From positions 2,294,001 through 2,358,000 of the forward strand of contig NZ_CP060634.1 of NCBI RefSeq assembly GCF_014337195.1: 64,000 bases of DNA, given 5' to 3'. A program made the position numbers and the translations under genes. Positions 1-64,000 of the stretch are shown in pieces. Source of the stretch: Qiania dongpingensis (GTDB lineage: Bacteria; Bacillota; Clostridia; Lachnospirales; Lachnospiraceae). Below the pieces are notes generated by a model. It was not told where the DNA came from. It made no database searches and was given only the letters and a program-made list of their open reading frames with translations. Numbering within the stretch: the first letter of the stretch is position 1; the number at the start of each line of letters is the position of its first letter.

Positions 1-1
1 T

Positions 2-760
2 GTTTATCCGCCCCATAAAACGAATCCCGGAGAAGTGCTCCTGGAAGCAAATCATATCAATTCCGACCGGGTGTTTGACGCGAGCTTCAAGCTGAGAAAG
101 GGAGAAGTCCTGGGCTTTTACGGCTTGATGGGAGCTGGCCGTTCTGAACTTATGCGGGCTCTTCTTGGAATCGACAAAAGCACAAAGGAATCGGTGATCC
201 TGGACGGGAAAAAGATTGTCATCAATAACCCGACAGAAGCCACAAAAGAGGGAATCGTGCTGGCGCCGGAGGACCGGAAATATGAGGGGCTGATCTTGAA
301 ACAGACGGTTGGCTTCAATATCACGCTTCCAATCCTGAGCAAGATCATCAAGGGGATCAAGCTGGATAAGAAGCTGAACGACGAGACCATCGAGAATATC
401 GGAAAGCGCCTCAGAATAAAGACGCCGTCTTATGACGCAAAGGTAGTCAATCTGTCCGGCGGAAACCAGCAGAAGGTGGTTTTGGCGAAATGGCTTGTCA
501 CAAACCCTAAGGTGCTGATCCTGGATGAGCCCACAAGGGGAATCGATGTAGGCGCAAAACAGGAAATATATAAATTGATATATGAGATTGTAGAAATGGG
601 CGTAGGCGTCATCCTGATCTCTTCTGAAATGCCGGAGGTTATGAATCTCTGCGACCGCATTTATGTGCTGCGGGAGGGAAAGATCACCGGGGAGATCGCA
701 AAGGATGAGATCACGGAGCAGACCATTATGCAGTATGCGATAGGAGGAATTGAATCATGA
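2..760 (+). CDS. Sugar ABC transporter ATP-binding protein, C-terminal half (5' end outside window)
   Basis: This is the second nucleotide-binding half of an RbsA/MglA-type protein, which energises import of a monosaccharide through the adjacent permease. The reading frame is open to the window edge, so the gene starts upstream and only about 252 residues are visible. The degenerate second-domain Walker A (GLMGAGRSE) is present, followed by the signature LSGGNQQKVVLAKWL and Walker B LILDEPTRGIDVGAKQ, all typical of the C-terminal half of tandem sugar ATPases. A GTG at 35 is an internal codon, not a start. The gene overlaps the permease by 4 bp, so the two are translationally coupled. The sugar cannot be read from this protein alone. 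Confidence 0.93.
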   Translation, partial: VYPPHKTNPGEVLLEANHINSDRVFDASFKLRKGEVLGFYGLMGAGRSELMRALLGIDKSTKESVILDGKKIVINNPTEATKEGIVLAPEDRKYEGLILKQTVGFNITLPILSKIIKGIKLDKKLNDETIENIGKRLRIKTPSYDAKVVNLSGGNQQKVVLAKWLVTNPKVLILDEPTRGIDVGAKQEIYKLIYEIVEMGVGVILISSEMPEVMNLCDRIYVLREGKITGEIAKDEITEQTIMQYAIGGIES

Positions 761-1740
761 GTGAAGCAAAAGCTGTTTCTGTGAAGAAGACAAATCCGGT
801 GAAACAGTATCTCAATAATAACATCGGCATGTTGATCGGCCTGATTGCCATGTGTATCATTATTTCCATCCTGCAGCCGAACTTCCTGCAGGTAAAGAAC
901 CTGTTTAATATCATGCGGTCGATCTCCATAACCGGCATCATCGGTTTTGGTATGACGCTCTGTATCATCATCAACGGAATCGATCTTTCCCAGGGCTCTG
1001 TCATCGGATTCACATCCTGCTTCTGTGCATGGCTGCTGTCAAGCGTGGGCCTTCCGTTCTGGGCGGCCATCTTGGGCGCCCTCGCCGCCGGTTCCCTGTT
1101 CGGCGTTTTCAACGGAGCATTGCTGGCGAATACATCCCTGCCTCCCTTTGTAGTCACCCTGGCCACCCAGCTTATCGGCCGCGGCGGCTGCTACGTCATC
1201 ACAAGAGGGAATATGATCAACGTGGATCCTGCGTTCGGCCAGCTGGGAAACGGGTATCTGTTCAATGTCATTCCTCTGCCTGTGATCTACCTGCTGGTTA
1301 TCTTCGTTGTCATGTTCCTTTTGCTGGGTAAATCGAAATTTGGGCGCTGTGTTTACGCCATCGGCGGAAACCGGGAGGCAGCCCGCTTCACCGGCATCAA
1401 GATCAAAAAGGTGACTTGGATCGTGTACTCGATCTCCGGCTTTCTGGCCGCTGTCTGCGGGATCATCTCATGTTCCCGAATCACAACGGGACAGCCCACC
1501 ACCGGAAACGCAATGGAGTTTGACGCGGTGGCGGCCTGCTATCTGGGCGGCATCAGCTACCTGGGCGGTGAAGGAAGGATTGGCAGCACTTTGCTTGGCG
1601 CCATCGTACTTGGCGTTCTCGCAAACGGCATGAGTATGCTGCAGGTGCCCTGGTATGTGCAGAATATCACAAAAGGATGTATCATCCTGGCGGCCGTATT
1701 CTTTGACGTCATGAGGAAGGAAAAAGGAAAATCCAAATAA
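757..1740 (+). CDS. Sugar ABC transporter permease (RbsC family)
   Basis: This 327-residue membrane protein belongs to the BPD_transp_2 (RbsC/XylH) family, the channel subunit of CUT2 monosaccharide importers. It has about eight to ten hydrophobic segments and the family stretches GFGMTLCIIINGIDLSQGS near residue 65 and YAIGGNREAARFTGI near residue 195. Its ATG overlaps the stop of the upstream ATPase. The periplasmic-binding-protein-type lipoprotein expected for this system is not downstream and is presumably upstream of the window. The next gene begins 22 bp later, so transport and catabolic genes look like one operon. Confidence 0.93.
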   Translation: MSEAKAVSVKKTNPVKQYLNNNIGMLIGLIAMCIIISILQPNFLQVKNLFNIMRSISITGIIGFGMTLCIIINGIDLSQGSVIGFTSCFCAWLLSSVGLPFWAAILGALAAGSLFGVFNGALLANTSLPPFVVTLATQLIGRGGCYVITRGNMINVDPAFGQLGNGYLFNVIPLPVIYLLVIFVVMFLLLGKSKFGRCVYAIGGNREAARFTGIKIKKVTWIVYSISGFLAAVCGIISCSRITTGQPTTGNAMEFDAVAACYLGGISYLGGEGRIGSTLLGAIVLGVLANGMSMLQVPWYVQNITKGCIILAAVFFDVMRKEKGKSK

Positions 1741-1762
1741 CAGCAGGAAGAAAGGAGAAACG

Positions 1763-2260
1763 ATGAGGACGATTCAAGCAAAACCCCTTACGGTGGAGGG
1801 TTTCCGTCCATACGGCAGCTTTGCCAGTATGCTGGAGCCTTCGGGAAATTGTTTTGACGGAGGAGAAAGTGCCTTTTACCCAGATCCGGTGACCCTGTCG
1901 GTCAGCGGAAGAGAGCAGATCGCGTTTTCTCCGCTCACGGTGAACAGACCGGAAAAAATGGTGATCAAGGCGGCCGAGTACCATAATTGGACGGGAGAAG
2001 GGATCTTCTTCGTGGACGACGATGCCGTGATGCATGTGGCGCCGCCTTCCAAACATGTGATCACTCCGGAGAAGACAGAGGCGTTTATCGTGCCGAAAGG
2101 GACTTTGGTGAAACTGAATACCGGCGTATGGCACCTGTCCCCGTACCCTCTCCACAACGACGTACTTCATCTGATGATCGTGATGCCGGAGCGGGTATAT
2201 GGAAACGACTGTATTGTATGTGACTTCCCGGAAGAGGATTACATAGAGATTATCCTGTGA
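1763..2260 (+). CDS. Ureidoglycolate lyase-like cupin protein
   Basis: A 165-residue soluble protein with the layout of the ureidoglycolate lyase family (AllA, PF04115): an N-terminal KPLTVEGFRPYGSF, a central FFVDDDAVMHVAPP, and a C-terminal FIVPKGTLVKLNTGVWH. No allantoin or purine-degradation genes are nearby. It sits between a sugar permease and an aldolase, so it more likely acts on a sugar-derived metabolite than in purine breakdown; that is inference from context. RBS AGAAAGGAG lies just before the ATG. An alternative is another uncharacterised cupin of sugar operons. Confidence 0.6.
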   Translation: MRTIQAKPLTVEGFRPYGSFASMLEPSGNCFDGGESAFYPDPVTLSVSGREQIAFSPLTVNRPEKMVIKAAEYHNWTGEGIFFVDDDAVMHVAPPSKHVITPEKTEAFIVPKGTLVKLNTGVWHLSPYPLHNDVLHLMIVMPERVYGNDCIVCDFPEEDYIEIIL

Positions 2261-2318
2261 GACAAAAATTCATGAACTTGGAAAGGTCTGCTTCAGAAGG
2301 CAGAGAAAGGAATTCAAA

Positions 2319-3164
2319 ATGGCACTTTCAAATTATGTAGAACTGCTTAACTACGCAAAGGAACACAAAATCACAATAGGGGCGTTCAATGCTCTGAATC
2401 TGGAGATCCTGCAGGCACTGGTGTCTGCAGCCAGCCGGAAGGACGCTCCCATCATCGTACAGACGTATCATAAGCACGTGGATTTCGCCGGGGCGGATTA
2501 CATGCGCGCCATCGCGGAAGTGGCTTCCACCCATTCAAAAGTGAAAATCGCCATGGGCCTGGATCACGGACGTTCCTACGAGCAGGCAAAGCTCTGCATT
2601 GACGCGGGATACAGCGGAGTGATGATCGATCTGGCCTCCGAGGATTATGATTATAATGTGAAGGAGACCTGCCGGGTGGTAGAGGCGGCACATGCCAGGG
2701 GAATCTCCGTGGAAGCGGAGCTGGGCACCATTTCCGATGCGGACAGGACGCCGGAGGAGATCGCTCTGGGCTATACAGATCCGGAGATAGCGAGACGATT
2801 TGTAAAGGATACCGGCATCGACTGCCTGGCTGTTTCCATCGGGACGGCTCACGGCGTGTATAAGTATACCCCTAAGATCAACTTTGATCTGCTGAAGGAG
2901 CTGATCGATACGGTATCCTGCCCCATCGTCGTGCACGGAGGCTCCGGGACGCCGGATGAGGACGTGACGGAAATGGTCCGCATGGGAATAGCGAAGCTGA
3001 ACGTCGGGACCGACTTCTTTATCGCCTATAACGAGGCGCTCTATGCGTTCTACAAGGAACACGGAGCCCGCTGCGATATCGCGGACGCGCTGGAGACAGC
3101 AAGGACAGCCGTGGAAAAAGTGGCGGAGCAGAGGCTGGATATCCTGACACAGTTCCGGGTATAA
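2319..3164 (+). CDS. Class II fructose/tagatose-bisphosphate-type aldolase
   Basis: This 281-residue zinc-dependent aldolase of the FbaA/GatY family would cleave a ketose phosphate into dihydroxyacetone phosphate and an aldehyde. Visible family elements are GAFNALNLE near residue 21, the D82-H83 pair in MGLDHG, the acidic loop VEAELGTI, the histidine in GTAHGVYK and the phosphate-binding VVHGGSGTPDE. Length is normal for the family. RBS GAAAGGA precedes the ATG. It ends 2 bp before the kinase, so the two are coupled. The pairing of one FGGY kinase with one aldolase suggests kinase then cleavage of the transported sugar, but the exact substrate cannot be told from sequence. Confidence 0.9.
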   Translation: MALSNYVELLNYAKEHKITIGAFNALNLEILQALVSAASRKDAPIIVQTYHKHVDFAGADYMRAIAEVASTHSKVKIAMGLDHGRSYEQAKLCIDAGYSGVMIDLASEDYDYNVKETCRVVEAAHARGISVEAELGTISDADRTPEEIALGYTDPEIARRFVKDTGIDCLAVSIGTAHGVYKYTPKINFDLLKELIDTVSCPIVVHGGSGTPDEDVTEMVRMGIAKLNVGTDFFIAYNEALYAFYKEHGARCDIADALETARTAVEKVAEQRLDILTQFRV

Positions 3165-3166
3165 GT

Positions 3167-4711
3167 ATGAAAGCGGTTTATATTGGGCTTGATGTGGGAA
3201 CCTCCGGCTGCAAAGCGGCTCTGGTGGACCGGAGCGGGAAGATACTCGCCATGGCCCGCAGGGAATATGGCTTTGAGAGCCCGGAGCCTGGAATGGTGGA
3301 ACTGAATCCGGCCACTGTGTGGAATGCGGTAAAGGAAACGCTGGCAGAAGCCGCGTCTCCGGAGGTTGAGATCCGCATGCTCGCGGTCTCCTCGATCGGG
3401 GAAGCCGTGGTCATGGTGGATAAGGACGGCGGAGTCCTCCGGAATGGGATTACTTATCTGGACCAGCGGGGACCGGAAACGGCGGAATATATCCGCGGCA
3501 GAATGGACGACAGGTATCTCCATGGGCTGACCGGCGTGCCGGTGAATCCGATGTACACCTTGAACCGCTGTATCTGGCTGAAGGAGCATCAGCCGGAGAT
3601 TGTGGAAAAGACTGCCCATTATTTTATGTTCGGCGATTATATCACATATATGCTGACCGGGCAAAGGGTGATCGACCAGTCCAGCGCCTCCAGGACCATG
3701 CTGTTTGACGCGGGAAACCTGGAGTGGTCCCGGGAGATCGGGGAGAAATTCGGGGTGCCTGTGGAGAAGTTCTCCCCGGTGGCATCCACAGGTGCGGTAG
3801 TCGGAAGGATACGGAAGGAACTGGCGGAAGAAATCGGGCTTCCGTATGATCTGAAGATAGTCCTGGGATGCCATGACCAGTGCAGCGCCCTTTTAGGGTC
3901 AGGCGCCGTGAAGCCGGGCGATATCATGGCCGGCGAGGGATCCACGGAAAGCATCAATCTGATCATTCATAAAGAAAATTTTAATGATTCTTTCTTTGAA
4001 AATCAGCTTTGCTTTGAGCCTTATATTCAGCCGGGACAGTATATCATTCCCGTTGGACAGCTGTCCCATGGCACCAGCATACGGTGGTTCGTAAACGAGT
4101 TCGGCGCGGATTTTAAGGCGGAGAGAAGCGGGCTGTCCTCAGGAATGGGCGGCAGGAAAGTGGCTTTGGTGAAGCCGGAGAACGCGGGAAAGAGCATTTA
4201 CGATCTGGCGAATGAATACTGTGCGCCGGATTCAGGCGATGTGTATTTTCTTCCTTATCTCTCCAGGGTAAAAAGCATGGACGCGTCAAATCAGGCTCTG
4301 GGAGTGTTCCTCGGGCTGGATGTGAACACAGGCCGGGCGCAGATGTACCGGGCGCTTCTGGAAGGACTGTGCTTCGAATCCAGGACCTGCTTTGATACGC
4401 TAAAGAAGGTGGGGCTTCCCATCCATAAAATAGTGGCTTCCGGAGGATGCTCCAAATCTCCGCTGTTCATGCAGATGAAAGCCGACGTGCTGCGCCAGCC
4501 CATTCATATTCTGGACAATCCGGACGCGGGCATCACAGGACTGGCCATGATCTGCGCGGTGGCCGACGGGGCTTATAAAAATTATGAAGAAGCCGCGGAG
4601 GTATTTGTCAAGACGGCGAGAGGATATGCTCCGGAAAACGATTATCAGGAAAAGTATGAGAAATACTGCCTGATCCGTGAAACAATGAAAGAGCTTTATC
4701 AGAAACTATAA
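3167..4711 (+). CDS. FGGY-family carbohydrate kinase
   Basis: A 514-residue sugar kinase, close in layout to xylulokinases, that phosphorylates a ketose or polyol with ATP. The N-terminal phosphate motif GLDVGTSGCKAALVD (residues 6-20) and the C-terminal ASGGCSKSPLFMQMKADVL, the FGGY signature region, are clear. The substrate acid is likely in the YLDQRG segment near residue 97. It is the last gene of the sugar operon, starting 2 bp after the aldolase and followed by a hairpin terminator. The specific sugar is not assignable. Confidence 0.9.
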   Translation: MKAVYIGLDVGTSGCKAALVDRSGKILAMARREYGFESPEPGMVELNPATVWNAVKETLAEAASPEVEIRMLAVSSIGEAVVMVDKDGGVLRNGITYLDQRGPETAEYIRGRMDDRYLHGLTGVPVNPMYTLNRCIWLKEHQPEIVEKTAHYFMFGDYITYMLTGQRVIDQSSASRTMLFDAGNLEWSREIGEKFGVPVEKFSPVASTGAVVGRIRKELAEEIGLPYDLKIVLGCHDQCSALLGSGAVKPGDIMAGEGSTESINLIIHKENFNDSFFENQLCFEPYIQPGQYIIPVGQLSHGTSIRWFVNEFGADFKAERSGLSSGMGGRKVALVKPENAGKSIYDLANEYCAPDSGDVYFLPYLSRVKSMDASNQALGVFLGLDVNTGRAQMYRALLEGLCFESRTCFDTLKKVGLPIHKIVASGGCSKSPLFMQMKADVLRQPIHILDNPDAGITGLAMICAVADGAYKNYEEAAEVFVKTARGYAPENDYQEKYEKYCLIRETMKELYQKL

Positions 4712-4719
4712 AATTGAGA

Positions 4720-4753
4720 AAGACGCCGCGGCATAAAGGCCGCAGCGTCTTTT
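4720..4753 (+). terminator. Rho-independent terminator of the sugar operon
   Basis: Arms at 4720-4732 and 4739-4751 form a GC-rich 13-bp stem with one mismatch and a 6-nt loop. The right arm runs into a short T-rich tail. It lies directly after the FGGY kinase stop codon. Confidence 0.8.
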
Positions 4754-4895
4754 GCGTGTATGGAAGTTGGAAGCAGAGTACAAAATACTTTTTGAATATA
4801 TTCTTTCACCCCTTTCCCATGTCTTGAGTTACATGATATAATGAAGGAAATGGAAATGGCCGCGGGCAATTTCCGGGAAAGGAACGGGATATTTC

Positions 4896-5780
4896 ATGAA
4901 TCTGAAAGCAAAGCAGGCAAGGGACATCCTTTTGAGCCTGGCGGGAGACTTGGCCGGCGGGTTTTTATATGCGCTTGGGATTTATTTTTTTGCAAAAAGC
5001 GCAGATTTTGCGCCAGGAGGGATTTCCGGTCTGGCCCTGATGGCCAATTATCTGTTTCACCTTCCCATAGGTGTGACCACCCTTTTGCTCAACGTGCCGC
5101 TTGTTTTGCTGAGCTATAAAATCTTAGGGAAGAAGTTCCTGGCGAAATCCTTCTTTTCCATGGCGGTCTGCACCATATTTCTGGATGTGATATTTCCTCA
5201 TTTTCCCATATATACCGGAAGCCCGATCATGGCGGCCCTGTATTCCGGCGTGTGTCTTGGCGCCGGACTGGCTATTTTCTACATGCACGGTTCGTCCTCC
5301 GGAGGTACGGATTTTCTGACTATCTCCATCAAGGTCCTGAGGCCCCACCTGTCCATCGGAATGGTGACCATGAGCATTGATCTGGTGGTGATCTTGCTCG
5401 GATGGCCGGTATTTGGAAAGCTGGATGCGGTCCTGTACGGCCTTCTGTCCACCTTTATGGCGTCCATTGTGATCGACAAGATCATGTACGGGACCGGAGC
5501 GGGCAAGCTGGTCATCATCATCTCCGGCAGGGGAAGCGATATCGCGGCGGGTATCGGTGAAAGCTTTGAAAGAGGATCGACGATGATTCGGGCGATCGGG
5601 ACCTATTCCAAAGAAGAACGGGAGGTGCTTTTGTGCGCCTGTTCCAAGGTGGAGGCGTATAAAGTGCGGCGTCTGGTAAATCAGGTCGACAGCGATGCTT
5701 TTGTTATGGTCATGGAGACCAATGAGGTATTCGGGGAAGGATTCAAGGCCCTGGATGTGAAAAAAGATATTCTTGGATAA
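4896..5780 (+). CDS. YitT family membrane protein (DUF161/DUF2179)
   Basis: This 294-residue protein has five to six N-terminal membrane segments, including the family stretch FAPGGISGLALM near residue 40 and the glycine-rich GSSSGGTDFL near residue 130. A soluble C-terminal DUF2179 domain follows (about 205-290: KLVIIISGRGSDIA, RGSTMIRAIGTYSKEEREVLLC). Function in the family is poorly known; transport roles have been proposed. A TATAAT at 4837-4842 is a plausible -10, but no convincing -35 is present. The downstream small gene starts 10 bp later and is probably co-transcribed. Confidence 0.88.
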   Translation: MNLKAKQARDILLSLAGDLAGGFLYALGIYFFAKSADFAPGGISGLALMANYLFHLPIGVTTLLLNVPLVLLSYKILGKKFLAKSFFSMAVCTIFLDVIFPHFPIYTGSPIMAALYSGVCLGAGLAIFYMHGSSSGGTDFLTISIKVLRPHLSIGMVTMSIDLVVILLGWPVFGKLDAVLYGLLSTFMASIVIDKIMYGTGAGKLVIIISGRGSDIAAGIGESFERGSTMIRAIGTYSKEEREVLLCACSKVEAYKVRRLVNQVDSDAFVMVMETNEVFGEGFKALDVKKDILG

Positions 5781-5790
5781 GGAGGATGAC

Positions 5791-6135
5791 ATGAAGAAGG
5801 TTAAAATCACCATATTGAAAACGACACTGGATGAGGAATTGGCCAGAGAATATGGGGCGGAAGGGCTGGCGGCCTGTCCCATGATGAAAAAAGGGCAGGT
5901 TTTCTATGCGGATTATGCGAAGCCGGACGGTTTCTGTGACGAAGCCTGGAAAGCCATATACCAATATGTATTTGCATTGTCCCACGGGGCGGGAGACGGA
6001 GTTTTTTACTATGGCGACTGGATCAGGAAACCGGGCGTGGCCATCTGCAGCTGCAACGACGGTCTCCGCCCGGTGATCATGAAGCTGGAGGCTACCGCAG
6101 AGGAGTCGAAGATTGACTATACCCCGGTCCGCTGA
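5791..6135 (+). CDS. TIGR04076 family protein
   Basis: A small soluble protein of 114 residues resembling the TIGR04076 family, whose function is unknown. ATG 5791 is chosen over an in-frame upstream start at 5773 because GGAGG at 5781-5785 is well spaced before it. Visible features are the CPMMKKGQVF segment and the C-terminal GDWIRKPGVAICSCNDGLRPV with paired cysteines. It directly follows the YitT gene. Nothing in the context defines a role. Confidence 0.75.
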   Translation: MKKVKITILKTTLDEELAREYGAEGLAACPMMKKGQVFYADYAKPDGFCDEAWKAIYQYVFALSHGAGDGVFYYGDWIRKPGVAICSCNDGLRPVIMKLEATAEESKIDYTPVR

Positions 6136-6161
6136 GCCTTTGAAATACATACGCGCTGCTT

Positions 6162-6851
6162 TTATTTTGCTTTTGGATATTCGTTGCAGAGCAGGCGGTA
6201 AGGCGCTTCGTCTTCTTCAATAGTAGGAAAACGGCCCAGTTTTTCGTAGAAGCGGTTGTCCGTATTGTCATCGTTGCACATGGATACTTCTCCGATCAAT
6301 ACGGCGCCGGTTCCGGGCTCTACGCTGAAATCATGATACATATACGGGTAAATGGTAATGCTTTCTCCGGGCCTTAAGCGGACCTGGGTGCCGGCGGGGA
6401 CGGTGTATTTGTGTCCGTCAGTGTGGACAGTCACATCTTCGTCCGAGTATTTTCCCTCATCATTCCGGTCAGCCATATATACGCGGATCAGAACGTTTCC
6501 GCCGCCGCGGTTGATGATATCTTCCATCTTGGTCCAGTGAAAGTGCATCGGCGCATACTGTCCTTCATTGACCATCAGAAGCTTTTCTGCATATACTTTG
6601 GGATACTGATCCTTTTTATGCTGATTTCCGTTGCGGATGGTGACGAGGGAGAAGCCAAGGGTATCAAAATGCCCTTCACCGTAATCGGTGATATCCCATC
6701 CGAGCATATTGTCCCGGATTTCATCGTATTCGTGATCCTTGTTCTTCCATTCCTCCGGTGTCCAGCCGAAGAAAGGGGGGAGCTCAAAATGGTGCTCTTT
6801 TATGAGAGCTTCCATGGCTTTGATCGCTTTGTTGATTTCAGAACGTTTCAT
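6162..6851 (-). CDS. D-lyxose/D-mannose isomerase family protein
   Basis: A 229-residue cupin-fold sugar isomerase of the D-lyxose ketol-isomerase family, which interconverts D-lyxose with D-xylulose and D-mannose with D-fructose. The metal-binding motif PMHFHWTKMEDIINRGGG (two histidines plus a glutamate) and the later PYMYHDFSVEPG are characteristic. It is transcribed divergently from the ROK regulator. A promoter with TTGACA and TATAGT sits upstream on the minus strand, its -35 embedded in a perfect inverted repeat, so repression by the neighbour is likely. RBS is AGGAGG. It may feed a ketose to the kinase-aldolase operon at 2,319-4,711, but that is inference. Confidence 0.88.
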   Translation of the reverse strand: MKRSEINKAIKAMEALIKEHHFELPPFFGWTPEEWKNKDHEYDEIRDNMLGWDITDYGEGHFDTLGFSLVTIRNGNQHKKDQYPKVYAEKLLMVNEGQYAPMHFHWTKMEDIINRGGGNVLIRVYMADRNDEGKYSDEDVTVHTDGHKYTVPAGTQVRLRPGESITIYPYMYHDFSVEPGTGAVLIGEVSMCNDDNTDNRFYEKLGRFPTIEEDEAPYRLLCNEYPKAK

Positions 6852-6902
6852 GGCAGAATTCCTCCTGAAGTATGATTTTATATGGTAAATATTGTTAAGA
6901 CA

Positions 6903-6944
6903 ACTATATCATGTAAAGGAATTGATTGTCAATTGGATTGACAA
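6903..6944 (-). promoter_or_regulatory. Isomerase promoter with overlapping palindromic operator
   Basis: Reading the minus strand, TTGACA (plus 6927-6932) and TATAGT (plus 6903-6908) are separated by 18 bp and point to the isomerase gene. The -35 lies in a perfect 8-bp inverted repeat TTGTCAAT-TGG-ATTGACAA at 6926-6944. A plus-strand TTGACA (6938-6943) in the same palindrome could be the -35 of the ROK gene. One site could therefore control both divergent genes. ROK repressors typically bind such palindromes. Confidence 0.7.
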
Positions 6945-7029
6945 ATAGATGTTGATTCTAAATAGTAATAGAAGTGAAATTGAGAGAAGATATGGAATAT
7001 ATGCACAATACGGCGATGGATATGAGCGG

Positions 7030-8223
7030 ATGGTGGAGATGAGAACGCGGACAACGATCAATGCGGAAGAAATGAAATACAACAACAGGGGAAGAATCCT
7101 GGATCATATCAGCAGGGAGCCCCTTTCCAGGGCGGAGCTCTCCAGGAGGACAGGACTGACCAGGGCGGGCGTGAGCAGGATCATGGACGAGCTGCTGGAA
7201 GAAGGGCTGGTCCGGGAATATGATCCTGTGGCGGGATCCGTAGGCCGAAAGCCTGTGGCTGTGGGCCTCAATGGTTCCCGCTATTATATCATAAGCCTGT
7301 GCCTGGAACGAAATTGTGCCACACTGGCACTGTGTGATTTTTCCGGACAGCCGCTCGTATCGGAGAGGCATAAGAGAGCCGGAGGCGCCAGAGACAGCGG
7401 AGAGGCAATGGAATTTTTTGCGGAGCGTATACAGGCCATGATAAGGGAAAAGAGACCGGCGGGAGAGCTTTTGGGAATGGGGATCATGGCGCCGGGTCCG
7501 CTTAACAGCAGGAGAGGACAGATATTGAATCCGCCGAATTTCCCACTTTGGCAGGGTGTAGAGATTGCAGATTATTATAAGAAGGAATTCTCTTGCCCCG
7601 TTTTTCTGGAGCAGAACGCCAGCGCTTATGCTCTGGCAGAGAACCGGTTTGGACTGAAAGGGAAGTATGAAACCTTTCTGGAGCTTTTGGTGGATACCGG
7701 ACTGGGGGGAGGCCTGATCCTGGGAGGAGGCCTGTGGCCGGAGGGGAGAGGAAGTGAGTTCGGGCATATGACGATCGATATCCACGGGCCAAAGTGCAGC
7801 TGCGGGAATACCGGATGCGCCGAGTTATACGCGTCCATCCCCAATATCGTGGAAGCCGCGAAGAAAAGGGACAGGAGGCTCGACAGCTGGAGAGAAATCG
7901 TGCATCTTGCCGAGGCCGGGGATGAAGCCGGCCGTTCTGTCATATGGGAAGAGGCAGGCTATCTGTCGTCACTGATCGTAAATATGGTCAATATTCTGGA
8001 TATCCAGGCGGTGGTGCTGAATGGGGAGATCACCTACAAGCCGGAGCTGCTGCTGAGTGCCCTTCAGAAAAAGGTGAGAGAGCAGGCGATGGAAGGCAGA
8101 GGCAGGGCAGAGATCCTGGTTACAATGCTGCCGGAGGACAAAGAAGCCGTGAGCGGCGCCAACCTGGTGCTGGAACAGTATATCCGGCGGAGCGAAAGCG
8201 GAGGAAGCATACGTTGTTCTTGA
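7030..8223 (+). CDS. ROK family transcriptional regulator
   Basis: A NagC/XylR-type repressor with an N-terminal winged helix-turn-helix (LSRAELSRRTGLTRAGVSRIMDELLEEG) and a C-terminal ROK sugar-binding domain. The zinc motif CSCGNTGCAE and a preceding EFGHMTID histidine are intact; the conserved EQNASAYALAE segment is also visible. The frame is open from ATG 6949, but a likely promoter -35 at 6938 would put that codon inside the promoter. The start is therefore more likely at 7030 or 7039; neither has a perfect RBS, so it is uncertain. Likely target: the divergent isomerase gene. Confidence 0.85.
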   Translation: MVEMRTRTTINAEEMKYNNRGRILDHISREPLSRAELSRRTGLTRAGVSRIMDELLEEGLVREYDPVAGSVGRKPVAVGLNGSRYYIISLCLERNCATLALCDFSGQPLVSERHKRAGGARDSGEAMEFFAERIQAMIREKRPAGELLGMGIMAPGPLNSRRGQILNPPNFPLWQGVEIADYYKKEFSCPVFLEQNASAYALAENRFGLKGKYETFLELLVDTGLGGGLILGGGLWPEGRGSEFGHMTIDIHGPKCSCGNTGCAELYASIPNIVEAAKKRDRRLDSWREIVHLAEAGDEAGRSVIWEEAGYLSSLIVNMVNILDIQAVVLNGEITYKPELLLSALQKKVREQAMEGRGRAEILVTMLPEDKEAVSGANLVLEQYIRRSESGGSIRCS

Positions 8224-8248
8224 TTTTTTACAGGGAATCAAGTACAAT
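8220..8248 (+). promoter_or_regulatory. Sigma-70-type promoter of the ecfA1-ecfA2-ecfT-truA operon
   Basis: TTGATT (8220-8225) and TACAAT (8243-8248) are separated by exactly 17 bp. The site overlaps the end of the ROK gene and lies 52 bp before ecfA1. No riboswitch-like structure is seen in the short leader. Confidence 0.65.
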
Positions 8249-8299
8249 AAGGGTCTGAAAGAATGTAAACGAAATTCCGATGGAAGTTGACGGTGGTTT

Positions 8300-9166
8300 A
8301 TGGGCATCATTAAGACGAAGAATCTGGTATATAACTATATAAAACGTGATGAAGAAGAAAAAATAGAAGAAGTCAGCGAAGCGGTCAAGAATGTGAGCCT
8401 GGATATTAAAGAAGGGGAGTTCGTGGCTATCCTGGGACATAACGGATCGGGCAAATCTACTCTTGCCAAACATATGAATGCTTTGCTGCTGCCGACGGAA
8501 GGCACCATTTGGATTGGGGGCAGGGATTCTCTGGATGAGGACAACCTCTGGAATATCCGGCAGACTGCCGGAATGGTGTTTCAGAATCCGGACAATCAGA
8601 TCATCGCCAGCGTGGTAGAGGAAGACGTGGGATTTGGACCGGAGAATATCGGTGTGCCCACAGATGAAATCTGGAAGCGGGTCGATGAATGCCTGAAAGC
8701 GGTGGGGATGAGCGCGTACCGCACTCATTCACCCAACCGCCTGTCAGGCGGACAGAAGCAGAGAGTGGCCATTGCGGGAGTCATGGCCATGGAGCCTAAA
8801 TGTATCGTTTTGGACGAGCCCACAGCCATGCTGGATCCCAACGGGCGGCGGGAGGTCATACGCACGGTGCTGGAACTGAATGAGAAAAAGGGAATTACGG
8901 TCATTTTGATCACCCATTATATGGAAGAGGTCATTCATGCGGACCGGATCATTGTCATGGACGAGGGAGAGATCGTCATGGAAGGAGTGCCGGAGGAAAT
9001 CTTCAGCCGCGTGGAGGAACTGAAAAAATACCGGCTGGACGTGCCTCAGGTGACGGAGCTGGCATATGAGCTGAGGAAAAAGGGCGTGCCGATGCGGCCG
9101 TGTATTCTGACCGTGGAGGAGTTTGTGACAGAAATCATGGACACGTACAGGAAGCACAGCGAGTGA
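8300..9166 (+). CDS. ecfA1: Energy-coupling factor transporter ATPase EcfA1
   Basis: A 288-residue ATPase of the ECF vitamin/metal transporter, which drives uptake with interchangeable substrate-binding S components. Walker [11 protein letters not shown]-loop FQNPDNQ, signature LSGGQKQR, Walker [14 protein letters not shown] and the H-loop ITHYMEE are all intact. It is the first of the conserved EcfA1-EcfA2-EcfT trio. No S component is adjacent, so this is a group II (shared-module) system. Confidence 0.95.
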
Positions 9167-9175
9167 GGAAATGAC

Positions 9176-10036
9176 ATGGCGATTACATTGGAGCATGTGG
9201 AGTATAAATACAGCGAAGGCACCCCCATGGAAACGGATGCCCTGCACGATGTGAGTCTGGAGATAAAGGACGGTGAATTCATCGGTCTGATCGGACACAC
9301 CGGATCTGGCAAATCTACGCTGATACAGCATTTGAACGGACTGATGCGGGCCACCTCCGGAGATATCCGGTATAACGGAGGCAGCATTTATGCGGAAGGA
9401 TTTTCCATGAAGGAGCTGCGGAGCAGGGTAGGACTGGTGTTCCAGTATCCGGAGCACCAGCTTTTTGAGGTGGATGTCTTCACAGACGTGTGCTTTGGGC
9501 CGAAGAACCAGGGGCTTTCCAAAGAGGAGACGGAGGAGCGGGCGAAAGAGGCCCTGTCACTGGTCGGCATCGGAGAGAACTATTATAAAAAGTCTCCCTT
9601 TGAGCTGTCGGGAGGAGAAAAAAGAAGAGTGGCCATCGCGGGAGTGCTGGCCATGAGGCCGGAGGTGCTCATACTGGATGAACCAACGGCAGGACTGGAC
9701 CCCAAAGGGCGGGACGAGATACTGGGGCAGGTCGTGAGGCTGCACCGGGAACGGGGCATGACCGTCATACTGGTATCCCACAGTATGGAGGACGTGGCGA
9801 AATATGTGGACAGAATCATGGTGATGAATCATGGGGAGCTGGTTTTCAATGATACGCCGAAAGCCGTGTTTGCACATTACAAGGAGCTGGAGAAGATGGG
9901 ACTTGCGGCGCCGCAGGTGACCTATATTGCCCATGCCTTAAAGGATGCGGGATTTCCCATGAAGACAGACGTGATCACCGTAGAAGAGGCAGAAGAAGCG
10001 ATTCTCTGCACTCTCGGTAAAGAAAGAGAGAAATAA
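9176..10036 (+). CDS. ecfA2: Energy-coupling factor transporter ATPase EcfA2
   Basis: A 286-residue partner ATPase of EcfA1, forming a heterodimer on the cytoplasmic face. Walker A GHTGSGKST, FQYPEHQLF in the Q-loop, signature LSGGEKRR, Walker B VLILDEPTAGLDP and H-loop VSHSMED are complete. It starts 9 bp after ecfA1 and precedes ecfT by 6 bp, consistent with one transcript. Confidence 0.95.
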   Translation: MAITLEHVEYKYSEGTPMETDALHDVSLEIKDGEFIGLIGHTGSGKSTLIQHLNGLMRATSGDIRYNGGSIYAEGFSMKELRSRVGLVFQYPEHQLFEVDVFTDVCFGPKNQGLSKEETEERAKEALSLVGIGENYYKKSPFELSGGEKRRVAIAGVLAMRPEVLILDEPTAGLDPKGRDEILGQVVRLHRERGMTVILVSHSMEDVAKYVDRIMVMNHGELVFNDTPKAVFAHYKELEKMGLAAPQVTYIAHALKDAGFPMKTDVITVEEAEEAILCTLGKEREK

Positions 10037-10042
10037 ACGCTC

Positions 10043-10843
10043 ATGATGAGAGATATTACTTTGGGCCAGTATTATCCGGTACAGTCTCCTGTCCATAAAC
10101 TGGACCCCAGAACAAAGCTGTTTGGAACGCTCGTGCTGATCGCCGCCCTTTTTGTGGCGGATAATCTTTTCTGCTATATCCTGGCGGCAGTATTCCTGTT
10201 TGGTACGATCCGGCTCTCCAAAGTGCCGGTGAAGCATATTGTGAAAGGGCTGAAGCCGGTGATCTTCCTGCTTTTGTTCAGCGTGGTGTTCAACCTGTTC
10301 CTGACAAGCGGCGAAGTCCTGGTCCGATTCTGGGTCTTTAAGATCACCCGCGAGGGGCTTCTGCGTTCAGGTATGATGGCAGTACGGCTAATTTTTTTGG
10401 TAATGGGGACTTCCCTGCTGACCTTTACCACTACGCCGAACCAGCTGACCGACGGATTGGAGCGGAGCCTTCGCTTCCTGAGGGTGGTGCGGGTGCCGGT
10501 CCATGAGATTGCGATGATGATGTCCATCGCTCTCCGTTTCATTCCCATTCTGGTGGAGGAGACGGATAAGATCATGAAGGCTCAGATGGCCAGGGGAGCG
10601 GATTTTGAATCCGGCGGGCTGATAAAAAAAGCGAAAGCGATGATTCCTCTCCTTGTGCCTCTTTTTATCTCTGCTTTCCGAAGAGCGTCGGATTTGGCCA
10701 TGGCCATGGAAGCGAGATGCTATCATGGCGGAGAAGGGCGGACAAAAATGAAGCCTCTTCGGTACGCGGCGAGGGACCGGGCCGCTTATCTGGTCCTGCT
10801 GGGATTTCTTGCGTGTATCATCCTGCTTAAGATTTTCTTATAA
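10043..10843 (+). CDS. ecfT: Energy-coupling factor transporter transmembrane protein EcfT
   Basis: A 266-residue membrane scaffold of the ECF transporter that couples the EcfA1-EcfA2 ATPases to S components. It has an early SPVHKLDPRTKLFGT motif and several membrane helices. The coupling-helix signature KAQMARGADFESGG lies near residue 180, with a second short basic motif DLAMAMEARCYHGGEGRT further on. It closes the transporter module and is followed by truA with no terminator between. Confidence 0.95.
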   Translation: MMRDITLGQYYPVQSPVHKLDPRTKLFGTLVLIAALFVADNLFCYILAAVFLFGTIRLSKVPVKHIVKGLKPVIFLLLFSVVFNLFLTSGEVLVRFWVFKITREGLLRSGMMAVRLIFLVMGTSLLTFTTTPNQLTDGLERSLRFLRVVRVPVHEIAMMMSIALRFIPILVEETDKIMKAQMARGADFESGGLIKKAKAMIPLLVPLFISAFRRASDLAMAMEARCYHGGEGRTKMKPLRYAARDRAAYLVLLGFLACIILLKIFL

Positions 10844-10889
10844 TACCGGCTGTACGGGAGAAGAGCAAATGGGAAAGGAGGCCGGTCCT

Positions 10890-11927
10890 GTGAAGCGGAT
10901 CAAGCTTACGGTGGCGTACGACGGCACCAATTACTGCGGCTGGCAGTACCAGCCCAACGGCGTGACCATTGAAGAAGTACTTAACAAAGCTTTGTCGGAG
11001 CTGACAGGGGAGGATATCCATGTGATCGGAGCCAGCCGGACAGACTCCGGCGTACATGCTCTCGGAAACATTGCCGTATTTGATACGGAAACGAAGATTC
11101 CTTCGGAGAAGATCTGCTATGCGGTGAACCAGAGGCTGCCGGAGGACATTGCCGTGCAGTCTTCGGAGGAAGTGGATGCTTTTTATCATCCAAGGAAATG
11201 CAGTTCCTTGAAAACATATGAATACCAGATACTGAACCGCCGGTTTCCGAATCCGGTCAGAAGACTGGATTCTTATTTTGTCCATTGGCCCCTGGATGTG
11301 GAAAAGATGCAGGAGGCGGCGGCCTGCCTGGTGGGAGAGCACGATTTTTCAAGCTTTTGTTCGTCGGGGAGCCAGGCGGAGGATACCATCCGGAAGATAT
11401 ACGAGGCCTCGGTGACGAAGGACGGCGACAGGATCACGGTTCGCCTGACCGGAAATGGCTTCCTGTACAATATGGTGCGAATCATCGTAGGGACATTGAT
11501 GGAGGTCGGGCGGGGCGCTTATCCTCCCGGCCATATGGAGGAGATATTGAATGCCAGGGACAGGAGGATGGCCGGAGTAAAAGCACCGGCCATGGGCCTG
11601 ACGCTGATCGACATCCGGCCGGCCGGGAAGCCGGAACCGCTTTTGCGGAATACCAACCGCTGGATCGATTATTCCCTGTATCAGGCGGAGCTGGAAGAAA
11701 AGAAGAGGGTCTATATGGTCATCCACTCCTGTCGTGAAGAGGAGAGAACGCGGATGATCGTCCGCACCGCAAAGCAGGTTTTCCGCGATGGCGCCGAGGA
11801 GCTGTGGGTGCGGGAAGAGAACGGCCATGATGGTGAGGAAGCAGCTGGACCGTATCATCTGCGCCCGGCGGCCTCCGGAGACCTCCAGGGCTGGAAAATC
11901 ATTCAAAAAACGGACAAAAGCTATTGA
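10890..11927 (+). CDS. truA: tRNA pseudouridine synthase A with C-terminal extension
   Basis: TruA converts U38-U40 of tRNA anticodon arms to pseudouridine. The catalytic aspartate motif GASRTDSGVHALGN, the N-terminal AYDGTNYCGWQ and the conserved GNGFLYNMVRIIVGTL are intact. GTG 10890 is chosen because AAAGGAGG at 10873-10880 sits well before it and gives the standard N-terminus; ATG 10869 is an upstream alternative. The TruA core ends near residue 250. About 95 further residues (RNTNRWIDYSLYQAE onward, charged, with a predicted basic helix) are not part of classical TruA. The ecfT-truA linkage is common in Firmicutes. Confidence 0.93.
   Translation: MKRIKLTVAYDGTNYCGWQYQPNGVTIEEVLNKALSELTGEDIHVIGASRTDSGVHALGNIAVFDTETKIPSEKICYAVNQRLPEDIAVQSSEEVDAFYHPRKCSSLKTYEYQILNRRFPNPVRRLDSYFVHWPLDVEKMQEAAACLVGEHDFSSFCSSGSQAEDTIRKIYEASVTKDGDRITVRLTGNGFLYNMVRIIVGTLMEVGRGAYPPGHMEEILNARDRRMAGVKAPAMGLTLIDIRPAGKPEPLLRNTNRWIDYSLYQAELEEKKRVYMVIHSCREEERTRMIVRTAKQVFRDGAEELWVREENGHDGEEAAGPYHLRPAASGDLQGWKIIQKTDKSY
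11897..11919 (+). repeat. Copy 1 of a 23-bp direct repeat at the end of truA
   Basis: This stretch inside the last codons of truA is repeated identically at 12619-12641, just before the rplM promoter. Weaker similarity continues about 20 bp beyond each copy into the promoter region. The two copies bracket the AT-rich lipoprotein gene. Confidence 0.85.
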
Positions 11928-11973
11928 AATGCTCCACATATTCCAGGCTGTATTACGATTAAGGCGGATAGGT

Positions 11974-12612
11974 ATGAAGAGAAACAAATTTCTTGCTGTT
12001 TTAGCTTCCATAGCTGTTGTGTTTACAATAAGTTCTTGCGAAAATAAGGAACCGAACAATCCGGACACGAAAAAGGAAACAGCAAATATTTTGGCAGAAA
12101 ACGAGCAGGCGTGGGAAGGATGTTATCAATATAAAGAATTGGTCCGGCCTGGAAAAGAGTTTATAGTGGGGCCGAATGTATTAGAGTACGAGACGGATTA
12201 TTATAAAAATGCGGTATATGTAGTATCGGAAGAAGGAACTCGTTTCTATTGTGAATCCAGGGCAGATGAAGACGGTTTTACAGATGGATATCTCAAATAT
12301 GCCAATGATTTTGATGAAGCAGTTTTGGACGAGGAACTTGCGAAGACTTTGAATTACTGTTTTTTAAAATTTCGGGAGACAGAGTTTGATAAATTAGAAG
12401 CAGAAGGTTTGGAAGAGGTTTGGTCATTATTCTCTGATCCTGATCTGAAATTTGATTTAGGGGATTTTATTGGAAATAAAATTCGTTTATATCCTTCGGG
12501 AAGTGAATTAAACCGGCTTTTAGAATGTTGGGTTGAGGCAGGAGAAGGGAAAATCTATGTTGTAAAGCGGACAGATGTTACAATGTGGGAGAAATGTGAT
12601 ACATATAAATGA
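11974..12612 (+). CDS. Putative lipoprotein of unknown function
   Basis: A 212-residue secreted lipoprotein with a short positively charged N-terminus, a hydrophobic core (FLAVLASIAVVFTI) and a lipobox ending ISSC, so Cys22 would be lipidated. The mature part is acidic with many Tyr and Glu residues, and no known domain is recognised. ATG 11974 follows AAGGCGG and is preferred over the longer frame from 11788, which overlaps truA. The gene is clearly more AT-rich than its neighbours and is bracketed by a 23-bp direct repeat, suggesting insertion into the truA-rplM junction. Confidence 0.75.
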   Translation: MKRNKFLAVLASIAVVFTISSCENKEPNNPDTKKETANILAENEQAWEGCYQYKELVRPGKEFIVGPNVLEYETDYYKNAVYVVSEEGTRFYCESRADEDGFTDGYLKYANDFDEAVLDEELAKTLNYCFLKFRETEFDKLEAEGLEEVWSLFSDPDLKFDLGDFIGNKIRLYPSGSELNRLLECWVEAGEGKIYVVKRTDVTMWEKCDTYK

Positions 12613-12618
12613 CAGAAG

Positions 12619-12641
12619 AATCATTCAAAAAACGGACAAAA
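12619..12641 (+). repeat. Copy 2 of the 23-bp direct repeat, before rplM promoter
   Basis: Identical to 11897-11919. Here it lies immediately upstream of the TTGACA of the rplM promoter. In copy 1 the same neighbourhood has a degenerate TTGAAA, so the duplicated block appears to have included promoter sequence. Confidence 0.85.
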
Positions 12642-12646
12642 AAGCA

Positions 12647-12675
12647 TTGACACACCCCACATAGTGTAATATAAT
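12647..12675 (+). promoter_or_regulatory. Consensus sigma-70-type promoter of rplM-rpsI
   Basis: Perfect TTGACA (12647-12652) and TATAAT (12670-12675) with a 17-bp spacer. Such a consensus promoter fits the high expression of ribosomal protein genes. It leaves a transcribed leader of about 155 nt before rplM. Confidence 0.92.
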
Positions 12676-12682
12676 GTAAAGG

Positions 12683-12836
12683 CTGTGACACTGGAACAGT
12701 GTCCATAAACGTATGTCTATTTATTGGCAGATAATAAGTAACCAAAGCCCCGGAATACTGTTTTCTGCCGTGGAAATAGAAGCACAGATTCGCGAGATTG
12801 AGTATTTGAAAGGTGAAATCCAAGGAGGTCAAACCA
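12683..12836 (+). promoter_or_regulatory. Structured 5' leader of rplM (candidate L13 autoregulatory leader)
   Basis: The leader contains a perfect hairpin GACACTGGAACAGTGTC at its start and a larger pairing between GGCAGA (about 12727) and TCTGCC (about 12764). The rplM RBS AAGGAGGT follows at 12822-12829. In Bacillus and relatives an L13 leader RNA (Rfam L13_leader) regulates this operon. Whether this leader matches that model cannot be decided by eye. Confidence 0.4.
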
Positions 12837-13265
12837 ATGAAAACATTTATGGCTAGCCCGTCAACCATTGAGAGAAAATGGTATGTAGTTGACGCTTCCG
12901 CATATACATTAGGACGTCTGGCATCTGAAGTGGCAGCGGTCCTGAGAGGAAAGAACAAACCTACGTTCACTCCTCACATTGATACTGGAGATTATGTGAT
13001 TATCGTTAACGCTGAAAAAGTAAAAGTAACCGGTAAGAAAATGGACCAGAAGATTTATTATAACCATTCCGAATATGTGGGCGGCATGAAAGAGACCACA
13101 CTGAAGGAAATGATGGCGAAGAAGCCGGAAAAGGTTATTGAGCTGGCTGTTAAGGGAATGCTTCCCAAGGGACCTTTAGGCAGAGCAATGTATAGCAAGC
13201 TTCATGTGTACGCTGGACCTGATCATAAGCAGCAGGCTCAGAAACCGGAAGCTCTGACATTTTAA
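12837..13265 (+). CDS. rplM: 50S ribosomal protein L13
   Basis: A 142-residue L13, the usual length, with the family segments [53 protein letters not shown] and [21 protein letters not shown] 12837 is chosen because a strong AAGGAGGT sits 7 bp upstream; an earlier in-frame start at 12813 has none. It forms an operon with rpsI 29 bp downstream. Confidence 0.98.
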
Positions 13266-13294
13266 TCGGAAGGTACTGAAAGGAGGAAATTACA

Positions 13295-13687
13295 GTGGCT
13301 AATTCAAAATTCTACGGAACAGGCAGAAGAAAGAAATCTATCGCGCGAGTTTACCTGACAGCAGGAACCGGCAAGATAACGATAAATAAAAGAGACATTG
13401 ATGATTATTTCGGTCTTGAAACGCTGAAGGTAGTGGTACGCCAGCCCTTCGCGGCCACCGAGACAGAAGGAAAATTTGACGTGATGGTAAACGTAAGAGG
13501 CGGCGGCTTCACCGGCCAGGCCGGAGCTGTCCGTCACGGCATTTCCAGAGCGCTTCTCCAGGCAGACGGCGATTACCGTCCGGCTCTGAAAAAAGCAGGT
13601 TTCCTGACCAGAGACCCTCGTATGAAGGAAAGAAAGAAATACGGTCTCAAAGCAGCACGTCGCGCTCCGCAGTTCAGCAAGCGATAA
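13295..13687 (+). CDS. rpsI: 30S ribosomal protein S9
   Basis: A 130-residue S9 with GTG start after AGGAGG. The N-terminal [15 protein letters not shown], the central [20 protein letters not shown] and the C-terminal tail ending RRAPQFSKR, which reaches the ribosomal P site, are complete. The mobile element begins shortly downstream, so the rpsI coding sequence is not disrupted. The 3' end of rpsI is a recognised integration locus for ICEs in some Firmicutes. Confidence 0.98.
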
Positions 13688-13718
13688 TCGACTGCTCAGA
13701 CTATATCAAAATGGTTCA

Positions 13719-13754
13719 AAAACCCCGGAAAATCAAGGTTTTCCGGGGTTTTCT
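13719..13754 (+). terminator. Terminator of rplM-rpsI
   Basis: Arms 13719-13732 and 13739-13752 form a perfect 14-bp stem (core CCCCGG/CCGGGG) with a 6-nt loop and a T-rich tail. A 9-bp inverted repeat (ACTATATCA at 13700-13708, TGATATAGT at 13770-13778) flanks it and could belong to the element end rather than the terminator. Confidence 0.9.
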
Positions 13755-14155
13755 TATACCTAAATGGGCTGATATAGTTTGACCAAATTTGGCAAAACGA
13801 GAGCCGTTTTCACCCAATTTTTAGTGGTTAAATATAGGACAACCGCCAAAAATGGGGTCAAAAAACGGCCTTAGTGGTTAAAAAATAGGACAACCAGAGA
13901 GCAATTTCGGGGGTATTTTTGAGGGTGATTTTGGCACTCTCAGACACCGGATTTTTCGCTGGAGGGTTTGGCATAATCTGACCAAATCTGAACAATTAAA
14001 TACGATTCTAATGCAGGCACTCAGTAACAAATAACTGGGTGCTTTTTTGTTTCAGAGATTCCGGCATTAGAAAGGGCCGTCACTTTATGATTTTGAAGTG
14101 GCGGCTTTTTCTATTTCCAGAAGCAACAGCAATAATTAGAAATGAGGTGAAGTCA
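13755..14155. other. Non-coding left end of the ICE
   Basis: About 400 bp with no convincing gene. It contains a 24-bp near-identical direct repeat (13821 and 13871), a repeated TGACCAAAT motif (about 13780 and 13979), and two short stem-loops with T-runs near 14020-14050 and 14075-14112. This arrangement fits an attachment or excisionase-binding region upstream of parA. GAGGTG before 14156 is the parA RBS. Confidence 0.5.
13821..13895 (+). repeat. Pair of 24-25-bp direct repeats 50 bp apart
   Basis: Copies at 13821-13844 and 13871-13895 share TTAGTGGTTAAA and ATAGGACAACC, differing by a small indel in the A-rich middle. The 50-bp period is close to five helical turns, so both copies would face the same side of DNA. 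This suggests protein binding, for example by ParB, excisionase or integrase. Confidence 0.75.
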
Positions 14156-14977
14156 ATGAACACGCAAATCATCGCCATTGCCAACCAGAAAGGCGGCGTT
14201 GGCAAGACAACGACCTGTGCCAACTTGGGAATCGGGCTGGCGCAGGCCGGAAAGAAAGTCCTGCTGATCGACGGGGACCCGCAAGGGAGCCTGACAATCA
14301 GCCTGGGCCATCCCCAGCCGGACAAGCTGCCCTTTACGCTGTCGGACGCTATGGGGCGTATCCTGATGGATGAGCCGCTTCGTCCCGGCGAGGGTATCCT
14401 GCACCACCCAGAGGGTGTAGACCTGATGCCTGCGGACATCCAGTTATCCGGTATGGAGGTATCCCTGGTAAACGCCATGAGCCGTGAGACTATCTTGCGG
14501 CAATATCTGGACACGCTGAAGGGGCAATACTCCCATATCCTCATCGACTGCCAGCCCTCCCTGGGTATGCTCACAGTCAATGCGCTGGCCGCTGCGAACA
14601 GGATCATCATTCCCGTTCAGGCGGAGTATCTGCCCGCCAAAGGGCTGGAACAGCTGCTCTCCACGGTAAACAAGGTAAAGCGGCAGATCAACCCCAAGCT
14701 CCAGATAGACGGTATCCTGCTGACGATGGTGGACAGCCGAACCAACTTTGCCAAAGAGATCTCCGCGCTCCTGCGTGAGACCTATGGCAGCAAGATCAAA
14801 GTATTCGGCACAGAGATTCCCCACTCTGTCCGGGCAAAGGAAATTAGCGCAGAGGGAAAAAGTATTTTCGCCCATGATCCTGGCGGCAAAGTGGCAGAGG
14901 GGTATCGAAATCTGACGAAGGAGGTGTTGAAACTTGAAAAGCAGCGCGAAAAAAATAGAGCTGGCCTCGGTAGATGA
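14156..14977 (+). CDS. parA: ParA family ATPase
   Basis: A 273-residue Walker-type partition ATPase (AAA_31/ParA), expected to stabilise the circular ICE by moving ParB-bound DNA. The deviant Walker A KGGVGKTTT lies at residues 11-19, and DGDPQGSLT and the later LIDCQPSLG follow as in ParA. ATG 14156 after GAGGTG is preferred over a longer open frame starting at 14039. The stop overlaps the start of parB by 44 bp, indicating coupling. Confidence 0.93.
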   Translation: MNTQIIAIANQKGGVGKTTTCANLGIGLAQAGKKVLLIDGDPQGSLTISLGHPQPDKLPFTLSDAMGRILMDEPLRPGEGILHHPEGVDLMPADIQLSGMEVSLVNAMSRETILRQYLDTLKGQYSHILIDCQPSLGMLTVNALAAANRIIIPVQAEYLPAKGLEQLLSTVNKVKRQINPKLQIDGILLTMVDSRTNFAKEISALLRETYGSKIKVFGTEIPHSVRAKEISAEGKSIFAHDPGGKVAEGYRNLTKEVLKLEKQREKNRAGLGR

Positions 14978-15863
14978 TCTATTCTCCACCGAAGAAGGCC
15001 GTCAAGATGCAAAGCTGGAAAAGATTCAGGAGATTCCGCTGTCTGAGCTGCATCCCTTTAGGAACCACCCATTCAAAGTCAAGGATGACGAAGCCATGAT
15101 GGAGACCGCTGACAGTATCAAGCAGTATGGCGTTCTGGTTCCGGCGATTGCTCGACCGGACCCAGAGGGCGGTTATGAGCTGGTAGCCGGACACAGGCGG
15201 CACAGAGCCAGTGAGCTGGCAGGCAAGGAGACCATGCCGGTCATTGTTCGGGATTTGGATGATGATGCCGCCACGATCATTATGGTTGACAGCAACTTGC
15301 AGCGAGAAAGCTTGCTCCCAAGTGAAAGAGCCTTTGCCTACAAGATGAAGCTGGATGCCATGAAAAGACAGGCTGGCAGACCGAGTAAAGAAAATGTGTC
15401 CCAAGTTGGGACACAAAAGCGATCAGACCAGTTGCTTGCTGAACAGGTGGGGCAAAGTCGAAATCAAATTCAGCGCTATATCCGTCTGACAGAGTTGATT
15501 CCTGAATTGATGGATATGGTGGATGAAAAGAAGATTGCCCTGAACCCTGCCTATGAGCTGTCCTTTCTCAAAAAGGAAGAACAGGTAGACCTGCTGGACG
15601 CGATGGACAGCGAACAGGCTACCCCTTCTCTTTCTCAAGCCCAGCGGCTCAAGAAATACAGTCAGGAGGGGCATCTGACCCTCGATATGATGCGTGTCAT
15701 CATGGGTGAGGAAAAGAAAAGCGATCTGGACCGAGTGACATTTACCTCTGACACCTTGCGGAAGTATTTCCCTAAAAGCTATACGCCCCAGCGGATGCAG
15801 GAAACTATTATCAAGCTGCTGGAACAGTGGCAGAAAAAACGCCAGAGAGATCAGGAACGATGA
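14934..15863 (+). CDS. parB: ParB/RepB/Spo0J family partition protein
   Basis: A 309-residue DNA-binding partner of ParA. The N-terminal ParB nuclease-like domain has LSELHPFRNHPFKV near residue 35, GVLVPAIARP, and the CTP-binding ELVAGHRRHRAS. A central helix-turn-helix follows (LAEQVGQSRNQIQRYIRL). TTG 14934 is the start, with AAGGAGGTG seven bases before it. It overlaps parA. A parS site was not identified. Confidence 0.92.
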   Translation: MKSSAKKIELASVDDLFSTEEGRQDAKLEKIQEIPLSELHPFRNHPFKVKDDEAMMETADSIKQYGVLVPAIARPDPEGGYELVAGHRRHRASELAGKETMPVIVRDLDDDAATIIMVDSNLQRESLLPSERAFAYKMKLDAMKRQAGRPSKENVSQVGTQKRSDQLLAEQVGQSRNQIQRYIRLTELIPELMDMVDEKKIALNPAYELSFLKKEEQVDLLDAMDSEQATPSLSQAQRLKKYSQEGHLTLDMMRVIMGEEKKSDLDRVTFTSDTLRKYFPKSYTPQRMQETIIKLLEQWQKKRQRDQER

Positions 15864-15875
15864 AAGGAGCCGCCT

Positions 15876-16154
15876 ATGAGGGATATTTCAGCCCGCGAGC
15901 TGAAAGGACACAACATTCTCGCCGTAGAGAGGTTTTGGGATGACACACGCTGGATGATTGAGTTTTCCGTCCTGCGTCCCAGCACAGCTTACGGCAGTCC
16001 CGGAGAGGAAATGCGGCTGTTTTTGACCGAGGACGGGTATCAGGCCGCCCTGCAAAGCCAGCAGCGTCGGGAGATCAAGATCAAGCGTTACGCTCGTGTG
16101 ATTGAGGGACATATCCTCGATTTCAAACCGGGAAAACACCGCCGCCACTCATAA
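15876..16154 (+). CDS. Small ICE protein, paralogue of the 17,724 gene (DUF5720-like)
   Basis: A 92-residue soluble protein of unknown function with RBS AAAGGAG. It shares the pattern LKGHNIL-VERFWDDTRWMIEF, RLFLTEDGYQAAL and IKRYARVIEGHIL with the protein at 17,724. The resemblance is to a small ICE-associated family, probably DUF5720. Its place directly after parB suggests a role in maintenance or replication, which is inference. Confidence 0.65.
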   Translation: MRDISARELKGHNILAVERFWDDTRWMIEFSVLRPSTAYGSPGEEMRLFLTEDGYQAALQSQQRREIKIKRYARVIEGHILDFKPGKHRRHS

Positions 16155-16186
16155 ACAAATCATTACTGCGAAAGGAAAGGATTGAA

Positions 16187-16372
16187 ATGTGTACTGTAAA
16201 GGAAATCCGGGAAGCAATCCGGGAGGATTGCCATTCCCAGCATGGTATGGAATTTATAGAGATTGACCGTGTTCTGCAAACTCTGCCATTCTCTCAGGGA
16301 AATGACCTGTTGGACAGACCGCCCATTCCCAAGCGCCCCTACCGGCGCAGAAAAAGTGAACAAAACAGCTGA
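16187..16372 (+). CDS. Small hypothetical ICE protein
   Basis: A 61-residue protein with ATG 16187 and an AAAGGAAAGGA ribosome binding site. The sequence has an acidic N-terminal helix and a basic, proline-rich tail (PPIPKRPYRRRKS). No family is recognised. It is followed by a T-rich hairpin near 16375-16410. Confidence 0.5.
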   Translation: MCTVKEIREAIREDCHSQHGMEFIEIDRVLQTLPFSQGNDLLDRPPIPKRPYRRRKSEQNS

Positions 16373-16441
16373 CTGCCACAATTCTTTTTACAGGATTGTG
16401 GCTTTTTTCATACCCTGAGAAATTTGGAAGGAGTGAGGTCA

Positions 16442-17320
16442 ATGGCCGTATTTCGCATTGAACGAACCAGAGATTATACCGTGATGAGCAATCACCATTT
16501 ACGCAACGGGAAACTGTCCCTGAAAGCCAAGGGGCTGCTTTCCATGATGCTGTCCTTACCGGAGGACTGGAACTATACCACCAGAGGGCTTGCCGCCATC
16601 TGCAAAGAGGGCGTGGACGCTATCGGCGGCGCGCTGCGGGAGCTGGAAACTGCCGGGTACATTGTCCGCCATCAGCTGCGAGACCGGCAGGGTCGGATCA
16701 GCGATACCGAGTATGTTATCTACGAGCAACCACAGCCGAAGAACCCGGATACGCCCCAGCCGGATACGGCTTCACCAGATACGGAAAACCCGGATATGGT
16801 AAAACCGGATACGGAAAAGCCCGCAGAATTAAATATAGAGAAATCAAATACAGAAAAAACAATTACTTATGGATCAAGTACCGATTCTATTCCCTTCCGG
16901 GAGCCAGCGGCAGCACAGCTGCCGGAACGGAAAGGAAGGGATGCGATGTCTGTCTCAGAGATGGAAAGTTATCGGGATTTGATTCTGGAGAACATCGAGT
17001 ATGACCACCTGTGCCGGGAGTTTACCACCTACCGGGAGGACCTGGACGAGATTGTGGAGCTGATGGTGGAGACCGTCTGCGCCAAGCGGAAAACCACCCG
17101 GATCGCTGGCAGCGACTTCCCCCATGAGGTGGTCCGCTCCCGTTTTTTGAAGCTGGATTGCTCCCACATCGAGTTTGTCATGGAATGCCTGCGGAACAAT
17201 ACCACCGAAATCCGCAACATGAAGCAGTATCTGCTTGCGGTGCTGTTTAATGCGCCGACCACGATCAGCAACCACTACACCGCACAAGTTAACCATGATA
17301 TGTACGCAGGCGGCTGGTAA
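16442..17320 (+). CDS. Replication-initiator-like protein (winged helix, DUF6017-type)
   Basis: A 292-residue protein resembling ICE and phage replisome organisers. The N-terminal part (residues 1-100) is a helix-turn-helix with LSLKAKGLLSMMLSLPEDWNYT and ICKEGVDAIGGALRELETAGYI. A repetitive proline-aspartate linker (repeats of PDT, about 100-135) follows. The C-terminal domain (about 170-290, ESYRDLILENIEYDHL) resembles DUF6017. ATG 16442 follows AAGGAGTGAGG; a TTG at 16424 is upstream. It probably supports replication of the excised ICE. Confidence 0.75.
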   Translation: MAVFRIERTRDYTVMSNHHLRNGKLSLKAKGLLSMMLSLPEDWNYTTRGLAAICKEGVDAIGGALRELETAGYIVRHQLRDRQGRISDTEYVIYEQPQPKNPDTPQPDTASPDTENPDMVKPDTEKPAELNIEKSNTEKTITYGSSTDSIPFREPAAAQLPERKGRDAMSVSEMESYRDLILENIEYDHLCREFTTYREDLDEIVELMVETVCAKRKTTRIAGSDFPHEVVRSRFLKLDCSHIEFVMECLRNNTTEIRNMKQYLLAVLFNAPTTISNHYTAQVNHDMYAGGW

Positions 17321-17368
17321 GCAGCCGCTTTTCTGCTGCCCGAAAACACCGGGAGAAAGGATTTTGCC

Positions 17369-17731
17369 ATGAAACGACCTCTTGCCTACATTACGGCTCC
17401 ATGGAGCAACAGCCAGTATGAGAACGCCGAGAACGCTGCGGCCTACTGCCGTCAGGTGTACGATGCCGGGTATTCGCCCATCTGCCCGGTGCTGTTCCTG
17501 CCTACCTTCCTCAAAGACGAGATTCCACAGGAACACAAGGACGGGCTGGATATGGCGCGGGACTACCTGCGCCGGTCCCATGTGCTGGTGGTCTGCGGCC
17601 ACGGCATCGACGAGACCGTGAAGAATGACATTGCCACCGCCGAGCGCCTGCGGATCACCGCCACCACCCTGGACGGTATCCTGGCCGTGAAGGGCCAGGG
17701 ACGCGGGAAAGGAGGCGCACGCCATGCCTGA
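17369..17731 (+). CDS. DUF4406-like protein
   Basis: A 120-residue protein resembling the DUF4406/DUF7768 group, which has a nucleoside 2-deoxyribosyltransferase-like fold. Key segments are LAYITAPWSNSQYEN, GYSPICPVLFLPTFL and HVLVVCGHGIDETVKNDI. Activity cannot be inferred. It overlaps the following gene by 8 bp and is co-transcribed with it. Confidence 0.65.
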   Translation: MKRPLAYITAPWSNSQYENAENAAAYCRQVYDAGYSPICPVLFLPTFLKDEIPQEHKDGLDMARDYLRRSHVLVVCGHGIDETVKNDIATAERLRITATTLDGILAVKGQGRGKGGARHA

Positions 17732-18035
17732 GCGTAAGACCGTGGGCCAGCTGATGGAGGAAATGCGCCTCAAAGCCGGGGCGCAGAACTACCACGGCCA
17801 TGAGTACATGGATTTGGAGCGGTTTGCCGAGGACACCCGGCACATGATTATCTTCGATGTGCTGACCGACGATTCCCCGGTGGGCTGGAAAGGTGAACGG
17901 ACCCGCCTGTTTCTGACGGAGGCCGGATACCAGAAAAGCCTGGAGAACCAGGAAAAGGGCCACATCAAGATTCTCAGCCATGCCAAAGTGCGCCAGGGCC
18001 ATCTGTACTATGACCGCTCCGACCAGCTGCGCTGA
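17724..18035 (+). CDS. Small ICE protein (DUF5720-like)
   Basis: A 103-residue protein homologous to the product at 15,876, with the same ERFAEDTRHMIIFDVL, RTRLFLTEAGYQKSL and KVRQGHLYYDR pattern. Function is unknown. The two paralogues in one ICE suggest duplication within the replication/maintenance block. GGAGG-like sequence in the end of the upstream gene acts as RBS. Confidence 0.65.
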   Translation: MPERKTVGQLMEEMRLKAGAQNYHGHEYMDLERFAEDTRHMIIFDVLTDDSPVGWKGERTRLFLTEAGYQKSLENQEKGHIKILSHAKVRQGHLYYDRSDQLR

Positions 18036-18047
18036 AAGGAGCCTGCC

Positions 18048-18089
18048 ATGCTGAAATACCTGCTGCGGCGGCTGGTGGTCCCGCCTTAG
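18048..18089 (+). CDS. Possible 13-residue ORF
   Basis: A very short frame (start MLKYLLRR, stop TAG) preceded by AAAGGAG. It could be a translational spacer, a leader or the remnant of a longer gene. There is no homology evidence. Confidence 0.2.
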   Translation: MLKYLLRRLVVPP

Positions 18090-18136
18090 TATCAAGTGCC
18101 ACCCCTGCAAAATCCGTGGAAAGGAGGCGATGACCT

Positions 18137-18637
18137 ATGCAGGAGGAAGTGGAAAACAGGACTTTGACGCTGGTAGTCAGCGGAACAAAGTTTACCGGGC
18201 GGTTGATGAAAGCCGCCATCACCAAGTACCTTGCCCACCGCAAGGAAAAGAAGCTGCAAAAGCAGAAAAGCCGGGATACCCCCGTGATTCCCCACGGCAA
18301 GCAGACGGTGAAACAGCTGATCGGCCAGAATCAGGGCGTTTCCAACATCGAGATCACCGACCCCTCCATCAAGGAGTTTGAGAAGATCGCGCGGAAATAC
18401 GGCGTGGACTATGCGGTGAAGAAGGACCGCAGCAGCTCCCCACCCAAGTACCTGATCTTTTTCAAGGGTCGGGACGCGGATGCCCTGACCGCTGCTTTTA
18501 CCGAGTACACCGGGAAAAAGGTCAGGAAGGCGGAGAAATCCGAGCGCCCGTCCGTGCTGGCAAAGCTGAGCCAGTTCAAAGAACTGGTAAAACACGCCGT
18601 CGTGGACCGGAACAAGCGGAAGGAGCTGGAACGATGA
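18137..18637 (+). CDS. PcfB family conjugation accessory protein
   Basis: A 166-residue protein of the PcfB family, encoded next to the coupling protein in Gram-positive conjugation systems. Segments include LTLVVSGTKFTGRLMKAAITKYLA at the N-terminus and IKEFEKIARKYGVDYAVKKD in the middle, with a basic C-terminus. Its stop overlaps the VirD4 start by 4 bp, supporting a shared function in substrate recruitment to the channel. Confidence 0.85.
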   Translation: MQEEVENRTLTLVVSGTKFTGRLMKAAITKYLAHRKEKKLQKQKSRDTPVIPHGKQTVKQLIGQNQGVSNIEITDPSIKEFEKIARKYGVDYAVKKDRSSSPPKYLIFFKGRDADALTAAFTEYTGKKVRKAEKSERPSVLAKLSQFKELVKHAVVDRNKRKELER

Positions 18638-20463
18638 AAAAGCAGCTGAACATCAAAAAGCTCATTTTGCTGAATCTGCCGTATATCCTGATGGGGCTTT
18701 TCTCCACCAACTTCGGTGAAGCGTGGCGGATGGCCGTGGGTGCGGACGCTTCGGCAAAAATGCTCTCGTTCTTCTCCACGCTGCCGGTGGCGCTGGCCAG
18801 CTGGTGGCCCAGCCTGCACCCGCTGGACCTGCTGGTGGGCCTGTGCTGCGGCGGCGGCCTGCGGCTGGCTGTGTACCTGAAAAGCAAGAACGCCAAGAAG
18901 TACAGGCACGGCATGGAATACGGTTCCGCCCGTTGGGGAACCCATGAGGACATTGCACCCTACATCGACCCGGTATTCCAGAACAATGTGATTCTGACGA
19001 AAACGGAGAGCCTGACAATGAACAGCCGCCCCAAGGACCCAAAGACCGCCAGAAACAAAAATGTGCTGGTGATTGGCGGCTCCGGTTCCGGTAAGACCCG
19101 CTTCTGGCTCAAACCGAATCTGATGCAGATGCACAGTTCCTATGTGGTCACAGACCCGAAGGGAACCATTTTGGTGGAGTGCGGAAAAATGCTCCAAAGG
19201 GGCGCACCCAAGCTGGGGAAAGACGGAAAGCCTATGAAGGATAAGCACGGCAAGGTCATTTATGAGCCGTACCGAATCAAGGTCCTAAATACCATCAACT
19301 TCAAGAAGTCCATGCACTATAACCCTTTCGCCTATATCCATAGCGAAAAGGACATCTTGAAGCTGGTAACAACGCTGATCGCCAATACCAAAGGCGAAGG
19401 CAAGGCCGGAGACGATTTCTGGGTAAAAGCAGAAACCTTGTTATACTGCGCGCTTATTGGCTATATCCATTATGAGGCTCCGGTGGAGGAACAAAACTTC
19501 TCCACCCTCATTGAGTTCATCAACGCCATGGAAGTCCGTGAGGATGACGAGGAGTTCAAAAACCCCGTAGACCTGATGTTTGATGCACTGGAAGCCGAGA
19601 AGCCAAACCACTTTGCGGTGCGCCAGTATAAGAAATATAAGCTGGCCGCCGGAAAAACAGCCAAGTCGATTTTGATTTCCTGCGGCGCTCGCCTTGCCGT
19701 GTTCGACATTGCAGAGTTGCGTGAGGTCACGGCTTATGATGAGCTGGAGCTGGATACTCTGGGAGACAGGAAAACTGCTCTGTTCCTCATTATGAGTGAT
19801 ACGGATGACAGCTTTAACTTCCTGATCTCCATGTGTTATACCCAGCTTTTCAATCTGCTCTGCGAAAAAGCCGACGATGTGTATGGCGGCAGGCTTCCGG
19901 TTCATGTGCGCTGTTTGATTGATGAGTGTGCTAACATCGGGCAGATTCCGAAACTGGAAAAGCTGGTGGCCACCATCCGAAGCCGTGAAATCTCTGCCTG
20001 TCTGGTGTTGCAGGCACAGAGTCAGCTCAAGGCGATCTATAAGGATAACGCAGATACCATCATCGGTAACATGGATACATCCATCTTCCTGGGCGGTAAA
20101 GAGCCGACTACCCTCAAAGAGCTGGCTGCCGTGCTGGGCAAGGAAACCATCGACACCTACAACACCGGAGAGAGCCGTGGGAGGGAAACCTCCCATTCAC
20201 TCAACTATCAAAAATTGGGGAAAGAGCTGATGAGCCAGGATGAGCTTGCTGTTATGGATGGAGGCAAGTGTATCCTCCAGCTGCGCGGTGTGCGTCCTTT
20301 CCTTTCGGATAAGTACGACATCACCAAGCACCCCAATTTCAAGTACACTGCCGACGCGGATGACAAGAACGCTTTTGATATTGAAGCATTCTTGTCCGCA
20401 AGGCTGAAACTCAAGCCCAATGAGGTCTGCGATGTATATGAAGTAGACACAAAGGGCGCTTAA
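18634..20463 (+). CDS. VirD4/TraG-type type IV coupling protein
   Basis: A 609-residue ATPase that delivers the relaxase-DNA complex to the mating channel. Two membrane segments occur in the first 100 residues. Walker A GGSGSGKTR is near residue 150, followed by YVVTDPKGTI and a Walker B-like CLIDECANIGQ. The late LQAQSQLKAIY motif is typical of TraG/VirD4. It follows PcfB with a 4-bp overlap and precedes maff2. The 219 bp to maff2 hold an imperfect hairpin (GCCGGAA 20576 to TTCCGGC 20620) and no firm gene. Confidence 0.95.
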   Translation: MKKQLNIKKLILLNLPYILMGLFSTNFGEAWRMAVGADASAKMLSFFSTLPVALASWWPSLHPLDLLVGLCCGGGLRLAVYLKSKNAKKYRHGMEYGSARWGTHEDIAPYIDPVFQNNVILTKTESLTMNSRPKDPKTARNKNVLVIGGSGSGKTRFWLKPNLMQMHSSYVVTDPKGTILVECGKMLQRGAPKLGKDGKPMKDKHGKVIYEPYRIKVLNTINFKKSMHYNPFAYIHSEKDILKLVTTLIANTKGEGKAGDDFWVKAETLLYCALIGYIHYEAPVEEQNFSTLIEFINAMEVREDDEEFKNPVDLMFDALEAEKPNHFAVRQYKKYKLAAGKTAKSILISCGARLAVFDIAELREVTAYDELELDTLGDRKTALFLIMSDTDDSFNFLISMCYTQLFNLLCEKADDVYGGRLPVHVRCLIDECANIGQIPKLEKLVATIRSREISACLVLQAQSQLKAIYKDNADTIIGNMDTSIFLGGKEPTTLKELAAVLGKETIDTYNTGESRGRETSHSLNYQKLGKELMSQDELAVMDGGKCILQLRGVRPFLSDKYDITKHPNFKYTADADDKNAFDIEAFLSARLKLKPNEVCDVYEVDTKGA

Positions 20464-20682
20464 TTTCGTTCCGCTTTAGAAGGGAGTGATCTTATCTATT
20501 CGCCGCACCTGTCCTCTATGGGCCATTGGCGTACAAAGCGGACAATCGCAAGAAAAATAATGAAAAAGGAGGACAGCCGGAATCATGCCCCCCGGAAACC
20601 GGGCGGCAGATTGTTCCGGCTTTTGTATGCCTATGAAACATGACAAACCTATTTTTTAATCAGATTCCGGCTAACAAACTAT

Positions 20683-20823
20683 ATGGCATTTTTTGAACAG
20701 GCAATCACCGTTCTTCAGACCCTCGTTATCGCGCTCGGTGCCGGTCTCGGTATCTGGGGCGTTATCAACCTGCTGGAAGGTTACGGCAACGACAACCCCG
20801 GCGCCAATGCTCATGTACGGTAA
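20683..20823 (+). pseudogene. maff2: maff2, 5' part interrupted by IME-1
   Basis: Maff2 is a small conserved ICE membrane protein encoded between VirD4 and the TrbL/VirB6-like protein. The first 40 residues (MAFFEQAITVLQTLVIALGA, then a hydrophobic helix and GYGNDNPG) are normal. After the GC at 20803-20804 the frame enters IME-1 and stops after NAHVR, giving a 46-residue truncated product. Joining 20683-20804 to 31577-31673 restores a 72-codon gene exactly in frame. Confidence 0.92.
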
Positions 20824-20895
20824 GGAAGCAAGCAACCGAAAACAAGAGATAGACCGCCAGCACTACACTATTCCGAACCAAAGACCAAAAGATAA

Positions 20896-20937
20896 GCATT
20901 GTGGGAAAATCTAAACTTTTGGATTTTCCTACAATGC
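20896..20937. repeat. Long hairpin near the left end of IME-1
   Basis: Arms 20896-20911 and 20922-20937 pair over 16 bp with a single G-U position around a 10-nt loop. No T-tract follows on either strand, so it is not an obvious terminator. The rest of 20824-21141 holds no convincing gene; a 32-residue frame at about 21004-21102 may be a relic. Confidence 0.7.
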
Positions 20938-21141
20938 CAACTACGGCGGAATCCCTCCCACTCCTTATATCTTTCTGTATACATTGAATTTGTATTTAGT
21001 AAAATGCAGACAACACCACGGATCGGCTTTTGGTTGGACAATTCCAACCAAACACCACAGCAGACAGCAGAAAACATTCTGAACGCTAGGAAGCCGGTAT
21101 GATTGTTACATATAAGGGGAAGAAAAATTTCTTTTAGGTAC

Positions 21142-21170
21142 TTGCTTTCCTAAAACTGATGTGATACAAT
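21142..21170 (+). promoter_or_regulatory. tet(W) promoter
   Basis: TTGCTT (21142-21147) and TACAAT (21165-21170) with a 17-bp spacer. It lies upstream of the leader peptide and attenuator, as in related ribosomal-protection tet genes. Confidence 0.8.
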
Positions 21171-21198
21171 GATTTAATCCAGAAAAGGAGTAAAAAAT

Positions 21199-21222
21199 AT
21201 GCGGCAAGGTATTCTTAAATAA
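21199..21222 (+). CDS. tet(W) leader peptide
   Basis: A 7-residue frame, MRQGILK, starts at ATG 21199 with AGGAG at 21186-21190. Its coding sequence GTATTCTTAAAT (21209-21220) is perfectly complementary to ATTTAAGAATAC at 21294-21305. Ribosome occupancy of the leader would therefore change folding of the downstream RNA, the basis of leader-controlled attenuation in tet(M)-type genes. Confidence 0.7.
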   Translation: MRQGILK

Positions 21223-21431
21223 AACTATAATCAAATAGTGGGAACAAAGGATTATGATAGCTCCTTTTGTAGGGGCTTAGTTTTTTGTACCCAATTTAAG
21301 AATACTTTTGCCTTATCAATTTTGACATATCCCCAAAAACAGCAATCACAAACAGGTGTATGCTGTATATGTGTATGTCCGCAACTTATAATCCCCAGTG
21401 GTAAAAGTATTTTACTGCTGGGGATTTTTAT
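21209..21431 (+). promoter_or_regulatory. tet(W) transcription attenuator with terminator hairpin
   Basis: After the leader, arms 21391-21406 and 21410-21425 form a near-perfect 16-bp stem with a 3-nt loop and run into TTTTT. This is an intrinsic terminator 30 bp before the tet(W) RBS. The 12-bp long-range pairing 21209-21220 with 21294-21305 is the likely alternative structure. A drug-slowed ribosome on the leader would favour readthrough, by analogy with tet(M). Confidence 0.75.
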
Positions 21432-21463
21432 GCCCTTTGGGGCTGTAAAGGGAGGACAATCAC

Positions 21464-23383
21464 ATGAAAATAATCAATATTGGAATTCTTGCCCATGTAG
21501 ACGCTGGAAAGACGACCTTGACGGAGAGCCTGCTATATGCCAGCGGAGCCATTTCAGAACCGGGGAGCGTCGAAAAAGGGACAACGAGGACGGACACCAT
21601 GTTTTTGGAGCGGCAGCGTGGGATTACCATTCAAGCGGCAGTCACTTCCTTCCAGTGGCACAGATGTAAAGTTAACATTGTGGATACGCCCGGCCACATG
21701 GATTTTTTGGCGGAGGTGTACCGCTCTTTGGCTGTTTTAGATGGGGCCATCTTGGTGATCTCCGCTAAAGATGGCGTGCAGGCCCAGACCCGTATTCTGT
21801 TCCATGCCCTGCGGAAAATGAACATTCCCACCGTTATCTTTATCAACAAGATCGACCAGGCTGGCGTTGATTTGCAGAGCGTGGTTCAGTCTGTTCGGGA
21901 TAAGCTCTCCGCCGATATTATCATCAAGCAGACGGTGTCGCTGTCCCCGGAAATAGTCCTGGAGGAAAATACCGACATAGAAGCATGGGATGCGGTCATC
22001 GAAAATAACGATGAATTATTGGAAAAGTATATCGCAGGAGAACCAATCAGCCGGGAAAAACTTGCGCGGGAGGAACAGCAGCGGGTTCAAGACGCCTCCC
22101 TGTTCCCAGTCTATCATGGCAGCGCCAAAAATGGCCTTGGCATTCAACCGTTGATGGATGCGGTGACAGGGCTGTTCCAACCGATTGGGGAACAGGGGGG
22201 CGCCGCCCTATGCGGCAGCGTTTTCAAGGTTGAGTACACCGATTGCGGCCAGCGGCGTGTCTATCTACGGTTATACAGCGGAACGCTGCGCCTGCGGGAT
22301 ACGGTGGCCCTGGCCGGGAGAGAAAAGCTGAAAATCACAGAGATGCGTATTCCATCCAAAGGGGAAATTGTTCGGACAGACACCGCTTATCAGGGTGAAA
22401 TTGTTATCCTTCCCAGCGACAGCGTGAGGTTAAACGATGTATTAGGGGACCAAACCCGGCTCCCTCGTAAAAGGTGGCGCGAGGACCCCCTCCCCATGCT
22501 GCGGACGACGATTGCGCCGAAAACGGCAGCGCAAAGAGAACGGCTGCTGGACGCTCTTACGCAACTTGCGGATACTGACCCGCTTTTGCGTTGCGAAGTG
22601 GATTCCATCACCCATGAGATCATTCTTTCTTTTTTGGGCCGGGTGCAGTTGGAGGTTGTTTCCGCTTTGCTGTCGGAAAAATACAAGCTTGAAACAGTGG
22701 TAAAGGAACCCTCCGTCATTTATATGGAGCGGCCGCTCAAAGCAGCCAGCCACACCATCCATATCGAGGTGCCGCCCAACCCGTTTTGGGCATCCATAGG
22801 ACTGTCTGTTACACCACTCTCGCTTGGCTCCGGTGTACAATACGAGAGCCGGGTTTCGCTGGGATACTTGAACCAGAGTTTTCAAAACGCTGTCAGGGAT
22901 GGTATCCGTTACGGGCTGGAGCAGGGCTTGTTCGGCTGGAACGTAACGGACTGTAAGATTTGCTTTGAATACGGGCTTTATTACAGTCCGGTCAGCACGC
23001 CGGCGGACTTCCGCTCATTGGCCCCGATTGTATTGGAACAGGCATTGAAGGAATCGGGGACGCAGCTGCTGGAACCTTATCTCTCCTTCATCCTCTATGC
23101 GCCCCAGGAATACCTTTCCAGGGCTTATCATGATGCACCGAAATACTGTGCCACCATCGAAACGGCCCAGGTAAAAAAGGATGAAGTTGTCTTTACTGGC
23201 GAGATTCCCGCCCGCTGTATACAGGCATACCGTACTGATCTGGCCTTTTACACCAACGGGCGGAGCGTATGCCTTACAGAGCTGAAAGGATATCAGGCCG
23301 CTGTCGGTCAGCCGGTCATCCAGCCCCGCCGTCCAAACAGCCGCCTGGACAAGGTGCGCCATATGTTTCAGAAGGTAATGTAA
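21464..23383 (+). CDS. tet(W): Tetracycline resistance ribosomal protection protein Tet(W)
   Basis: A 639-residue translational GTPase related to EF-G that removes tetracycline from the ribosome. G1 AHVDAGKTT (residues 10-18), G3 VDTPGHMDF and G4 FINKIDQAG are complete. Length and sequence match the Tet(W) allele family as I remember it. Start ATG 21464 follows AGGGAGGA. It is preceded by the leader attenuator and followed by a methyltransferase gene 50 bp downstream. It is the clearest selectable cargo of IME-1. Confidence 0.97.
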
Positions 23384-23433
23384 AGATACATAATCGTCAA
23401 GACGGCAACAATCAGAAGTTATGGAGGGTAACA

Positions 23434-24201
23434 ATGGAATATAGTAAGGAAGATTTAATGGAAGCAAAAAAGCAAATTTGGGGAGTGGGAGAGAACATGG
23501 GAACAGAGGAAAGTAAAAAAATCTGGGAGGAGAACGCACAATTTTGGGATAATGCAATGGGTGACGAATCTAATGAATTTCACAGAGAGGTAGTGCGTCC
23601 CAAAGTAACGGAACTTCTATCTCCTAATCCTGCGGATTACATTTTGGATATTGCGTGTGGCAATGGAAATTATTCTTCGTATCTTGCACAAAGAGGCGCT
23701 TCGGTTGTCGCTTTTGATTACAGCAAAAAAATGATAGAATTGGCTAAAAGACGGCAATCACAATATGCAAAACAAATTGAATTTTGTGTGGCGGATGCGA
23801 CCGATAGAAAAAGTATATTAGAATTAAAAAGAAATCGAGCCTTTACGAAAGCAGTTTCTAATATGGCAATTATGGATATTACGGATATTGAACCACTTCT
23901 TATGGCTGTTTATGAACTGTTGCAGGAAAGCGGAATTTTTGTCTTTGCAACGCAACACCCTTGTTTTGTCACGTTGACTGAAAAATATATGACACCGCAC
24001 AGTTACTATGATATAGCGATTGAAGGGCAACCGAAAGAGCAGATTTATTATCATCGTTCCATACAAGATATTTTTAACCTTTGTTTTAGAGCTGGATTTG
24101 TCATTGATGGATTTTATGAAGAATGTTTTAAAACCAACAAAGAAATTCCTATGGTAATGATAGTAAGGCTTAAGAAGGTAAAACGTGATAGCTTAAAATA
24201 A
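23434..24201 (+). CDS. Class I SAM-dependent methyltransferase
   Basis: A 255-residue cytosolic methyltransferase (Methyltransf_11/25 type). Motif I LDIACGNGNY is at residues 71-80, followed by the acidic VAFDYSKKMIELAK and VADATDR. ATG 23434 follows GGAGGGT, and an upstream open frame overlapping tet(W) is unlikely to be used. It is much more AT-rich than tet(W) and the mobilisation genes, suggesting a separate origin. The substrate is unknown; position behind a resistance gene makes a small molecule or rRNA possible, but no rRNA-methylase motif is visible. Confidence 0.82.
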   Translation: MEYSKEDLMEAKKQIWGVGENMGTEESKKIWEENAQFWDNAMGDESNEFHREVVRPKVTELLSPNPADYILDIACGNGNYSSYLAQRGASVVAFDYSKKMIELAKRRQSQYAKQIEFCVADATDRKSILELKRNRAFTKAVSNMAIMDITDIEPLLMAVYELLQESGIFVFATQHPCFVTLTEKYMTPHSYYDIAIEGQPKEQIYYHRSIQDIFNLCFRAGFVIDGFYEECFKTNKEIPMVMIVRLKKVKRDSLK

Positions 24202-24241
24202 ATTCAAGTTTGTCGGGTAAATAGCAAACCCAGCCGAGCCA

Positions 24242-24283
24242 GTCAACGGTCAAGATGAACGGCGCATATGCGCAGCCGTTGAC
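24242..24283. promoter_or_regulatory. Nested palindrome upstream of sigma-like gene
   Basis: GTCAACGG (24242-24249) pairs with CCGTTGAC (24276-24283), and a perfect 12-bp palindrome GCGCATATGCGC (24262-24273) lies inside. It may be an operator or an RNA hairpin in the 170-bp gap before the sigma-like gene. Confidence 0.5.
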
Positions 24284-24372
24284 AGCCCCGCCCGCCTTTG
24301 CTGGTAGGCAATCAAGGGGCGACAGCAAGAAGTGCCACCGCCCCGCACTATTATTCAGAAAGGGGAATTTCC

Positions 24373-24795
24373 ATGACCGACCAGATAGCCTATCAAGAAT
24401 ATATCCAGCGCAGGTACAACGCCTTTTGCAAGACTGTTATCCGCTGTGCCGCCTTGGACAAGATTTTGAAGCTTAAACGGCAATGGGAACGGCAAGTTTC
24501 CCTTGACTATCTGATGAACGAGAAGTTTGTCCAGTTTGCCGCGTCGGAGCCGGACGAGGAATACCCATTTACCGTCTGCGGTCAGACCGTCCTGCTCTGC
24601 AACGCCGCCCTTGCCGACGCGATCTCTGTTTTGCCGGAGCAGACGCGGGAAGAAATCCTGCGCTATTACTTTCTGCGCCAGCCGCAGCGCGTGATCGGCG
24701 CGTGTATTGGCCGGTCACGCAGCACAGCGGGGCGGCATATCCAGCTTGCCTTGCAGCGGCTACGCGAAGAAATGGGGGTGAGCCGGTATGAGTAG
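24373..24795 (+). CDS. Sigma-70-like regulator (Tn916 orf7-type)
   Basis: A 140-residue protein resembling the sigma-70-like regulators of Tn916-family elements. The C-terminal region-4 helix-turn-helix (LPEQTREEILRYYFLRQP, then IGRSRSTAGRHIQLALQRLREE) is clear; the N-terminus is short. ATG 24373 follows AAAGGGGA. The next gene overlaps by 8 bp. In Tn916 such genes control excision and transfer; the same role here is inference. Confidence 0.8.
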   Translation: MTDQIAYQEYIQRRYNAFCKTVIRCAALDKILKLKRQWERQVSLDYLMNEKFVQFAASEPDEEYPFTVCGQTVLLCNAALADAISVLPEQTREEILRYYFLRQPQRVIGACIGRSRSTAGRHIQLALQRLREEMGVSRYE

Positions 24796-25000
24796 ACTTC
24801 TCCCCTATGAAACAATCCTCAAAGCCCGTGAGGGCGACCCAGAAGCCGTGAACGCTGTCCTGCTCCACTACGCCGGATATATCCGCTATTTCTCAAAAGT
24901 GAACGGGCAGGTCAACGCCGAGGTGGAGGACTATGTAAAGCAGCGGTTAATTGACTGTCAATTCAAGTTCCGGCTTGACGAACCACCGGACAAGTCATAA
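24788..25000 (+). CDS. Helix-turn-helix protein (Tn916 orf8-type)
   Basis: A 70-residue protein of the conjugative-transposon HTH type (PF12645), with LPYETILKAREGDPEAVNAVLLHY, VEDYVKQRLIDCQFKFRLDE. It overlaps the sigma-like gene and is followed by a terminator. It resembles the N-terminal region of a sigma factor, so the pair may act as a split regulator. Confidence 0.8.
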   Translation: MSRLLPYETILKAREGDPEAVNAVLLHYAGYIRYFSKVNGQVNAEVEDYVKQRLIDCQFKFRLDEPPDKS

Positions 25001-25035
25001 AAACTGAATACCAGCCGCCACCGACGCGGCCAGCG

Positions 25036-25074
25036 AAAGCAGTAAGTCTTGAAAAAGATTTACTGCTTTTTTTG
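25036..25074 (+). terminator. Terminator after the sigma-like/HTH pair
   Basis: AAAGCAGTAAGTC pairs with GATTTACTGCTTT around an A-rich loop, followed by a run of seven T residues. It closes the regulatory operon of IME-1. Confidence 0.88.
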
Positions 25075-25550
25075 TTGTCCGGCTCCGCTCCCGGCCATTT
25101 TGCCCCCTGCCGGTTGTAGTAGTAAGCGAGGAGGGAATTTTTCTGCCCTGGTGTTTGGCATTTGGAGCATTTACCCGTAGTAGAGGGCAAAGAGAAAGGA
25201 TTTCTCCAACACCGGGTAGAAACCACTGCGTCCGGTGTCATTTTAGCGAAAGCGGGCAGGAATGCCCTTTACAGGATTAGTAGTAGCAGAAAAAGAGAAA
25301 CAAACTTTTGTGGTTGCAGTTTTCCAAAAAAGTGGCGGACGGAAGTGAGAGAAAGTTTGCAGTCACGGAGAGCAAGTATCGACCAGTGTACCAAATTTCG
25401 CTTTTCGCTCATTTGTCCCCCGGTCAGATACTTGTTGGGGTTGCCACCCCAAACCCGCCTTTTGCGGCTTGCGCCGCTGAAAAAATTTGCCCCGATACTT
25501 GTGTTTTAGATAAAAATTGTCCGTTGCAGTTTGAAAGGAGTTGAGCCACC
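25075..25550. other. Non-coding region upstream of mobC, candidate oriT of IME-1
   Basis: No credible gene in 476 bp. An inverted repeat pairs CAAGTATC (25373-25380) with GATACTTG (25427-25434), and a third GATACTTG lies at 25494-25501. A tight hairpin TTGGGGT-TGCC-ACCCCAA spans 25435-25452. Inverted repeats just upstream of MobC and relaxase genes are the usual setting of an oriT. The nick site cannot be placed. Confidence 0.5.
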
Positions 25551-25952
25551 ATGCCACACAGAACCTACAACACCCCCAAGCGGAAATGTGTTGTCAAGAC
25601 CCGGCTTACCGAGGACGAGCGCAGAGCCTTTGAGGACAAATGCGCCATCCTCTCCATGAGCCAGTCCGAGTATATCCGGCAAGCCATCTTTTACAGCCGG
25701 ATTTCCCCTGTTATCCGGGTGACTGCCCACAGCGAGGAAATGCTCACCGCCGTATCTTCCCTTGTGGCGCAGTACGGGAAAATCGGCAGCAACCTAAACC
25801 AGATTGCCCGGTATCTGAACGAATACGGCGCACCGTACAACGCCCTGTCCAGCGAGGTGAGAGCCGCCGTTTCCGACCTTGCCGCCCTCAAATTCGAGGT
25901 GCTGAAAGTGATAGGTGAAGCCTATGGCAACGATCAAGCATATCAGCTCTAA
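25551..25952 (+). CDS. mobC: MobC family relaxosome accessory protein
   Basis: A 133-residue DNA-binding accessory protein that helps the relaxase at oriT. It has an N-terminal ribbon-helix-helix-like part (VVKTRLTEDERRAFEDKCAI, SMSQSEYIRQAIF) and the C-terminal MobC segment GKIGSNLNQIARYLNEYG. RBS AAAGGAG precedes the ATG. It overlaps the relaxase by 29 bp. Confidence 0.9.
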   Translation: MPHRTYNTPKRKCVVKTRLTEDERRAFEDKCAILSMSQSEYIRQAIFYSRISPVIRVTAHSEEMLTAVSSLVAQYGKIGSNLNQIARYLNEYGAPYNALSSEVRAAVSDLAALKFEVLKVIGEAYGNDQAYQL

Positions 25953-27537
25953 AAATGCCGACTATGGAGCCGCCGAAGCCTATCTGACCTTTGAGCATGA
26001 CGAGTTTACCATGAAGCCCACCCTTGACGAAGCCGGGCGGCTCATTCCCCGGCAGGACTACCGGCTGGACACGCTGAATTGTGGGGGTGAGGATTTTGCC
26101 CTGTCCTGCATACGGGCAAATCTGCGATACGGCAAGAACAGCAAACGGGAGGACATCAAGAGCCACCACTATATCATCAGCTTTGACCCACGGGACGCAG
26201 CCGACAACGGCTTAACCGTTGACCGGGCGCAGGCGTTGGGGCTGGCCTACTGCAAAGAGCATTTTCCCGGACACCAAGCCCTTGTCTGCACCCACCCGGA
26301 CGGACACAACCACAGCGGCAATATCCATGTGCATATTGTCATCAACAGTCTGCGGATCGCCGAGGTGGAGCGCAAGCCCTACATGGACAGGGCAAGCGAC
26401 ACCAGAACCGGGGACAAGCACCGCTGTACCGCAGCCGCCATGCGGTATTTCCGCAGCGAAGTCATGGAGATGTGCCACCGGGAGGGGCTTTACCAGATCG
26501 ACCTCTTGAATGGCAGCAAAAACAAAGTGACCGAGCGTGAATACTGGGCGAAGCGCAAGGGGCAAGCCAAGCTGGACAAGGAGAACGCCGCCCTGCTTGC
26601 CGAGGGCATTACACCCCGGCAGACCAAGTTTGAAACCGACAAAGACCATCTGCGGCAGACCATACGCCAAGCCCTTACCACCGCCGCCAGCTTTGACGAG
26701 TTTTCCGCTCTCCTGTTGCGGGAGGGTGTGACCGTCAAGGAGAGCCGGGGGCGGCTGTCCTATCTCACGCCGGACAGGACAAAGCCCATCACCGCCCGGA
26801 AGCTGGGGACGGACTTTGACAAGGCCGCTGTCCTTACTGTTTTCCAGCAGAACGCCCATAGAACAGCCGCAAAGACGCAGGACAGGCAGGAACACCAGCC
26901 GCAGCTTACTAAGGGCATACAGCGGACAAAACCCGCCCAAATCACCCCGAACCCTGACAGCCTGCAGCGGCTTGTAGATATAGCCGCCAAGCGAGCCGAG
27001 GGAAAAGGTATCGGTTATGAGCGCTGGGCAAAAACCTTTAATCTCAAACAGATGGCAAAGACCATGAATTTCCTTTCTGAGCATGGTTTTACCAACCCCG
27101 AAGAAGTGGACGCAGCTTTGGAAGCCGCCATTTCCGGGCAGCACACCGCTGGGGAAAAGCTGAAAGAACTGGAATCCAGAATCACCGCCAACAAGGAACT
27201 CATGCACCAGATCAGCGTTTACCGCAGCACCAAGCCCGCCCACGACGGGCTGAAAACCGCCAGGAAGCCGGAACGATACCGGGAAGCGTTTCATGCAGAC
27301 CTGACGCTGTATGAAGCGGCGGTGCGGTATTTTCGGGAACGGGGCTTGAAGAAATTACCCGCCACTTCCAGACTGCAAGCGGAAAATGAAGCCCTGATTT
27401 CCGAGAAAAACGGGCTTTACACCGAGTACCGGGAGCAGAAAGCCAGAGCCGCCGAGCTGCAAAAGGTCAAATCCAACCTTGCCACCATGCTCCGGCAGGA
27501 ACGGACAAAAGAGGCGCGCCGGGATTGGGAGCGGTAA
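25924..27537 (+). CDS. Relaxase/mobilization nuclease of IME-1 (MOBP-like)
   Basis: A 537-residue relaxase that nicks oriT and pilots the single strand. The N-terminal domain has candidate tyrosines in ADYGAAEAYL, a conserved SHHYIISFDP, and the metal-binding triad region HNHSGNIHVHIVINSLR. A long charged C-terminal half with coiled-coil character (about 350-535) follows. ATG 25924 lies within mobC; GTG 25915 is an alternative. Type assignment to MOBP is by overall pattern. Confidence 0.9.
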   Translation: MATIKHISSKNADYGAAEAYLTFEHDEFTMKPTLDEAGRLIPRQDYRLDTLNCGGEDFALSCIRANLRYGKNSKREDIKSHHYIISFDPRDAADNGLTVDRAQALGLAYCKEHFPGHQALVCTHPDGHNHSGNIHVHIVINSLRIAEVERKPYMDRASDTRTGDKHRCTAAAMRYFRSEVMEMCHREGLYQIDLLNGSKNKVTEREYWAKRKGQAKLDKENAALLAEGITPRQTKFETDKDHLRQTIRQALTTAASFDEFSALLLREGVTVKESRGRLSYLTPDRTKPITARKLGTDFDKAAVLTVFQQNAHRTAAKTQDRQEHQPQLTKGIQRTKPAQITPNPDSLQRLVDIAAKRAEGKGIGYERWAKTFNLKQMAKTMNFLSEHGFTNPEEVDAALEAAISGQHTAGEKLKELESRITANKELMHQISVYRSTKPAHDGLKTARKPERYREAFHADLTLYEAAVRYFRERGLKKLPATSRLQAENEALISEKNGLYTEYREQKARAAELQKVKSNLATMLRQERTKEARRDWER

Positions 27538-27802
27538 GGGTGTTCCGTTTTGTTCCACCCCTGCCCGGAAAGGGGGTTCCATTTTGGACACCCCTTTGCT
27601 ATGGGAAGTTGACCGCCGAACTCCACCCCAAAATGATACCGAAACCGCACAAAAGCGTCCACCATATCTACCCCTATCCGCAATACCACCCGCCTTTTTC
27701 AAGGGGCGTACAGAGGGAAAAATCCCCGAAAATGACACCAAAATCATACACCAAACGCCGCCTATCCCGTTACCCCGATAGAAGCGGCAGAAAGGAGCCG
27801 CC

Positions 27803-27973
27803 ATGCCGAGAATGAGCAAGAAGCGCAAGGAAGAATGGGCGTTCTTCCTCAATGAGCGCAACCGTATCACCTACAATCCCCTTTGCCGCAGGTGCCGCCG
27901 CACCTGCAAGCAGAGTTTCCGGGCTATCATCATCGACTGCCCGCCGTTTCTCTCCAAGCGGGCGAAGCCATGA
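27803..27973 (+). CDS. Small cysteine-rich protein
   Basis: A 56-residue basic protein with CRRCRRTC, a possible zinc knuckle. RBS AAAGGAG precedes ATG 27803, and the stop overlaps the next start by 4 bp (ATGA). No family is identified. The 265 bp before it, after the relaxase, hold no convincing gene. Confidence 0.6.
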   Translation: MPRMSKKRKEEWAFFLNERNRITYNPLCRRCRRTCKQSFRAIIIDCPPFLSKRAKP

Positions 27974-28731
27974 AGCCGGACAACACGCAGGAAACCATTT
28001 ATGTGGGGCTGGACACAGGCTTGCCGCCCTACCTGCCATATCCCCGGTTCCTGTTGAAAATGGACATTTCCCAGACCGCCAAGCTGCTCTATGCGCTGCT
28101 GTTAGACCGCACCACCCTGTCACAGCGGAACGGCTGGCAGGACGATCAGGGCAGGACATTCATTGTCTATCCCGTAGCAGAGATTGCCGAAATGCTGGAT
28201 AAGGGGCAGACCGCCATCAAAGCCGCCTTGAACGAACTGGACGCAGCCGGACTTCTGGAACGGAAACGGGCGGGATTTTCCGCAGCCAACCGCCTGTATG
28301 TGAAGCTGCCGCCATTAGTTCGGATTTCCGACCCTATGACAGTCGGAAAAGCGACCCTCATAAGTGCGGAAAACCGACCTACTGATGGTCGAAAAAGCGA
28401 CCTTATGACGGTCGGAAAACCGACCCCTAACAACCTTACTATAAACAACCTGATAGAAAGCCAAACAATGGGAGTGAGTAGAGAGCCGCACAAGCCGTTT
28501 GGCAGATATGAGAATGTTTTTCTGACCGAAGCCGAGTATGACCAGTTACAGGCAGAATACCCGGATAGGCTGGAACGGTTCATCGAGGAAATGAGCCGCT
28601 ACCTTGCCGCCAACGGGAGAACCTACCAGAACTATGCCGCCGCCCTGCGGATCTGGGCGGAGAACGATAAAAAGGACGCCCCGAAACAGGGCGTCCCGGA
28701 CTACACCTGCAAGGAGGGCGAAAGTTTATGA
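27970..28731 (+). CDS. Replication initiator protein (RepA_N-like)
   Basis: A 253-residue protein with an N-terminal winged-helix replication initiator domain (PYPRFLLKMDISQTAKLLYALLLDR, FIVYPVAEIAEMLDKGQTAIKAALNEL). A variable linker near residues 115-155 carries two near repeats of DLMTVGKPT-like sequence. A C-terminal domain with ERFIEEMSRYLAANG follows. It probably lets the excised IME replicate. It is coupled to the DnaC-like gene by a 4-bp overlap. Confidence 0.82.
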   Translation: MKPDNTQETIYVGLDTGLPPYLPYPRFLLKMDISQTAKLLYALLLDRTTLSQRNGWQDDQGRTFIVYPVAEIAEMLDKGQTAIKAALNELDAAGLLERKRAGFSAANRLYVKLPPLVRISDPMTVGKATLISAENRPTDGRKSDLMTVGKPTPNNLTINNLIESQTMGVSREPHKPFGRYENVFLTEAEYDQLQAEYPDRLERFIEEMSRYLAANGRTYQNYAAALRIWAENDKKDAPKQGVPDYTCKEGESL

Positions 28732-29561
28732 GCAAAATCGAGACTATCAATCTGCTGCCGGATACCGAGCCGGACAGCGGCGACTACACAGGCGAGGACG
28801 GTTTGCTGTACTGCGGAAAATGCCGCAAGCCCAAAGAAGCCTACTTCCCGGAGGGCAAGACGCTTTTCGGACTTGACCGCCACCCGGCAGAGTGCGACTG
28901 CCAGAGAGCGCAGCGGATGGAGCGTGAAGCCGCCGAACAGCAGCGCAGACACCTTGACACCGTTGAGGACTTGAAACGCCGGGGATTTTCCGATACCGCC
29001 ATGCGGGACTGGACTTTTGAAAACGACAATGCCAGGAACCCCCAGACCGCCGTTGCCCGGTTCTATGCGGAGCATTGGGACACCATGCAGGCCGAAAACA
29101 TCGGCTATCTGTTCTGGGGCGGCGTGGGAACTGGCAAAAGCTACCTTGCGGGCTGTATCGCAAACGCCCTGATGGAGAAAGAAATCCCCGTCCGCATGAC
29201 GAACTTTGCCGCAATCCTTAATGACCTTGCCGCCAGCTTTGAGGGTAGGAACGAGTACATCTCCCGGCTCTGCCGTTATCCGCTGCTGATTTTGGACGAT
29301 TTCGGCATGGAGCGTGGAACAGAATACGGGCTGGAACAGGTTTACAGCGTCATTGACAGCCGATACCGCAGCCGCAGGCCGCTGATCGTCACCACCAACC
29401 TGACCTTGCAGCAAATCCAGAACCCGCCGGACACCGCCCATACCCGTATCTATGACCGGCTGCTGGAAATGTGCGCCCCCGTCCGTTTTACGGGCAGCAA
29501 TTTCCGAAGGGAAACCGCACAAGCCAAGCTGGAACGGCTGAAAAATCTGATGAATGAGTGA
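28728..29561 (+). CDS. DnaC-like helicase loader ATPase
   Basis: A 277-residue AAA+ ATPase of the DnaC/IstB group. It has an N-terminal Cys cluster (YCGKCRKP, ECDCQRAQ; residues about 25-57), Walker A GGVGTGKS near residue 133, Walker B LLILDDFG and sensor VTTNLTLQQI. It would load the host replicative helicase on the IME origin opened by the upstream initiator. Confidence 0.9.
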   Translation: MSKIETINLLPDTEPDSGDYTGEDGLLYCGKCRKPKEAYFPEGKTLFGLDRHPAECDCQRAQRMEREAAEQQRRHLDTVEDLKRRGFSDTAMRDWTFENDNARNPQTAVARFYAEHWDTMQAENIGYLFWGGVGTGKSYLAGCIANALMEKEIPVRMTNFAAILNDLAASFEGRNEYISRLCRYPLLILDDFGMERGTEYGLEQVYSVIDSRYRSRRPLIVTTNLTLQQIQNPPDTAHTRIYDRLLEMCAPVRFTGSNFRRETAQAKLERLKNLMNE

Positions 29562-29573
29562 AAGGAGTAGCCT

Positions 29574-29759
29574 ATGGCAGATAACAAGCAGATCACCCGA
29601 ACCAATCCCCGCCGCCCCGACTGCGTGACAGAAATCCGCATGGGCAACTCTGTCCTTGTGGTGTCCGGCTTTTTCAAGCAGGGCAGTACCGAAACCGCCG
29701 CCGACAAAATGGCAAAGGTATTGCAGGCCGAAGCTGCTACACAAAAACCGGCAATATGA
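29574..29759 (+). CDS. tnpW: TnpW family small protein
   Basis: A 61-residue protein resembling TnpW of Tn4451-type elements, with the segment IRMGNSVLVVSGFFKQGSTETAADKM. RBS AAAGGAG precedes the start. Function is unknown. IME-2 carries its own version at 50,352, next to its right end. Confidence 0.75.
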   Translation: MADNKQITRTNPRRPDCVTEIRMGNSVLVVSGFFKQGSTETAADKMAKVLQAEAATQKPAI

Positions 29760-29801
29760 CAGGACATAAAGAAGCAGTTTTGACGCTTTTGCCGCTATAC
29801 A

Positions 29802-31487
<1,686 letters not shown>

Positions 31488-31495
31488 CCGCCCGA

Positions 31496-31544
31496 CCTAT
31501 CCGACACAATGGCCAAGTGCCGGATAGGAACGGCAAAATTTTTT
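31496..31544 (+). terminator. Hairpin and T-run at the right end of IME-1
   Basis: CCTATCCG (31496-31503) pairs with CGGATAGG (31521-31528). A T-run follows about 10 nt later. It may terminate the recombinase transcript or be part of the attachment site. Confidence 0.5.
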
Positions 31545-31574
31545 ACACTTCTATTGCTTCTTTATCACACACAA

Positions 31575-31673
31575 GCAAAGAGCCAGGGCATGAAGCAGCT
31601 CATGGCCGGTGCTGGTGTAGCCGTAGTCGGCATGGTCCTTGTACCTCTGCTCTCCGGGCTTTTCTCTGTCTAA
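31575..31673 (+). pseudogene. maff2: maff2, 3' part separated by IME-1
   Basis: From the GC at 31575 the frame reads AKSQGMKQLMAGAGVAVVGM and then VLVPLLSGLFSV before TAA, which is the normal Maff2 C-terminus with its second hydrophobic helix. It has no start or RBS of its own. It joins to 20683-20804 in frame if IME-1 leaves. Confidence 0.92.
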
Positions 31674-31742
31674 GCGTCTCCGTATGAAATCCTTGCCGCT
31701 CCCGCAGCTTTGCGGGGGCGGCGGAAAGGAGGTTGACACCGT

Positions 31743-32612
31743 ATGGATTTCTTACTTGAAGCCCTGACAAATTGGCTGAAAGAAATGCTGGTGGGCGGCA
31801 TTATGAGCAACCTTTCGGGGATGTTTGACAGTGTAAATCAGCAGGTCGCGGATATATCCGTACAGGTAGGCCAGACCCCACAGGGATGGAATGGCAGTAT
31901 TTTCAGAATGATTGAGAATCTGTCCAACTCCATCATGGTGCCGATTGCAGGTGTGATCCTGGCTATCGTGATGACCGTAGACCTGATCCAGATGATTGCA
32001 GACAAGAACAACCTGCATGATGTGGATACCTGGATGATTTTCAAGTGGGTGTTCAAATCAGCTGCCGCCATCCTCATTGTCACAAACACATGGAATATCG
32101 TGATGGGCGTCTTTGATATGGCGCAGAGCGTAGTGGCGCAGGCGGCAGGGATTATCAATTCGGATGCGTCCATTGACATTTCCTCAGTTATGACCGATCT
32201 GGAACCGAGGCTGATGGAAATGGATCTGGGACCGCTGTTCGGACTGTGGTTCCAATCCCTCTTTATTGGCATTACTATGTGGGCGTTATATATCTGTATC
32301 TTTATCGTTATTTATGGCCGTATGATCGAAATCTACCTTGTGACTTCGGTGGCTCCCGTTCCAATGGCTGCAATGATGGGTAAAGAATGGGGCGGTATGG
32401 GACAGAATTACCTCCGATCCCTGCTGGCGCTGGGCTTTCAGGCGTTTCTCATTATCGTCTGCGTGGCAATTTATGCTGTGCTGGTGCAGAACATCGCTCT
32501 GGAAGATGACATCATCATGGCAATCTGGAGCTGCGTGGGCTACACCGTACTGCTATGTTTTACGCTGTTCAAAACCGGCAGTCTCGCCAAATCAGTCTTT
32601 CAGGCGCACTAA
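31743..32612 (+). CDS. TrbL/VirB6-like conjugation membrane protein
   Basis: A 289-residue inner-membrane component of the mating channel with five to six membrane helices, conserved in Tn1549-type ICEs. Key segments are LSNSIMVPIAGVILAIVMT, MWALYICIFIVIYGRMIEIYLVTSVAPVPMAAM and GLGFQAF-like helices near residue 225. RBS AAAGGAGG precedes the ATG. The gene lies between maff2 and PrgI, as usual. Confidence 0.88.
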   Translation: MDFLLEALTNWLKEMLVGGIMSNLSGMFDSVNQQVADISVQVGQTPQGWNGSIFRMIENLSNSIMVPIAGVILAIVMTVDLIQMIADKNNLHDVDTWMIFKWVFKSAAAILIVTNTWNIVMGVFDMAQSVVAQAAGIINSDASIDISSVMTDLEPRLMEMDLGPLFGLWFQSLFIGITMWALYICIFIVIYGRMIEIYLVTSVAPVPMAAMMGKEWGGMGQNYLRSLLALGFQAFLIIVCVAIYAVLVQNIALEDDIIMAIWSCVGYTVLLCFTLFKTGSLAKSVFQAH

Positions 32613-32632
32613 AACGGAAGGAGGTTTCTACA

Positions 32633-33088
32633 TTGGCTTATGTACCCGTACCCAAGGACTTAACAAAAGTCAAAACAAAGGTCATGTTCAATCTGACCAA
32701 GCGGCAGCTTATCTGCTTCACGGGCGGAGCGCTTATTGGCGTACCGCTTTTCTTTTTGCTCAGAAAACCTACCGGAAACAGTGTAGCGGCTATGTGTATG
32801 ATGCTGGTTATGCTGCCCTTCTTTATGCTGGCTATGTACGAAAAGCATGGACAGCCCCTGGAAAAGATCGTGGGCAACATTCTCAAAGTAGCTGTGATCC
32901 GTCCCAAGCAGCGTCCCTACCAGACCAACAACTTTTATGCCGTATTAAAGCGGCAGGAAATGCTCGATAAGGAGGTGTATGACATTGTTCACCGCAATAA
33001 AAAAATGGCTGCATCGGATGTTCGGGAAAAACGAGGAAAAAACTGTGCAGCCGGTAAAGACAAAGAAAAAGCTGTCCCGCTCCGATAA
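32633..33088 (+). CDS. PrgI family membrane protein
   Basis: A 151-residue protein of the PrgI family, a VirB3-like partner of VirB4. It starts at TTG 32633 after GGAAGGAGGT. Two adjacent membrane helices (about 30-45 and 52-68) are followed by a cytosolic tail. It overlaps the VirB4 gene by about 100 bp, an unusually long coupling overlap that is common in this module. Confidence 0.88.
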   Translation: MAYVPVPKDLTKVKTKVMFNLTKRQLICFTGGALIGVPLFFLLRKPTGNSVAAMCMMLVMLPFFMLAMYEKHGQPLEKIVGNILKVAVIRPKQRPYQTNNFYAVLKRQEMLDKEVYDIVHRNKKMAASDVREKRGKNCAAGKDKEKAVPLR

Positions 33089-35444
33089 GAAGCAGATCGA
33101 AGCGGCTATTGCCCGCGCCAACCGCACGGACAAAAAAGGAAAATCTGCGCAGGACAGTATCCCTTATGAACGGATGTGGCCGGACGGGATCTGCCGCATA
33201 TCGGACAGCCACTACACAAAGACCATCCAGTTTCAGGACATCAACTATCAGCTCTCCCAAAACGAAGATAAGACGACAATCTTTGAGGGTTGGTGTGATT
33301 TCCTCAATTATTTTGACAGCTCAATTCATTTCCAGCTGTCTTTTTTGAACCTTGCGGCATCGGAGGAGACCTTTGCTAACTCCATTTCCATCCCACCCCA
33401 GAGGGATGCCTTTGACAGTATCCGCGAGGAATACACCACAATGCTGCAAAATCAGCTGGCCAGAGGCAACAACGGTCTCATCAAGACCAAATACCTGACC
33501 TTTGGTATCGACGCAGACAGCATCAAAGCCGCCAAGCCCCGTCTGGAGCGTATTGAGACCGATATACTTAATAACTTCAAGCGTCTTGGTGTAGCTGCCA
33601 GAACGCTGGACGGTAAAGAAAGGCTTTCTCAGCTTCATGCGGTATTCCACATGGATGAACAGCTCCCGTTTCAGTTTGAATGGGACTGGCTGGCTCCTTC
33701 CGGTCTGTCCACAAAGGATTTTATTGCACCAAGCTCCTTTGAGTTCCGCACCGGCAAGCAGTTCCGTATGGGCAAGAAATACGGGACTGTTTCTTTTTTG
33801 CAGATTTTAGCCCCAGAGCTGAATGACCGTCTGCTGGCTGATTTTCTGGATATGGAAAGCTCGCTCATTGTGAGTATGCACATTCAGTCGGTGGATCAGG
33901 TGAAAGCCATCAAAACGGTAAAGCGCAAGATTACCGACCTTGACCGCAGTAAGATTGAGGAACAGAAAAAAGCAGTCCGCGCCGGATATGACATGGACAT
34001 CATTCCCTCTGACCTTGCCACATACGGCAGTGAAGCGAAAAAACTCTTGCAGGATTTGCAGAGCCGCAACGAGAGAATGTTCCTTTTGACCTTTCTGGTG
34101 CTGAACACAGCGGACAATCCCCGTCAGCTTGGCAACAACATTTTCCAGGCAGGCTCCATTGCCCAGAAGTATAACTGTCAGCTGACCAGGCTGGACTTCC
34201 AGCAAGAAGAAGGGCTGATGAGCTGTCTGCCCCTGGGACTCAATCAGATCGAGATCCAGCGAGGACTGACCACCAGTTCTACGGCCATCTTTGTACCGTT
34301 CACCACACAGGAATTATTCCAGAACGGCAAAGAAGCTCTGTACTACGGCATCAACGCCCTGTCCAACAATCTCATCATGGTGGATCGAAAGATGCTGAAA
34401 AACCCCAACGGCTTGATTTTGGGTACGCCGGGTTCCGGTAAGTCCTTCAGCGCAAAACGAGAAATCGCAAACTGCTTTTTGCTTACCAGTGATGATGTTA
34501 TCATCTGTGACCCGGAAGCGGAGTATGCACCTCTGGTGGAGCGTCTGCATGGGCAGGTCATCAAGATCTCGCCTACCTCCACCAACTACATCAATCCGAT
34601 GGACCTGAACCTGGACTACTCGGATGATGAAAGCCCGCTGTCCCTCAAGTCTGACTTTATTCTCAGCTTGTGTGAGCTGATCGTGGGCGGTAAGGAGGGC
34701 TTGCAGCCGGTGCAGAAAACCATCATCGACCGCTGTGTGCGTCTGGTCTATCAGACTTACCTCAATGACCCGCGCCCGGAGAATATGCCCATACTGGAGG
34801 ATCTGTATAACCTGCTTCGGGAACAGGAGGAAAAGGAAGCCCAGTATATCGCTACGGCCCTTGAAATCTATGTAACCGGCTCCCTCAATGTGTTCAACCA
34901 CCAGAGCAATGTGGACATCAACAACCGCATTGTCTGCTATGACATCAAGGAACTGGGCAAGCAGCTTAAGAAAATCGGTATGCTGGTGGTACAGGATCAG
35001 GTGTGGAACCGTGTTACCATTAACCGTGCCGCCCACAAGTCCACCCGTTACTATATCGACGAGATGCACCTGCTTTTGAAGGAGGAACAGACCGCTGCCT
35101 ATACGGTGGAAATCTGGAAGCGATTCCGTAAATGGGGCGGTATTCCGACAGGTATTACCCAGAATGTCAAAGACCTTTTGAGCAGCCGCGAGGTAGAGAA
35201 CATCTTTGAAAACTCCGACTTCGTGTATATGCTCAACCAGGCAGGCGGAGACCGTCAGATACTTGCCAAGCAGCTGGGCATTTCCACACACCAGCTTAGC
35301 TATGTGACCCACTCCGGTGAGGGCGAGGGCCTGCTGTTCTATGGCTCCACAATTCTGCCTTTCGTGGACCACTTCCCGAAGAATACCGAGCTGTACCGCA
35401 TTATGACCACCAAACCCCAGGAACTGAAAAAGGAGGATGAATGA
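32985..35444 (+). CDS. VirB4/TraE-type conjugation ATPase
   Basis: An 819-residue motor ATPase of the type IV secretion channel. Walker A GTPGSGKS is near residue 482, followed by DVIICDPEAEYAPLV and the Walker B region TRYYIDEMHLLLKE. TTG 32985 is chosen because GGAGGTG at 32971-32977 is only 1-2 bp from the in-frame ATG 32979 but 7 bp from the TTG. It overlaps the end of PrgI and the start of the next gene by 4 bp. Confidence 0.95.
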   Translation: MFTAIKKWLHRMFGKNEEKTVQPVKTKKKLSRSDKKQIEAAIARANRTDKKGKSAQDSIPYERMWPDGICRISDSHYTKTIQFQDINYQLSQNEDKTTIFEGWCDFLNYFDSSIHFQLSFLNLAASEETFANSISIPPQRDAFDSIREEYTTMLQNQLARGNNGLIKTKYLTFGIDADSIKAAKPRLERIETDILNNFKRLGVAARTLDGKERLSQLHAVFHMDEQLPFQFEWDWLAPSGLSTKDFIAPSSFEFRTGKQFRMGKKYGTVSFLQILAPELNDRLLADFLDMESSLIVSMHIQSVDQVKAIKTVKRKITDLDRSKIEEQKKAVRAGYDMDIIPSDLATYGSEAKKLLQDLQSRNERMFLLTFLVLNTADNPRQLGNNIFQAGSIAQKYNCQLTRLDFQQEEGLMSCLPLGLNQIEIQRGLTTSSTAIFVPFTTQELFQNGKEALYYGINALSNNLIMVDRKMLKNPNGLILGTPGSGKSFSAKREIANCFLLTSDDVIICDPEAEYAPLVERLHGQVIKISPTSTNYINPMDLNLDYSDDESPLSLKSDFILSLCELIVGGKEGLQPVQKTIIDRCVRLVYQTYLNDPRPENMPILEDLYNLLREQEEKEAQYIATALEIYVTGSLNVFNHQSNVDINNRIVCYDIKELGKQLKKIGMLVVQDQVWNRVTINRAAHKSTRYYIDEMHLLLKEEQTAAYTVEIWKRFRKWGGIPTGITQNVKDLLSSREVENIFENSDFVYMLNQAGGDRQILAKQLGISTHQLSYVTHSGEGEGLLFYGSTILPFVDHFPKNTELYRIMTTKPQELKKEDE

Positions 35445-35824
35445 TGATGAACCCCAACATTTTGAATAAAAACCCGCTGATGTTTTTTGACAGAGCGGTA
35501 AATGCCCAACGCAGCCAGCTGCTTACGGTCATGGCTGATGCGGTAAGTGAGTGCCGCACGGCGGCAGACCAGGCAGCCGAACTGAATGAGACCGGTCAGG
35601 TGGGGCTGCTCCGTCTGGCAGAGGTCTGGAGCACCATCCGTGCCAAGGAAGGTATGGGTGGTCTGGTTCTGGAAGGAACCGAAGCGAAAATCCTGTCCGA
35701 TGTGGTGGCACAGTTTTACGCCTACCTGTCCGGTTGTATGTTCAACGATCCTGTGGGAATGGCCATTTATGCAGAGCTGCACTACATGATGTCCTCCCTC
35801 ATGCTGGGAGAATGGTTTGAATAA
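35441..35824 (+). CDS. Hypothetical ICE conjugation-module protein
   Basis: A 127-residue mostly helical protein with no recognised domain. Three in-frame ATGs open it after AGGAGGATGA. Its position between VirB4 and the CHAP hydrolase, with overlaps on both sides (4 and 8 bp), marks it as part of the transfer operon. Confidence 0.75.
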   Translation: MMMNPNILNKNPLMFFDRAVNAQRSQLLTVMADAVSECRTAADQAAELNETGQVGLLRLAEVWSTIRAKEGMGGLVLEGTEAKILSDVVAQFYAYLSGCMFNDPVGMAIYAELHYMMSSLMLGEWFE

Positions 35825-37553
35825 AGAGCCGCGCCTGCGCTTTACTGATGAGGAACGGTCTGATCCTGCACTGGAAAAGCCGATCCGTAAAGCGGAGAAA
35901 GCTGCGGCCAGAGCAGATAAGGCGCAGGCCAATATCCCAAAGAAAAAGGTCAGGCAGACGGTCATCGACCCGGATACCGGAAAAAAGACCTCGAAGCTGA
36001 CCTTTGAGGACAAGAAAAAGCCACCCTCCAAACTTTCTCAAGGGGTCAAGGAAGCTCCCGTCCATCTGGTTGCGGGCAAGCTCCACAAAGAGATCCGGGA
36101 AACAGAACAGGACAATGTGGGCGTGGAAAGCGCCCACAAGTCCGAGGAAGCGGTGGAGACCGGCGCTTATCTGGTGCGGGAGGGCTATCGCAGCCACAAG
36201 CTGAAGCCGTACCGCAAAGCAGCACAGGCAGAGCGCCAACTGGAAAAGGCAAATGTAAATGTTCTGTACCAGAAATCTTTGCAGGAAAATCCCCAGTTTG
36301 CCAGCAATCCACTTTCCCGCTGGCAGCAAAAGCAGGCCATCAAAAAGCAGTATGCCGCCGCCAAACATGCCGGTCAGACTGCCGGAAATACCGCCCAGGC
36401 TGCATCCAAAACCGGAAAAGCCGCAAGGACGGTAAAGGAAAAGGCACAGCAGGCAGGGGCATTCGTTATGCGGCACAAGAAAGGTTTCCTGATCGCAGGG
36501 GCGTTGTTTCTCATCGTTTGTCTGCTGATGAATACCATGTCCTCCTGCTCCATGATGGCGCAGAGCATCGGTTCCGTTCTCTCCGGTACCACCTATCCGT
36601 CGGATGACCCGGAAATGCTGGCGGTGGAGGCAGATTATGCAGCCAGAGAAGCCCAGTTGCAGGAGGAAATCGACAACATAGAAAGCAGCCACCCAGGATA
36701 TGACGAGTATCGCTATGACCTTGGTATGATCGGCCATGACCCTCATGAGCTGGCAGCATTTCTCTCTGCCGTCTTGCAAGGCTACACCCGGCAGAGCGCT
36801 CAGGCAGAGCTGGCGCGTGTGTTTGCAGCACAGTATCAGCTGACGCTTACTGAGGAAGTGGAGATTCGCTACCGCACGGAGACCTCCACCGACCCGGAGA
36901 CCGGTGAGACCACCTCAGAAGAAGTTCCCTATGAGTATTACATTTTGAATGTGAAACTCGCCAGCAAGCCCATTTCCGCTGTGGTGTCGGAGCTTCTGAC
37001 CCCGGAGCAGATGAAAATGTATCAGGTTTACCGGCAGACCATGGGCAATAAGCCGCTGTTGTTTGGCGGCGGCTCCCCTGATACCAGCGGCTCGGAAGAT
37101 CTGTCCGGTGTGCAGTTCATTAACGGTACCCGCCCCGGCAATCCTCAGCTGGTGGAACTGGCCAAGCGTCAGGTGGGCAATGTGGGCGGTTATCCCTACT
37201 GGAGCTGGTACGGCTTTGACTCCCGTGTGGAATGGTGCGCCTGCTTCGTATCCTGGTGCTATAACCAGGCAGGAAAAAGTGAACCGCGCTTTGCAGGCTG
37301 TGAGTGGCAGGGCGTTCCGTGGTTCCAGTCCCATGGACAATGGGGTGCAAGAGGCTATAACAATCTGGCTCCCGGAGATGCAATTTTCTTTGACTGGGAT
37401 TTGGATGGGACAGCAGACCATGTAGGTATCGTGATCGGTACGGATGGCAGCCGTGTTTATACCGTGGAGGGAAATTCCGGCGATGCCTGCAAGATCAAAA
37501 GTTATGACCTGAATTATCAAAGCATTAAGGGCTACGGCCTGATGAACTGGTAA
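35817..37553 (+). CDS. CHAP-domain cell wall hydrolase of the mating channel
   Basis: A 578-residue protein with a long basic cytosolic N-terminus (1-220), one membrane helix (about 222-240, KKGFLIAGALFLIVCLLM), an extracellular stalk with a VirB8-like region, and a C-terminal CHAP amidase/peptidase domain. The catalytic cysteine is in VEWCACFVSWC near residue 475 and the histidine in DHVGIVIG near 535. It starts at TTG 35817. The enzyme would open peptidoglycan for the channel. The lysozyme domain seen in some CwlT-type relatives is absent. Confidence 0.9.
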   Translation: MNKEPRLRFTDEERSDPALEKPIRKAEKAAARADKAQANIPKKKVRQTVIDPDTGKKTSKLTFEDKKKPPSKLSQGVKEAPVHLVAGKLHKEIRETEQDNVGVESAHKSEEAVETGAYLVREGYRSHKLKPYRKAAQAERQLEKANVNVLYQKSLQENPQFASNPLSRWQQKQAIKKQYAAAKHAGQTAGNTAQAASKTGKAARTVKEKAQQAGAFVMRHKKGFLIAGALFLIVCLLMNTMSSCSMMAQSIGSVLSGTTYPSDDPEMLAVEADYAAREAQLQEEIDNIESSHPGYDEYRYDLGMIGHDPHELAAFLSAVLQGYTRQSAQAELARVFAAQYQLTLTEEVEIRYRTETSTDPETGETTSEEVPYEYYILNVKLASKPISAVVSELLTPEQMKMYQVYRQTMGNKPLLFGGGSPDTSGSEDLSGVQFINGTRPGNPQLVELAKRQVGNVGGYPYWSWYGFDSRVEWCACFVSWCYNQAGKSEPRFAGCEWQGVPWFQSHGQWGARGYNNLAPGDAIFFDWDLDGTADHVGIVIGTDGSRVYTVEGNSGDACKIKSYDLNYQSIKGYGLMNW

Positions 37554-37582
37554 CAGAGATTTTTAAGAAGGAGTGATAGACG

Positions 37583-37834
37583 ATGGCAAAGAACAAAATT
37601 GAGCGCATTGACCAGGAGATTACAAAGGTCCGCGAGAAGATCGCAGAGTATCAGGAAAAGCTCAAGGCGCTGGAAGCACAGAAAACCGAGGCAGAAAATC
37701 TGGAGATCGTCCAGATGGTGCGCGCCCTGCGTATGACCCCGACCCAGTTGAGCGCCATGCTGTCCGGTGGCACAGTTCCCGGCAGTTTGGCTGATGACAA
37801 TAACGAACAGGAGGAAAACAGCTATGAGGAATAA
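37583..37834 (+). CDS. DUF4315 family protein
   Basis: An 83-residue coiled-coil protein ([22 protein letters not shown]) typical of DUF4315, found in the transfer region of Tn1549-type ICEs. RBS AAGGAG precedes the ATG. Function is unknown. It overlaps the next gene by 11 bp. Confidence 0.85.
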
Positions 37835-38588
37835 ACGATTGCTCCGAACACTTTCCGCCCTTTGCCTGACAATGGTTGTGGCATTTGGCTTTACGATCCC
37901 TGCTTTTGCACAGGGGTCAGAACAGGCTCCGGCGGCACCGGCAGAGGATTCTACCAATGACAGCAATGTTACTGTGGAAGAAACAGAACCAGCACCGGCA
38001 CTTACACCGGAGGGGAATGCGGCACTGGTGGATGATTTTGGAGGCAATAAGCAGCTTATTACTGTTACGACCAAAGCTGGAAATTACTTTTACATCCTGA
38101 TTGACAGGGCGAATGAGGATAAAAAGACTGCTGTTCACTTTCTGAATCAGGTGGATGAAGCGGATTTGATGGCACTGATGGAAGATGGAAAAGCAAAAGA
38201 GGAGCCGCCTGCGGTATGCAGCTGCACGGCAAAATGTGAAGCAGGGGCAGTCAATACGGGCTGTCAGGTCTGTGTAACTGATAAGAGTAAATGTACGGGC
38301 AAAGCACCGGAACCTCCGGCAGAAACACCGGAGCCGGAAAAAGAGAAGCCTGCCGGACTGAACCCGGCTGCGATAGTCCTTTTGCTGGCTCTGCTGGGCG
38401 GCTGTGGCGTATTTGCCTATTTGAAGCTTGTTAAGAACAAGCCTAAGACCAAGGGCAATGACAGTCTGGACGATTATGATTATGGCGAGGAAGATTCCGA
38501 GGAATGGGAAACCGAGGATGAGGAGTCGGACGAACCGGACGCTGATGGGGGCAGCACAGAAGAAGATGATGAGGACAGTGTGAAATGA
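37824..38588 (+). CDS. DUF4366 (CD1107-type) surface protein
   Basis: A 254-residue exported, membrane-anchored protein. It has a signal peptide (residues 1-30, ending IPAFAQ), the conserved [19 protein letters not shown], a Cys-rich patch ([10 protein letters not shown] to KSKCTG) and a proline-glutamate spacer. A membrane helix near 185-203 and a very acidic cytosolic tail complete it. ATG 37824 follows AGGAGGAAAACAGCT. The role is unknown, probably in the mating channel envelope. Confidence 0.85.
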
Positions 38589-38779
38589 CCCGTTTCACAG
38601 ACAGTCCCTATGAACGCATGATGACACGCAGGCCGGAGGGCGGGAAGGAAACTTCCCGTCCTCCTTCTTTACCCCACAGCCACCCCTGCTATGGCTGCGG
38701 GAGTTATGGAAGTCCCTGCGTAGGTATCTGCCATCGTGAGATGGAACGCTGGCTCAAAGAAAGGAAACGAAAAAAATGA
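38585..38779 (+). CDS. Small cysteine-rich ICE protein
   Basis: A 64-residue protein with a Cys-rich motif [18 protein letters not shown], likely metal-binding, and a basic C-terminus. It overlaps both neighbours by 4 bp, so it is translated with them. No family is recognised. Confidence 0.65.
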
Positions 38780-39468
38780 GTGTTCTGATTATATTTATCA
38801 AGCTGATTGCTGTTTTTGACCTGCTGGTAATTGCTGTGTATTTTGGCGGCGACATTCTTTCTACCATGTTAAACAAACTTCGGAGAAAGCCAAAGCAAGA
38901 TGACCCCTTTGATTTCTCCTTAGATACCGTGACAGTTTCATTGTCCATAGATTCTATCCGTCAGCTTTGTTCCGACGATGCGGCAGATTTTGTGGAAGAA
39001 AAGATCCTGCCAAATGCGGAGAAAACAATGGCCGTGCTGACGGAACAAGAACAGACGGCGGCTCGTCTGCTCTTATCCGCTTTGATCGGTTTTCTTGCAG
39101 CAGAAGCTCCTATGGATGAACAGAGCTTTCCTTTGATGATGGAACTTCTGAACTGCATGGAAGGGGAAAAAGAAGATGGTTGTCAGGATGCAGTAGATAG
39201 TTTACTTGAAGATGCCGCCTGCAATACCCGCCGTCACGAAGAATATTACAGCAATTATCAACGCTACCAGCTGATACAGGTGGATAAAACCCGTGTCATT
39301 TTGGCTTGCCGTATCATCATCAATGACCTGCTGGGGAAACTGTACCGCTATGACTACCGGTTTGGTTATAACCTGCTACTGGATGAGGAAAACAGCATAG
39401 AGAAAAAACTGCACACGCCTGTGCGGGAAGAATGGGAGGCTGAAGATTATGAATTTAGTGATTGCTGA
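38776..39468 (+). CDS. Hypothetical membrane-anchored ICE protein
   Basis: A 230-residue protein with one N-terminal membrane helix (LIIFIKLIAVFDLLVIAVYF) and a cytosolic helical domain. No known domain. It overlaps topB by 20 bp and belongs to the transfer operon. Confidence 0.7.
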   Translation: MSVLIIFIKLIAVFDLLVIAVYFGGDILSTMLNKLRRKPKQDDPFDFSLDTVTVSLSIDSIRQLCSDDAADFVEEKILPNAEKTMAVLTEQEQTAARLLLSALIGFLAAEAPMDEQSFPLMMELLNCMEGEKEDGCQDAVDSLLEDAACNTRRHEEYYSNYQRYQLIQVDKTRVILACRIIINDLLGKLYRYDYRFGYNLLLDEENSIEKKLHTPVREEWEAEDYEFSDC

Positions 39469-40906
39469 AAAACCATCGGTTGCACAAAGTCTGGCTACGG
39501 TAATCGGTGCAACTGCTCGTAAGGATGGGTATCTGGAGGGTAACGGCTGGCGTGTCAGCTGGTGCGTGGGCCACCTGGCCGGTCTTGCGGATGCAGACAG
39601 CTATGACTCCAAGTATGCCAAGTGGCGATATGATGACCTGCCTATTCTGCCGGAGCATTGGCAGATGGTAGTGGGAAAGGATAAGAAAAAGCAGTTTGAT
39701 ATTCTCAAAAAGCTGATGAACGCCCCGGATGTGACGGAGGTAGTAAATGCCTGTGATGCCGGGCGCGAGGGCGAGCTGATCTTCCGCAGCGTCTATGAGC
39801 TGGCAGGCTGCCAAAAGCCGATGAAAAGGCTCTGGATTTCTTCGATGGAGGATTCCGCCATAAGGGAGGGCTTTGCAAACCTGCGCCCAGGTGTAGATTA
39901 TGATGGACTTCGGGATGCTGCTCTCTGCCGTGCCAAGGCCGACTGGTTGGTAGGGATCAATGCCACAAGGCTTTTTTCCGTGCTGTACCACCGCACCCTC
40001 AACATCGGGCGCGTGATGTCTCCAACGCTGGCACTCATTGTCCAGCGAGAAGCTGAAATCGACACCTTTAAGCCGGTTCCTTTTTATACCGTGGCGCTGG
40101 AGCTGCCCGGTCTTACCGTATCTGGGGAGCGCATGGCGGATAAGGCCGCTGCTGAGCAGCTGAAAGAAACCTGTCAGGGTGCAGCTGTCACGATCAAAAA
40201 GGTGGAGTGCAAGGAAAAGTCTGAAAAGCCGCCTGCCCTCTATGACCTGACTACTCTGCAAAGAGATGCCAACCGCCTGCTTGGATTTACAGCCCAGCAG
40301 ACCCTGGACTATCTGCAAAGTCTGTATGAAAAGAAGCTTTGCACCTATCCCCGTACTGACAGCCGCTATCTGACCGGTGATATGGCAGACAGCCTGCCGG
40401 TACTGGTGAACCTGGTTGCCAACGCCATGCCGTTTTGCAAAGAAATCGCCATTACCTGTGATCCGCATACGGTCATCAACGATAAGAAAGTAACTGACCA
40501 CCACGCAGTAATCCCTACCAGAAATCTCAAGGATGCAGACTTTTCTGCCCTTCCTGCGGGAGAAAAAGCGGTGCTGGGGCTGGTGGCCCTGCGTCTGCTG
40601 TGCGCCGTAGCCCAGCCCCATATCTATTCGGAAACTGTTGTGATTGCAGCGTGTGCCGATGGGGAGTTTACCGCCAAAGGAAAAACGGTGAAGCATCCCG
40701 GATGGAAAGCACTGGAGGACGCTTACCGTGCCAAAATGAAGGATGCAGAGCCGAAAAAAGAGGGTGCAGAGAAAGCCCTGCCGGAGCTGACCGAAGGACA
40801 GACCCTTTCGGTTTCTGCGGCAATCGTCAAAGAAGGTAAAAGCTGTCCACCTCAGCACTTTACGGAAGTTATATGCTATGAAAGGGGGATAAGAAATCGC
40901 CCGTAG
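39449..40906 (+). pseudogene. topB: topB (topoisomerase III), 5' part interrupted by IME-2
   Basis: The gene encodes a type IA topoisomerase that decatenates DNA during ICE transfer or replication. The TOPRIM start LVIAEKPSVAQSLA, DAGREGELIFR and active-site Tyr300 in TYPRTDSRYL are intact. After the GA at 40865-40866 the frame enters IME-2 and ends after VICYERGIRNRP, giving a 485-residue product without the C-terminal domain. Joining 39449-40866 to 50580-51261 restores 699 codons. Confidence 0.95.
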
Positions 40907-40921
40907 AAAGGAGAATTTTCA

Positions 40922-42793
40922 ATGAAAGCAAGGAAAACTGACGCAGGAAAGATAACCGCATTATACGAGCGTTTGAGCCGCGACGATGACCTCACAGGCG
41001 ACAGCAACAGCATAATCAACCAAAAGAAGCTGCTTGAAGATTATGCAAGAGAGCATGGATTTACGAATTGCGTCCACTTTACCGACGATGGCTGGTCTGG
41101 GGCAAACTTCGAGCGTCCGAACTGGAAACGCATGATTGCGGGAATTGAAATCGGCGAAATCGGCTATGTACTGGTAAAGGATTTAAGTCGTGTCGGTAGA
41201 GATTATTTGCAAGTGGGATTTTACACAGAAGTCATGTTCAAAGAGCGCGGCGTCCGATTTATCGCCATAGCAAACGGAGTTGACAGCGACAAGCGCGAAA
41301 GCAGCGAGTTTGCCCCGTTTTTGAACATTATGAACGAATGGTATGTGCGCGACAGCAGCCGCAAAATAACAAGCGTTCTCCGCGCAAGGGGAATGTCCGG
41401 CAAGCATACAAACAGCCATTGTATTTATGGCTATAAGAAAGACCCCAACGACAAAGACCACTGGATTATCGACGAGGAAGCCGCCGAGGTAGTACGCCGG
41501 ATTTACCACATGGCGTTAGAAAGCAAAGGCCCGTATGAAATCGCTCGTATCCTTGCTTTAGAAAAGATTGAAAGACCGTCCTATTACCTTGCACAGCGCG
41601 GCGTGGGAAAACATCAATCAAACTATAACCCCGCTGAACGGTACACATGGCGCGGCGGCACAGTTGCCGACATTCTATCCAAGCCAGAGTACATGGGGCA
41701 TACGGTAAACTTCCGCACCTATAAAGAAAGCTATAAGGACAAACGCTCCAGAATGACACCGCAAGAGGATTTAGTCATTTTTGAGAATACGCAGGAAGCC
41801 ATTATTGACAGGGAAACATGGGAGCGTGTTCAGAGCTTGCGGAAAACCATACGCCGGACGGACACCATAGGCGCGGCAAATCCCTTAACAGGCTTGATGT
41901 TTTGTGCGGATTGCGGAGCGAAAATGTATAACCACAGGGGCGGGGCGGGAATTGCGCGCGACTGGGCTGGGCGACCCAACGGAAAGAAGCGTCCAGAACG
42001 CGACGAATACAACTGTTCCCGTTATGATTTAGGCAACCAGCACTACGATAGATACTGTACAACGCACCTTATCCGCACAGCGGTTGTAAATGAACTTCTG
42101 CTTGAAGCTATCAAAGAAGTGTGCGACTATGCGCTGAATAATGAAACGGCATTTATGGAACAGGTCTGCTCTGCTTCCAGCGAACGACAGGCGAAAGCGG
42201 CAAAGGCAATCCGGCAGCGGAAACAGCGCAGCGAAAAGCGGACTGACGAATTGAGCCGCTTAATCCGCAAACTTTATGAGGACAATGTAAACGGTAAACT
42301 TTCTGATAAGCTCTTTGAGCAAATGTTACATGATTTTGAAGCGGAATTAGAGAGTTTGACCGAGAGCATAGCACAAGACCAACAGGAACTTGACCGCATA
42401 AGCCGGGAAACTGTCAACGCTGAAAAATTCCTTGACCTTGTAAAAAAGTACACGGATTTTTCCGAGCTTACCCCCGCCATGATAAATGAATTTGTTGAAA
42501 AAATCCTTGTTCATCAAGCCGAGGGCAAGGGGGCAAGCCGCACACAGGAGGTTGAGATTTTCTTTAATTTTGTCGGCAAAGTGGAAATCCCCCATGAAGA
42601 AATCAAACTGACAGAGGAAGAAAAAGCCGCATTAGCGGAGCAGGAACGACGCAGAGCGAAAAAAGCGGAATATAACCGCCGCTATATGGAGAAGAAACGC
42701 AGACAATGGAAAGAGCAGCGGGAACAGGAACAGGCGCAGAAGCCCCAAGAGCTTCCCTCTGCCGCAGACGAGAAAGGAGAACATATCGCATGA
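40922..42793 (+). CDS. Large serine recombinase of IME-2
   Basis: A 623-residue recombinase. The catalytic serine is S19 in YERLSRDD, followed by KDLSRVGRDYLQVG, the recombinase domain ending in KHTNSHCIYGYK, and a zinc ribbon (MFCADCGAKMYN to CTTHLIR). A DUF4368-like C-terminus ends in a highly charged tail. It starts 55 bp from the left core with RBS AAAGGAG. It is related to, but clearly distinct from, the IME-1 recombinase, consistent with the different core dinucleotide. Confidence 0.95.
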   Translation: MKARKTDAGKITALYERLSRDDDLTGDSNSIINQKKLLEDYAREHGFTNCVHFTDDGWSGANFERPNWKRMIAGIEIGEIGYVLVKDLSRVGRDYLQVGFYTEVMFKERGVRFIAIANGVDSDKRESSEFAPFLNIMNEWYVRDSSRKITSVLRARGMSGKHTNSHCIYGYKKDPNDKDHWIIDEEAAEVVRRIYHMALESKGPYEIARILALEKIERPSYYLAQRGVGKHQSNYNPAERYTWRGGTVADILSKPEYMGHTVNFRTYKESYKDKRSRMTPQEDLVIFENTQEAIIDRETWERVQSLRKTIRRTDTIGAANPLTGLMFCADCGAKMYNHRGGAGIARDWAGRPNGKKRPERDEYNCSRYDLGNQHYDRYCTTHLIRTAVVNELLLEAIKEVCDYALNNETAFMEQVCSASSERQAKAAKAIRQRKQRSEKRTDELSRLIRKLYEDNVNGKLSDKLFEQMLHDFEAELESLTESIAQDQQELDRISRETVNAEKFLDLVKKYTDFSELTPAMINEFVEKILVHQAEGKGASRTQEVEIFFNFVGKVEIPHEEIKLTEEEKAALAEQERRRAKKAEYNRRYMEKKRRQWKEQREQEQAQKPQELPSAADEKGEHIA

Positions 42794-43116
42794 GAAGATT
42801 GATTGACAATGGAAACACATACGCTGCCAGACCACCTTATATCGGGCATTACGGACGCTTGCGGAAAGCCTACCTTGAGAGCTACCGCCCCGACCTCTAC
42901 GCCGCCCTTACCGCCAGTGAAACGCTCTATGAGCATTGCGCCGAGATTGACGCAGCCGCCCGAAGCCGGATTGACCTTATCATGTCGCAGCTTGCTAAGA
43001 GTGCGGGAGTTGCCGAGAAATTAAAAGCAAAAGATCCGCTTGCGTGGGTGGGACTGATGAACGCTTGCAAGGCACAGGCGGAGAAAATCGTGAAGCACGA
43101 GTTAATCTATGTTTGA
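42790..43116 (+). CDS. tnpV: TnpV family protein
   Basis: A 108-residue transposon-encoded protein of the TnpV family with YGRLRKAYLESYRPDLYAAL, LYEHCAEIDAAARSR and DPLAWVGLMNACKAQAEKIV. Its start overlaps the recombinase stop by 4 bp. Function is unknown. A homologue lies inside the SNF2 gene at 55,979. The 171 bp after it hold no convincing gene. Confidence 0.85.
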   Translation: MRRLIDNGNTYAARPPYIGHYGRLRKAYLESYRPDLYAALTASETLYEHCAEIDAAARSRIDLIMSQLAKSAGVAEKLKAKDPLAWVGLMNACKAQAEKIVKHELIYV

Positions 43117-43287
43117 CGGTCAAGAGCCGGAAAAAACAGAAATCTTGCGATAACAGCCGCCTCGACGATACATTCCCCGTCCGGGCGGTTTTTATCGTCA
43201 AAATCGCTGTTTCCCCCAAGTCAAGAGCCGGAAAAAACACCCGAAAAATGCCACTATTGCGTAACAGGGGCGCAGAAAGGAGCTTGC

Positions 43288-43602
43288 ATGAAAACAGGAC
43301 TTACAAAACAGGAAAAGACCACCGATATTTGGTTTGACGAGAAAGACCCACTAATCTATATCCGCACCCACAACACCGACTTAAAGAAGCGGCTTGCCGC
43401 CTATGCCGGACAGCACTCCGACCAGTGCCGCCAGACCGACGCAGACCCCGAAACGGGTTGCATGGAGTTTGAGATTGCAAAGGGGCGTTTCTCTTTCCGT
43501 CTGACCGCTCCATACAGCGAAGAACGGCGCAGAGCCGCCAGCAAAGCGGCAAAGAAACAATACGGCAACTTGACACACCCTATTCAAAAAGATGTGCTAT
43601 AA
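43288..43602 (+). CDS. Conserved mobile-element protein
   Basis: A 104-residue protein with DPLIYIRTHNTDLKKRLAAYA and a C-terminal PYSEERRRAASKAAKK. The ICE protein at 51,258 has the same plan (MAEIYTHDPRLMEKL, then PYSAERRKAASERAK), so they are homologues. Function unknown. RBS AAAGGAG precedes the ATG. Confidence 0.7.
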   Translation: MKTGLTKQEKTTDIWFDEKDPLIYIRTHNTDLKKRLAAYAGQHSDQCRQTDADPETGCMEFEIAKGRFSFRLTAPYSEERRRAASKAAKKQYGNLTHPIQKDVL

Positions 43603-43687
43603 TTTTTTTGAAAAAATTTTGGATTTGATGTAGTATTTGCCGCTGAAACCGTAGTATATGGGTGAAGCCGGAAAGGAGGCGGCGTAT

Positions 43688-44248
43688 TTGATAGAAGATG
43701 AAAAAATCATAGAACTTTTTTCCCAACGTTCAGAAGAAGCTATACGGGAACTGGATATAAAATACGGCAAAGTTTATCAAAAGCTCTCGTATAACATTGT
43801 GAACAACAGACAGGACGCGGAGGAATGTGTGAATGACGCTTACTTAGGCACATGGAACGCAATTCCCCCGGCGAAGCCTGACCCGCTGCTGACCTATGTC
43901 TGTAAAATCGTTCGGAACATTTCATTGAAGATTTATTACAGAAAGGAAGCAGCCAAACGAAGCAGCCATTACACGATTGCTATGGAGGAAATCGAAGCCT
44001 GCATAGCAGACCCCAACACAGTTGAAACGGAGATTGAAGCCAGAGAATTAGCCCGTATCATTGAAAACTTTTTGGACACGCTGACCGTTGAAAATCGAGT
44101 TATCTTCATACGGCGGTATTGGTTTTCTGAAAGCTGCAAAGATATAGCCGAGTTTGTAGGGCTTACAGAGAAAAACATCTCCGTCCGGCTGACCCGTATC
44201 CGTCAAAAAATGAAAGACTATTTAATCGAAAGAGAGGTATTTATATGA
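43688..44248 (+). CDS. ECF-type RNA polymerase sigma factor
   Basis: A 186-residue sigma-70 family factor. Region 2 is in ELDIKYGKVYQKLSYNIVN and AEECVNDAYLGTWNAIPP; region 4 helix-turn-helix is CKDIAEFVGLTEKNISVRLTR. TTG 43688 is chosen because AAAGGAGG sits 10 bp before it; ATG 43658 has no RBS. The next gene overlaps by 4 bp and encodes a membrane protein, the classical layout of an ECF sigma and its anti-sigma factor. A target promoter was not identified. Confidence 0.9.
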   Translation: MIEDEKIIELFSQRSEEAIRELDIKYGKVYQKLSYNIVNNRQDAEECVNDAYLGTWNAIPPAKPDPLLTYVCKIVRNISLKIYYRKEAAKRSSHYTIAMEEIEACIADPNTVETEIEARELARIIENFLDTLTVENRVIFIRRYWFSESCKDIAEFVGLTEKNISVRLTRIRQKMKDYLIEREVFI

Positions 44249-45618
44249 ACTCTAAGAAGTTTTCCGAAGCCATGAGTGAGCTTGACAGCAAGTACATTGA
44301 TGAAGCAATCCATTACAAGAAGAAGTCCAGCAAGAAACACAACTGGACGAAGTGGGGTTCCCTTGCCGCGTGTCTTTGTTTGGCATTAGGCGCAGCATTT
44401 ACCGTACCGAAGCTCATGCAGCCTTCCGATATTGGCGATATTGGTACGCCACAGCCCAGTAACCCGATTATTTCTCCTATACAGGAGGAGCCGCACAAAC
44501 AGCAGACCGATAACAGTGTCATTGATGAAACTATGACATTGGAGGAAGCACAGCTTTCCGAGCCTTTCGGCGGCTACATGCTTTCCGAAGCACCGTCCGG
44601 CTTTACTGTTGAAACAATCCGGCGTTATCAAGATGAAACTGCAAACTATCTTTCTGGACTTTGGACGAAAGGCGAGGGTTCCTTTGATGAAATAAGCTGG
44701 CGGGTATCTTCCTATGATGACACTATGGAAAACAGAGTAACATCCGTTGATGATACCCAAAATTACGATTTAAGCCTTTATCCGTTCCCACTTGCTGATT
44801 CCGTACCAGAAGAATTGTTCGAGGTTGTAGACCACCCGATTTTTAATATCGATGAACTGACATTAGAAGCTGTTAGCCGCAGAGCCTACACTATCAATGA
44901 AAGCAGCGACACAGACGCAATCAGAATGACTTTTGGTGTTCGCTATGGGGATATTGTTGTTGATGTTACAACCAAGGGCGTATCGCCGGAATGGATTTAT
45001 GAGCAGCTAATCGAATTAAAAGATGTGGGTAGCAATACACAGGATATGGCAGCAAAACGCGCAGCACAAAATGTCATTGTTGATGAAACTATGACCTTAG
45101 AGGAAGCGCAGCTTTCCGAGCCTTTCGGCGGCTATATGCTTTCCGAAGCACCGTCCGGCTTTACCAGCGATATAATCCGGCGTTACCAAGATGAAACTGT
45201 AAACTACCTCTCTGGATTTTGGACGAAGGGCGAAGATTCCTTTGATGAAATAAGCTGGCGGGTATCTTCCTATGACGCGACTATGGAAAACAGAGTAACA
45301 TCGGTTGATGATACTAAGAACTACGATTTAAGCCTTTATTCATTCCCGCTTGCAGACTCCGTACCGGAAGAATTGTTTGAGATTGTAGACCACCCTATTT
45401 TTAATATGGACGAGCTGACATTGGAAGCAATCAACCGCAGAGCCTATTCTATCAATGAGAGCAACGACACAAGCGCAATTAGAATGACTTTCGGTGTCCG
45501 TTATGGAGATGTGGTTGTGGAAGTCACGACTAAAGGCGTATCGGCGCAATGGATTTACGACCAGCTTGTGAATGTATACCATGACAAAAGCTGCATTAAC
45601 TTTAGAAGCAGTAACTAA
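44245..45618 (+). CDS. Putative anti-sigma membrane protein with duplicated extracellular domain
   Basis: A 457-residue protein. Residues 1-35 are cytosolic and charged (KKFSEAMSELDSKYIDEAI), as in anti-sigma N-termini of Clostridia. One membrane helix spans 37-54, and the rest is extracellular. The extracellular part is a tandem duplication: residues 93-258 and 279-444 are about 90% alike, each starting DETMTLEEAQLSEPFGGYML and ending GVS-WIY-QL. Overlap with the sigma gene supports a sigma/anti-sigma pair. The sensed signal is unknown. Confidence 0.8.
   Translation: MNSKKFSEAMSELDSKYIDEAIHYKKKSSKKHNWTKWGSLAACLCLALGAAFTVPKLMQPSDIGDIGTPQPSNPIISPIQEEPHKQQTDNSVIDETMTLEEAQLSEPFGGYMLSEAPSGFTVETIRRYQDETANYLSGLWTKGEGSFDEISWRVSSYDDTMENRVTSVDDTQNYDLSLYPFPLADSVPEELFEVVDHPIFNIDELTLEAVSRRAYTINESSDTDAIRMTFGVRYGDIVVDVTTKGVSPEWIYEQLIELKDVGSNTQDMAAKRAAQNVIVDETMTLEEAQLSEPFGGYMLSEAPSGFTSDIIRRYQDETVNYLSGFWTKGEDSFDEISWRVSSYDATMENRVTSVDDTKNYDLSLYSFPLADSVPEELFEIVDHPIFNMDELTLEAINRRAYSINESNDTSAIRMTFGVRYGDVVVEVTTKGVSAQWIYDQLVNVYHDKSCINFRSSN
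44521..45018 (+). repeat. Intragenic tandem domain repeat, copy 1
   Basis: 498 bp coding residues 93-258 of the putative anti-sigma protein. Copy 2 lies at 45079-45576, exactly 558 bp downstream. The DNA copies are also closely similar, so the duplication is recent. Confidence 0.9.
45079..45576 (+). repeat. Intragenic tandem domain repeat, copy 2
   Basis: Second copy, coding residues 279-444. Differences from copy 1 are mostly third-position or conservative, which implies that function has been kept in both. Confidence 0.9.
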
Positions 45619-45652
45619 ATAATTGTAGCCACCCATAATTGAATACTGACCT

Positions 45653-45686
45653 AAAAGGGCAGCCGAGAAAATCGACTGTCCTTTTT
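45653..45686 (+). terminator. Terminator after sigma/anti-sigma operon
   Basis: AAAAGGGCAGCCGA pairs with TCGACTGTCCTTTT, using two G-U pairs, and ends in a T-run. Confidence 0.7.
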
Positions 45687-45718
45687 CTATGCCGACAGGC
45701 AGAAAGGAGCGACCACCC

Positions 45719-46012
45719 ATGACGAAACCGAGAGAGAAAACCCTTGAAAAACTGACCGCCGAGATTGAGGACGGAAAGAAGAAAATCCGGCAGTTTGAGA
45801 ACCGGGAAAAGATGTTGCGTCAGAAGTTATCCAAAGAGGAACGCAGGACACGCAGCCACCGCCTTATCGTCCGGGGCGCGGTCTTTGAAAGCATTGTGCC
45901 GGAAGCAAAGGACATGACCGACGAGGAAGCAGCCGCGCTTCTCCGGCTTGCCTTGACGAGCCAGCCAGCGCGGGAATATGTGAAAAAACGAGCCGAGGGA
46001 GCGACAAGCTGA
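45719..46012 (+). CDS. DUF3847 family protein
   Basis: A 97-residue protein of the DUF3847 group found upstream of MobA/MobL relaxases. It has a coiled-coil N-terminus (LEKLTAEIEDGKKKIRQFEN) and SHRLIVRGAVFESIVPEAK. RBS AAAGGAG precedes ATG 45719. The place beside oriT suggests a relaxosome accessory role, as for small Mob proteins; this is inference. Confidence 0.8.
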   Translation: MTKPREKTLEKLTAEIEDGKKKIRQFENREKMLRQKLSKEERRTRSHRLIVRGAVFESIVPEAKDMTDEEAAALLRLALTSQPAREYVKKRAEGATS

Positions 46013-46180
46013 AAGTCCCTTAGGAACTAAGGGCGCACTTATACACCCTTACGGGCGTGTGCGCTCTGCCGAGGGCTTAATCTTCGCACAGGGATTTTCC
46101 CCCGCGCTACGATTGGCGGCTATGCCGCAGACAGGGGAAGCTACACTTCCCCTGCGACAGCTTACGCTGTCTACCCCTTA
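46013..46180 (-). other. Origin of transfer of IME-2 (MOBQ-type oriT)
   Basis: On the minus strand the sequence TAAGTGCGCCCTTA (plus 46028-46041) matches the conserved core of MOBQ-type oriTs of Gram-positive plasmids. It lies beside an inverted repeat GCGCAC (46033-46038) / GTGCGC (46059-46064). Two further hairpins, GGGGAAG/CTTCCCC and GACAGC/GCTGTC, follow near 46133-46174. It is directly upstream of a MobA/MobL relaxase, as expected. Confidence 0.82.
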
Positions 46181-46264
46181 GTGTACTTGCCGGAAGCAAA
46201 CACCTTGCTACGCAAGCTATTCACTTCCAACAAGTCTGAAATCGCTCTAACGGAGGTGATACCC

Positions 46265-47770
46265 ATAGCGATTTATCATTGTAACATCAGCATTGTCAGT
46301 CGTGGAAAAGGCAAGTCTGCCGTAGGCGCAGCCGCCTACCGAAGCGGCGAAAAAATCACGAATGAGTGGGACGGAATGACCCATGACTACACAAGGAAAC
46401 GCGGCGTCATTCATACCGAAATCATGCTGCCGCCCCATGCCCCGCCCTCTTTCTCTGACCGCGCTATCCTATGGAACAGCGTGGAGCTTTCCGAGAAAGC
46501 CGGGAACGCGCAGCTTGCAAGGGAGATTGACGCAGCCCTACCCGTAGAATTATCCAGAGAGGAACAGATACGGCTTGTCCGGGAATACTGTTCCTCTCAA
46601 TTTGTTTCCAAAGGAATGTGCGTTGATTTTGCCATTCACGACACCGACAGCGGCAACCCCCATTGTCATATCATGCTTACTATGCGACCCCTTGACGAGC
46701 GCGGCGCATGGGCGGCGAAATCCAAAAAGGAATATGACCTTGACGAGAACGGGGAGCGCATACGCTTACCGAGTGGCAGATACAAGACCCACAAGGTAGA
46801 CCTCACAGGTTGGAACAGCCAAGAGAACGCGCTTGTCTGGCGCAAGGCGTGGGCGGATATTTCCAACGAGTTTTTAGAACGCGCCGGAAGCCCGGAGCGT
46901 ATCGACCACCGCAGCAACGCCGAGCGCGGCATTGATGAAATCCCCACCGTCCACATGGGCGTGGCGGCTTGTCAAATGGAGAAGAAAGGCATAGCCACCG
47001 AAAAGGGCGAGCTTAACCGGAATATCCGCAAGGCAAACCGACTGATTAAGGAAATCCGGGCGCAGATCGGCAACCTCAAAGAATGGATTGCCGGACTGCT
47101 TGCAGAGAAAGAAGCTGCCCCCGAAAAGCCGCAGCCGCCCCAGTCTCCCGACCTTGCAAATCTTCTGATGAAGTATCTAAGCGTCCAGAGGGAAAAGAGC
47201 CGGAAGTATTCGCAGAGCTGGCAAAGGCAGCACGCAGCCGACGAACTGAAAACCGTATCACAGGCGGTCAATTTCCTTGCGGGGCGCGGTATTTCTACCC
47301 TTGCGGAGCTGGACGCTTCCCTTTCCTCTGTCCGTGAGAAATCCGACGCTATCCGTGAGGGCATGAAAGCCGCCGAGAAGCGCATGAAAGAGCTTCAAAA
47401 GCTGATTGAATACGGGGAGAATTATCTGAAATACAAGCCCGTACACGACGAGTTGAAAACGCTGAAAAATGGCTGGACGAACAAACGCGATAAGTACGAG
47501 GAAGCCCACCGTACCGAGCTTGCCCTATGGAACGCGGCGAGCCGCTATCTTCACGCCAACTTGCCGCAAGGCGTGAAATCCTTGCCTATCGCGGAATGGA
47601 AAAAGGAGTGCGCCGCCCTCAAAGCGCAGAACACCGCCGACTATACGAAGCTCAAAGAAACCCGCGCCGAGGTTGCCGAGCTTCAGAATATCCGAAAGTG
47701 TGTGGAGATTGCACAGCGGGCAGACCAGCCGGAGCAGACCCGCGCCAAGCGGCAGAAACAGGAGCGATAA
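46265..47770 (+). CDS. MobA/MobL (MOBQ) relaxase of IME-2
   Basis: A relaxase of about 501 residues. The N-terminus IAIYHCNISIVSRGKGKSAVG and AAAYRSGEKI, and the metal triad in GNPHCHIMLTMRPL, are MOBQ hallmarks. The C-terminal half is coiled-coil. The conserved N-terminus begins at an ATA codon (46265), 6 bp after GGAGGTG. In-frame alternatives are GTG 46257-based or GTG 46181, which adds 28 residues across the oriT side. The true start is unclear. Confidence 0.9.
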   Translation: MAIYHCNISIVSRGKGKSAVGAAAYRSGEKITNEWDGMTHDYTRKRGVIHTEIMLPPHAPPSFSDRAILWNSVELSEKAGNAQLAREIDAALPVELSREEQIRLVREYCSSQFVSKGMCVDFAIHDTDSGNPHCHIMLTMRPLDERGAWAAKSKKEYDLDENGERIRLPSGRYKTHKVDLTGWNSQENALVWRKAWADISNEFLERAGSPERIDHRSNAERGIDEIPTVHMGVAACQMEKKGIATEKGELNRNIRKANRLIKEIRAQIGNLKEWIAGLLAEKEAAPEKPQPPQSPDLANLLMKYLSVQREKSRKYSQSWQRQHAADELKTVSQAVNFLAGRGISTLAELDASLSSVREKSDAIREGMKAAEKRMKELQKLIEYGENYLKYKPVHDELKTLKNGWTNKRDKYEEAHRTELALWNAASRYLHANLPQGVKSLPIAEWKKECAALKAQNTADYTKLKETRAEVAELQNIRKCVEIAQRADQPEQTRAKRQKQER

Positions 47771-47842
47771 AGGAAAAGGACGGTCAAACTGTCTGGCTTG
47801 TCCGTCCTATGTACTATCCGGTAAATTTTAAAATTTGTTGAA

Positions 47843-48241
47843 CTATTCGCCAAATTTATCGTATCCCCACCAATCTGGGATTAACTCTTTAAGTTTTACT
47901 GTTTTATTTGTTTCAAGGTCAAGAAGAATTTCAATATCTCCGCTATCCTTATCTAACTGCATCATATACTCGCGACAAGCACCGCAAGGAGAACCAACCC
48001 GACCATCAGGCATTACTGCTACAACTTTATCAATCTGGCTCTCGCCATTTGTAATCATATTGGCAATAGCATTTCTTTCCGCGCACATTCCAAGTGTTGA
48101 CGCAGTATCAATACAAACACCAACATAAATATTTCCTTGCTTAGTAAGAATAGCTGCCGCAACTCCTCCTGCCTCTATAAAAGGGGAAATTGTTCGACTA
48201 TTTTGTACATTAACTGCTGCATTATATAATTTGTTCCACAT
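47843..48241 (-). CDS. Cytidine deaminase-like nucleoside deaminase
   Basis: A 132-residue zinc-dependent deaminase of the cytidine/blasticidin-S deaminase superfamily. Zinc ligands and catalytic acid are C53-A-E55 and P-C86-GA-C89. The start ATG 48241 has AGGAGA upstream on the minus strand; the longer open frame is not needed. It is AT-rich and antisense to the rest of IME-2, which marks it as separate cargo. It could salvage pyrimidines, detoxify a nucleoside drug or alter nucleotide pools. Confidence 0.85.
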   Translation of the reverse strand: MWNKLYNAAVNVQNSRTISPFIEAGGVAAAILTKQGNIYVGVCIDTASTLGMCAERNAIANMITNGESQIDKVVAVMPDGRVGSPCGACREYMMQLDKDSGDIEILLDLETNKTVKLKELIPDWWGYDKFGE

Positions 48242-48332
48242 AATATTAGGTCTCCTCAAATACAAATTTGTCGGTTTCATTATACTTGAAAACCATAAAC
48301 AATTCAACCACAGAAAGCGAGGTATCAAAACT

Positions 48333-50234
48333 ATGTATTACACCCAAGAACAGATAGACCGGGCAAACGCCGCCGACCTTGTTTCTTTTCTGCAAGGACA
48401 GGGCGAACAGCTTACCCGCGCCGGAAACGAATACCGCTGGAAGCGGCACGACAGCTTGACTGTCCGGGGAAACAAATGGTATCGCCACAGCCAGAGCAAG
48501 GGCGGCGCACCCATTGATTTTGTCATGGAGTTTTACGGAAAGAGCTTTACCGAAGCCGTGGAACTTCTCACAGGAGAAAAAGGCGCAGCACCGCCGCCGG
48601 ACAGACCAAGCCCCGCGCCCCTCTCTGACTTCCGACTGCCGCCCCGCAGCCCCGACAACAGCACAGCGAGGAACTACCTCACAGCAGCCCGCCGCATTGA
48701 TGAAGATGTGACGGGCTTTTTCTTTTCCACCGGGAATATTTACGAGGAAGCCGCCCACCATAACGCCGTATTTGTCGGCAGAGATGAAAGCGGCGTACCG
48801 CGATACGCCCACCAGCGCGGCACAGCCGGGAGCTTCCGGCTTGACGTGAAAGGCAGCGACAAAGCCTTTAACTTCTGCTATCGCGGCGAGGGCGAAAGAT
48901 TGTTTGTCTTTGAAGCACCCATTGACCTGTTATCTTTCCTCTGTCTGTTCAAAAAGGACTGGCAGAAGCAAAGCTATCTGGCGTTGGGCGGCGTGGGCGA
49001 GAAAGCCCTTTTACGCTTCCTCTCTGACCGCCCCAACATCAAGACCGTGTACCTCTGCCTTGATAGCGACCAAGCCGGAAACGACGCTTGCAGCCGCCTT
49101 GTGAAGCTCATGCCGGAGGGCTTGACCGTCCACCGCCTTATCCCTCTTTTCAAGGACTGGAACGAGGTACAGACGCGCCGGGGAGAAATCACAGACGGGA
49201 AATATCTCCGGGAAGCCGTCTATGGACTGAAAGAGCCGCAGCCGGAGGAAACCGTCGAGATTATCCGCATGAGCGAGGTGGACACCCAAGCCGTAGAATG
49301 GTTGTGGGAGCCTTATATCCCCTTTGGGAAAGTTACAATAGTACAGGGCAACCCCGGCGAGGGAAAGACCACCTTTGCCTTGCGCCTTGCCGCCGCCTGC
49401 ACCACCGGGGGGACGCTGCCGGGCATGAAGCCCATGCCGCCCTTTCAAGTGATTTACCAGACCGCCGAGGACGGGCTGGGCGATACCGTCAAGCCCCGAC
49501 TGATAGAAGCCGCCGCAGACCTTGACCGCGTGCTTGTGATTGATGAAGCCAAGCGGGAGCTTACCCTATCCGACGGGCGCATAGAGAAAGCAATCGTCCA
49601 GAACGGGGCGCGTCTGATTATCCTTGACCCCATACAGGCGTACATGGGCGAGAAAGCCGACATGAACAAGGCTAACGAGGTACGCCCCATTTTTCGCCGC
49701 CTTGCCGAAGTTGCGGAGCGTACAGGGTGCGCGGTTATCCTTATCGGACACCTGAACAAAGCAGCCGGAGGACAGAGCGCATACCGGGGCTTAGGCTCTA
49801 TCGACTTTAGAGCCGCCGCCCGGAGCGTGCTTTTAATCGGGCGCGTGAAGCGTGAGCCGAATGTGCGCGTCATTATCCATGACAAATCTTCCCTTGCGCC
49901 GGAGGGGAAGCCCGTAGCCTTTTGCCTTGACCCCGATACGGGCTTTTCATGGATAGGCGAATATGATATAACCGCTGATGAACTGCTATCCGGCGCGGGC
50001 GGCAACACCGCCACTAAGACCGAACAGGCGGAAAAGCTGATACTTGACCTACTGGTGGACGGAAAGGAGCTTGCCAGCGAGGAAATAGTAAAAGCCGCCG
50101 CCCAAGCCGGAATATCCGAGAGGACGGTACAGAACGCCAAGCGCAATATGAGCGATATTCTGGGCGCAAGGCGCGTCGGCGGTCAATGGTACAACTTCAT
50201 CAAGAAGAAGCACCAGCCCGAAACCGCAATCTGA
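48333..50234 (+). CDS. Primase-helicase fusion protein
   Basis: A 633-residue replication protein of IME-2. The N-terminal part is a DUF3991/CHC2-like primase zinc-less finger region (RWKRHDSLTVRGNKWYRHSQSKGGAPIDFV) with a TOPRIM fold (ALGGVGEKAL, VYLCLDSDQAGNDA). The C-terminal part is a RepA/RecA-like hexameric helicase: Walker A GNPGEGKTT near 340, LIILDPIQAYMG, VILIGHLNKAAGG. A final winged-helix region (TVQNAKRNMSDILG) ends it. ATG 48333 follows GCGAGG. It combines priming and unwinding in one chain. Confidence 0.87.
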   Translation: MYYTQEQIDRANAADLVSFLQGQGEQLTRAGNEYRWKRHDSLTVRGNKWYRHSQSKGGAPIDFVMEFYGKSFTEAVELLTGEKGAAPPPDRPSPAPLSDFRLPPRSPDNSTARNYLTAARRIDEDVTGFFFSTGNIYEEAAHHNAVFVGRDESGVPRYAHQRGTAGSFRLDVKGSDKAFNFCYRGEGERLFVFEAPIDLLSFLCLFKKDWQKQSYLALGGVGEKALLRFLSDRPNIKTVYLCLDSDQAGNDACSRLVKLMPEGLTVHRLIPLFKDWNEVQTRRGEITDGKYLREAVYGLKEPQPEETVEIIRMSEVDTQAVEWLWEPYIPFGKVTIVQGNPGEGKTTFALRLAAACTTGGTLPGMKPMPPFQVIYQTAEDGLGDTVKPRLIEAAADLDRVLVIDEAKRELTLSDGRIEKAIVQNGARLIILDPIQAYMGEKADMNKANEVRPIFRRLAEVAERTGCAVILIGHLNKAAGGQSAYRGLGSIDFRAAARSVLLIGRVKREPNVRVIIHDKSSLAPEGKPVAFCLDPDTGFSWIGEYDITADELLSGAGGNTATKTEQAEKLILDLLVDGKELASEEIVKAAAQAGISERTVQNAKRNMSDILGARRVGGQWYNFIKKKHQPETAI

Positions 50235-50300
50235 AAGTGCAAAACGCAGAGCCTTTGCACCTTGCACTTTCGCACTTTCAGATTTTGAATAACTGACACC

Positions 50301-50335
50301 AGCCCTTGTGCAGCAGCCGCATGAGGGCTTTTTTC
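50301..50335 (+). terminator. Terminator after the primase-helicase gene
   Basis: AGCCCT (50301-50306) pairs with AGGGCT (50324-50329), followed by six T residues. TnpW starts just after. Confidence 0.75.
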
Positions 50336-50351
50336 TATGAAAGGAGAGCCT

Positions 50352-50555
50352 ATGAACAATGAAACCCGCAAGACCGACAGCACCACCGCAGCCGCTTCCC
50401 CTCTGACCGTAAAGGAGGCCCCGCAGCCCGTTATGATAAAGAAAATCGGGAAAACCACCTACCGCGTTAAAATCCATTTCAGCGAAACGAGCAAAGAAAC
50501 CATGAGCGACAAAATCAAGCGGCTTATTTTGAATGATAGCGAAAAAATTTCTTAA
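50352..50555 (+). CDS. tnpW: TnpW family small protein of IME-2
   Basis: A 67-residue protein with a low-complexity threonine-rich start and a conserved tail VMIKKIGKTTYRVKIHFSETSKETMSDKI. ATG 50352 follows AAAGGAG. It ends 24 bp before the GA core, so in the circular form it would lie just upstream of the recombinase, as TnpW does in IME-1. Confidence 0.75.
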   Translation: MNNETRKTDSTTAAASPLTVKEAPQPVMIKKIGKTTYRVKIHFSETSKETMSDKIKRLILNDSEKIS

Positions 50556-50577
50556 ACACCCTTGACAAAACGTATCA

Positions 50578-51261
50578 GAGGACACCCTGTTGTCCGCGAT
50601 GGAGACTGCCGGAAAAGAGGATATGCCGGAGGATGCCGAGCGAAAAGGTCTGGGGACACCGGCCACCCGTGCCGGTATTTTGGAAAAGCTGGTATCTGCC
50701 GGTTTTCTGGAACGAAAAAAGAGCAGGAAAACGGTGCAGCTTCTCCCTTCCCACGATGCAGTTTCCCTGATCACCGTTCTGCCGGAACAACTGCAATCGC
50801 CGCTTCTGACTGCCGAGTGGGAGTACCGACTGGGCGAGATCGAGCGCGGGCAGCTTGCCCCAGAGGAGTTTTTGGACGGGATCAGCACCATGCTGAAAGA
50901 CTTGGTGGGAACTTATCAGGTCATCAAGGGAACTGAGTACCTGTTCACTCCGCCCCGTGAGGTGGTGGGCAAATGCCCTCGCTGCGGCGGTGAAGTTGCA
51001 GAACTGCAAAAAGGCTTCTTCTGTCAGAATGATTCTTGCAAATTTGCAATCTGGAAAAATAACAAATGGTGGGCTGCCAAGAAAAAACAGCCGACCAAGG
51101 CTGTGGTGTCTGCACTGCTTAACGATGGCCGTGTCCGTGTGACGGGCCTATATTCGGAGAAAACCGGAAAGACCTACGATGCCGCTGTGGTTTTGGAGGA
51201 CGATGGACAATACGCCAACTTCAAGCTGGAATTTGACCAGCGGAAAGGAGGCAGCCGATGA
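50578..51261 (+). pseudogene. topB: topB, 3' part separated by IME-2
   Basis: The frame continues topoisomerase III from the GA core: DTLLSAMETAGKEDMPEDAE, then RKGLGTPATRAGILEKLV and a C-terminal zinc finger CPRCGGEVAELQKGFFCQNDSC. It lacks a native start; ATG 50599 could give a fragment, but without the catalytic domain. Its stop overlaps the next start by 4 bp, as expected for the intact operon. Confidence 0.95.
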
Positions 51262-51536
51262 AGCTCTCTTTAGTGGAACGGGAAACCATTCTCCTCTATA
51301 ACCAGGCAGAACCAATGGCTGAGATCTATACCCATGATCCCCGTCTGATGGAGAAGCTGGAACTGCTGGCAAAAAAGCACCCCGACCAGATCACCCGAAA
51401 GGACGCCCATAACTTTACCGTTCCTAAGCGGTGTGTATCAGTCCGAGAGCCATACAGCGCAGAACGCCGCAAAGCTGCCAGTGAACGGGCGAAAGCTGCC
51501 GGATACCAGCCCCCTGTGAGAAAGTCCAGCAGTTAA
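51258..51536 (+). CDS. Conserved ICE protein
   Basis: A 92-residue protein with ETILLYNQAEPMAEIYTHDP, then LMEKLELLAKKHPDQ and PYSAERRKAASERAKAAGY. It is homologous to the 104-residue protein of IME-2 at 43,288. Function is unknown. It overlaps topB by 4 bp and is followed 6 bp later by the CHC2/ArdC-like gene. Confidence 0.75.
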   Translation: MKLSLVERETILLYNQAEPMAEIYTHDPRLMEKLELLAKKHPDQITRKDAHNFTVPKRCVSVREPYSAERRKAASERAKAAGYQPPVRKSSS

Positions 51537-51542
51537 AGGCAC

Positions 51543-54500
51543 ATGGCAGAGAATGTATTTGAAGCAGTCAAGCAGTCGGTCAGCACCAGAGATGCGGCAG
51601 CGTTTTATGGGATCGAGGTCAAACGAAATGGCATGGCCTGTTGTCCCTTTCACGATGATAAGAACCCAAGCATGAAGGTAGACCAGCGGTTCCACTGCTT
51701 TGGCTGCGGTGAAGATGGGGATGTGATCGACTTTACCGCAAAGCTCTTTGACCTCTCCACAAAAGAAGCGGCGGAGAAACTGGCACAGGACTTTGGCCTG
51801 ATCTATGACAGTCAGGCCCCTCCCCGTAGGAGATATGTCCGGCAGAAAACAGAGGCACAAAAGTTTCGGGAGGACCGGCAGCGGTGTTATCGCGTACTGT
51901 CCGATTACTACTATCTGCTGAAAAAATGGGAGGCCGACAATTCTCCCCGGACACCGGAGGAAGAACCGCACCCCCGTTTTGTGGAAGCAATCCAGAAGAA
52001 AACCTATGTAGAGTACCTGTTGGACCTTTTTCTTTATGAAAGTGAAGAAGAACAAAAGGCATGGATTGCAGAACACACAGCAGAAATCACACACTTGGAA
52101 AGGAGATTGAAAATCATGGCTGAGAACAAACCCACCAACCGAGAGCGGCTAAGGGAAATCACAGATGGCATCGAGCAGGGGATCAAGGAACTGTTTGAGA
52201 GTGAAAAGTATATGCGCTATCTGTCCGTCATGTCCCGCTTCCACCGCTATTCGGTAAACAACACCATGCTCATCTATATGCAGAAGCCGGACGCTACATT
52301 GGTAGCCGGATACAATAAGTGGAAAGACCAGTTTGAGCGTCATGTAAAAAAGGGCGAGCATGGCATTACCATCATTGCTCCCACACCATATAAGAAGAAA
52401 ATCGAGGAGCAGAAACTGGACCCGGATACCAAGGCTCCGATTTTGGATAAAGACGGAAAGATCGTCACAGAGGAAAAAGAAATCGAGATCCCCATGTTTC
52501 GCCCGGTCAAGGTCTTTGATGTGAGCCAGACCGACGGGAAACCTTTGCCTGAGCTTGCTTCCTCCCTTTCCGGCAATGTGCCAAATTATGAGGCATTCAT
52601 GGAGGCTCTGCGCCGCAGTGCGCTGGTGCCGATCACTTTTGAAGCAATGGCCGCCGATACGGACGGCTATTTTTCTGCCGATCATCAGAAAATCGCCATT
52701 CGTCAGGGCATGAGTGAGGTGCAGACGGTTTCGGCCACAGTACACGAGATTGCCCACAGCAAGCTCCACAATCAGAAAAAGATTCAGATTGCCAATGACG
52801 AGCAATATCAGGAGATCGAGCTGTTTGATAAACCCGGTCTGTTCTCCAATGGGCGGATTGCCCGTGATAATCTGCCGGAGGGCGTTTATTACTATGACCT
52901 GCGCGGTTCTGACTACGACCCCGGAGAGCCGGTCTGTGTAGAAGAACAAGTAGTTGTAAACCATGCAGGTTCCGTTCTGCTGACAGAGCCGCTGGAGTTG
53001 GCGGAAGATGGACGCCTGATGCTGACCGAGGAAGAAGGGCTGAATTTTGTTGGCGGCTTTTCTACCCTCACCCAGTTTTTGCAAGAACATAGGAAAGACC
53101 GCCACACGGAGGAAGTGGAGGCTGAAAGCATCTCCTACGCAGTCTGCAAATATTTTGGCATCGAGACCGGAGAAAACAGCTTCGGCTATATTGCAAGCTG
53201 GAGTCAGGGCAAGGAACTGAAAGAACTGAGAGCCAGTTTGGAGACCATCAACAAAACCTCCGGCACTTTGATCTCTGACATTGAGCGCCACTATAAGGAA
53301 ATATGCAAAGAGCGTGGGATTGATCCCCATGCAAAGGCAGAGTCGGAAACCGCCCCGATAGAGCAGCCGACCGGCAATCTAACCTACTATGTAGCAGAGT
53401 GCATGGAGTTTCCAAACCTCGGAGAATACCACGATAACCTGTCTTTGGAGGAAGCTGTACGCATTTATCAGGAGATTCCGGCAGAGCGAATGAATGGGAT
53501 CAAGGGCATTGGCTTTGAGCTGAAAGATGGAAGCGACTATGAAGGACCTTTTCCGATTTTGACCGGGCAGACCATTGACCTGGACACCATTCAGGCAATC
53601 GACTATTACCGTGATAATCCGTTGGTGCAAAAAGCGGTAAAGGAACTGGCTGCGGCCATGCCGGAAATGGAGGTGCTGGGAGCGGACGCCAACCAGCAGG
53701 AGGCTTTGTTTCTGATCAACGATACTACCTATCTTCATATCCAACCTTGTGACAGCGGATGGGACTACACTCTTTACGATGCTGCGTCCATGAAAGAGCT
53801 GGATGGTGGTCAGCTGGATATGCCGGAGCTTTCCTGCATGAAGGTAGTTCTCCAGATTTGTGATGATAACGATCTGGACAGCACTTCGCTCAGACGCGCT
53901 CCCTTGTCTATGGTTGAGACCTTGCAGGAAGCTGCTTATGAGCAGATGCAGGCAGAGGCAAGTCAGATGACCGCTTCTTCCCAGCTGCCGGAAGCGCAGG
54001 AGCAGGCACTGGATGAATACCCCATGCCGGATGAGCAGGTATCCACACCGGATATGCAGGAATATGGCTACTCCTATGATGGGATGCTCCCTGTTACCAG
54101 AGAACGGGCGCTGGAACTGGATGCCGCCGGTTTGACCGTCTATGTGCTGCATGAGGACAATACGGAGAGCATGGTGTTTGACCCGCAGGAAATCATGGAT
54201 CATGGCGGTCTTTTCGGTGTGGACCATGAGGAATGGGAGAAAAGCCCTCAGTTCCACGAAAAGGTCATGGAGCGTCAGGAACATCAGCAGGAACGCGAAC
54301 AGGCATTTCTCTCTCAGAACAGAGATTGCTTTGCCATCTATCAGGTGAGCCGTGACGATCCGCAGAATGTGCGCTTTATGAATCTGGATTGGTTAAAGTC
54401 CCATGACATTTCCATAGACCGCAGCAATTATGACCTCATTTACACAGCTCCTCTGAGGGAGTCTGGCACTGTGCCGGAGCAGTTGGAAAAACTCTATCAG

Positions 54501-54911
54501 CAATTCAATCTGGAAAAACCCGTGGACTTTCACAGTCCCTCCATGAGCGTCAGCGACATCGTTGCAATCAGACAGGACGGTAAGGTATCCTGTCATTACT
54601 GTGACAGCGTTGGTTTTACCCAGATCCCCGGATTCCTGCCAGAAAACCCGCTGAAAAATGCGGAAATGGCCCTGGAGGACGATTATGGCATGATCGACGG
54701 TATCATCAACAATGGCGCAAAAGAGCCTACGGTGGCAGAGCTGGAACAGCAGGCCCGCAACGGTCAGCCCATTTCCCTCATGGATTTGGCTGCCGCTGCC
54801 CATCGGGAGGAACGGGAAAAGAAAAAGTCCGTCATGGAGCAGCTGAAAAGCCAGCCCAAGGCAGAACACAAAAAGATAGCGCCAAAAAAGAGTGCGGAAA
54901 GGGAGATTTGA
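51543..54911 (+). CDS. CHC2 zinc finger / ArdC-like / metallopeptidase-motif / YodL-DUF4316 fusion protein
   Basis: A single 1,122-residue frame. Residues 1-190 hold a primase-type CHC2 zinc finger (C34, H37, C52, C55). From about 192 a second protein begins: an ArdC-like ssDNA-binding N-terminus (SVNNTMLIYMQKPDATLVAGYNKW is the central stretch), an HEIAH zinc motif (H401-E402, H405), and YodL and DUF4316-type repeats towards the C-terminus. An ATG at 52116 with GGAAAGGAG 10 bp before it shows the ancestral start of a separate gene, so two genes have merged by loss of a stop. ArdC-type proteins counter host restriction. Confidence 0.82.
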   Translation: MAENVFEAVKQSVSTRDAAAFYGIEVKRNGMACCPFHDDKNPSMKVDQRFHCFGCGEDGDVIDFTAKLFDLSTKEAAEKLAQDFGLIYDSQAPPRRRYVRQKTEAQKFREDRQRCYRVLSDYYYLLKKWEADNSPRTPEEEPHPRFVEAIQKKTYVEYLLDLFLYESEEEQKAWIAEHTAEITHLERRLKIMAENKPTNRERLREITDGIEQGIKELFESEKYMRYLSVMSRFHRYSVNNTMLIYMQKPDATLVAGYNKWKDQFERHVKKGEHGITIIAPTPYKKKIEEQKLDPDTKAPILDKDGKIVTEEKEIEIPMFRPVKVFDVSQTDGKPLPELASSLSGNVPNYEAFMEALRRSALVPITFEAMAADTDGYFSADHQKIAIRQGMSEVQTVSATVHEIAHSKLHNQKKIQIANDEQYQEIELFDKPGLFSNGRIARDNLPEGVYYYDLRGSDYDPGEPVCVEEQVVVNHAGSVLLTEPLELAEDGRLMLTEEEGLNFVGGFSTLTQFLQEHRKDRHTEEVEAESISYAVCKYFGIETGENSFGYIASWSQGKELKELRASLETINKTSGTLISDIERHYKEICKERGIDPHAKAESETAPIEQPTGNLTYYVAECMEFPNLGEYHDNLSLEEAVRIYQEIPAERMNGIKGIGFELKDGSDYEGPFPILTGQTIDLDTIQAIDYYRDNPLVQKAVKELAAAMPEMEVLGADANQQEALFLINDTTYLHIQPCDSGWDYTLYDAASMKELDGGQLDMPELSCMKVVLQICDDNDLDSTSLRRAPLSMVETLQEAAYEQMQAEASQMTASSQLPEAQEQALDEYPMPDEQVSTPDMQEYGYSYDGMLPVTRERALELDAAGLTVYVLHEDNTESMVFDPQEIMDHGGLFGVDHEEWEKSPQFHEKVMERQEHQQEREQAFLSQNRDCFAIYQVSRDDPQNVRFMNLDWLKSHDISIDRSNYDLIYTAPLRESGTVPEQLEKLYQQFNLEKPVDFHSPSMSVSDIVAIRQDGKVSCHYCDSVGFTQIPGFLPENPLKNAEMALEDDYGMIDGIINNGAKEPTVAELEQQARNGQPISLMDLAAAAHREEREKKKSVMEQLKSQPKAEHKKIAPKKSAEREI

Positions 54912-54912
54912 T

Positions 54913-55128
54913 ATGGGAAACTTTACTTTTGAGGAAATGAACCTGATGTGCATTTACAATACCGGCAGCCGCACCGGACTGATCGACAGCCTGCGTGAGA
55001 TGCGCGGCGAGCTGGCCCCGGAGGAAACCGAGCTGCGGGAGTTGACAGACAGCGCACTGGGCAAGCTCCAGGCCATGAGTGATGCCGAGTTTGCCGAGCT
55101 GGAGTTGTATCCGGATTTTGACCAGTAA
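54913..55128 (+). CDS. Transposon-transfer assisting protein (TTRAP)
   Basis: A 71-residue acidic protein of the TTRAP family (PF14203), with FTFEEMNLMCIYNTGSRTGL and a C-terminal AMSDAEFAELELYPDFDQ. RBS GGGAG precedes ATG 54913. It is conserved in Tn1549-type ICEs next to the SNF2 gene; its precise role is unknown. Confidence 0.85.
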   Translation: MGNFTFEEMNLMCIYNTGSRTGLIDSLREMRGELAPEETELRELTDSALGKLQAMSDAEFAELELYPDFDQ

Positions 55129-55206
55129 ACACCATAATCGCAGGGATGGGGTGGCAATATGCCACCCCACCTTTTTACCCCAAAACTGAAAGGAGGACAG
55201 AACACT

Positions 55207-58200
55207 ATGCCAACCAAAGCTGAACTATATGCACAGATGGCGGAGAAGGTGACAACGCAGCTCACGGGGAGCTGGCAGGAATGGGCAGGGTTTCTCACCA
55301 CTGCTTCCCGCCTTTACAAGTACCCGTTCCATGAGCAGTTGATGATCTACGCCCAGCGTCCGGACGCCACCGCCTGTGCAGAGTACGATTTGTGGAATGA
55401 AAAGATGGGCCGGTATGTAAGGCGCGGCTCCAAGGGAATTGCTCTGGTGGACGATTCCGGGGACAGGCCCCGCCTGCGCTATGTTTTTGATATTTCCGAC
55501 ACCGGAACCCGTGAACATTCCCGCACTCCCTGGCTGTGGCAGTTGGAGGAGCGCCATTTGGATTCGGTGCAGGCCATGCTTGAGCGCACCTATGATGTTT
55601 CCGGTGATGACCTTGCCGGACAGCTCACCGAGGTAGCCGGAAAACTGGCTGAGGAATACTGGACGGAGCATCAGCAGGACTTCTTCTATATCGTTGACGG
55701 TTCCTTTTTGGAGGAATATGATGAGTTTAACATCGGAGTGCAGTTCAAGGCAGCCGCCACCGTCAGTATCACTTATGCTTTGATGTCCCGCTGTGGACTG
55801 GAACCGGAACGCTACTTCGACCACGAAGATTTCATGGCGATCTTTGATTTCAATACTCCGGCAACCATCGGAGCGCTGGGAACAGCGGTCAGCCAGATCA
55901 ACCAGCAGGTGCTGCGGCAGATTGGCGTTACCGTCCGAAATGCAGAGCGCGAAGCCAACCAAGAAAGGAGCAAACAAGATGAACAATCCCATGACCTATA
56001 TCCAGAACGGAGACTATCTGATTCCCGACCTGAAGCTGAGCCAGCAGCCGGAGAAACCCCTGGGCAAGTACGGCAGGATGAGGAAAACCTACCTGAAGGA
56101 ACACCGTCCCATCCTCTACAACCAGATGTTGCTGAGCGAGAAGCTGTACCCGCACCTCATCGAGATCGACGAGACCGCCCAGAGCAGACTGGAACAGATG
56201 ATGCTCCAGCTGGCGAAGGAAGCGGGAGCCACCGAGGAACTGAAAGCCAGCGATCCCATGAAGTGGGTGGGCCTGATGAACACCTGCAAAGCCCAGGCAG
56301 AGGAGATCCTGATGGCGGAGCTTATCAACAGCTGACCCTAAACCTGTTCCTCTCCGAAGCGGAGCAGATCCAATCCATAGATGAAGCAGAGAATGTAGCG
56401 CATACATCCTCTGCTTTTTCTTTTGCCCAAAATGATATTGACCATGTGCTGCGTTTGGGAGGCAATACAGACCGCCAGAGGGAGCGTGTGGTTGCAGCAT
56501 TTGAAAAGCAGAAAACCACCGCTGAGATTGCCGAGATACTGAAAACGCTGTACCACGGCGGCAACGGCCTTGGCAGCGTGAGCGTATGGTATGCCGAGGA
56601 TGGCATCCATCTTTCCCACGGGAAGTCTGTCCGTTATGACAGGTCTGCCCAGGTCATTTCCTGGGAGAGTGCCGCAGAGCGCATCGGGGAACTTTTGGAA
56701 AGTGGCCAGTTTGCCTCCAATGTGGAGCTTGCAGAAGCGGCAGGCTATGAACGCTCCCTCCTTGCAGAAAAACTTTGGCATCTGTACCACGATTTCAGCG
56801 ATAAAGCCAGAGATTCCGGGTATCTGTCCTGTCTGTCCGGTATTCAGAGAACCGGGTTCCCGGAAGAAACTGCATGGCTTGCCGAGCAGCTGAGTGACCC
56901 GGCTTTCCGCCAGACCCTCAAGGAAGAATACGCCGCCTTCTGGACTGCCTATCAGCAGGACCGTGACCTGTTGCGCTTTCATTACCATAGGCCAAGGGAA
57001 ATTTGGGAGAACCTGAAGGATCTTGACCTGCCACGCAGAACTTTTTCTTCGGACCTTTCCCAAGTGCCAACCGTCCAGCATTTCATTACCGAGGATGAGA
57101 TCGACGCCGCCATGACCGGCGGCAGCAGTTTTGCCGGAGGAAAGGGCCGTATCTATGCGTTCTTCATGGAAAACCATGCGGATAAGGAAAAAGTGAGATT
57201 CCTTAAAGACGAGTATGGCATTGGCGGACGCTCTCATGCCCTGTCCGGCGCAACACACAGCGGCGAAGATCACGATGGGAAAGGACTGCACTATAAAAAG
57301 CAGGACTGCCCGGATGTTCACTTGAACTGGGAAAAGGTTGCCAAGCGCATTACTTCACTTGTCCAGAAAGGCCGCTATCTTACCGAACAGGAACAAGCGC
57401 AGTATGACAAGATCCAGGCTGAAAAGGATCTGGCAGAAGAAGATGCCATTCATGCCCAGCAGCCGGAGATAGAGGAAGAAACGCCAAAGCCTACCCTTCG
57501 GGAGCAGTTTGAGCAGTATAAGCCTGTGGTGACTGCCGCCATATCTGAGGATGTGGCATATCGAAATGCCTGCGGTCATTCCGACCGTGAAAATGCTGTC
57601 ATCGAGGGCAATGCCGCTGTGCGCCGTGCGGTTCTTGGTTCTAAGGATATGGAGCTGATCCGACTCTATTCGGATGTGCCGGAGTTCCGTCAGCGTTTAC
57701 ATCGGGAAGTGATCGACGAGACCTATCCAAAGCTCCATGAGCTTCTGCGCCCTCTTTCTCAGGAAGATATTGATACTGCCCTTTGTGCATGGAATGGCAA
57801 TATCGAGAGTAAACACGCTGTTGTCCGCTATATGAAAGACCATGCAAGAGAAAAAGATACCGCCGCATGGCTGGCTCAGGAATACGGCGGCAGTAACAGC
57901 AACAGCCTGTTCGTTGTCCGTGCCGGCAGCCCGGAGGAAACGCAGCTGCCCTGGCCGAAGGTACAGCGCAGGCTTGCCCAGCTCATTCAGGAGGAACGGT
58001 TCTATACCGAAGAAGAACAGGACCGTTTTGACGACATCGACCCAATCGCCATCCGGGAAGCTCTGGAGGAAAGAGGGATCGTCAACGGCCAGGTGGCAGA
58101 CCCGGAAAAACTGGACAATGATCCGTTTATCCAACAGGTGATGTCGGATGTAGAGCAGATCGCAGCTGCTGAGACAGAGCAGACTTCCGAAGTTGCTATT

Positions 58201-61200
58201 TCCGATGAGGAATATGATGCAGTTCGCCGCCCAACTCCGCAAAGAACATCCTATGACCCAGCTGCCCCGGTCTATGCCGTGGGCGATACCGTGTATATCG
58301 AGGATGACGCCTATCAGATCACCGAGCTGCGGGAGGACACCGTACAGCTTCTGCCCACCGGGATGGTATATCCCATCTACCGGGCAGAGCGCAAAGAACA
58401 GTTCGAGCAGCTGCTTCGGGCAGACCGCCGCAATGCTTACTATACCGAGTTTCTTCCTATTGACCCGGACAAGGCAGATCAGGACTTGCGGGATGTATTG
58501 GCTCATGGACTGATGGATGAAGCGGATAAAAAGCAGATTTCCACGCTGCTGCAATCCGGCAGGAGCAACAGCGAGATCGCCTACTGGCTGAGCAGAGCCT
58601 ATTCCGGTGAGATCGAGACACTGAATCTGGAGACCGGCGATATTGCCGATTACCGTACCACGGCACAGGGCATAGAACTGGAAGTCATGGATGCAGAGGA
58701 AAAGCGTCTGGCTATGCTGTATTTCCGCTGGGATGAGGTTGCACCTTTGCTGCGCGGGATGTATGCCCGTCAGCAGGACGGTTTTGGACAGGAACAGCCC
58801 CAACCGGCTACCGAATCCCCAACCTTCCATTCCGAGACCATGGCCGTCTATCCGGGCGATAAGAACAATCTGCCTTATGATGTGGTGGTGGAACGACTGC
58901 ATATCGAGGAGCCGGAGCCACCAGCCCCTGTGACTGAGCCGGAGAAAACCTTTGAGGAAGTGCTGGACGAACACCCGGTTTCCATTCAGGTCAATGGCCA
59001 GTGGCAGACCTTCCCCAATGCCAAAGCTGCCGAGGAAGCATCTTATGAGGAATATAAGGACAACCTGCGCCGCACCGCTGAGAATTTCCGTATCACCGAC
59101 GACCACCTGGGCGAAGGCGGTCCGAAAGCCAAGTTCCAGGCAAATGTCAAAGCGATTCGTTTGCTGAAAGAGCTGGAAGCTGCCGGACAGCAGGCAAGCC
59201 CCGAACAGCAGGAGGTTCTTTCTCGATATGTGGGCTGGGGCGGTCTCTCTGATGCGTTTGACCCGGAGAAACCGGCATGGGCTTTAGAGTATGCCCAGCT
59301 AAAAGAACTGCTGACCCCGGAGGAATATGCCGCCGCCAGAAGCTCTACCCTCAACGCCCATTACACCAGCCCTACGGTCATTCAAGCCATCTATGAAGCG
59401 GTGAACCGTATGGGATTTGAGACCGGAAATATTCTGGAGCCGTCTATGGGTGTGGGCAATTTCTTTGGTATGCTGCCGGAGAAAATGCGAAACAGCCGTC
59501 TGTACGGCGTGGAGCTGGACCCTGTTTCCGGGCGCATCGCAAAGCAGCTCTATCCCAAGGCGGACATCACAGTAGGCGGCTTTGAGACCACTGACAGGCG
59601 GGACTTCTTTGACCTTGCCATCGGCAATGTGCCTTTCGGTCAGTATCAGGTCAACGACAAAACTTACAACAAGTTAAACTTTAGTATTCACAACTACTTT
59701 TTCGCCAAAGCACTGGATCAGGTGCGCCCCGGCGGTGTGGTAGCTTTTGTGACCTCCCGCTATACCATGGACGCCAAGGATTCCACCGTGCGCCGCTATC
59801 TTGCCCAGCGTGCCGAGCTGCTGGGATCTATCCGTCTGCCGAATGACGCGTTCAAAAAGAATGCCGGTGCCGAGGTGGTATCGGACATCATCTTCCTCCA
59901 AAAGCGGGACCGCCCGCTGGACATTGTGCCGGAATGGGCCCAGATCGGACAGACGGAGGACGGATTTGCCATCAACCGGTATTTTATCGACCGCCCGGAA
60001 ATGGTGCTGGGCAGACAGGAGCCGGTAAGCACCGCTCATGGTATGGATTACACCGTGAACCCTATCGAGGGACTGGAGCTTTCCGACCAGCTGCATGATG
60101 CGGTGAAGTACATTCATGGCACTTATCAGGAGGCAGAGCTGCCGGAGCTGGGCGAGGGCGAAGCTATTGACACCTCCATTCCTGCCGACCCAAATGTGAA
60201 GAACTATTCCTATGCCATTGTAGACGGGCAGGTGTACTACCGGGAAAACAGCCGCATGGTGCGCCCTGATCTCAACGCCACCGCCGAAGCCCGCGTGAAA
60301 GGTCTTGTGGGACTGCGTGATTGTGTGCAGGAACTGATCGACCTTCAGATGGATGCAGCGGTTCCAGACAGCACCATTACCCAAAAACAGGCGGAACTGA
60401 ACCAGCTCTATGACAGCTTTTCTGCCAAATACGGTCTCATCAATGACCGTGCAAACCGCCTGGCCTATGCAGACGATTCTTCCTATTACCTGCTCTGTGC
60501 GCTGGAAGTTATTGACGAGGACGGAAAGCTGGAGCGCAAGGCGGATATGTTCACCAAACGGACCATCAAGCCCCATCAGGCAGTGGCTACTGTGGATACG
60601 GCAAGCGAAGCACTGGCGGTGTCCATCTCGGAAAAAGCCTGCGTAGATATGAGCTATATGAGTCGGCTTACCGGAAAAACAAAAGAAGAACTGGCCGGAG
60701 AGCTGCAAGGCGTGATCTTCCGTGTACCGGGACAGTTGGAGAAAGACGGCACACCCCATTATGTGACTGCTGATGAATACCTTTCCGGCAATGTACGCCG
60801 CAAACTGCGTCAGGCACAGAGGGCGGCACAGCAGAACCTTTCTTTTGCAGTCAATGTGGAAGCCCTTACCGCCGCCCAGCCCCAAGACCTGGATGCGTCG
60901 GAGATCGAGGTGCGCCTTGGTGCCACCTGGATCGACAAGGAATATATCCAGCAGTTTATGTACGAGACCTTCAACACCCCGTTTTATCTCCAGCGCAGTA
61001 TCGAGGTCAACTATTCTTCCTTTACTGCTGAATGGCAGATCAAGGGGAAATCTTCCGTATCCTACAACGATGTAGCAGCTTATACCACCTATGGGACCAG
61101 CCGCGCCAATGCTTATAAGATTTTGGAGGACAGTCTGAACCTGCGGGATGTCCGTATCTATGACACCATAGAGGACGCGGATGGAAAAGAGCGCCGCGTG

Positions 61201-63996
61201 CTGAATGCCAAGGAGACCACCCTGGCTGCTCAAAAACAGCAGGCTATCCGGGAAGCCTTTAGGGACTGGATCTGGAGAGACCCGGAGCGCCGCCAGACTT
61301 TGGTGCGCCAGTATAACGAAGAAATGAACTCTACCCGTCCCCGCGAGTATGATGGCAGCCATATCACTTTTGGCGGCATGAACCCGGCCATTACCCTGCG
61401 GGAACACCAGAAAAGTGCCATCGCCCATGTGCTGTATGGCGGAAATACCCTGCTGGCACACGAAGTAGGCGCAGGCAAAACCTTTGAGATGGTGGCCGCT
61501 GCGATGGAAGCCAAACGCCTGGGCTTGTGCCAGAAATCTCTCTTTGTGGTTCCCAACCACCTGACTGAGCAGTGGGCATCGGAGTTTCTGCGCCTCTATC
61601 CTTCTGCCAACATCTTAGTCACAACCAAAAAGGACTTTGAGACCCATAACCGCAAGAAGTTCTGCGCCCGTATTGCGACCGGTGACTACGACGCCATCAT
61701 CATGGGACACAGCCAGTTTGAGCGTATCCCCATCAGCCGGGAGCGTCAGGAAAGGCTTCTCTATGAGCAGATCGACGAGATCACCGAGGGCATCGCAGAG
61801 GTGCAGGCCAGCGGCGGCGAGCGTTTTACCGTCAAGCAGCTGGAGCGTACCAGAAAGTCTCTGGAAGCCAGACTGGAAAAGCTGCAAGCCGAGGGGCGAA
61901 AAGATGATGTGGTAACTTTTGAGCAGCTAGGTGTGGACCGGTTGTTTGTGGACGAGGCCCACAACTACAAGAACCTGTTTTTATACACAAAAATGCGGAA
62001 TGTGGCTGGTCTTTCCACATCGGACGCGCAGAAATCCTCCGATATGTTTGCCAAGTGCCGCTATATGGATGAGATCACCGGAAACCGTGGCGTGATCTTT
62101 GCCACCGGCACACCGGTCAGCAACTCCATGACCGAGCTTTACACCATGCAGCGTTATCTTCAATATGAACGCCTGCAAGAACTGAACATGACCCACTTCG
62201 ACTGCTGGGCTTCCCGATTTGGGGAGACCGTCACAGCATTGGAGCTGGCACCAGAAGGCACCGGCTACCGGGCAAGAACGAGATTCAGCAAGTTCTTTAA
62301 CTTGCCTGAGCTGATGAACCTGTTCAAAGAAGTGGCCGACATTAAGACTGCCGATCAGTTAAATCTCCCTACCCCGGAAGTGGAGTACCACAACATTGTG
62401 GCGCAACCCACCGAACATCAGCAGGAAATGGTCAAGGCTCTTTCGGAGCGCGCATCGCTGGTACACAGCGGAACCGTTGACCCGTCCCAGGATAATATGC
62501 TCAAGATTACCTCGGATGGCCGCAAGCTGGGGCTTGACCAGAGGATCGTCAACCAGATGCTGCCGGATGAACCCGGAACAAAGGTCAATCAGTGCGTGGA
62601 CAACATCATGCAGATCTGGCGGGACGGCAAAGCTGACAAGCTGACCCAGCTGGTGTTCTGCGACATTTCTACCCCGCAGGCAAAAGCTCCTGTAAGCAAG
62701 GCGGCGAAAACGCTGGATAATCCACTGCTTCACGCACTGGAAGGCGCTGTGCCTCTGCCGGAGCAGGAACCGGTCTTTACGGTATATGACGATATTCGTC
62801 AGAAACTCATTGCCCAGGGGATGCCTGCCGACCAGATCGCTTTTATCCATGAAGCCAATACCGAAGTGCGGAAAAAGGAGCTGTTCTCTAAAGTCCGTAC
62901 CGGTCAGGTTCGTGTCCTTTTGGGCAGCACCGCCAAGATGGGCGCAGGCACCAATGTGCAGGACCGTCTGGTGGCACTTCATGACCTGGACTGTCCGTGG
63001 AGACCGGGAGACCTTGCCCAGCGCAAGGGCCGTATCGAGCGCCAGGGCAACCAGAACCCCCTTGTCCATGTGTACCGCTATGTGACAGAAGGAACTTTTG
63101 ACGCATACCTCTGGCAGACGGTGGAGAACAAGCAGAAATTTATCAGCCAGATCATGACCAGCAAAAGTCCGGTGCGCTCCTGCGATGATGTGGATGAAAC
63201 GGCGCTTTCCTTTGCCGAGATCAAGGCTTTGTGTGCCGGAGACCCCCGTATCAAAGAGCGTATGGATTTGGATGTGGAGGTATCCCGCCTGAAACTGATG
63301 AAAGCCGACCACCAGAGCAAGCAATATCGTCTGGAGGACCAGCTGCTCAAATACTTCCCGGAGGAGATTGAAAAGCACAAAGGTTTTATCAAGGGCTTTG
63401 AATCCGATCTGGAGGTTTTGGCAGCTCACCCGCACCCAGAGGACGGTTTTGCTGGTATGGAGATTCGTGGAGACCTGCTGACCGATAAGGAGAACGCCGG
63501 TGCAGCCCTTTTGGATGCCTGCAAGGAGGTCAAAACCTCCGATCCGGTGCAGATCGGCAACTACCGGGGTTATGCCATGTCCGTGGAATTTTCCGCTTGG
63601 AAACAGGAGTATACGCTCCTGCTGAAAGGACAGATGACCCACCGGGCAACCCTTGGTACAGACCCTCGCGGGAATCTTACTCGTATCGACAATGCCCTCG
63701 CTCAGATGTCCCAGCGTCTGGAGATGGCAAAGGCCCAGCTGGATAACCTCTATCAGCAGCAGGCTGCCGCAAAGGAGGAAGTCGGAAAGCCATTCCTTTA
63801 TGAAGAAGAACTGAGAAGCAAAAACGCCCGTCTGGTGGAGTTGGATACCCTGCTCAACATCGACGGAAAGGGGCAGGCACACACCGAGTCTGTTGTTGCC
63901 AAAAGCACACGGACTTCGGTGCTGGATAACCTAAAACGCCCGGTGCAACCCCGCAGTACAGACAAGAAACCAAAACAGCATGAGGAGGTGCGATAA
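55207..63996 (+). CDS. Giant N6-adenine DNA methylase-SNF2 helicase fusion
   Basis: A 2,929-residue protein conserved in Tn1549-type ICEs. Order: an ArdC-like N-terminal domain (1-250), a hydrophilic Arg/Glu/Pro linker (258-376), DUF3849/YodL-type regions (380-1300), a methylase domain (LSRYVGWGGLSDAF near 1338, EPSMGVGNFFG, N1474-V-P-F), and a SNF2 helicase. The helicase has Walker A AHEVGAGKT with K2091, DEAH at 2249-2252 and motif VI RKGRIERQGN at 2606. ATG 55207 follows GGAGGA. It may mark and remodel ICE DNA to avoid host defence during entry; that is inference. The linker overlaps an out-of-frame tnpV gene. Confidence 0.9.
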   Translation: MPTKAELYAQMAEKVTTQLTGSWQEWAGFLTTASRLYKYPFHEQLMIYAQRPDATACAEYDLWNEKMGRYVRRGSKGIALVDDSGDRPRLRYVFDISDTGTREHSRTPWLWQLEERHLDSVQAMLERTYDVSGDDLAGQLTEVAGKLAEEYWTEHQQDFFYIVDGSFLEEYDEFNIGVQFKAAATVSITYALMSRCGLEPERYFDHEDFMAIFDFNTPATIGALGTAVSQINQQVLRQIGVTVRNAEREANQERSKQDEQSHDLYPERRLSDSRPEAEPAAGETPGQVRQDEENLPEGTPSHPLQPDVAEREAVPAPHRDRRDRPEQTGTDDAPAGEGSGSHRGTESQRSHEVGGPDEHLQSPGRGDPDGGAYQQLTLNLFLSEAEQIQSIDEAENVAHTSSAFSFAQNDIDHVLRLGGNTDRQRERVVAAFEKQKTTAEIAEILKTLYHGGNGLGSVSVWYAEDGIHLSHGKSVRYDRSAQVISWESAAERIGELLESGQFASNVELAEAAGYERSLLAEKLWHLYHDFSDKARDSGYLSCLSGIQRTGFPEETAWLAEQLSDPAFRQTLKEEYAAFWTAYQQDRDLLRFHYHRPREIWENLKDLDLPRRTFSSDLSQVPTVQHFITEDEIDAAMTGGSSFAGGKGRIYAFFMENHADKEKVRFLKDEYGIGGRSHALSGATHSGEDHDGKGLHYKKQDCPDVHLNWEKVAKRITSLVQKGRYLTEQEQAQYDKIQAEKDLAEEDAIHAQQPEIEEETPKPTLREQFEQYKPVVTAAISEDVAYRNACGHSDRENAVIEGNAAVRRAVLGSKDMELIRLYSDVPEFRQRLHREVIDETYPKLHELLRPLSQEDIDTALCAWNGNIESKHAVVRYMKDHAREKDTAAWLAQEYGGSNSNSLFVVRAGSPEETQLPWPKVQRRLAQLIQEERFYTEEEQDRFDDIDPIAIREALEERGIVNGQVADPEKLDNDPFIQQVMSDVEQIAAAETEQTSEVAISDEEYDAVRRPTPQRTSYDPAAPVYAVGDTVYIEDDAYQITELREDTVQLLPTGMVYPIYRAERKEQFEQLLRADRRNAYYTEFLPIDPDKADQDLRDVLAHGLMDEADKKQISTLLQSGRSNSEIAYWLSRAYSGEIETLNLETGDIADYRTTAQGIELEVMDAEEKRLAMLYFRWDEVAPLLRGMYARQQDGFGQEQPQPATESPTFHSETMAVYPGDKNNLPYDVVVERLHIEEPEPPAPVTEPEKTFEEVLDEHPVSIQVNGQWQTFPNAKAAEEASYEEYKDNLRRTAENFRITDDHLGEGGPKAKFQANVKAIRLLKELEAAGQQASPEQQEVLSRYVGWGGLSDAFDPEKPAWALEYAQLKELLTPEEYAAARSSTLNAHYTSPTVIQAIYEAVNRMGFETGNILEPSMGVGNFFGMLPEKMRNSRLYGVELDPVSGRIAKQLYPKADITVGGFETTDRRDFFDLAIGNVPFGQYQVNDKTYNKLNFSIHNYFFAKALDQVRPGGVVAFVTSRYTMDAKDSTVRRYLAQRAELLGSIRLPNDAFKKNAGAEVVSDIIFLQKRDRPLDIVPEWAQIGQTEDGFAINRYFIDRPEMVLGRQEPVSTAHGMDYTVNPIEGLELSDQLHDAVKYIHGTYQEAELPELGEGEAIDTSIPADPNVKNYSYAIVDGQVYYRENSRMVRPDLNATAEARVKGLVGLRDCVQELIDLQMDAAVPDSTITQKQAELNQLYDSFSAKYGLINDRANRLAYADDSSYYLLCALEVIDEDGKLERKADMFTKRTIKPHQAVATVDTASEALAVSISEKACVDMSYMSRLTGKTKEELAGELQGVIFRVPGQLEKDGTPHYVTADEYLSGNVRRKLRQAQRAAQQNLSFAVNVEALTAAQPQDLDASEIEVRLGATWIDKEYIQQFMYETFNTPFYLQRSIEVNYSSFTAEWQIKGKSSVSYNDVAAYTTYGTSRANAYKILEDSLNLRDVRIYDTIEDADGKERRVLNAKETTLAAQKQQAIREAFRDWIWRDPERRQTLVRQYNEEMNSTRPREYDGSHITFGGMNPAITLREHQKSAIAHVLYGGNTLLAHEVGAGKTFEMVAAAMEAKRLGLCQKSLFVVPNHLTEQWASEFLRLYPSANILVTTKKDFETHNRKKFCARIATGDYDAIIMGHSQFERIPISRERQERLLYEQIDEITEGIAEVQASGGERFTVKQLERTRKSLEARLEKLQAEGRKDDVVTFEQLGVDRLFVDEAHNYKNLFLYTKMRNVAGLSTSDAQKSSDMFAKCRYMDEITGNRGVIFATGTPVSNSMTELYTMQRYLQYERLQELNMTHFDCWASRFGETVTALELAPEGTGYRARTRFSKFFNLPELMNLFKEVADIKTADQLNLPTPEVEYHNIVAQPTEHQQEMVKALSERASLVHSGTVDPSQDNMLKITSDGRKLGLDQRIVNQMLPDEPGTKVNQCVDNIMQIWRDGKADKLTQLVFCDISTPQAKAPVSKAAKTLDNPLLHALEGAVPLPEQEPVFTVYDDIRQKLIAQGMPADQIAFIHEANTEVRKKELFSKVRTGQVRVLLGSTAKMGAGTNVQDRLVALHDLDCPWRPGDLAQRKGRIERQGNQNPLVHVYRYVTEGTFDAYLWQTVENKQKFISQIMTSKSPVRSCDDVDETALSFAEIKALCAGDPRIKERMDLDVEVSRLKLMKADHQSKQYRLEDQLLKYFPEEIEKHKGFIKGFESDLEVLAAHPHPEDGFAGMEIRGDLLTDKENAGAALLDACKEVKTSDPVQIGNYRGYAMSVEFSAWKQEYTLLLKGQMTHRATLGTDPRGNLTRIDNALAQMSQRLEMAKAQLDNLYQQQAAAKEEVGKPFLYEEELRSKNARLVELDTLLNIDGKGQAHTESVVAKSTRTSVLDNLKRPVQPRSTDKKPKQHEEVR
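55979..56335 (+). CDS. tnpV: TnpV family protein encoded inside the SNF2-methylase gene, different frame
   Basis: A 118-residue frame with ATG 55979 and AGGAG 8 bp upstream. It reads YGRMRKTYLKEHRPILYNQM, LYPHLIEIDETAQSR and DPMKWVGLMNTCKAQAEEIL, clearly homologous to TnpV at 42,790. It lies wholly in the +1 frame relative to the giant protein, whose residues 258-376 use the same DNA as a low-complexity linker. The giant frame stays open through it. Confidence 0.85.
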   Translation: MNNPMTYIQNGDYLIPDLKLSQQPEKPLGKYGRMRKTYLKEHRPILYNQMLLSEKLYPHLIEIDETAQSRLEQMMLQLAKEAGATEELKASDPMKWVGLMNTCKAQAEEILMAELINS

Positions 63997-63997
63997 C

Positions 63998-64000
63998 ATG
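63998..64000 (+). CDS. Start codon of the next ICE gene (cut by window edge)
   Basis: An ATG after AGGAGGTG at 63983-63990 and one base past the SNF2 stop. Nothing more is visible. Confidence 0.6.

What the first reader, a model, noticed from the sequence alone, without database searches (positions are those of the whole stretch)
39449..51261. IME-2 splits the ICE topoisomerase III gene, with in-frame restoration
Seen: topB is cut after residue 472 and resumes 9.7 kb later. GA occurs at both edges (40865-40866, 50578-50579), the overlap known for TnpX-type recombinases. Joined length is 2,100 nt, 699 codons plus stop. The 485-residue stub keeps Tyr300 but loses the C-terminal domain and zinc finger.
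Basis: partly seen in the sequence, partly recalled or inferred. Interest (0 to 1): 0.8.

Follow-up and report, generated by a model that had tools for sequence, protein, structure and literature searches.

The report
Mobile hitchhiker splits conjugation topoisomerase gene
A small mobilizable DNA element sits inside the topoisomerase gene of a larger conjugative element; relatives of its enzyme use the same codon of very different topoisomerase genes in anaerobic bacteria and in hospital Klebsiella plasmids, which suggests that this gene serves as a shared landing site for hitchhikers.

Summary
topB of a conjugative element is split after codon 472 by a 9,713-bp MobQ/serine-recombinase element with GA at both edges. 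Three close natural uninterrupted relatives (95-99% identical DNA) match the left piece up to 40866 and the right piece from 50578, overlapping by exactly the two GA bases; their gene has 699 codons. Excision itself was not seen.

Beyond the finding: (1) Of 80 recombinase relatives, 21 flank a topB; in a clade of 24 (window included), 21 are in topB, 2 end at contig edges, 1 lies elsewhere. The topB genes hit share a median 50% identity. (2) A clade member, 99% identical in its recombinase to a gut MAG's, sits at the same codon of topB in Klebsiella and Citrobacter IncC plasmids, beside aminoglycoside-resistance genes. (3) The element ends carry a split promoter (17-bp spacing only when the ends meet), as reported for Tn4451, and the recombinase starts about 55 bp behind the topB stub in the same direction. 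Read-through from the ICE operon could therefore trigger excision (inferred).

IMEs inside ICE genes (traG, maff2, snf2, PPI) are known; topB as target I met in no paper opened. Specificity is not absolute: three copies lie elsewhere.

The parts
39449..40906 (+). 5' piece of ICE topB (codons 1-472 plus the core) running into 12 residues encoded by the element's left end; keeps Toprim and Tyr300
40865..40866 (+). left GA crossover core
40867..50579 (+). IME-2, 9,713 bp (counting one of the two GA copies)
   Evidence: edges by comparison with L001, L086, L087 and with the ICE backbone of G001
40867..40902 (+). left att arm of the element; inverted relative of the right arm
40872..40877 (+). -10-like hexamer TATGCT (4 of 6), +6 from the core; the topB bases where a -35 would lie match 2 of 6
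40922..42793 (+). large serine recombinase (Resolvase, Recombinase, Zn ribbon, DUF4368), starting 55 bp behind the core and co-directional with topB
42790..43116 (+). TnpV-like protein (mechanical ORF from 42706; a later in-frame ATG lies at about 42790)
43658..44248 (+). ECF-type sigma-70 factor
   Evidence: found in 7 of 7 nearest relatives, L006-L012
44245..45618 (+). protein with a hydrophobic stretch and a duplicated C-terminal part, overlapping the sigma gene; possible anti-sigma (inference)
   Evidence: no Pfam or NCBIfam match; found in 7 of 7 nearest relatives, L006-L012
46181..47770 (+). MobQ-family (MobA/MobL) relaxase
47843..48328 (-). cytidine-deaminase-like cargo gene
48231..50234 (+). 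primase-helicase-like protein (DUF3991, Toprim_2, AAA_25); likely start at a later ATG
50337..50555 (+). TnpW-like small protein (name recalled, not searched in a library; the Klebsiella plasmid element has a gene annotated TnpW in the matching place)
50542..50577 (+). right att arm of the element
50562..50567 (+). -35 hexamer TTGACA, 16 bp before the core; lies 17 bp from the -10 only when the two element ends meet
50578..50579 (+). right GA crossover core
50578..51261 (+). 3' piece of ICE topB (227 codons and stop), still open; synonymous/nonsynonymous codon differences 7/0, 23/5 and 22/4 against L001, L086, L087
37767..39468 (+). ICE genes overlapping one another and the topB start (CD1107-like, small ORF, 230-aa protein), leading into topB
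51543..54911 (+). ICE protein with CHC2 zinc finger, ArdC N-terminal domain and LPD domains, downstream of topB
21464..23383 (+). TetM/TetW/TetO/TetS-family tetracycline-resistance gene in the same ICE region

Best explanation
IME-2 is an integrative mobilizable element whose TnpX-like serine recombinase strongly prefers one site: the codons for the P-P-x-x-F/Y-T-E/D motif of topoisomerase III genes carried by conjugative elements. Recombination at the GA of the acidic codon puts the element inside topB. The ICE then makes a stub with the catalytic tyrosine but without the last part of the core and the C-terminal domain, most likely inactive. Shown: the insertion, its exact edges, its recurrence in the recombinase clade, co-directional placement of the recombinase just behind the stub, and a -35/-10 pair split between the two element ends. 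Inferred: while integrated, the recombinase lacks a promoter of its own and is read only through from the ICE transfer operon, so switching the ICE on would make the recombinase, release the IME, give topB back and free the IME for mobilization by its MobQ relaxase through the ICE machinery; the joined ends of the circle then form a promoter that keeps the recombinase on until it finds another topB.
For: Exact 2-bp overlap with 3 of 3 close uninterrupted relatives and an element-free copy of the same ICE backbone in G001. Of 80 recombinase relatives, 21 flank topB; in the tree a clade of 24 (SH-aLRT 99, quick method, no bootstrap) has 21 topB (window included), 2 contig edges, 1 elsewhere. The 20 stubs compared form 16 groups at 80% identity, median pairwise 50%. 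Core GA in 20 of 20 left and 15 of 15 right junctions; -35 TTGACA perfect in 11 of 15 right ends and 5 of 6 in the other 4; -10 at least 4 of 6 in 20 of 20 left ends. Scanning all positions in 12 distinct right and 14 distinct left ends, the best -35 place is -16 (mean 5.83 of 6; next 3.08) and the best -10 place is +6 (mean 4.21; next 3.57), which add to a 17-bp spacer. Recombinase start 39-57 bp after the core (by alignment) and co-directional in 19 of 20 left junctions. Arms inverted about GA. Same site in IncC plasmid topB at 36% TopB identity and in a Subdoligranulum plasmid. Aligned parts of the distal pieces have no stop in 12 of 12 two-sided relatives. Published: Tn4451 forms a promoter for TnpX in its circle (title of Lyras and Rood 2000 seen in the reference list of PMC13023037).
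Against: No read or PCR evidence of excision; the window's own assembly is not held. Specificity is not absolute: L021 (intergenic), L041 (frameshifted recombinase, not topB) and an IMG/VR contig, L095, whose left end is 93% identical to this element but lies in a phage tail gene. TTGACA lies inside the recombinase-binding arm, so its conservation may serve binding rather than transcription; the ends compared are related, so they are not independent. A terminator-like hairpin (13 pairs, 38635-38664) and a promoter-like site (38816-38844) lie upstream of topB, so how much operon transcription reaches topB is unknown. The topB site is only moderately conserved DNA (window rank 422 of 2,097). Streptococcus suis IMEs in ICE genes showed no excision under the conditions tested, and one such ICE still transferred (PMC7168690 passages); ICESp2905 also transferred with its IMEs in place (PMC5704250 passage); the genes interrupted there are not topB. 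In 2 of 15 right junctions (L016, L018) a -10-like hexamer follows in topB, so an outward promoter is possible there. Other topoisomerases in the cell could replace TopB: G001 has five topB-like genes, one of them distant.
Confidence: 0.8

Rival explanations
1. A promiscuous Tn4451-like element that needs little more than GA; topB is hit often only because these elements meet conjugative elements often.
For: DUF4368 is described as common in multi-targeting recombinases (PMC10083194 passages); the sister group L015/L017/L020/L026 uses different genes; off-topB copies L021, L041, L095.
Against: 21 of 24 clade members are at the same codon of topB, in genes 40-97% alike, and again in IncC plasmids. 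A GA-only enzyme would be expected to spread over other genes of the same elements as well.
Confidence: 0.12
2. A dead-end insertion: the IME has permanently knocked out topB, the ICE is decaying and nothing is restored.
For: No excision evidence; such IMEs are present in many decayed streptococcal ICEs (PMC5357655 section 25).
Against: Distal piece fully open with dN/dS 0-0.09 against three uninterrupted relatives, no higher than between those relatives (0.05-0.11); no stop in the aligned distal parts of 12 of 12 two-sided relatives; recombinase, core and arms intact. A recent insertion would look the same.
Confidence: 0.3
3. The two topB pieces work as a split enzyme, the distal half being translated from its own start near the right end.
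For: An open frame with a TTG start at 50590; distal pieces without stops in relatives.
Against: By eye, no shared start codon or ribosome site at the 15 right junctions listed (not tested formally); the cut runs through the topoisomerase core, at about residue 494 of solved topoisomerase III.
Confidence: 0.03

Closest known systems
Tn6104 in the CTn5-like ICE Tn6103 of Clostridioides difficile R20291 (PMC3158075, section 6 read)
   Same: TnpX-related large serine recombinase, TnpV, MobA/MobL relaxase gene near the right end, sigma-factor-like cargo, 2-bp repeat, nested in an ICE gene; excision shown there by PCR
   Different: sits in traG/virD4 (target per PMC5704250 Table 1), not topB; sequences not compared here
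Streptococcal serine-integrase IMEs in traG, maff2, snf2 (PMC5357655, PMC5704250), and in SNF2, PPI and Tn1549 COG4646, membrane-protein and traG genes (PMC7168690)
   Same: site-specific insertion inside conserved conjugation genes; 12 of the 16 serine-integrase IMEs in PMC5357655 have MobQ relaxases; its authors propose that conjugation induction causes excision
   Different: the word topoisomerase does not occur in the papers opened; no promoter logic in the passages read
Tn4451/Tn4453 family (TnpX)
   Same: GA core; [quoted passage not shown] TnpV
   Different: numerous GA sites and a MobV relaxase (PMC5704250) against one preferred gene and MobQ here; no sequence comparison with TnpX was made
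Prophage-like excision switches such as skin in sigK
   Same: reversible interruption of a coding gene by an excisable element
   Different: the gene belongs to another mobile element, not to the host (one passage on skin(CD) seen; the rest recalled)

Membership tests
Integrative mobilizable element (IME) | own integration enzyme | tested here: met
   large serine recombinase with four recombinase-type domains
Integrative mobilizable element (IME) | own relaxase but no mating-pore genes | tested here: met
   MobQ relaxase; no VirB4 or VirD4 among the 9 element ORFs scanned (the 72-aa ORF at 50337 was not scanned)
Integrative mobilizable element (IME) | defined edges with short direct repeat | tested here: met
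   2-bp GA against 3 close uninterrupted relatives
Integrative mobilizable element (IME) | excision and mobilization observed | not testable with these tools
   own assembly not held; no reads
Tn4451/Tn4453 family | GA core and TnpX-like recombinase | tested here: inconclusive
   GA met (GA for Tn4451 from PMC5704250); recombinase domains fit but TnpX itself was not compared
Tn4451/Tn4453 family | low insertion specificity | tested here: not met
   21 of 24 clade members in topB, 1 elsewhere, 2 unknown; L041 and L095 also elsewhere
Tn4451/Tn4453 family | MobV relaxase | tested here: not met
   MobQ (NF041496, 268 bits over a cut-off of 200)
Tn4451/Tn4453 family | recombinase promoter formed at the circle joint | tested here: inconclusive
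   hexamers and spacing fit; transcription not measured
CTn/Tn1549-type ICE (host element; type name recalled) | CD1110-family VirB4 and CD1115-family VirD4 | tested here: met
   both above curated cut-offs

The most novel reading that the evidence does not exclude
topB, a gene carried by conjugative elements across phyla, acts as a common address for one recombinase lineage: it lets an IME dock in very different conjugative elements, from gut ICEs to IncC plasmids of Enterobacterales, while a promoter split between its ends and read-through from the host element's transfer operon tie excision, and so the return of topB, to activation of the conjugative element.
Probability: 0.35. Interest if true: 0.82.

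Novelty: new variant of a known kind. Interest (0 to 1): 0.63.

Why it matters
Whether IMEs lodged in conjugation genes must leave before their host element can transfer is left open in the literature seen here (PMC5357655 section 25; PMC12479173 passage). This family offers a concrete, testable switch: a recombinase gene placed behind the interrupted gene, with its promoter divided between the element's ends. It also shows one recombinase lineage reaching topB of elements in two phyla, with resistance cargo in the Enterobacterales copies, and gives genome annotators a defined place to look for unrecognised nested elements.

Tried and rejected
Megablast of the whole region against plasmid and phage collections gave only short pieces of the element (1-3% of the query) and no topB join. 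E. coli genomes: no match for the left 2 kb of this element or of the Klebsiella one. Idea that the site was chosen because it is the most conserved DNA of topB: rejected, rank 422 of 2,097 windows in 8 uninterrupted genes (L086 and L087 dropped as near copies of L001). Idea that the insertion serves as a swap point between ICEs: not supported; stub and distal identities run together (r 0.88, 78 pairs, against 0.96 in 28 pairs of uninterrupted genes). In a sample of 391 genomes of the class, 20 had a recombinase relative at E <= 1e-150, the best 53% identical, at most 3 candidates scored per genome, so the clade is sparse there. No Rfam match in the window at gathering threshold. Structure prediction was not run; the cut was placed by sequence on solved topoisomerase III.

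Rows dropped: L041, L061 and L076 were left out of the tree because their recombinase frames were shorter than 500 aa; L041 is not in topB. The second tree used a hand-picked subset: all topB and edge rows, 23 of the 54 'other' rows, L120 and L123; L096 fell below my length limit and was dropped. L006 counts as topB by its right flank only; its left flank is virD4. The label 'other' means no topB flank by my test: some of these loci have short flanks, and L020, counted as 'other', shows the end of a topB-like motif at its contig edge. Papers: search listings and abstracts for most, term passages in the papers opened; sections read in full: PMC3158075 section 6 and PMC5357655 section 25; no paper was read whole. 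The statement that topB is unreported as an IME target rests on searches, on their titles and abstracts, and on term counts in the papers opened; most listed papers were not opened and subscription papers are mostly not held.

Correction after a check against the calls: conserved sigma and membrane-protein genes are in 7 of 7 (not 8) nearest relatives; virB4 or virD4 in 13 (not 14) of 21 loci; the distal cysteine pair is Cys-X4-Cys; the terminator-like site upstream of topB was added as a result against.
Full report
What was checked. The window's topB open frame (39449-40906) runs for 472 topoisomerase codons into a GA and then into 12 residues of foreign sequence; the rest of the gene resumes at a second GA, 50578-50579, and ends at 51261. 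Uninterrupted natural genes exist: L001 (genome G001), L086 (G260) and L087 (G228). Against each of these three, the left piece aligns without gaps up to 40866 and the right piece without gaps from 50578; the two alignments overlap by two bases in 3 of 3, and the natural gene has 699 codons, the sum of the two pieces. Three more distant genes given to the same call (L088, L089, L002) also start at 50578 on the right, but their left alignments stop before the edge. G001 carries the same ICE backbone, at 96-98% identity from 14838 on, without IME-2 and without window 20797-31578, which holds the tet gene and a second recombinase. The family's normal length is 674-767 aa in 49 of 53 strong matches among 295 genomes of the order.

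What the element is. Between the GA copies lie a large serine recombinase with Resolvase, Recombinase, zinc-ribbon and DUF4368 domains, a TnpV protein, an ECF sigma factor with an overlapping gene, a MobQ relaxase, a cytidine-deaminase-like gene on the minus strand, and a primase-helicase-like protein. No coupling protein or mating-pore gene was found among the 9 element ORFs scanned. It is an IME nested in an ICE with CD1110-family VirB4 and CD1115-family VirD4. Reading outward from the core, the element's two ends are inverted relatives of each other: on average 19.8 of 36 positions match in 13 elements, against 10.0 for shuffled arms; the lowest is L019 with 14. That places the crossover at the GA independently of the relatives.

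The split is a family trait. A scan of genome contigs returned 282 relatives of the recombinase, of which the best 80 were kept. By tblastn of the two topB pieces, 21 of 80 flank topB: 19 with a readable left junction, and L006 and L027 by the right flank only; 2 end at contig edges; 57 showed no topB flank by this test. In a tree of 77 of the 80 relatives plus the window's two recombinases (quick method, SH-aLRT only), the window sits in a clade of 24 with support 99: 21 topB (window included), 2 edges, and 1 (L021) in an intergenic place; the topB label needs 5 changes against 19.4 in shuffles. The topB genes that are hit are not copies of one ICE: 20 stubs fall into 16 groups at 80% identity with a median pairwise identity of 50%, and 13 of the 21 loci carry a relative of the window's virB4 or virD4 in the fetched DNA; several of the other 8 are short contigs (counted by hand). 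Stub and distal halves of the same locus show the same relationships (r 0.88).

Limits of the specificity. Within or near the clade, three copies are not in topB: L021, L041 (frameshifted recombinase, left out of the tree) and L095, an IMG/VR contig whose left end is 93% identical to the window's over 470 bp but lies in a phage tail gene. The sister group with L015, L017, L020 and L026 uses topB in L017 and apparently at the contig edge of L020, and other genes in L015 and L026. A published survey describes a multi-targeting clade of recombinases in which most carry DUF4368 (PMC10083194 passages). So this is a strong preference within a largely promiscuous kind of enzyme, not an absolute rule.

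Crossing phyla. In the plasmid collection, 4 of 72,556 records carry 93-100% of the left 2 kb of a clade member, and a fifth holds 40% of it. Three of them were opened: NZ_CP070578.1, NZ_CP085731.1 (Klebsiella pneumoniae) and NZ_CP070545.1 (Citrobacter freundii), all with an IncC replicon and typed conjugative. They are near-identical around the insertion, so they count as one event. Their 6,699-bp element lies at the same codon of the plasmid's topB, whose product is 36% identical to the window's stub, with GA at both edges, TTGACA at the right end and TACACT at the left. Its recombinase is 99% identical to that of an Oscillospiraceae MAG, L046, and its DNA is 95.6% identical to L049 over 2.6 kb on the left side. 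It carries genes predicted as aph(2'')-IIa and aac(6')-Im. topB is among the core functional genes used for IncA and IncC plasmids (PMC9709138 passages). The paper on the Czech hospital plasmids names resistance genes on p49969_KPC, but the word topoisomerase does not occur in it (PMC8333104 passages). A Subdoligranulum plasmid record (L123) has a further, more distant recombinase in topB.

How it may be switched. In 19 of 20 left junctions the recombinase starts, by alignment, 39-57 bp after the core and reads in the direction of topB; the exception is L017, outside the clade. The left end carries a -10-like hexamer at +6 in 20 of 20 ends (4 or 5 of 6 matches), and the right end a -35 hexamer at -16 in 15 of 15 (6 of 6 in 11, 5 of 6 in 4). 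The bases of topB that take the place of the -35 while the element is integrated score 0 to 2 of 6. When every position of the two ends is scored on its own, these are the best places in each end, and together they give a 17-bp spacer only when the ends meet. Tn4451 is reported to form a promoter for its recombinase in its circle (title of Lyras and Rood 2000, seen in a reference list). A pattern scan found no promoter-like site on the plus strand between 38845 and 43000 in the window. The genes upstream of topB overlap one another, so the recombinase appears to sit inside an ICE operon. The model that follows is that ICE transcription reads into the recombinase and releases the element. Against it: a terminator-like hairpin at 38635-38664 and a promoter-like site at 38816-38844 lie upstream of topB, TTGACA is also part of the recombinase-binding arm, the ends compared are related to one another, and no transcript was measured.

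Is topB kept? Distal piece against L001: 7 synonymous and 0 nonsynonymous codon differences; against L086 23 and 5, against L087 22 and 4. dN/dS of the stub against the three relatives is 0.12-0.15 and of the distal piece 0-0.09, compared with 0.05-0.11 among the three uninterrupted genes. The slightly higher stub values were not tested for significance. This fits a recent insertion as well as repeated restoration.

Relation to what is known. IMEs inside ICE genes are established: traG, maff2 and snf2 in streptococci, Tn6104 in traG of a C. difficile ICE, and SNF2, PPI and Tn1549 genes in Streptococcus suis (PMC5357655, PMC5704250, PMC3158075, PMC7168690). The hypothesis that induction of conjugation triggers excision was proposed there, and whether excision is needed is still called worth testing (PMC12479173). 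ICEs with IMEs in other genes have transferred with the IME in place, which speaks against excision being needed in those cases. New here are the target, its breadth, and a promoter arrangement that would explain the coupling. I rate it a new variant of a known kind.

Noticed in passing
L120 11915-18614 (NZ_CP070578.1), also L121 and L122: A clade member with predicted aph(2'')-IIa and aac(6')-Im genes interrupts topB of IncC plasmids in Klebsiella and Citrobacter at the same codon; its recombinase is 99% identical to one in a MAG.
   Followed up: yes
L095 5590 onward: A near copy of IME-2's left end lies in a phage tail gene (Prophage_tailD1) on an IMG/VR contig.
   Followed up: partly
L006 1-15760: VirD4 appears interrupted twice; the second element has a left end unlike IME-2, an IME-2-like body, and topB as right flank, which suggests a hybrid element and loss of the ICE DNA between virD4 and topB (or a misassembly).
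   Followed up: partly
20797-31578: A block with the tet gene, a VirD2-like relaxase and a second large serine recombinase is absent from the otherwise matching ICE of G001, which has 2.8 kb of other DNA there.
   Followed up: partly
L090 6847-9470 (G001), matching window 62996-62999: G001's ICE carries a group II intron in the SNF2-helicase gene that is uninterrupted here.
   Followed up: partly
43658-45618: An ECF sigma factor with an overlapping gene of unknown family is found in 7 of 7 nearest relatives of IME-2; its target promoters are unknown.
   Followed up: no
47843-48328: A cytidine-deaminase-like gene on the minus strand lies between relaxase and primase; solved blasticidin-S deaminases are among the matches, weaker than the best cytidine deaminases.
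   Followed up: partly
48252-48565: A 314-bp stretch matches two Aeromonas salmonicida plasmids at 89% in an unannotated place; 112 bp at 46130-46241 match two Clostridia plasmid records and a faecal phage record at 87-88%.
   Followed up: no
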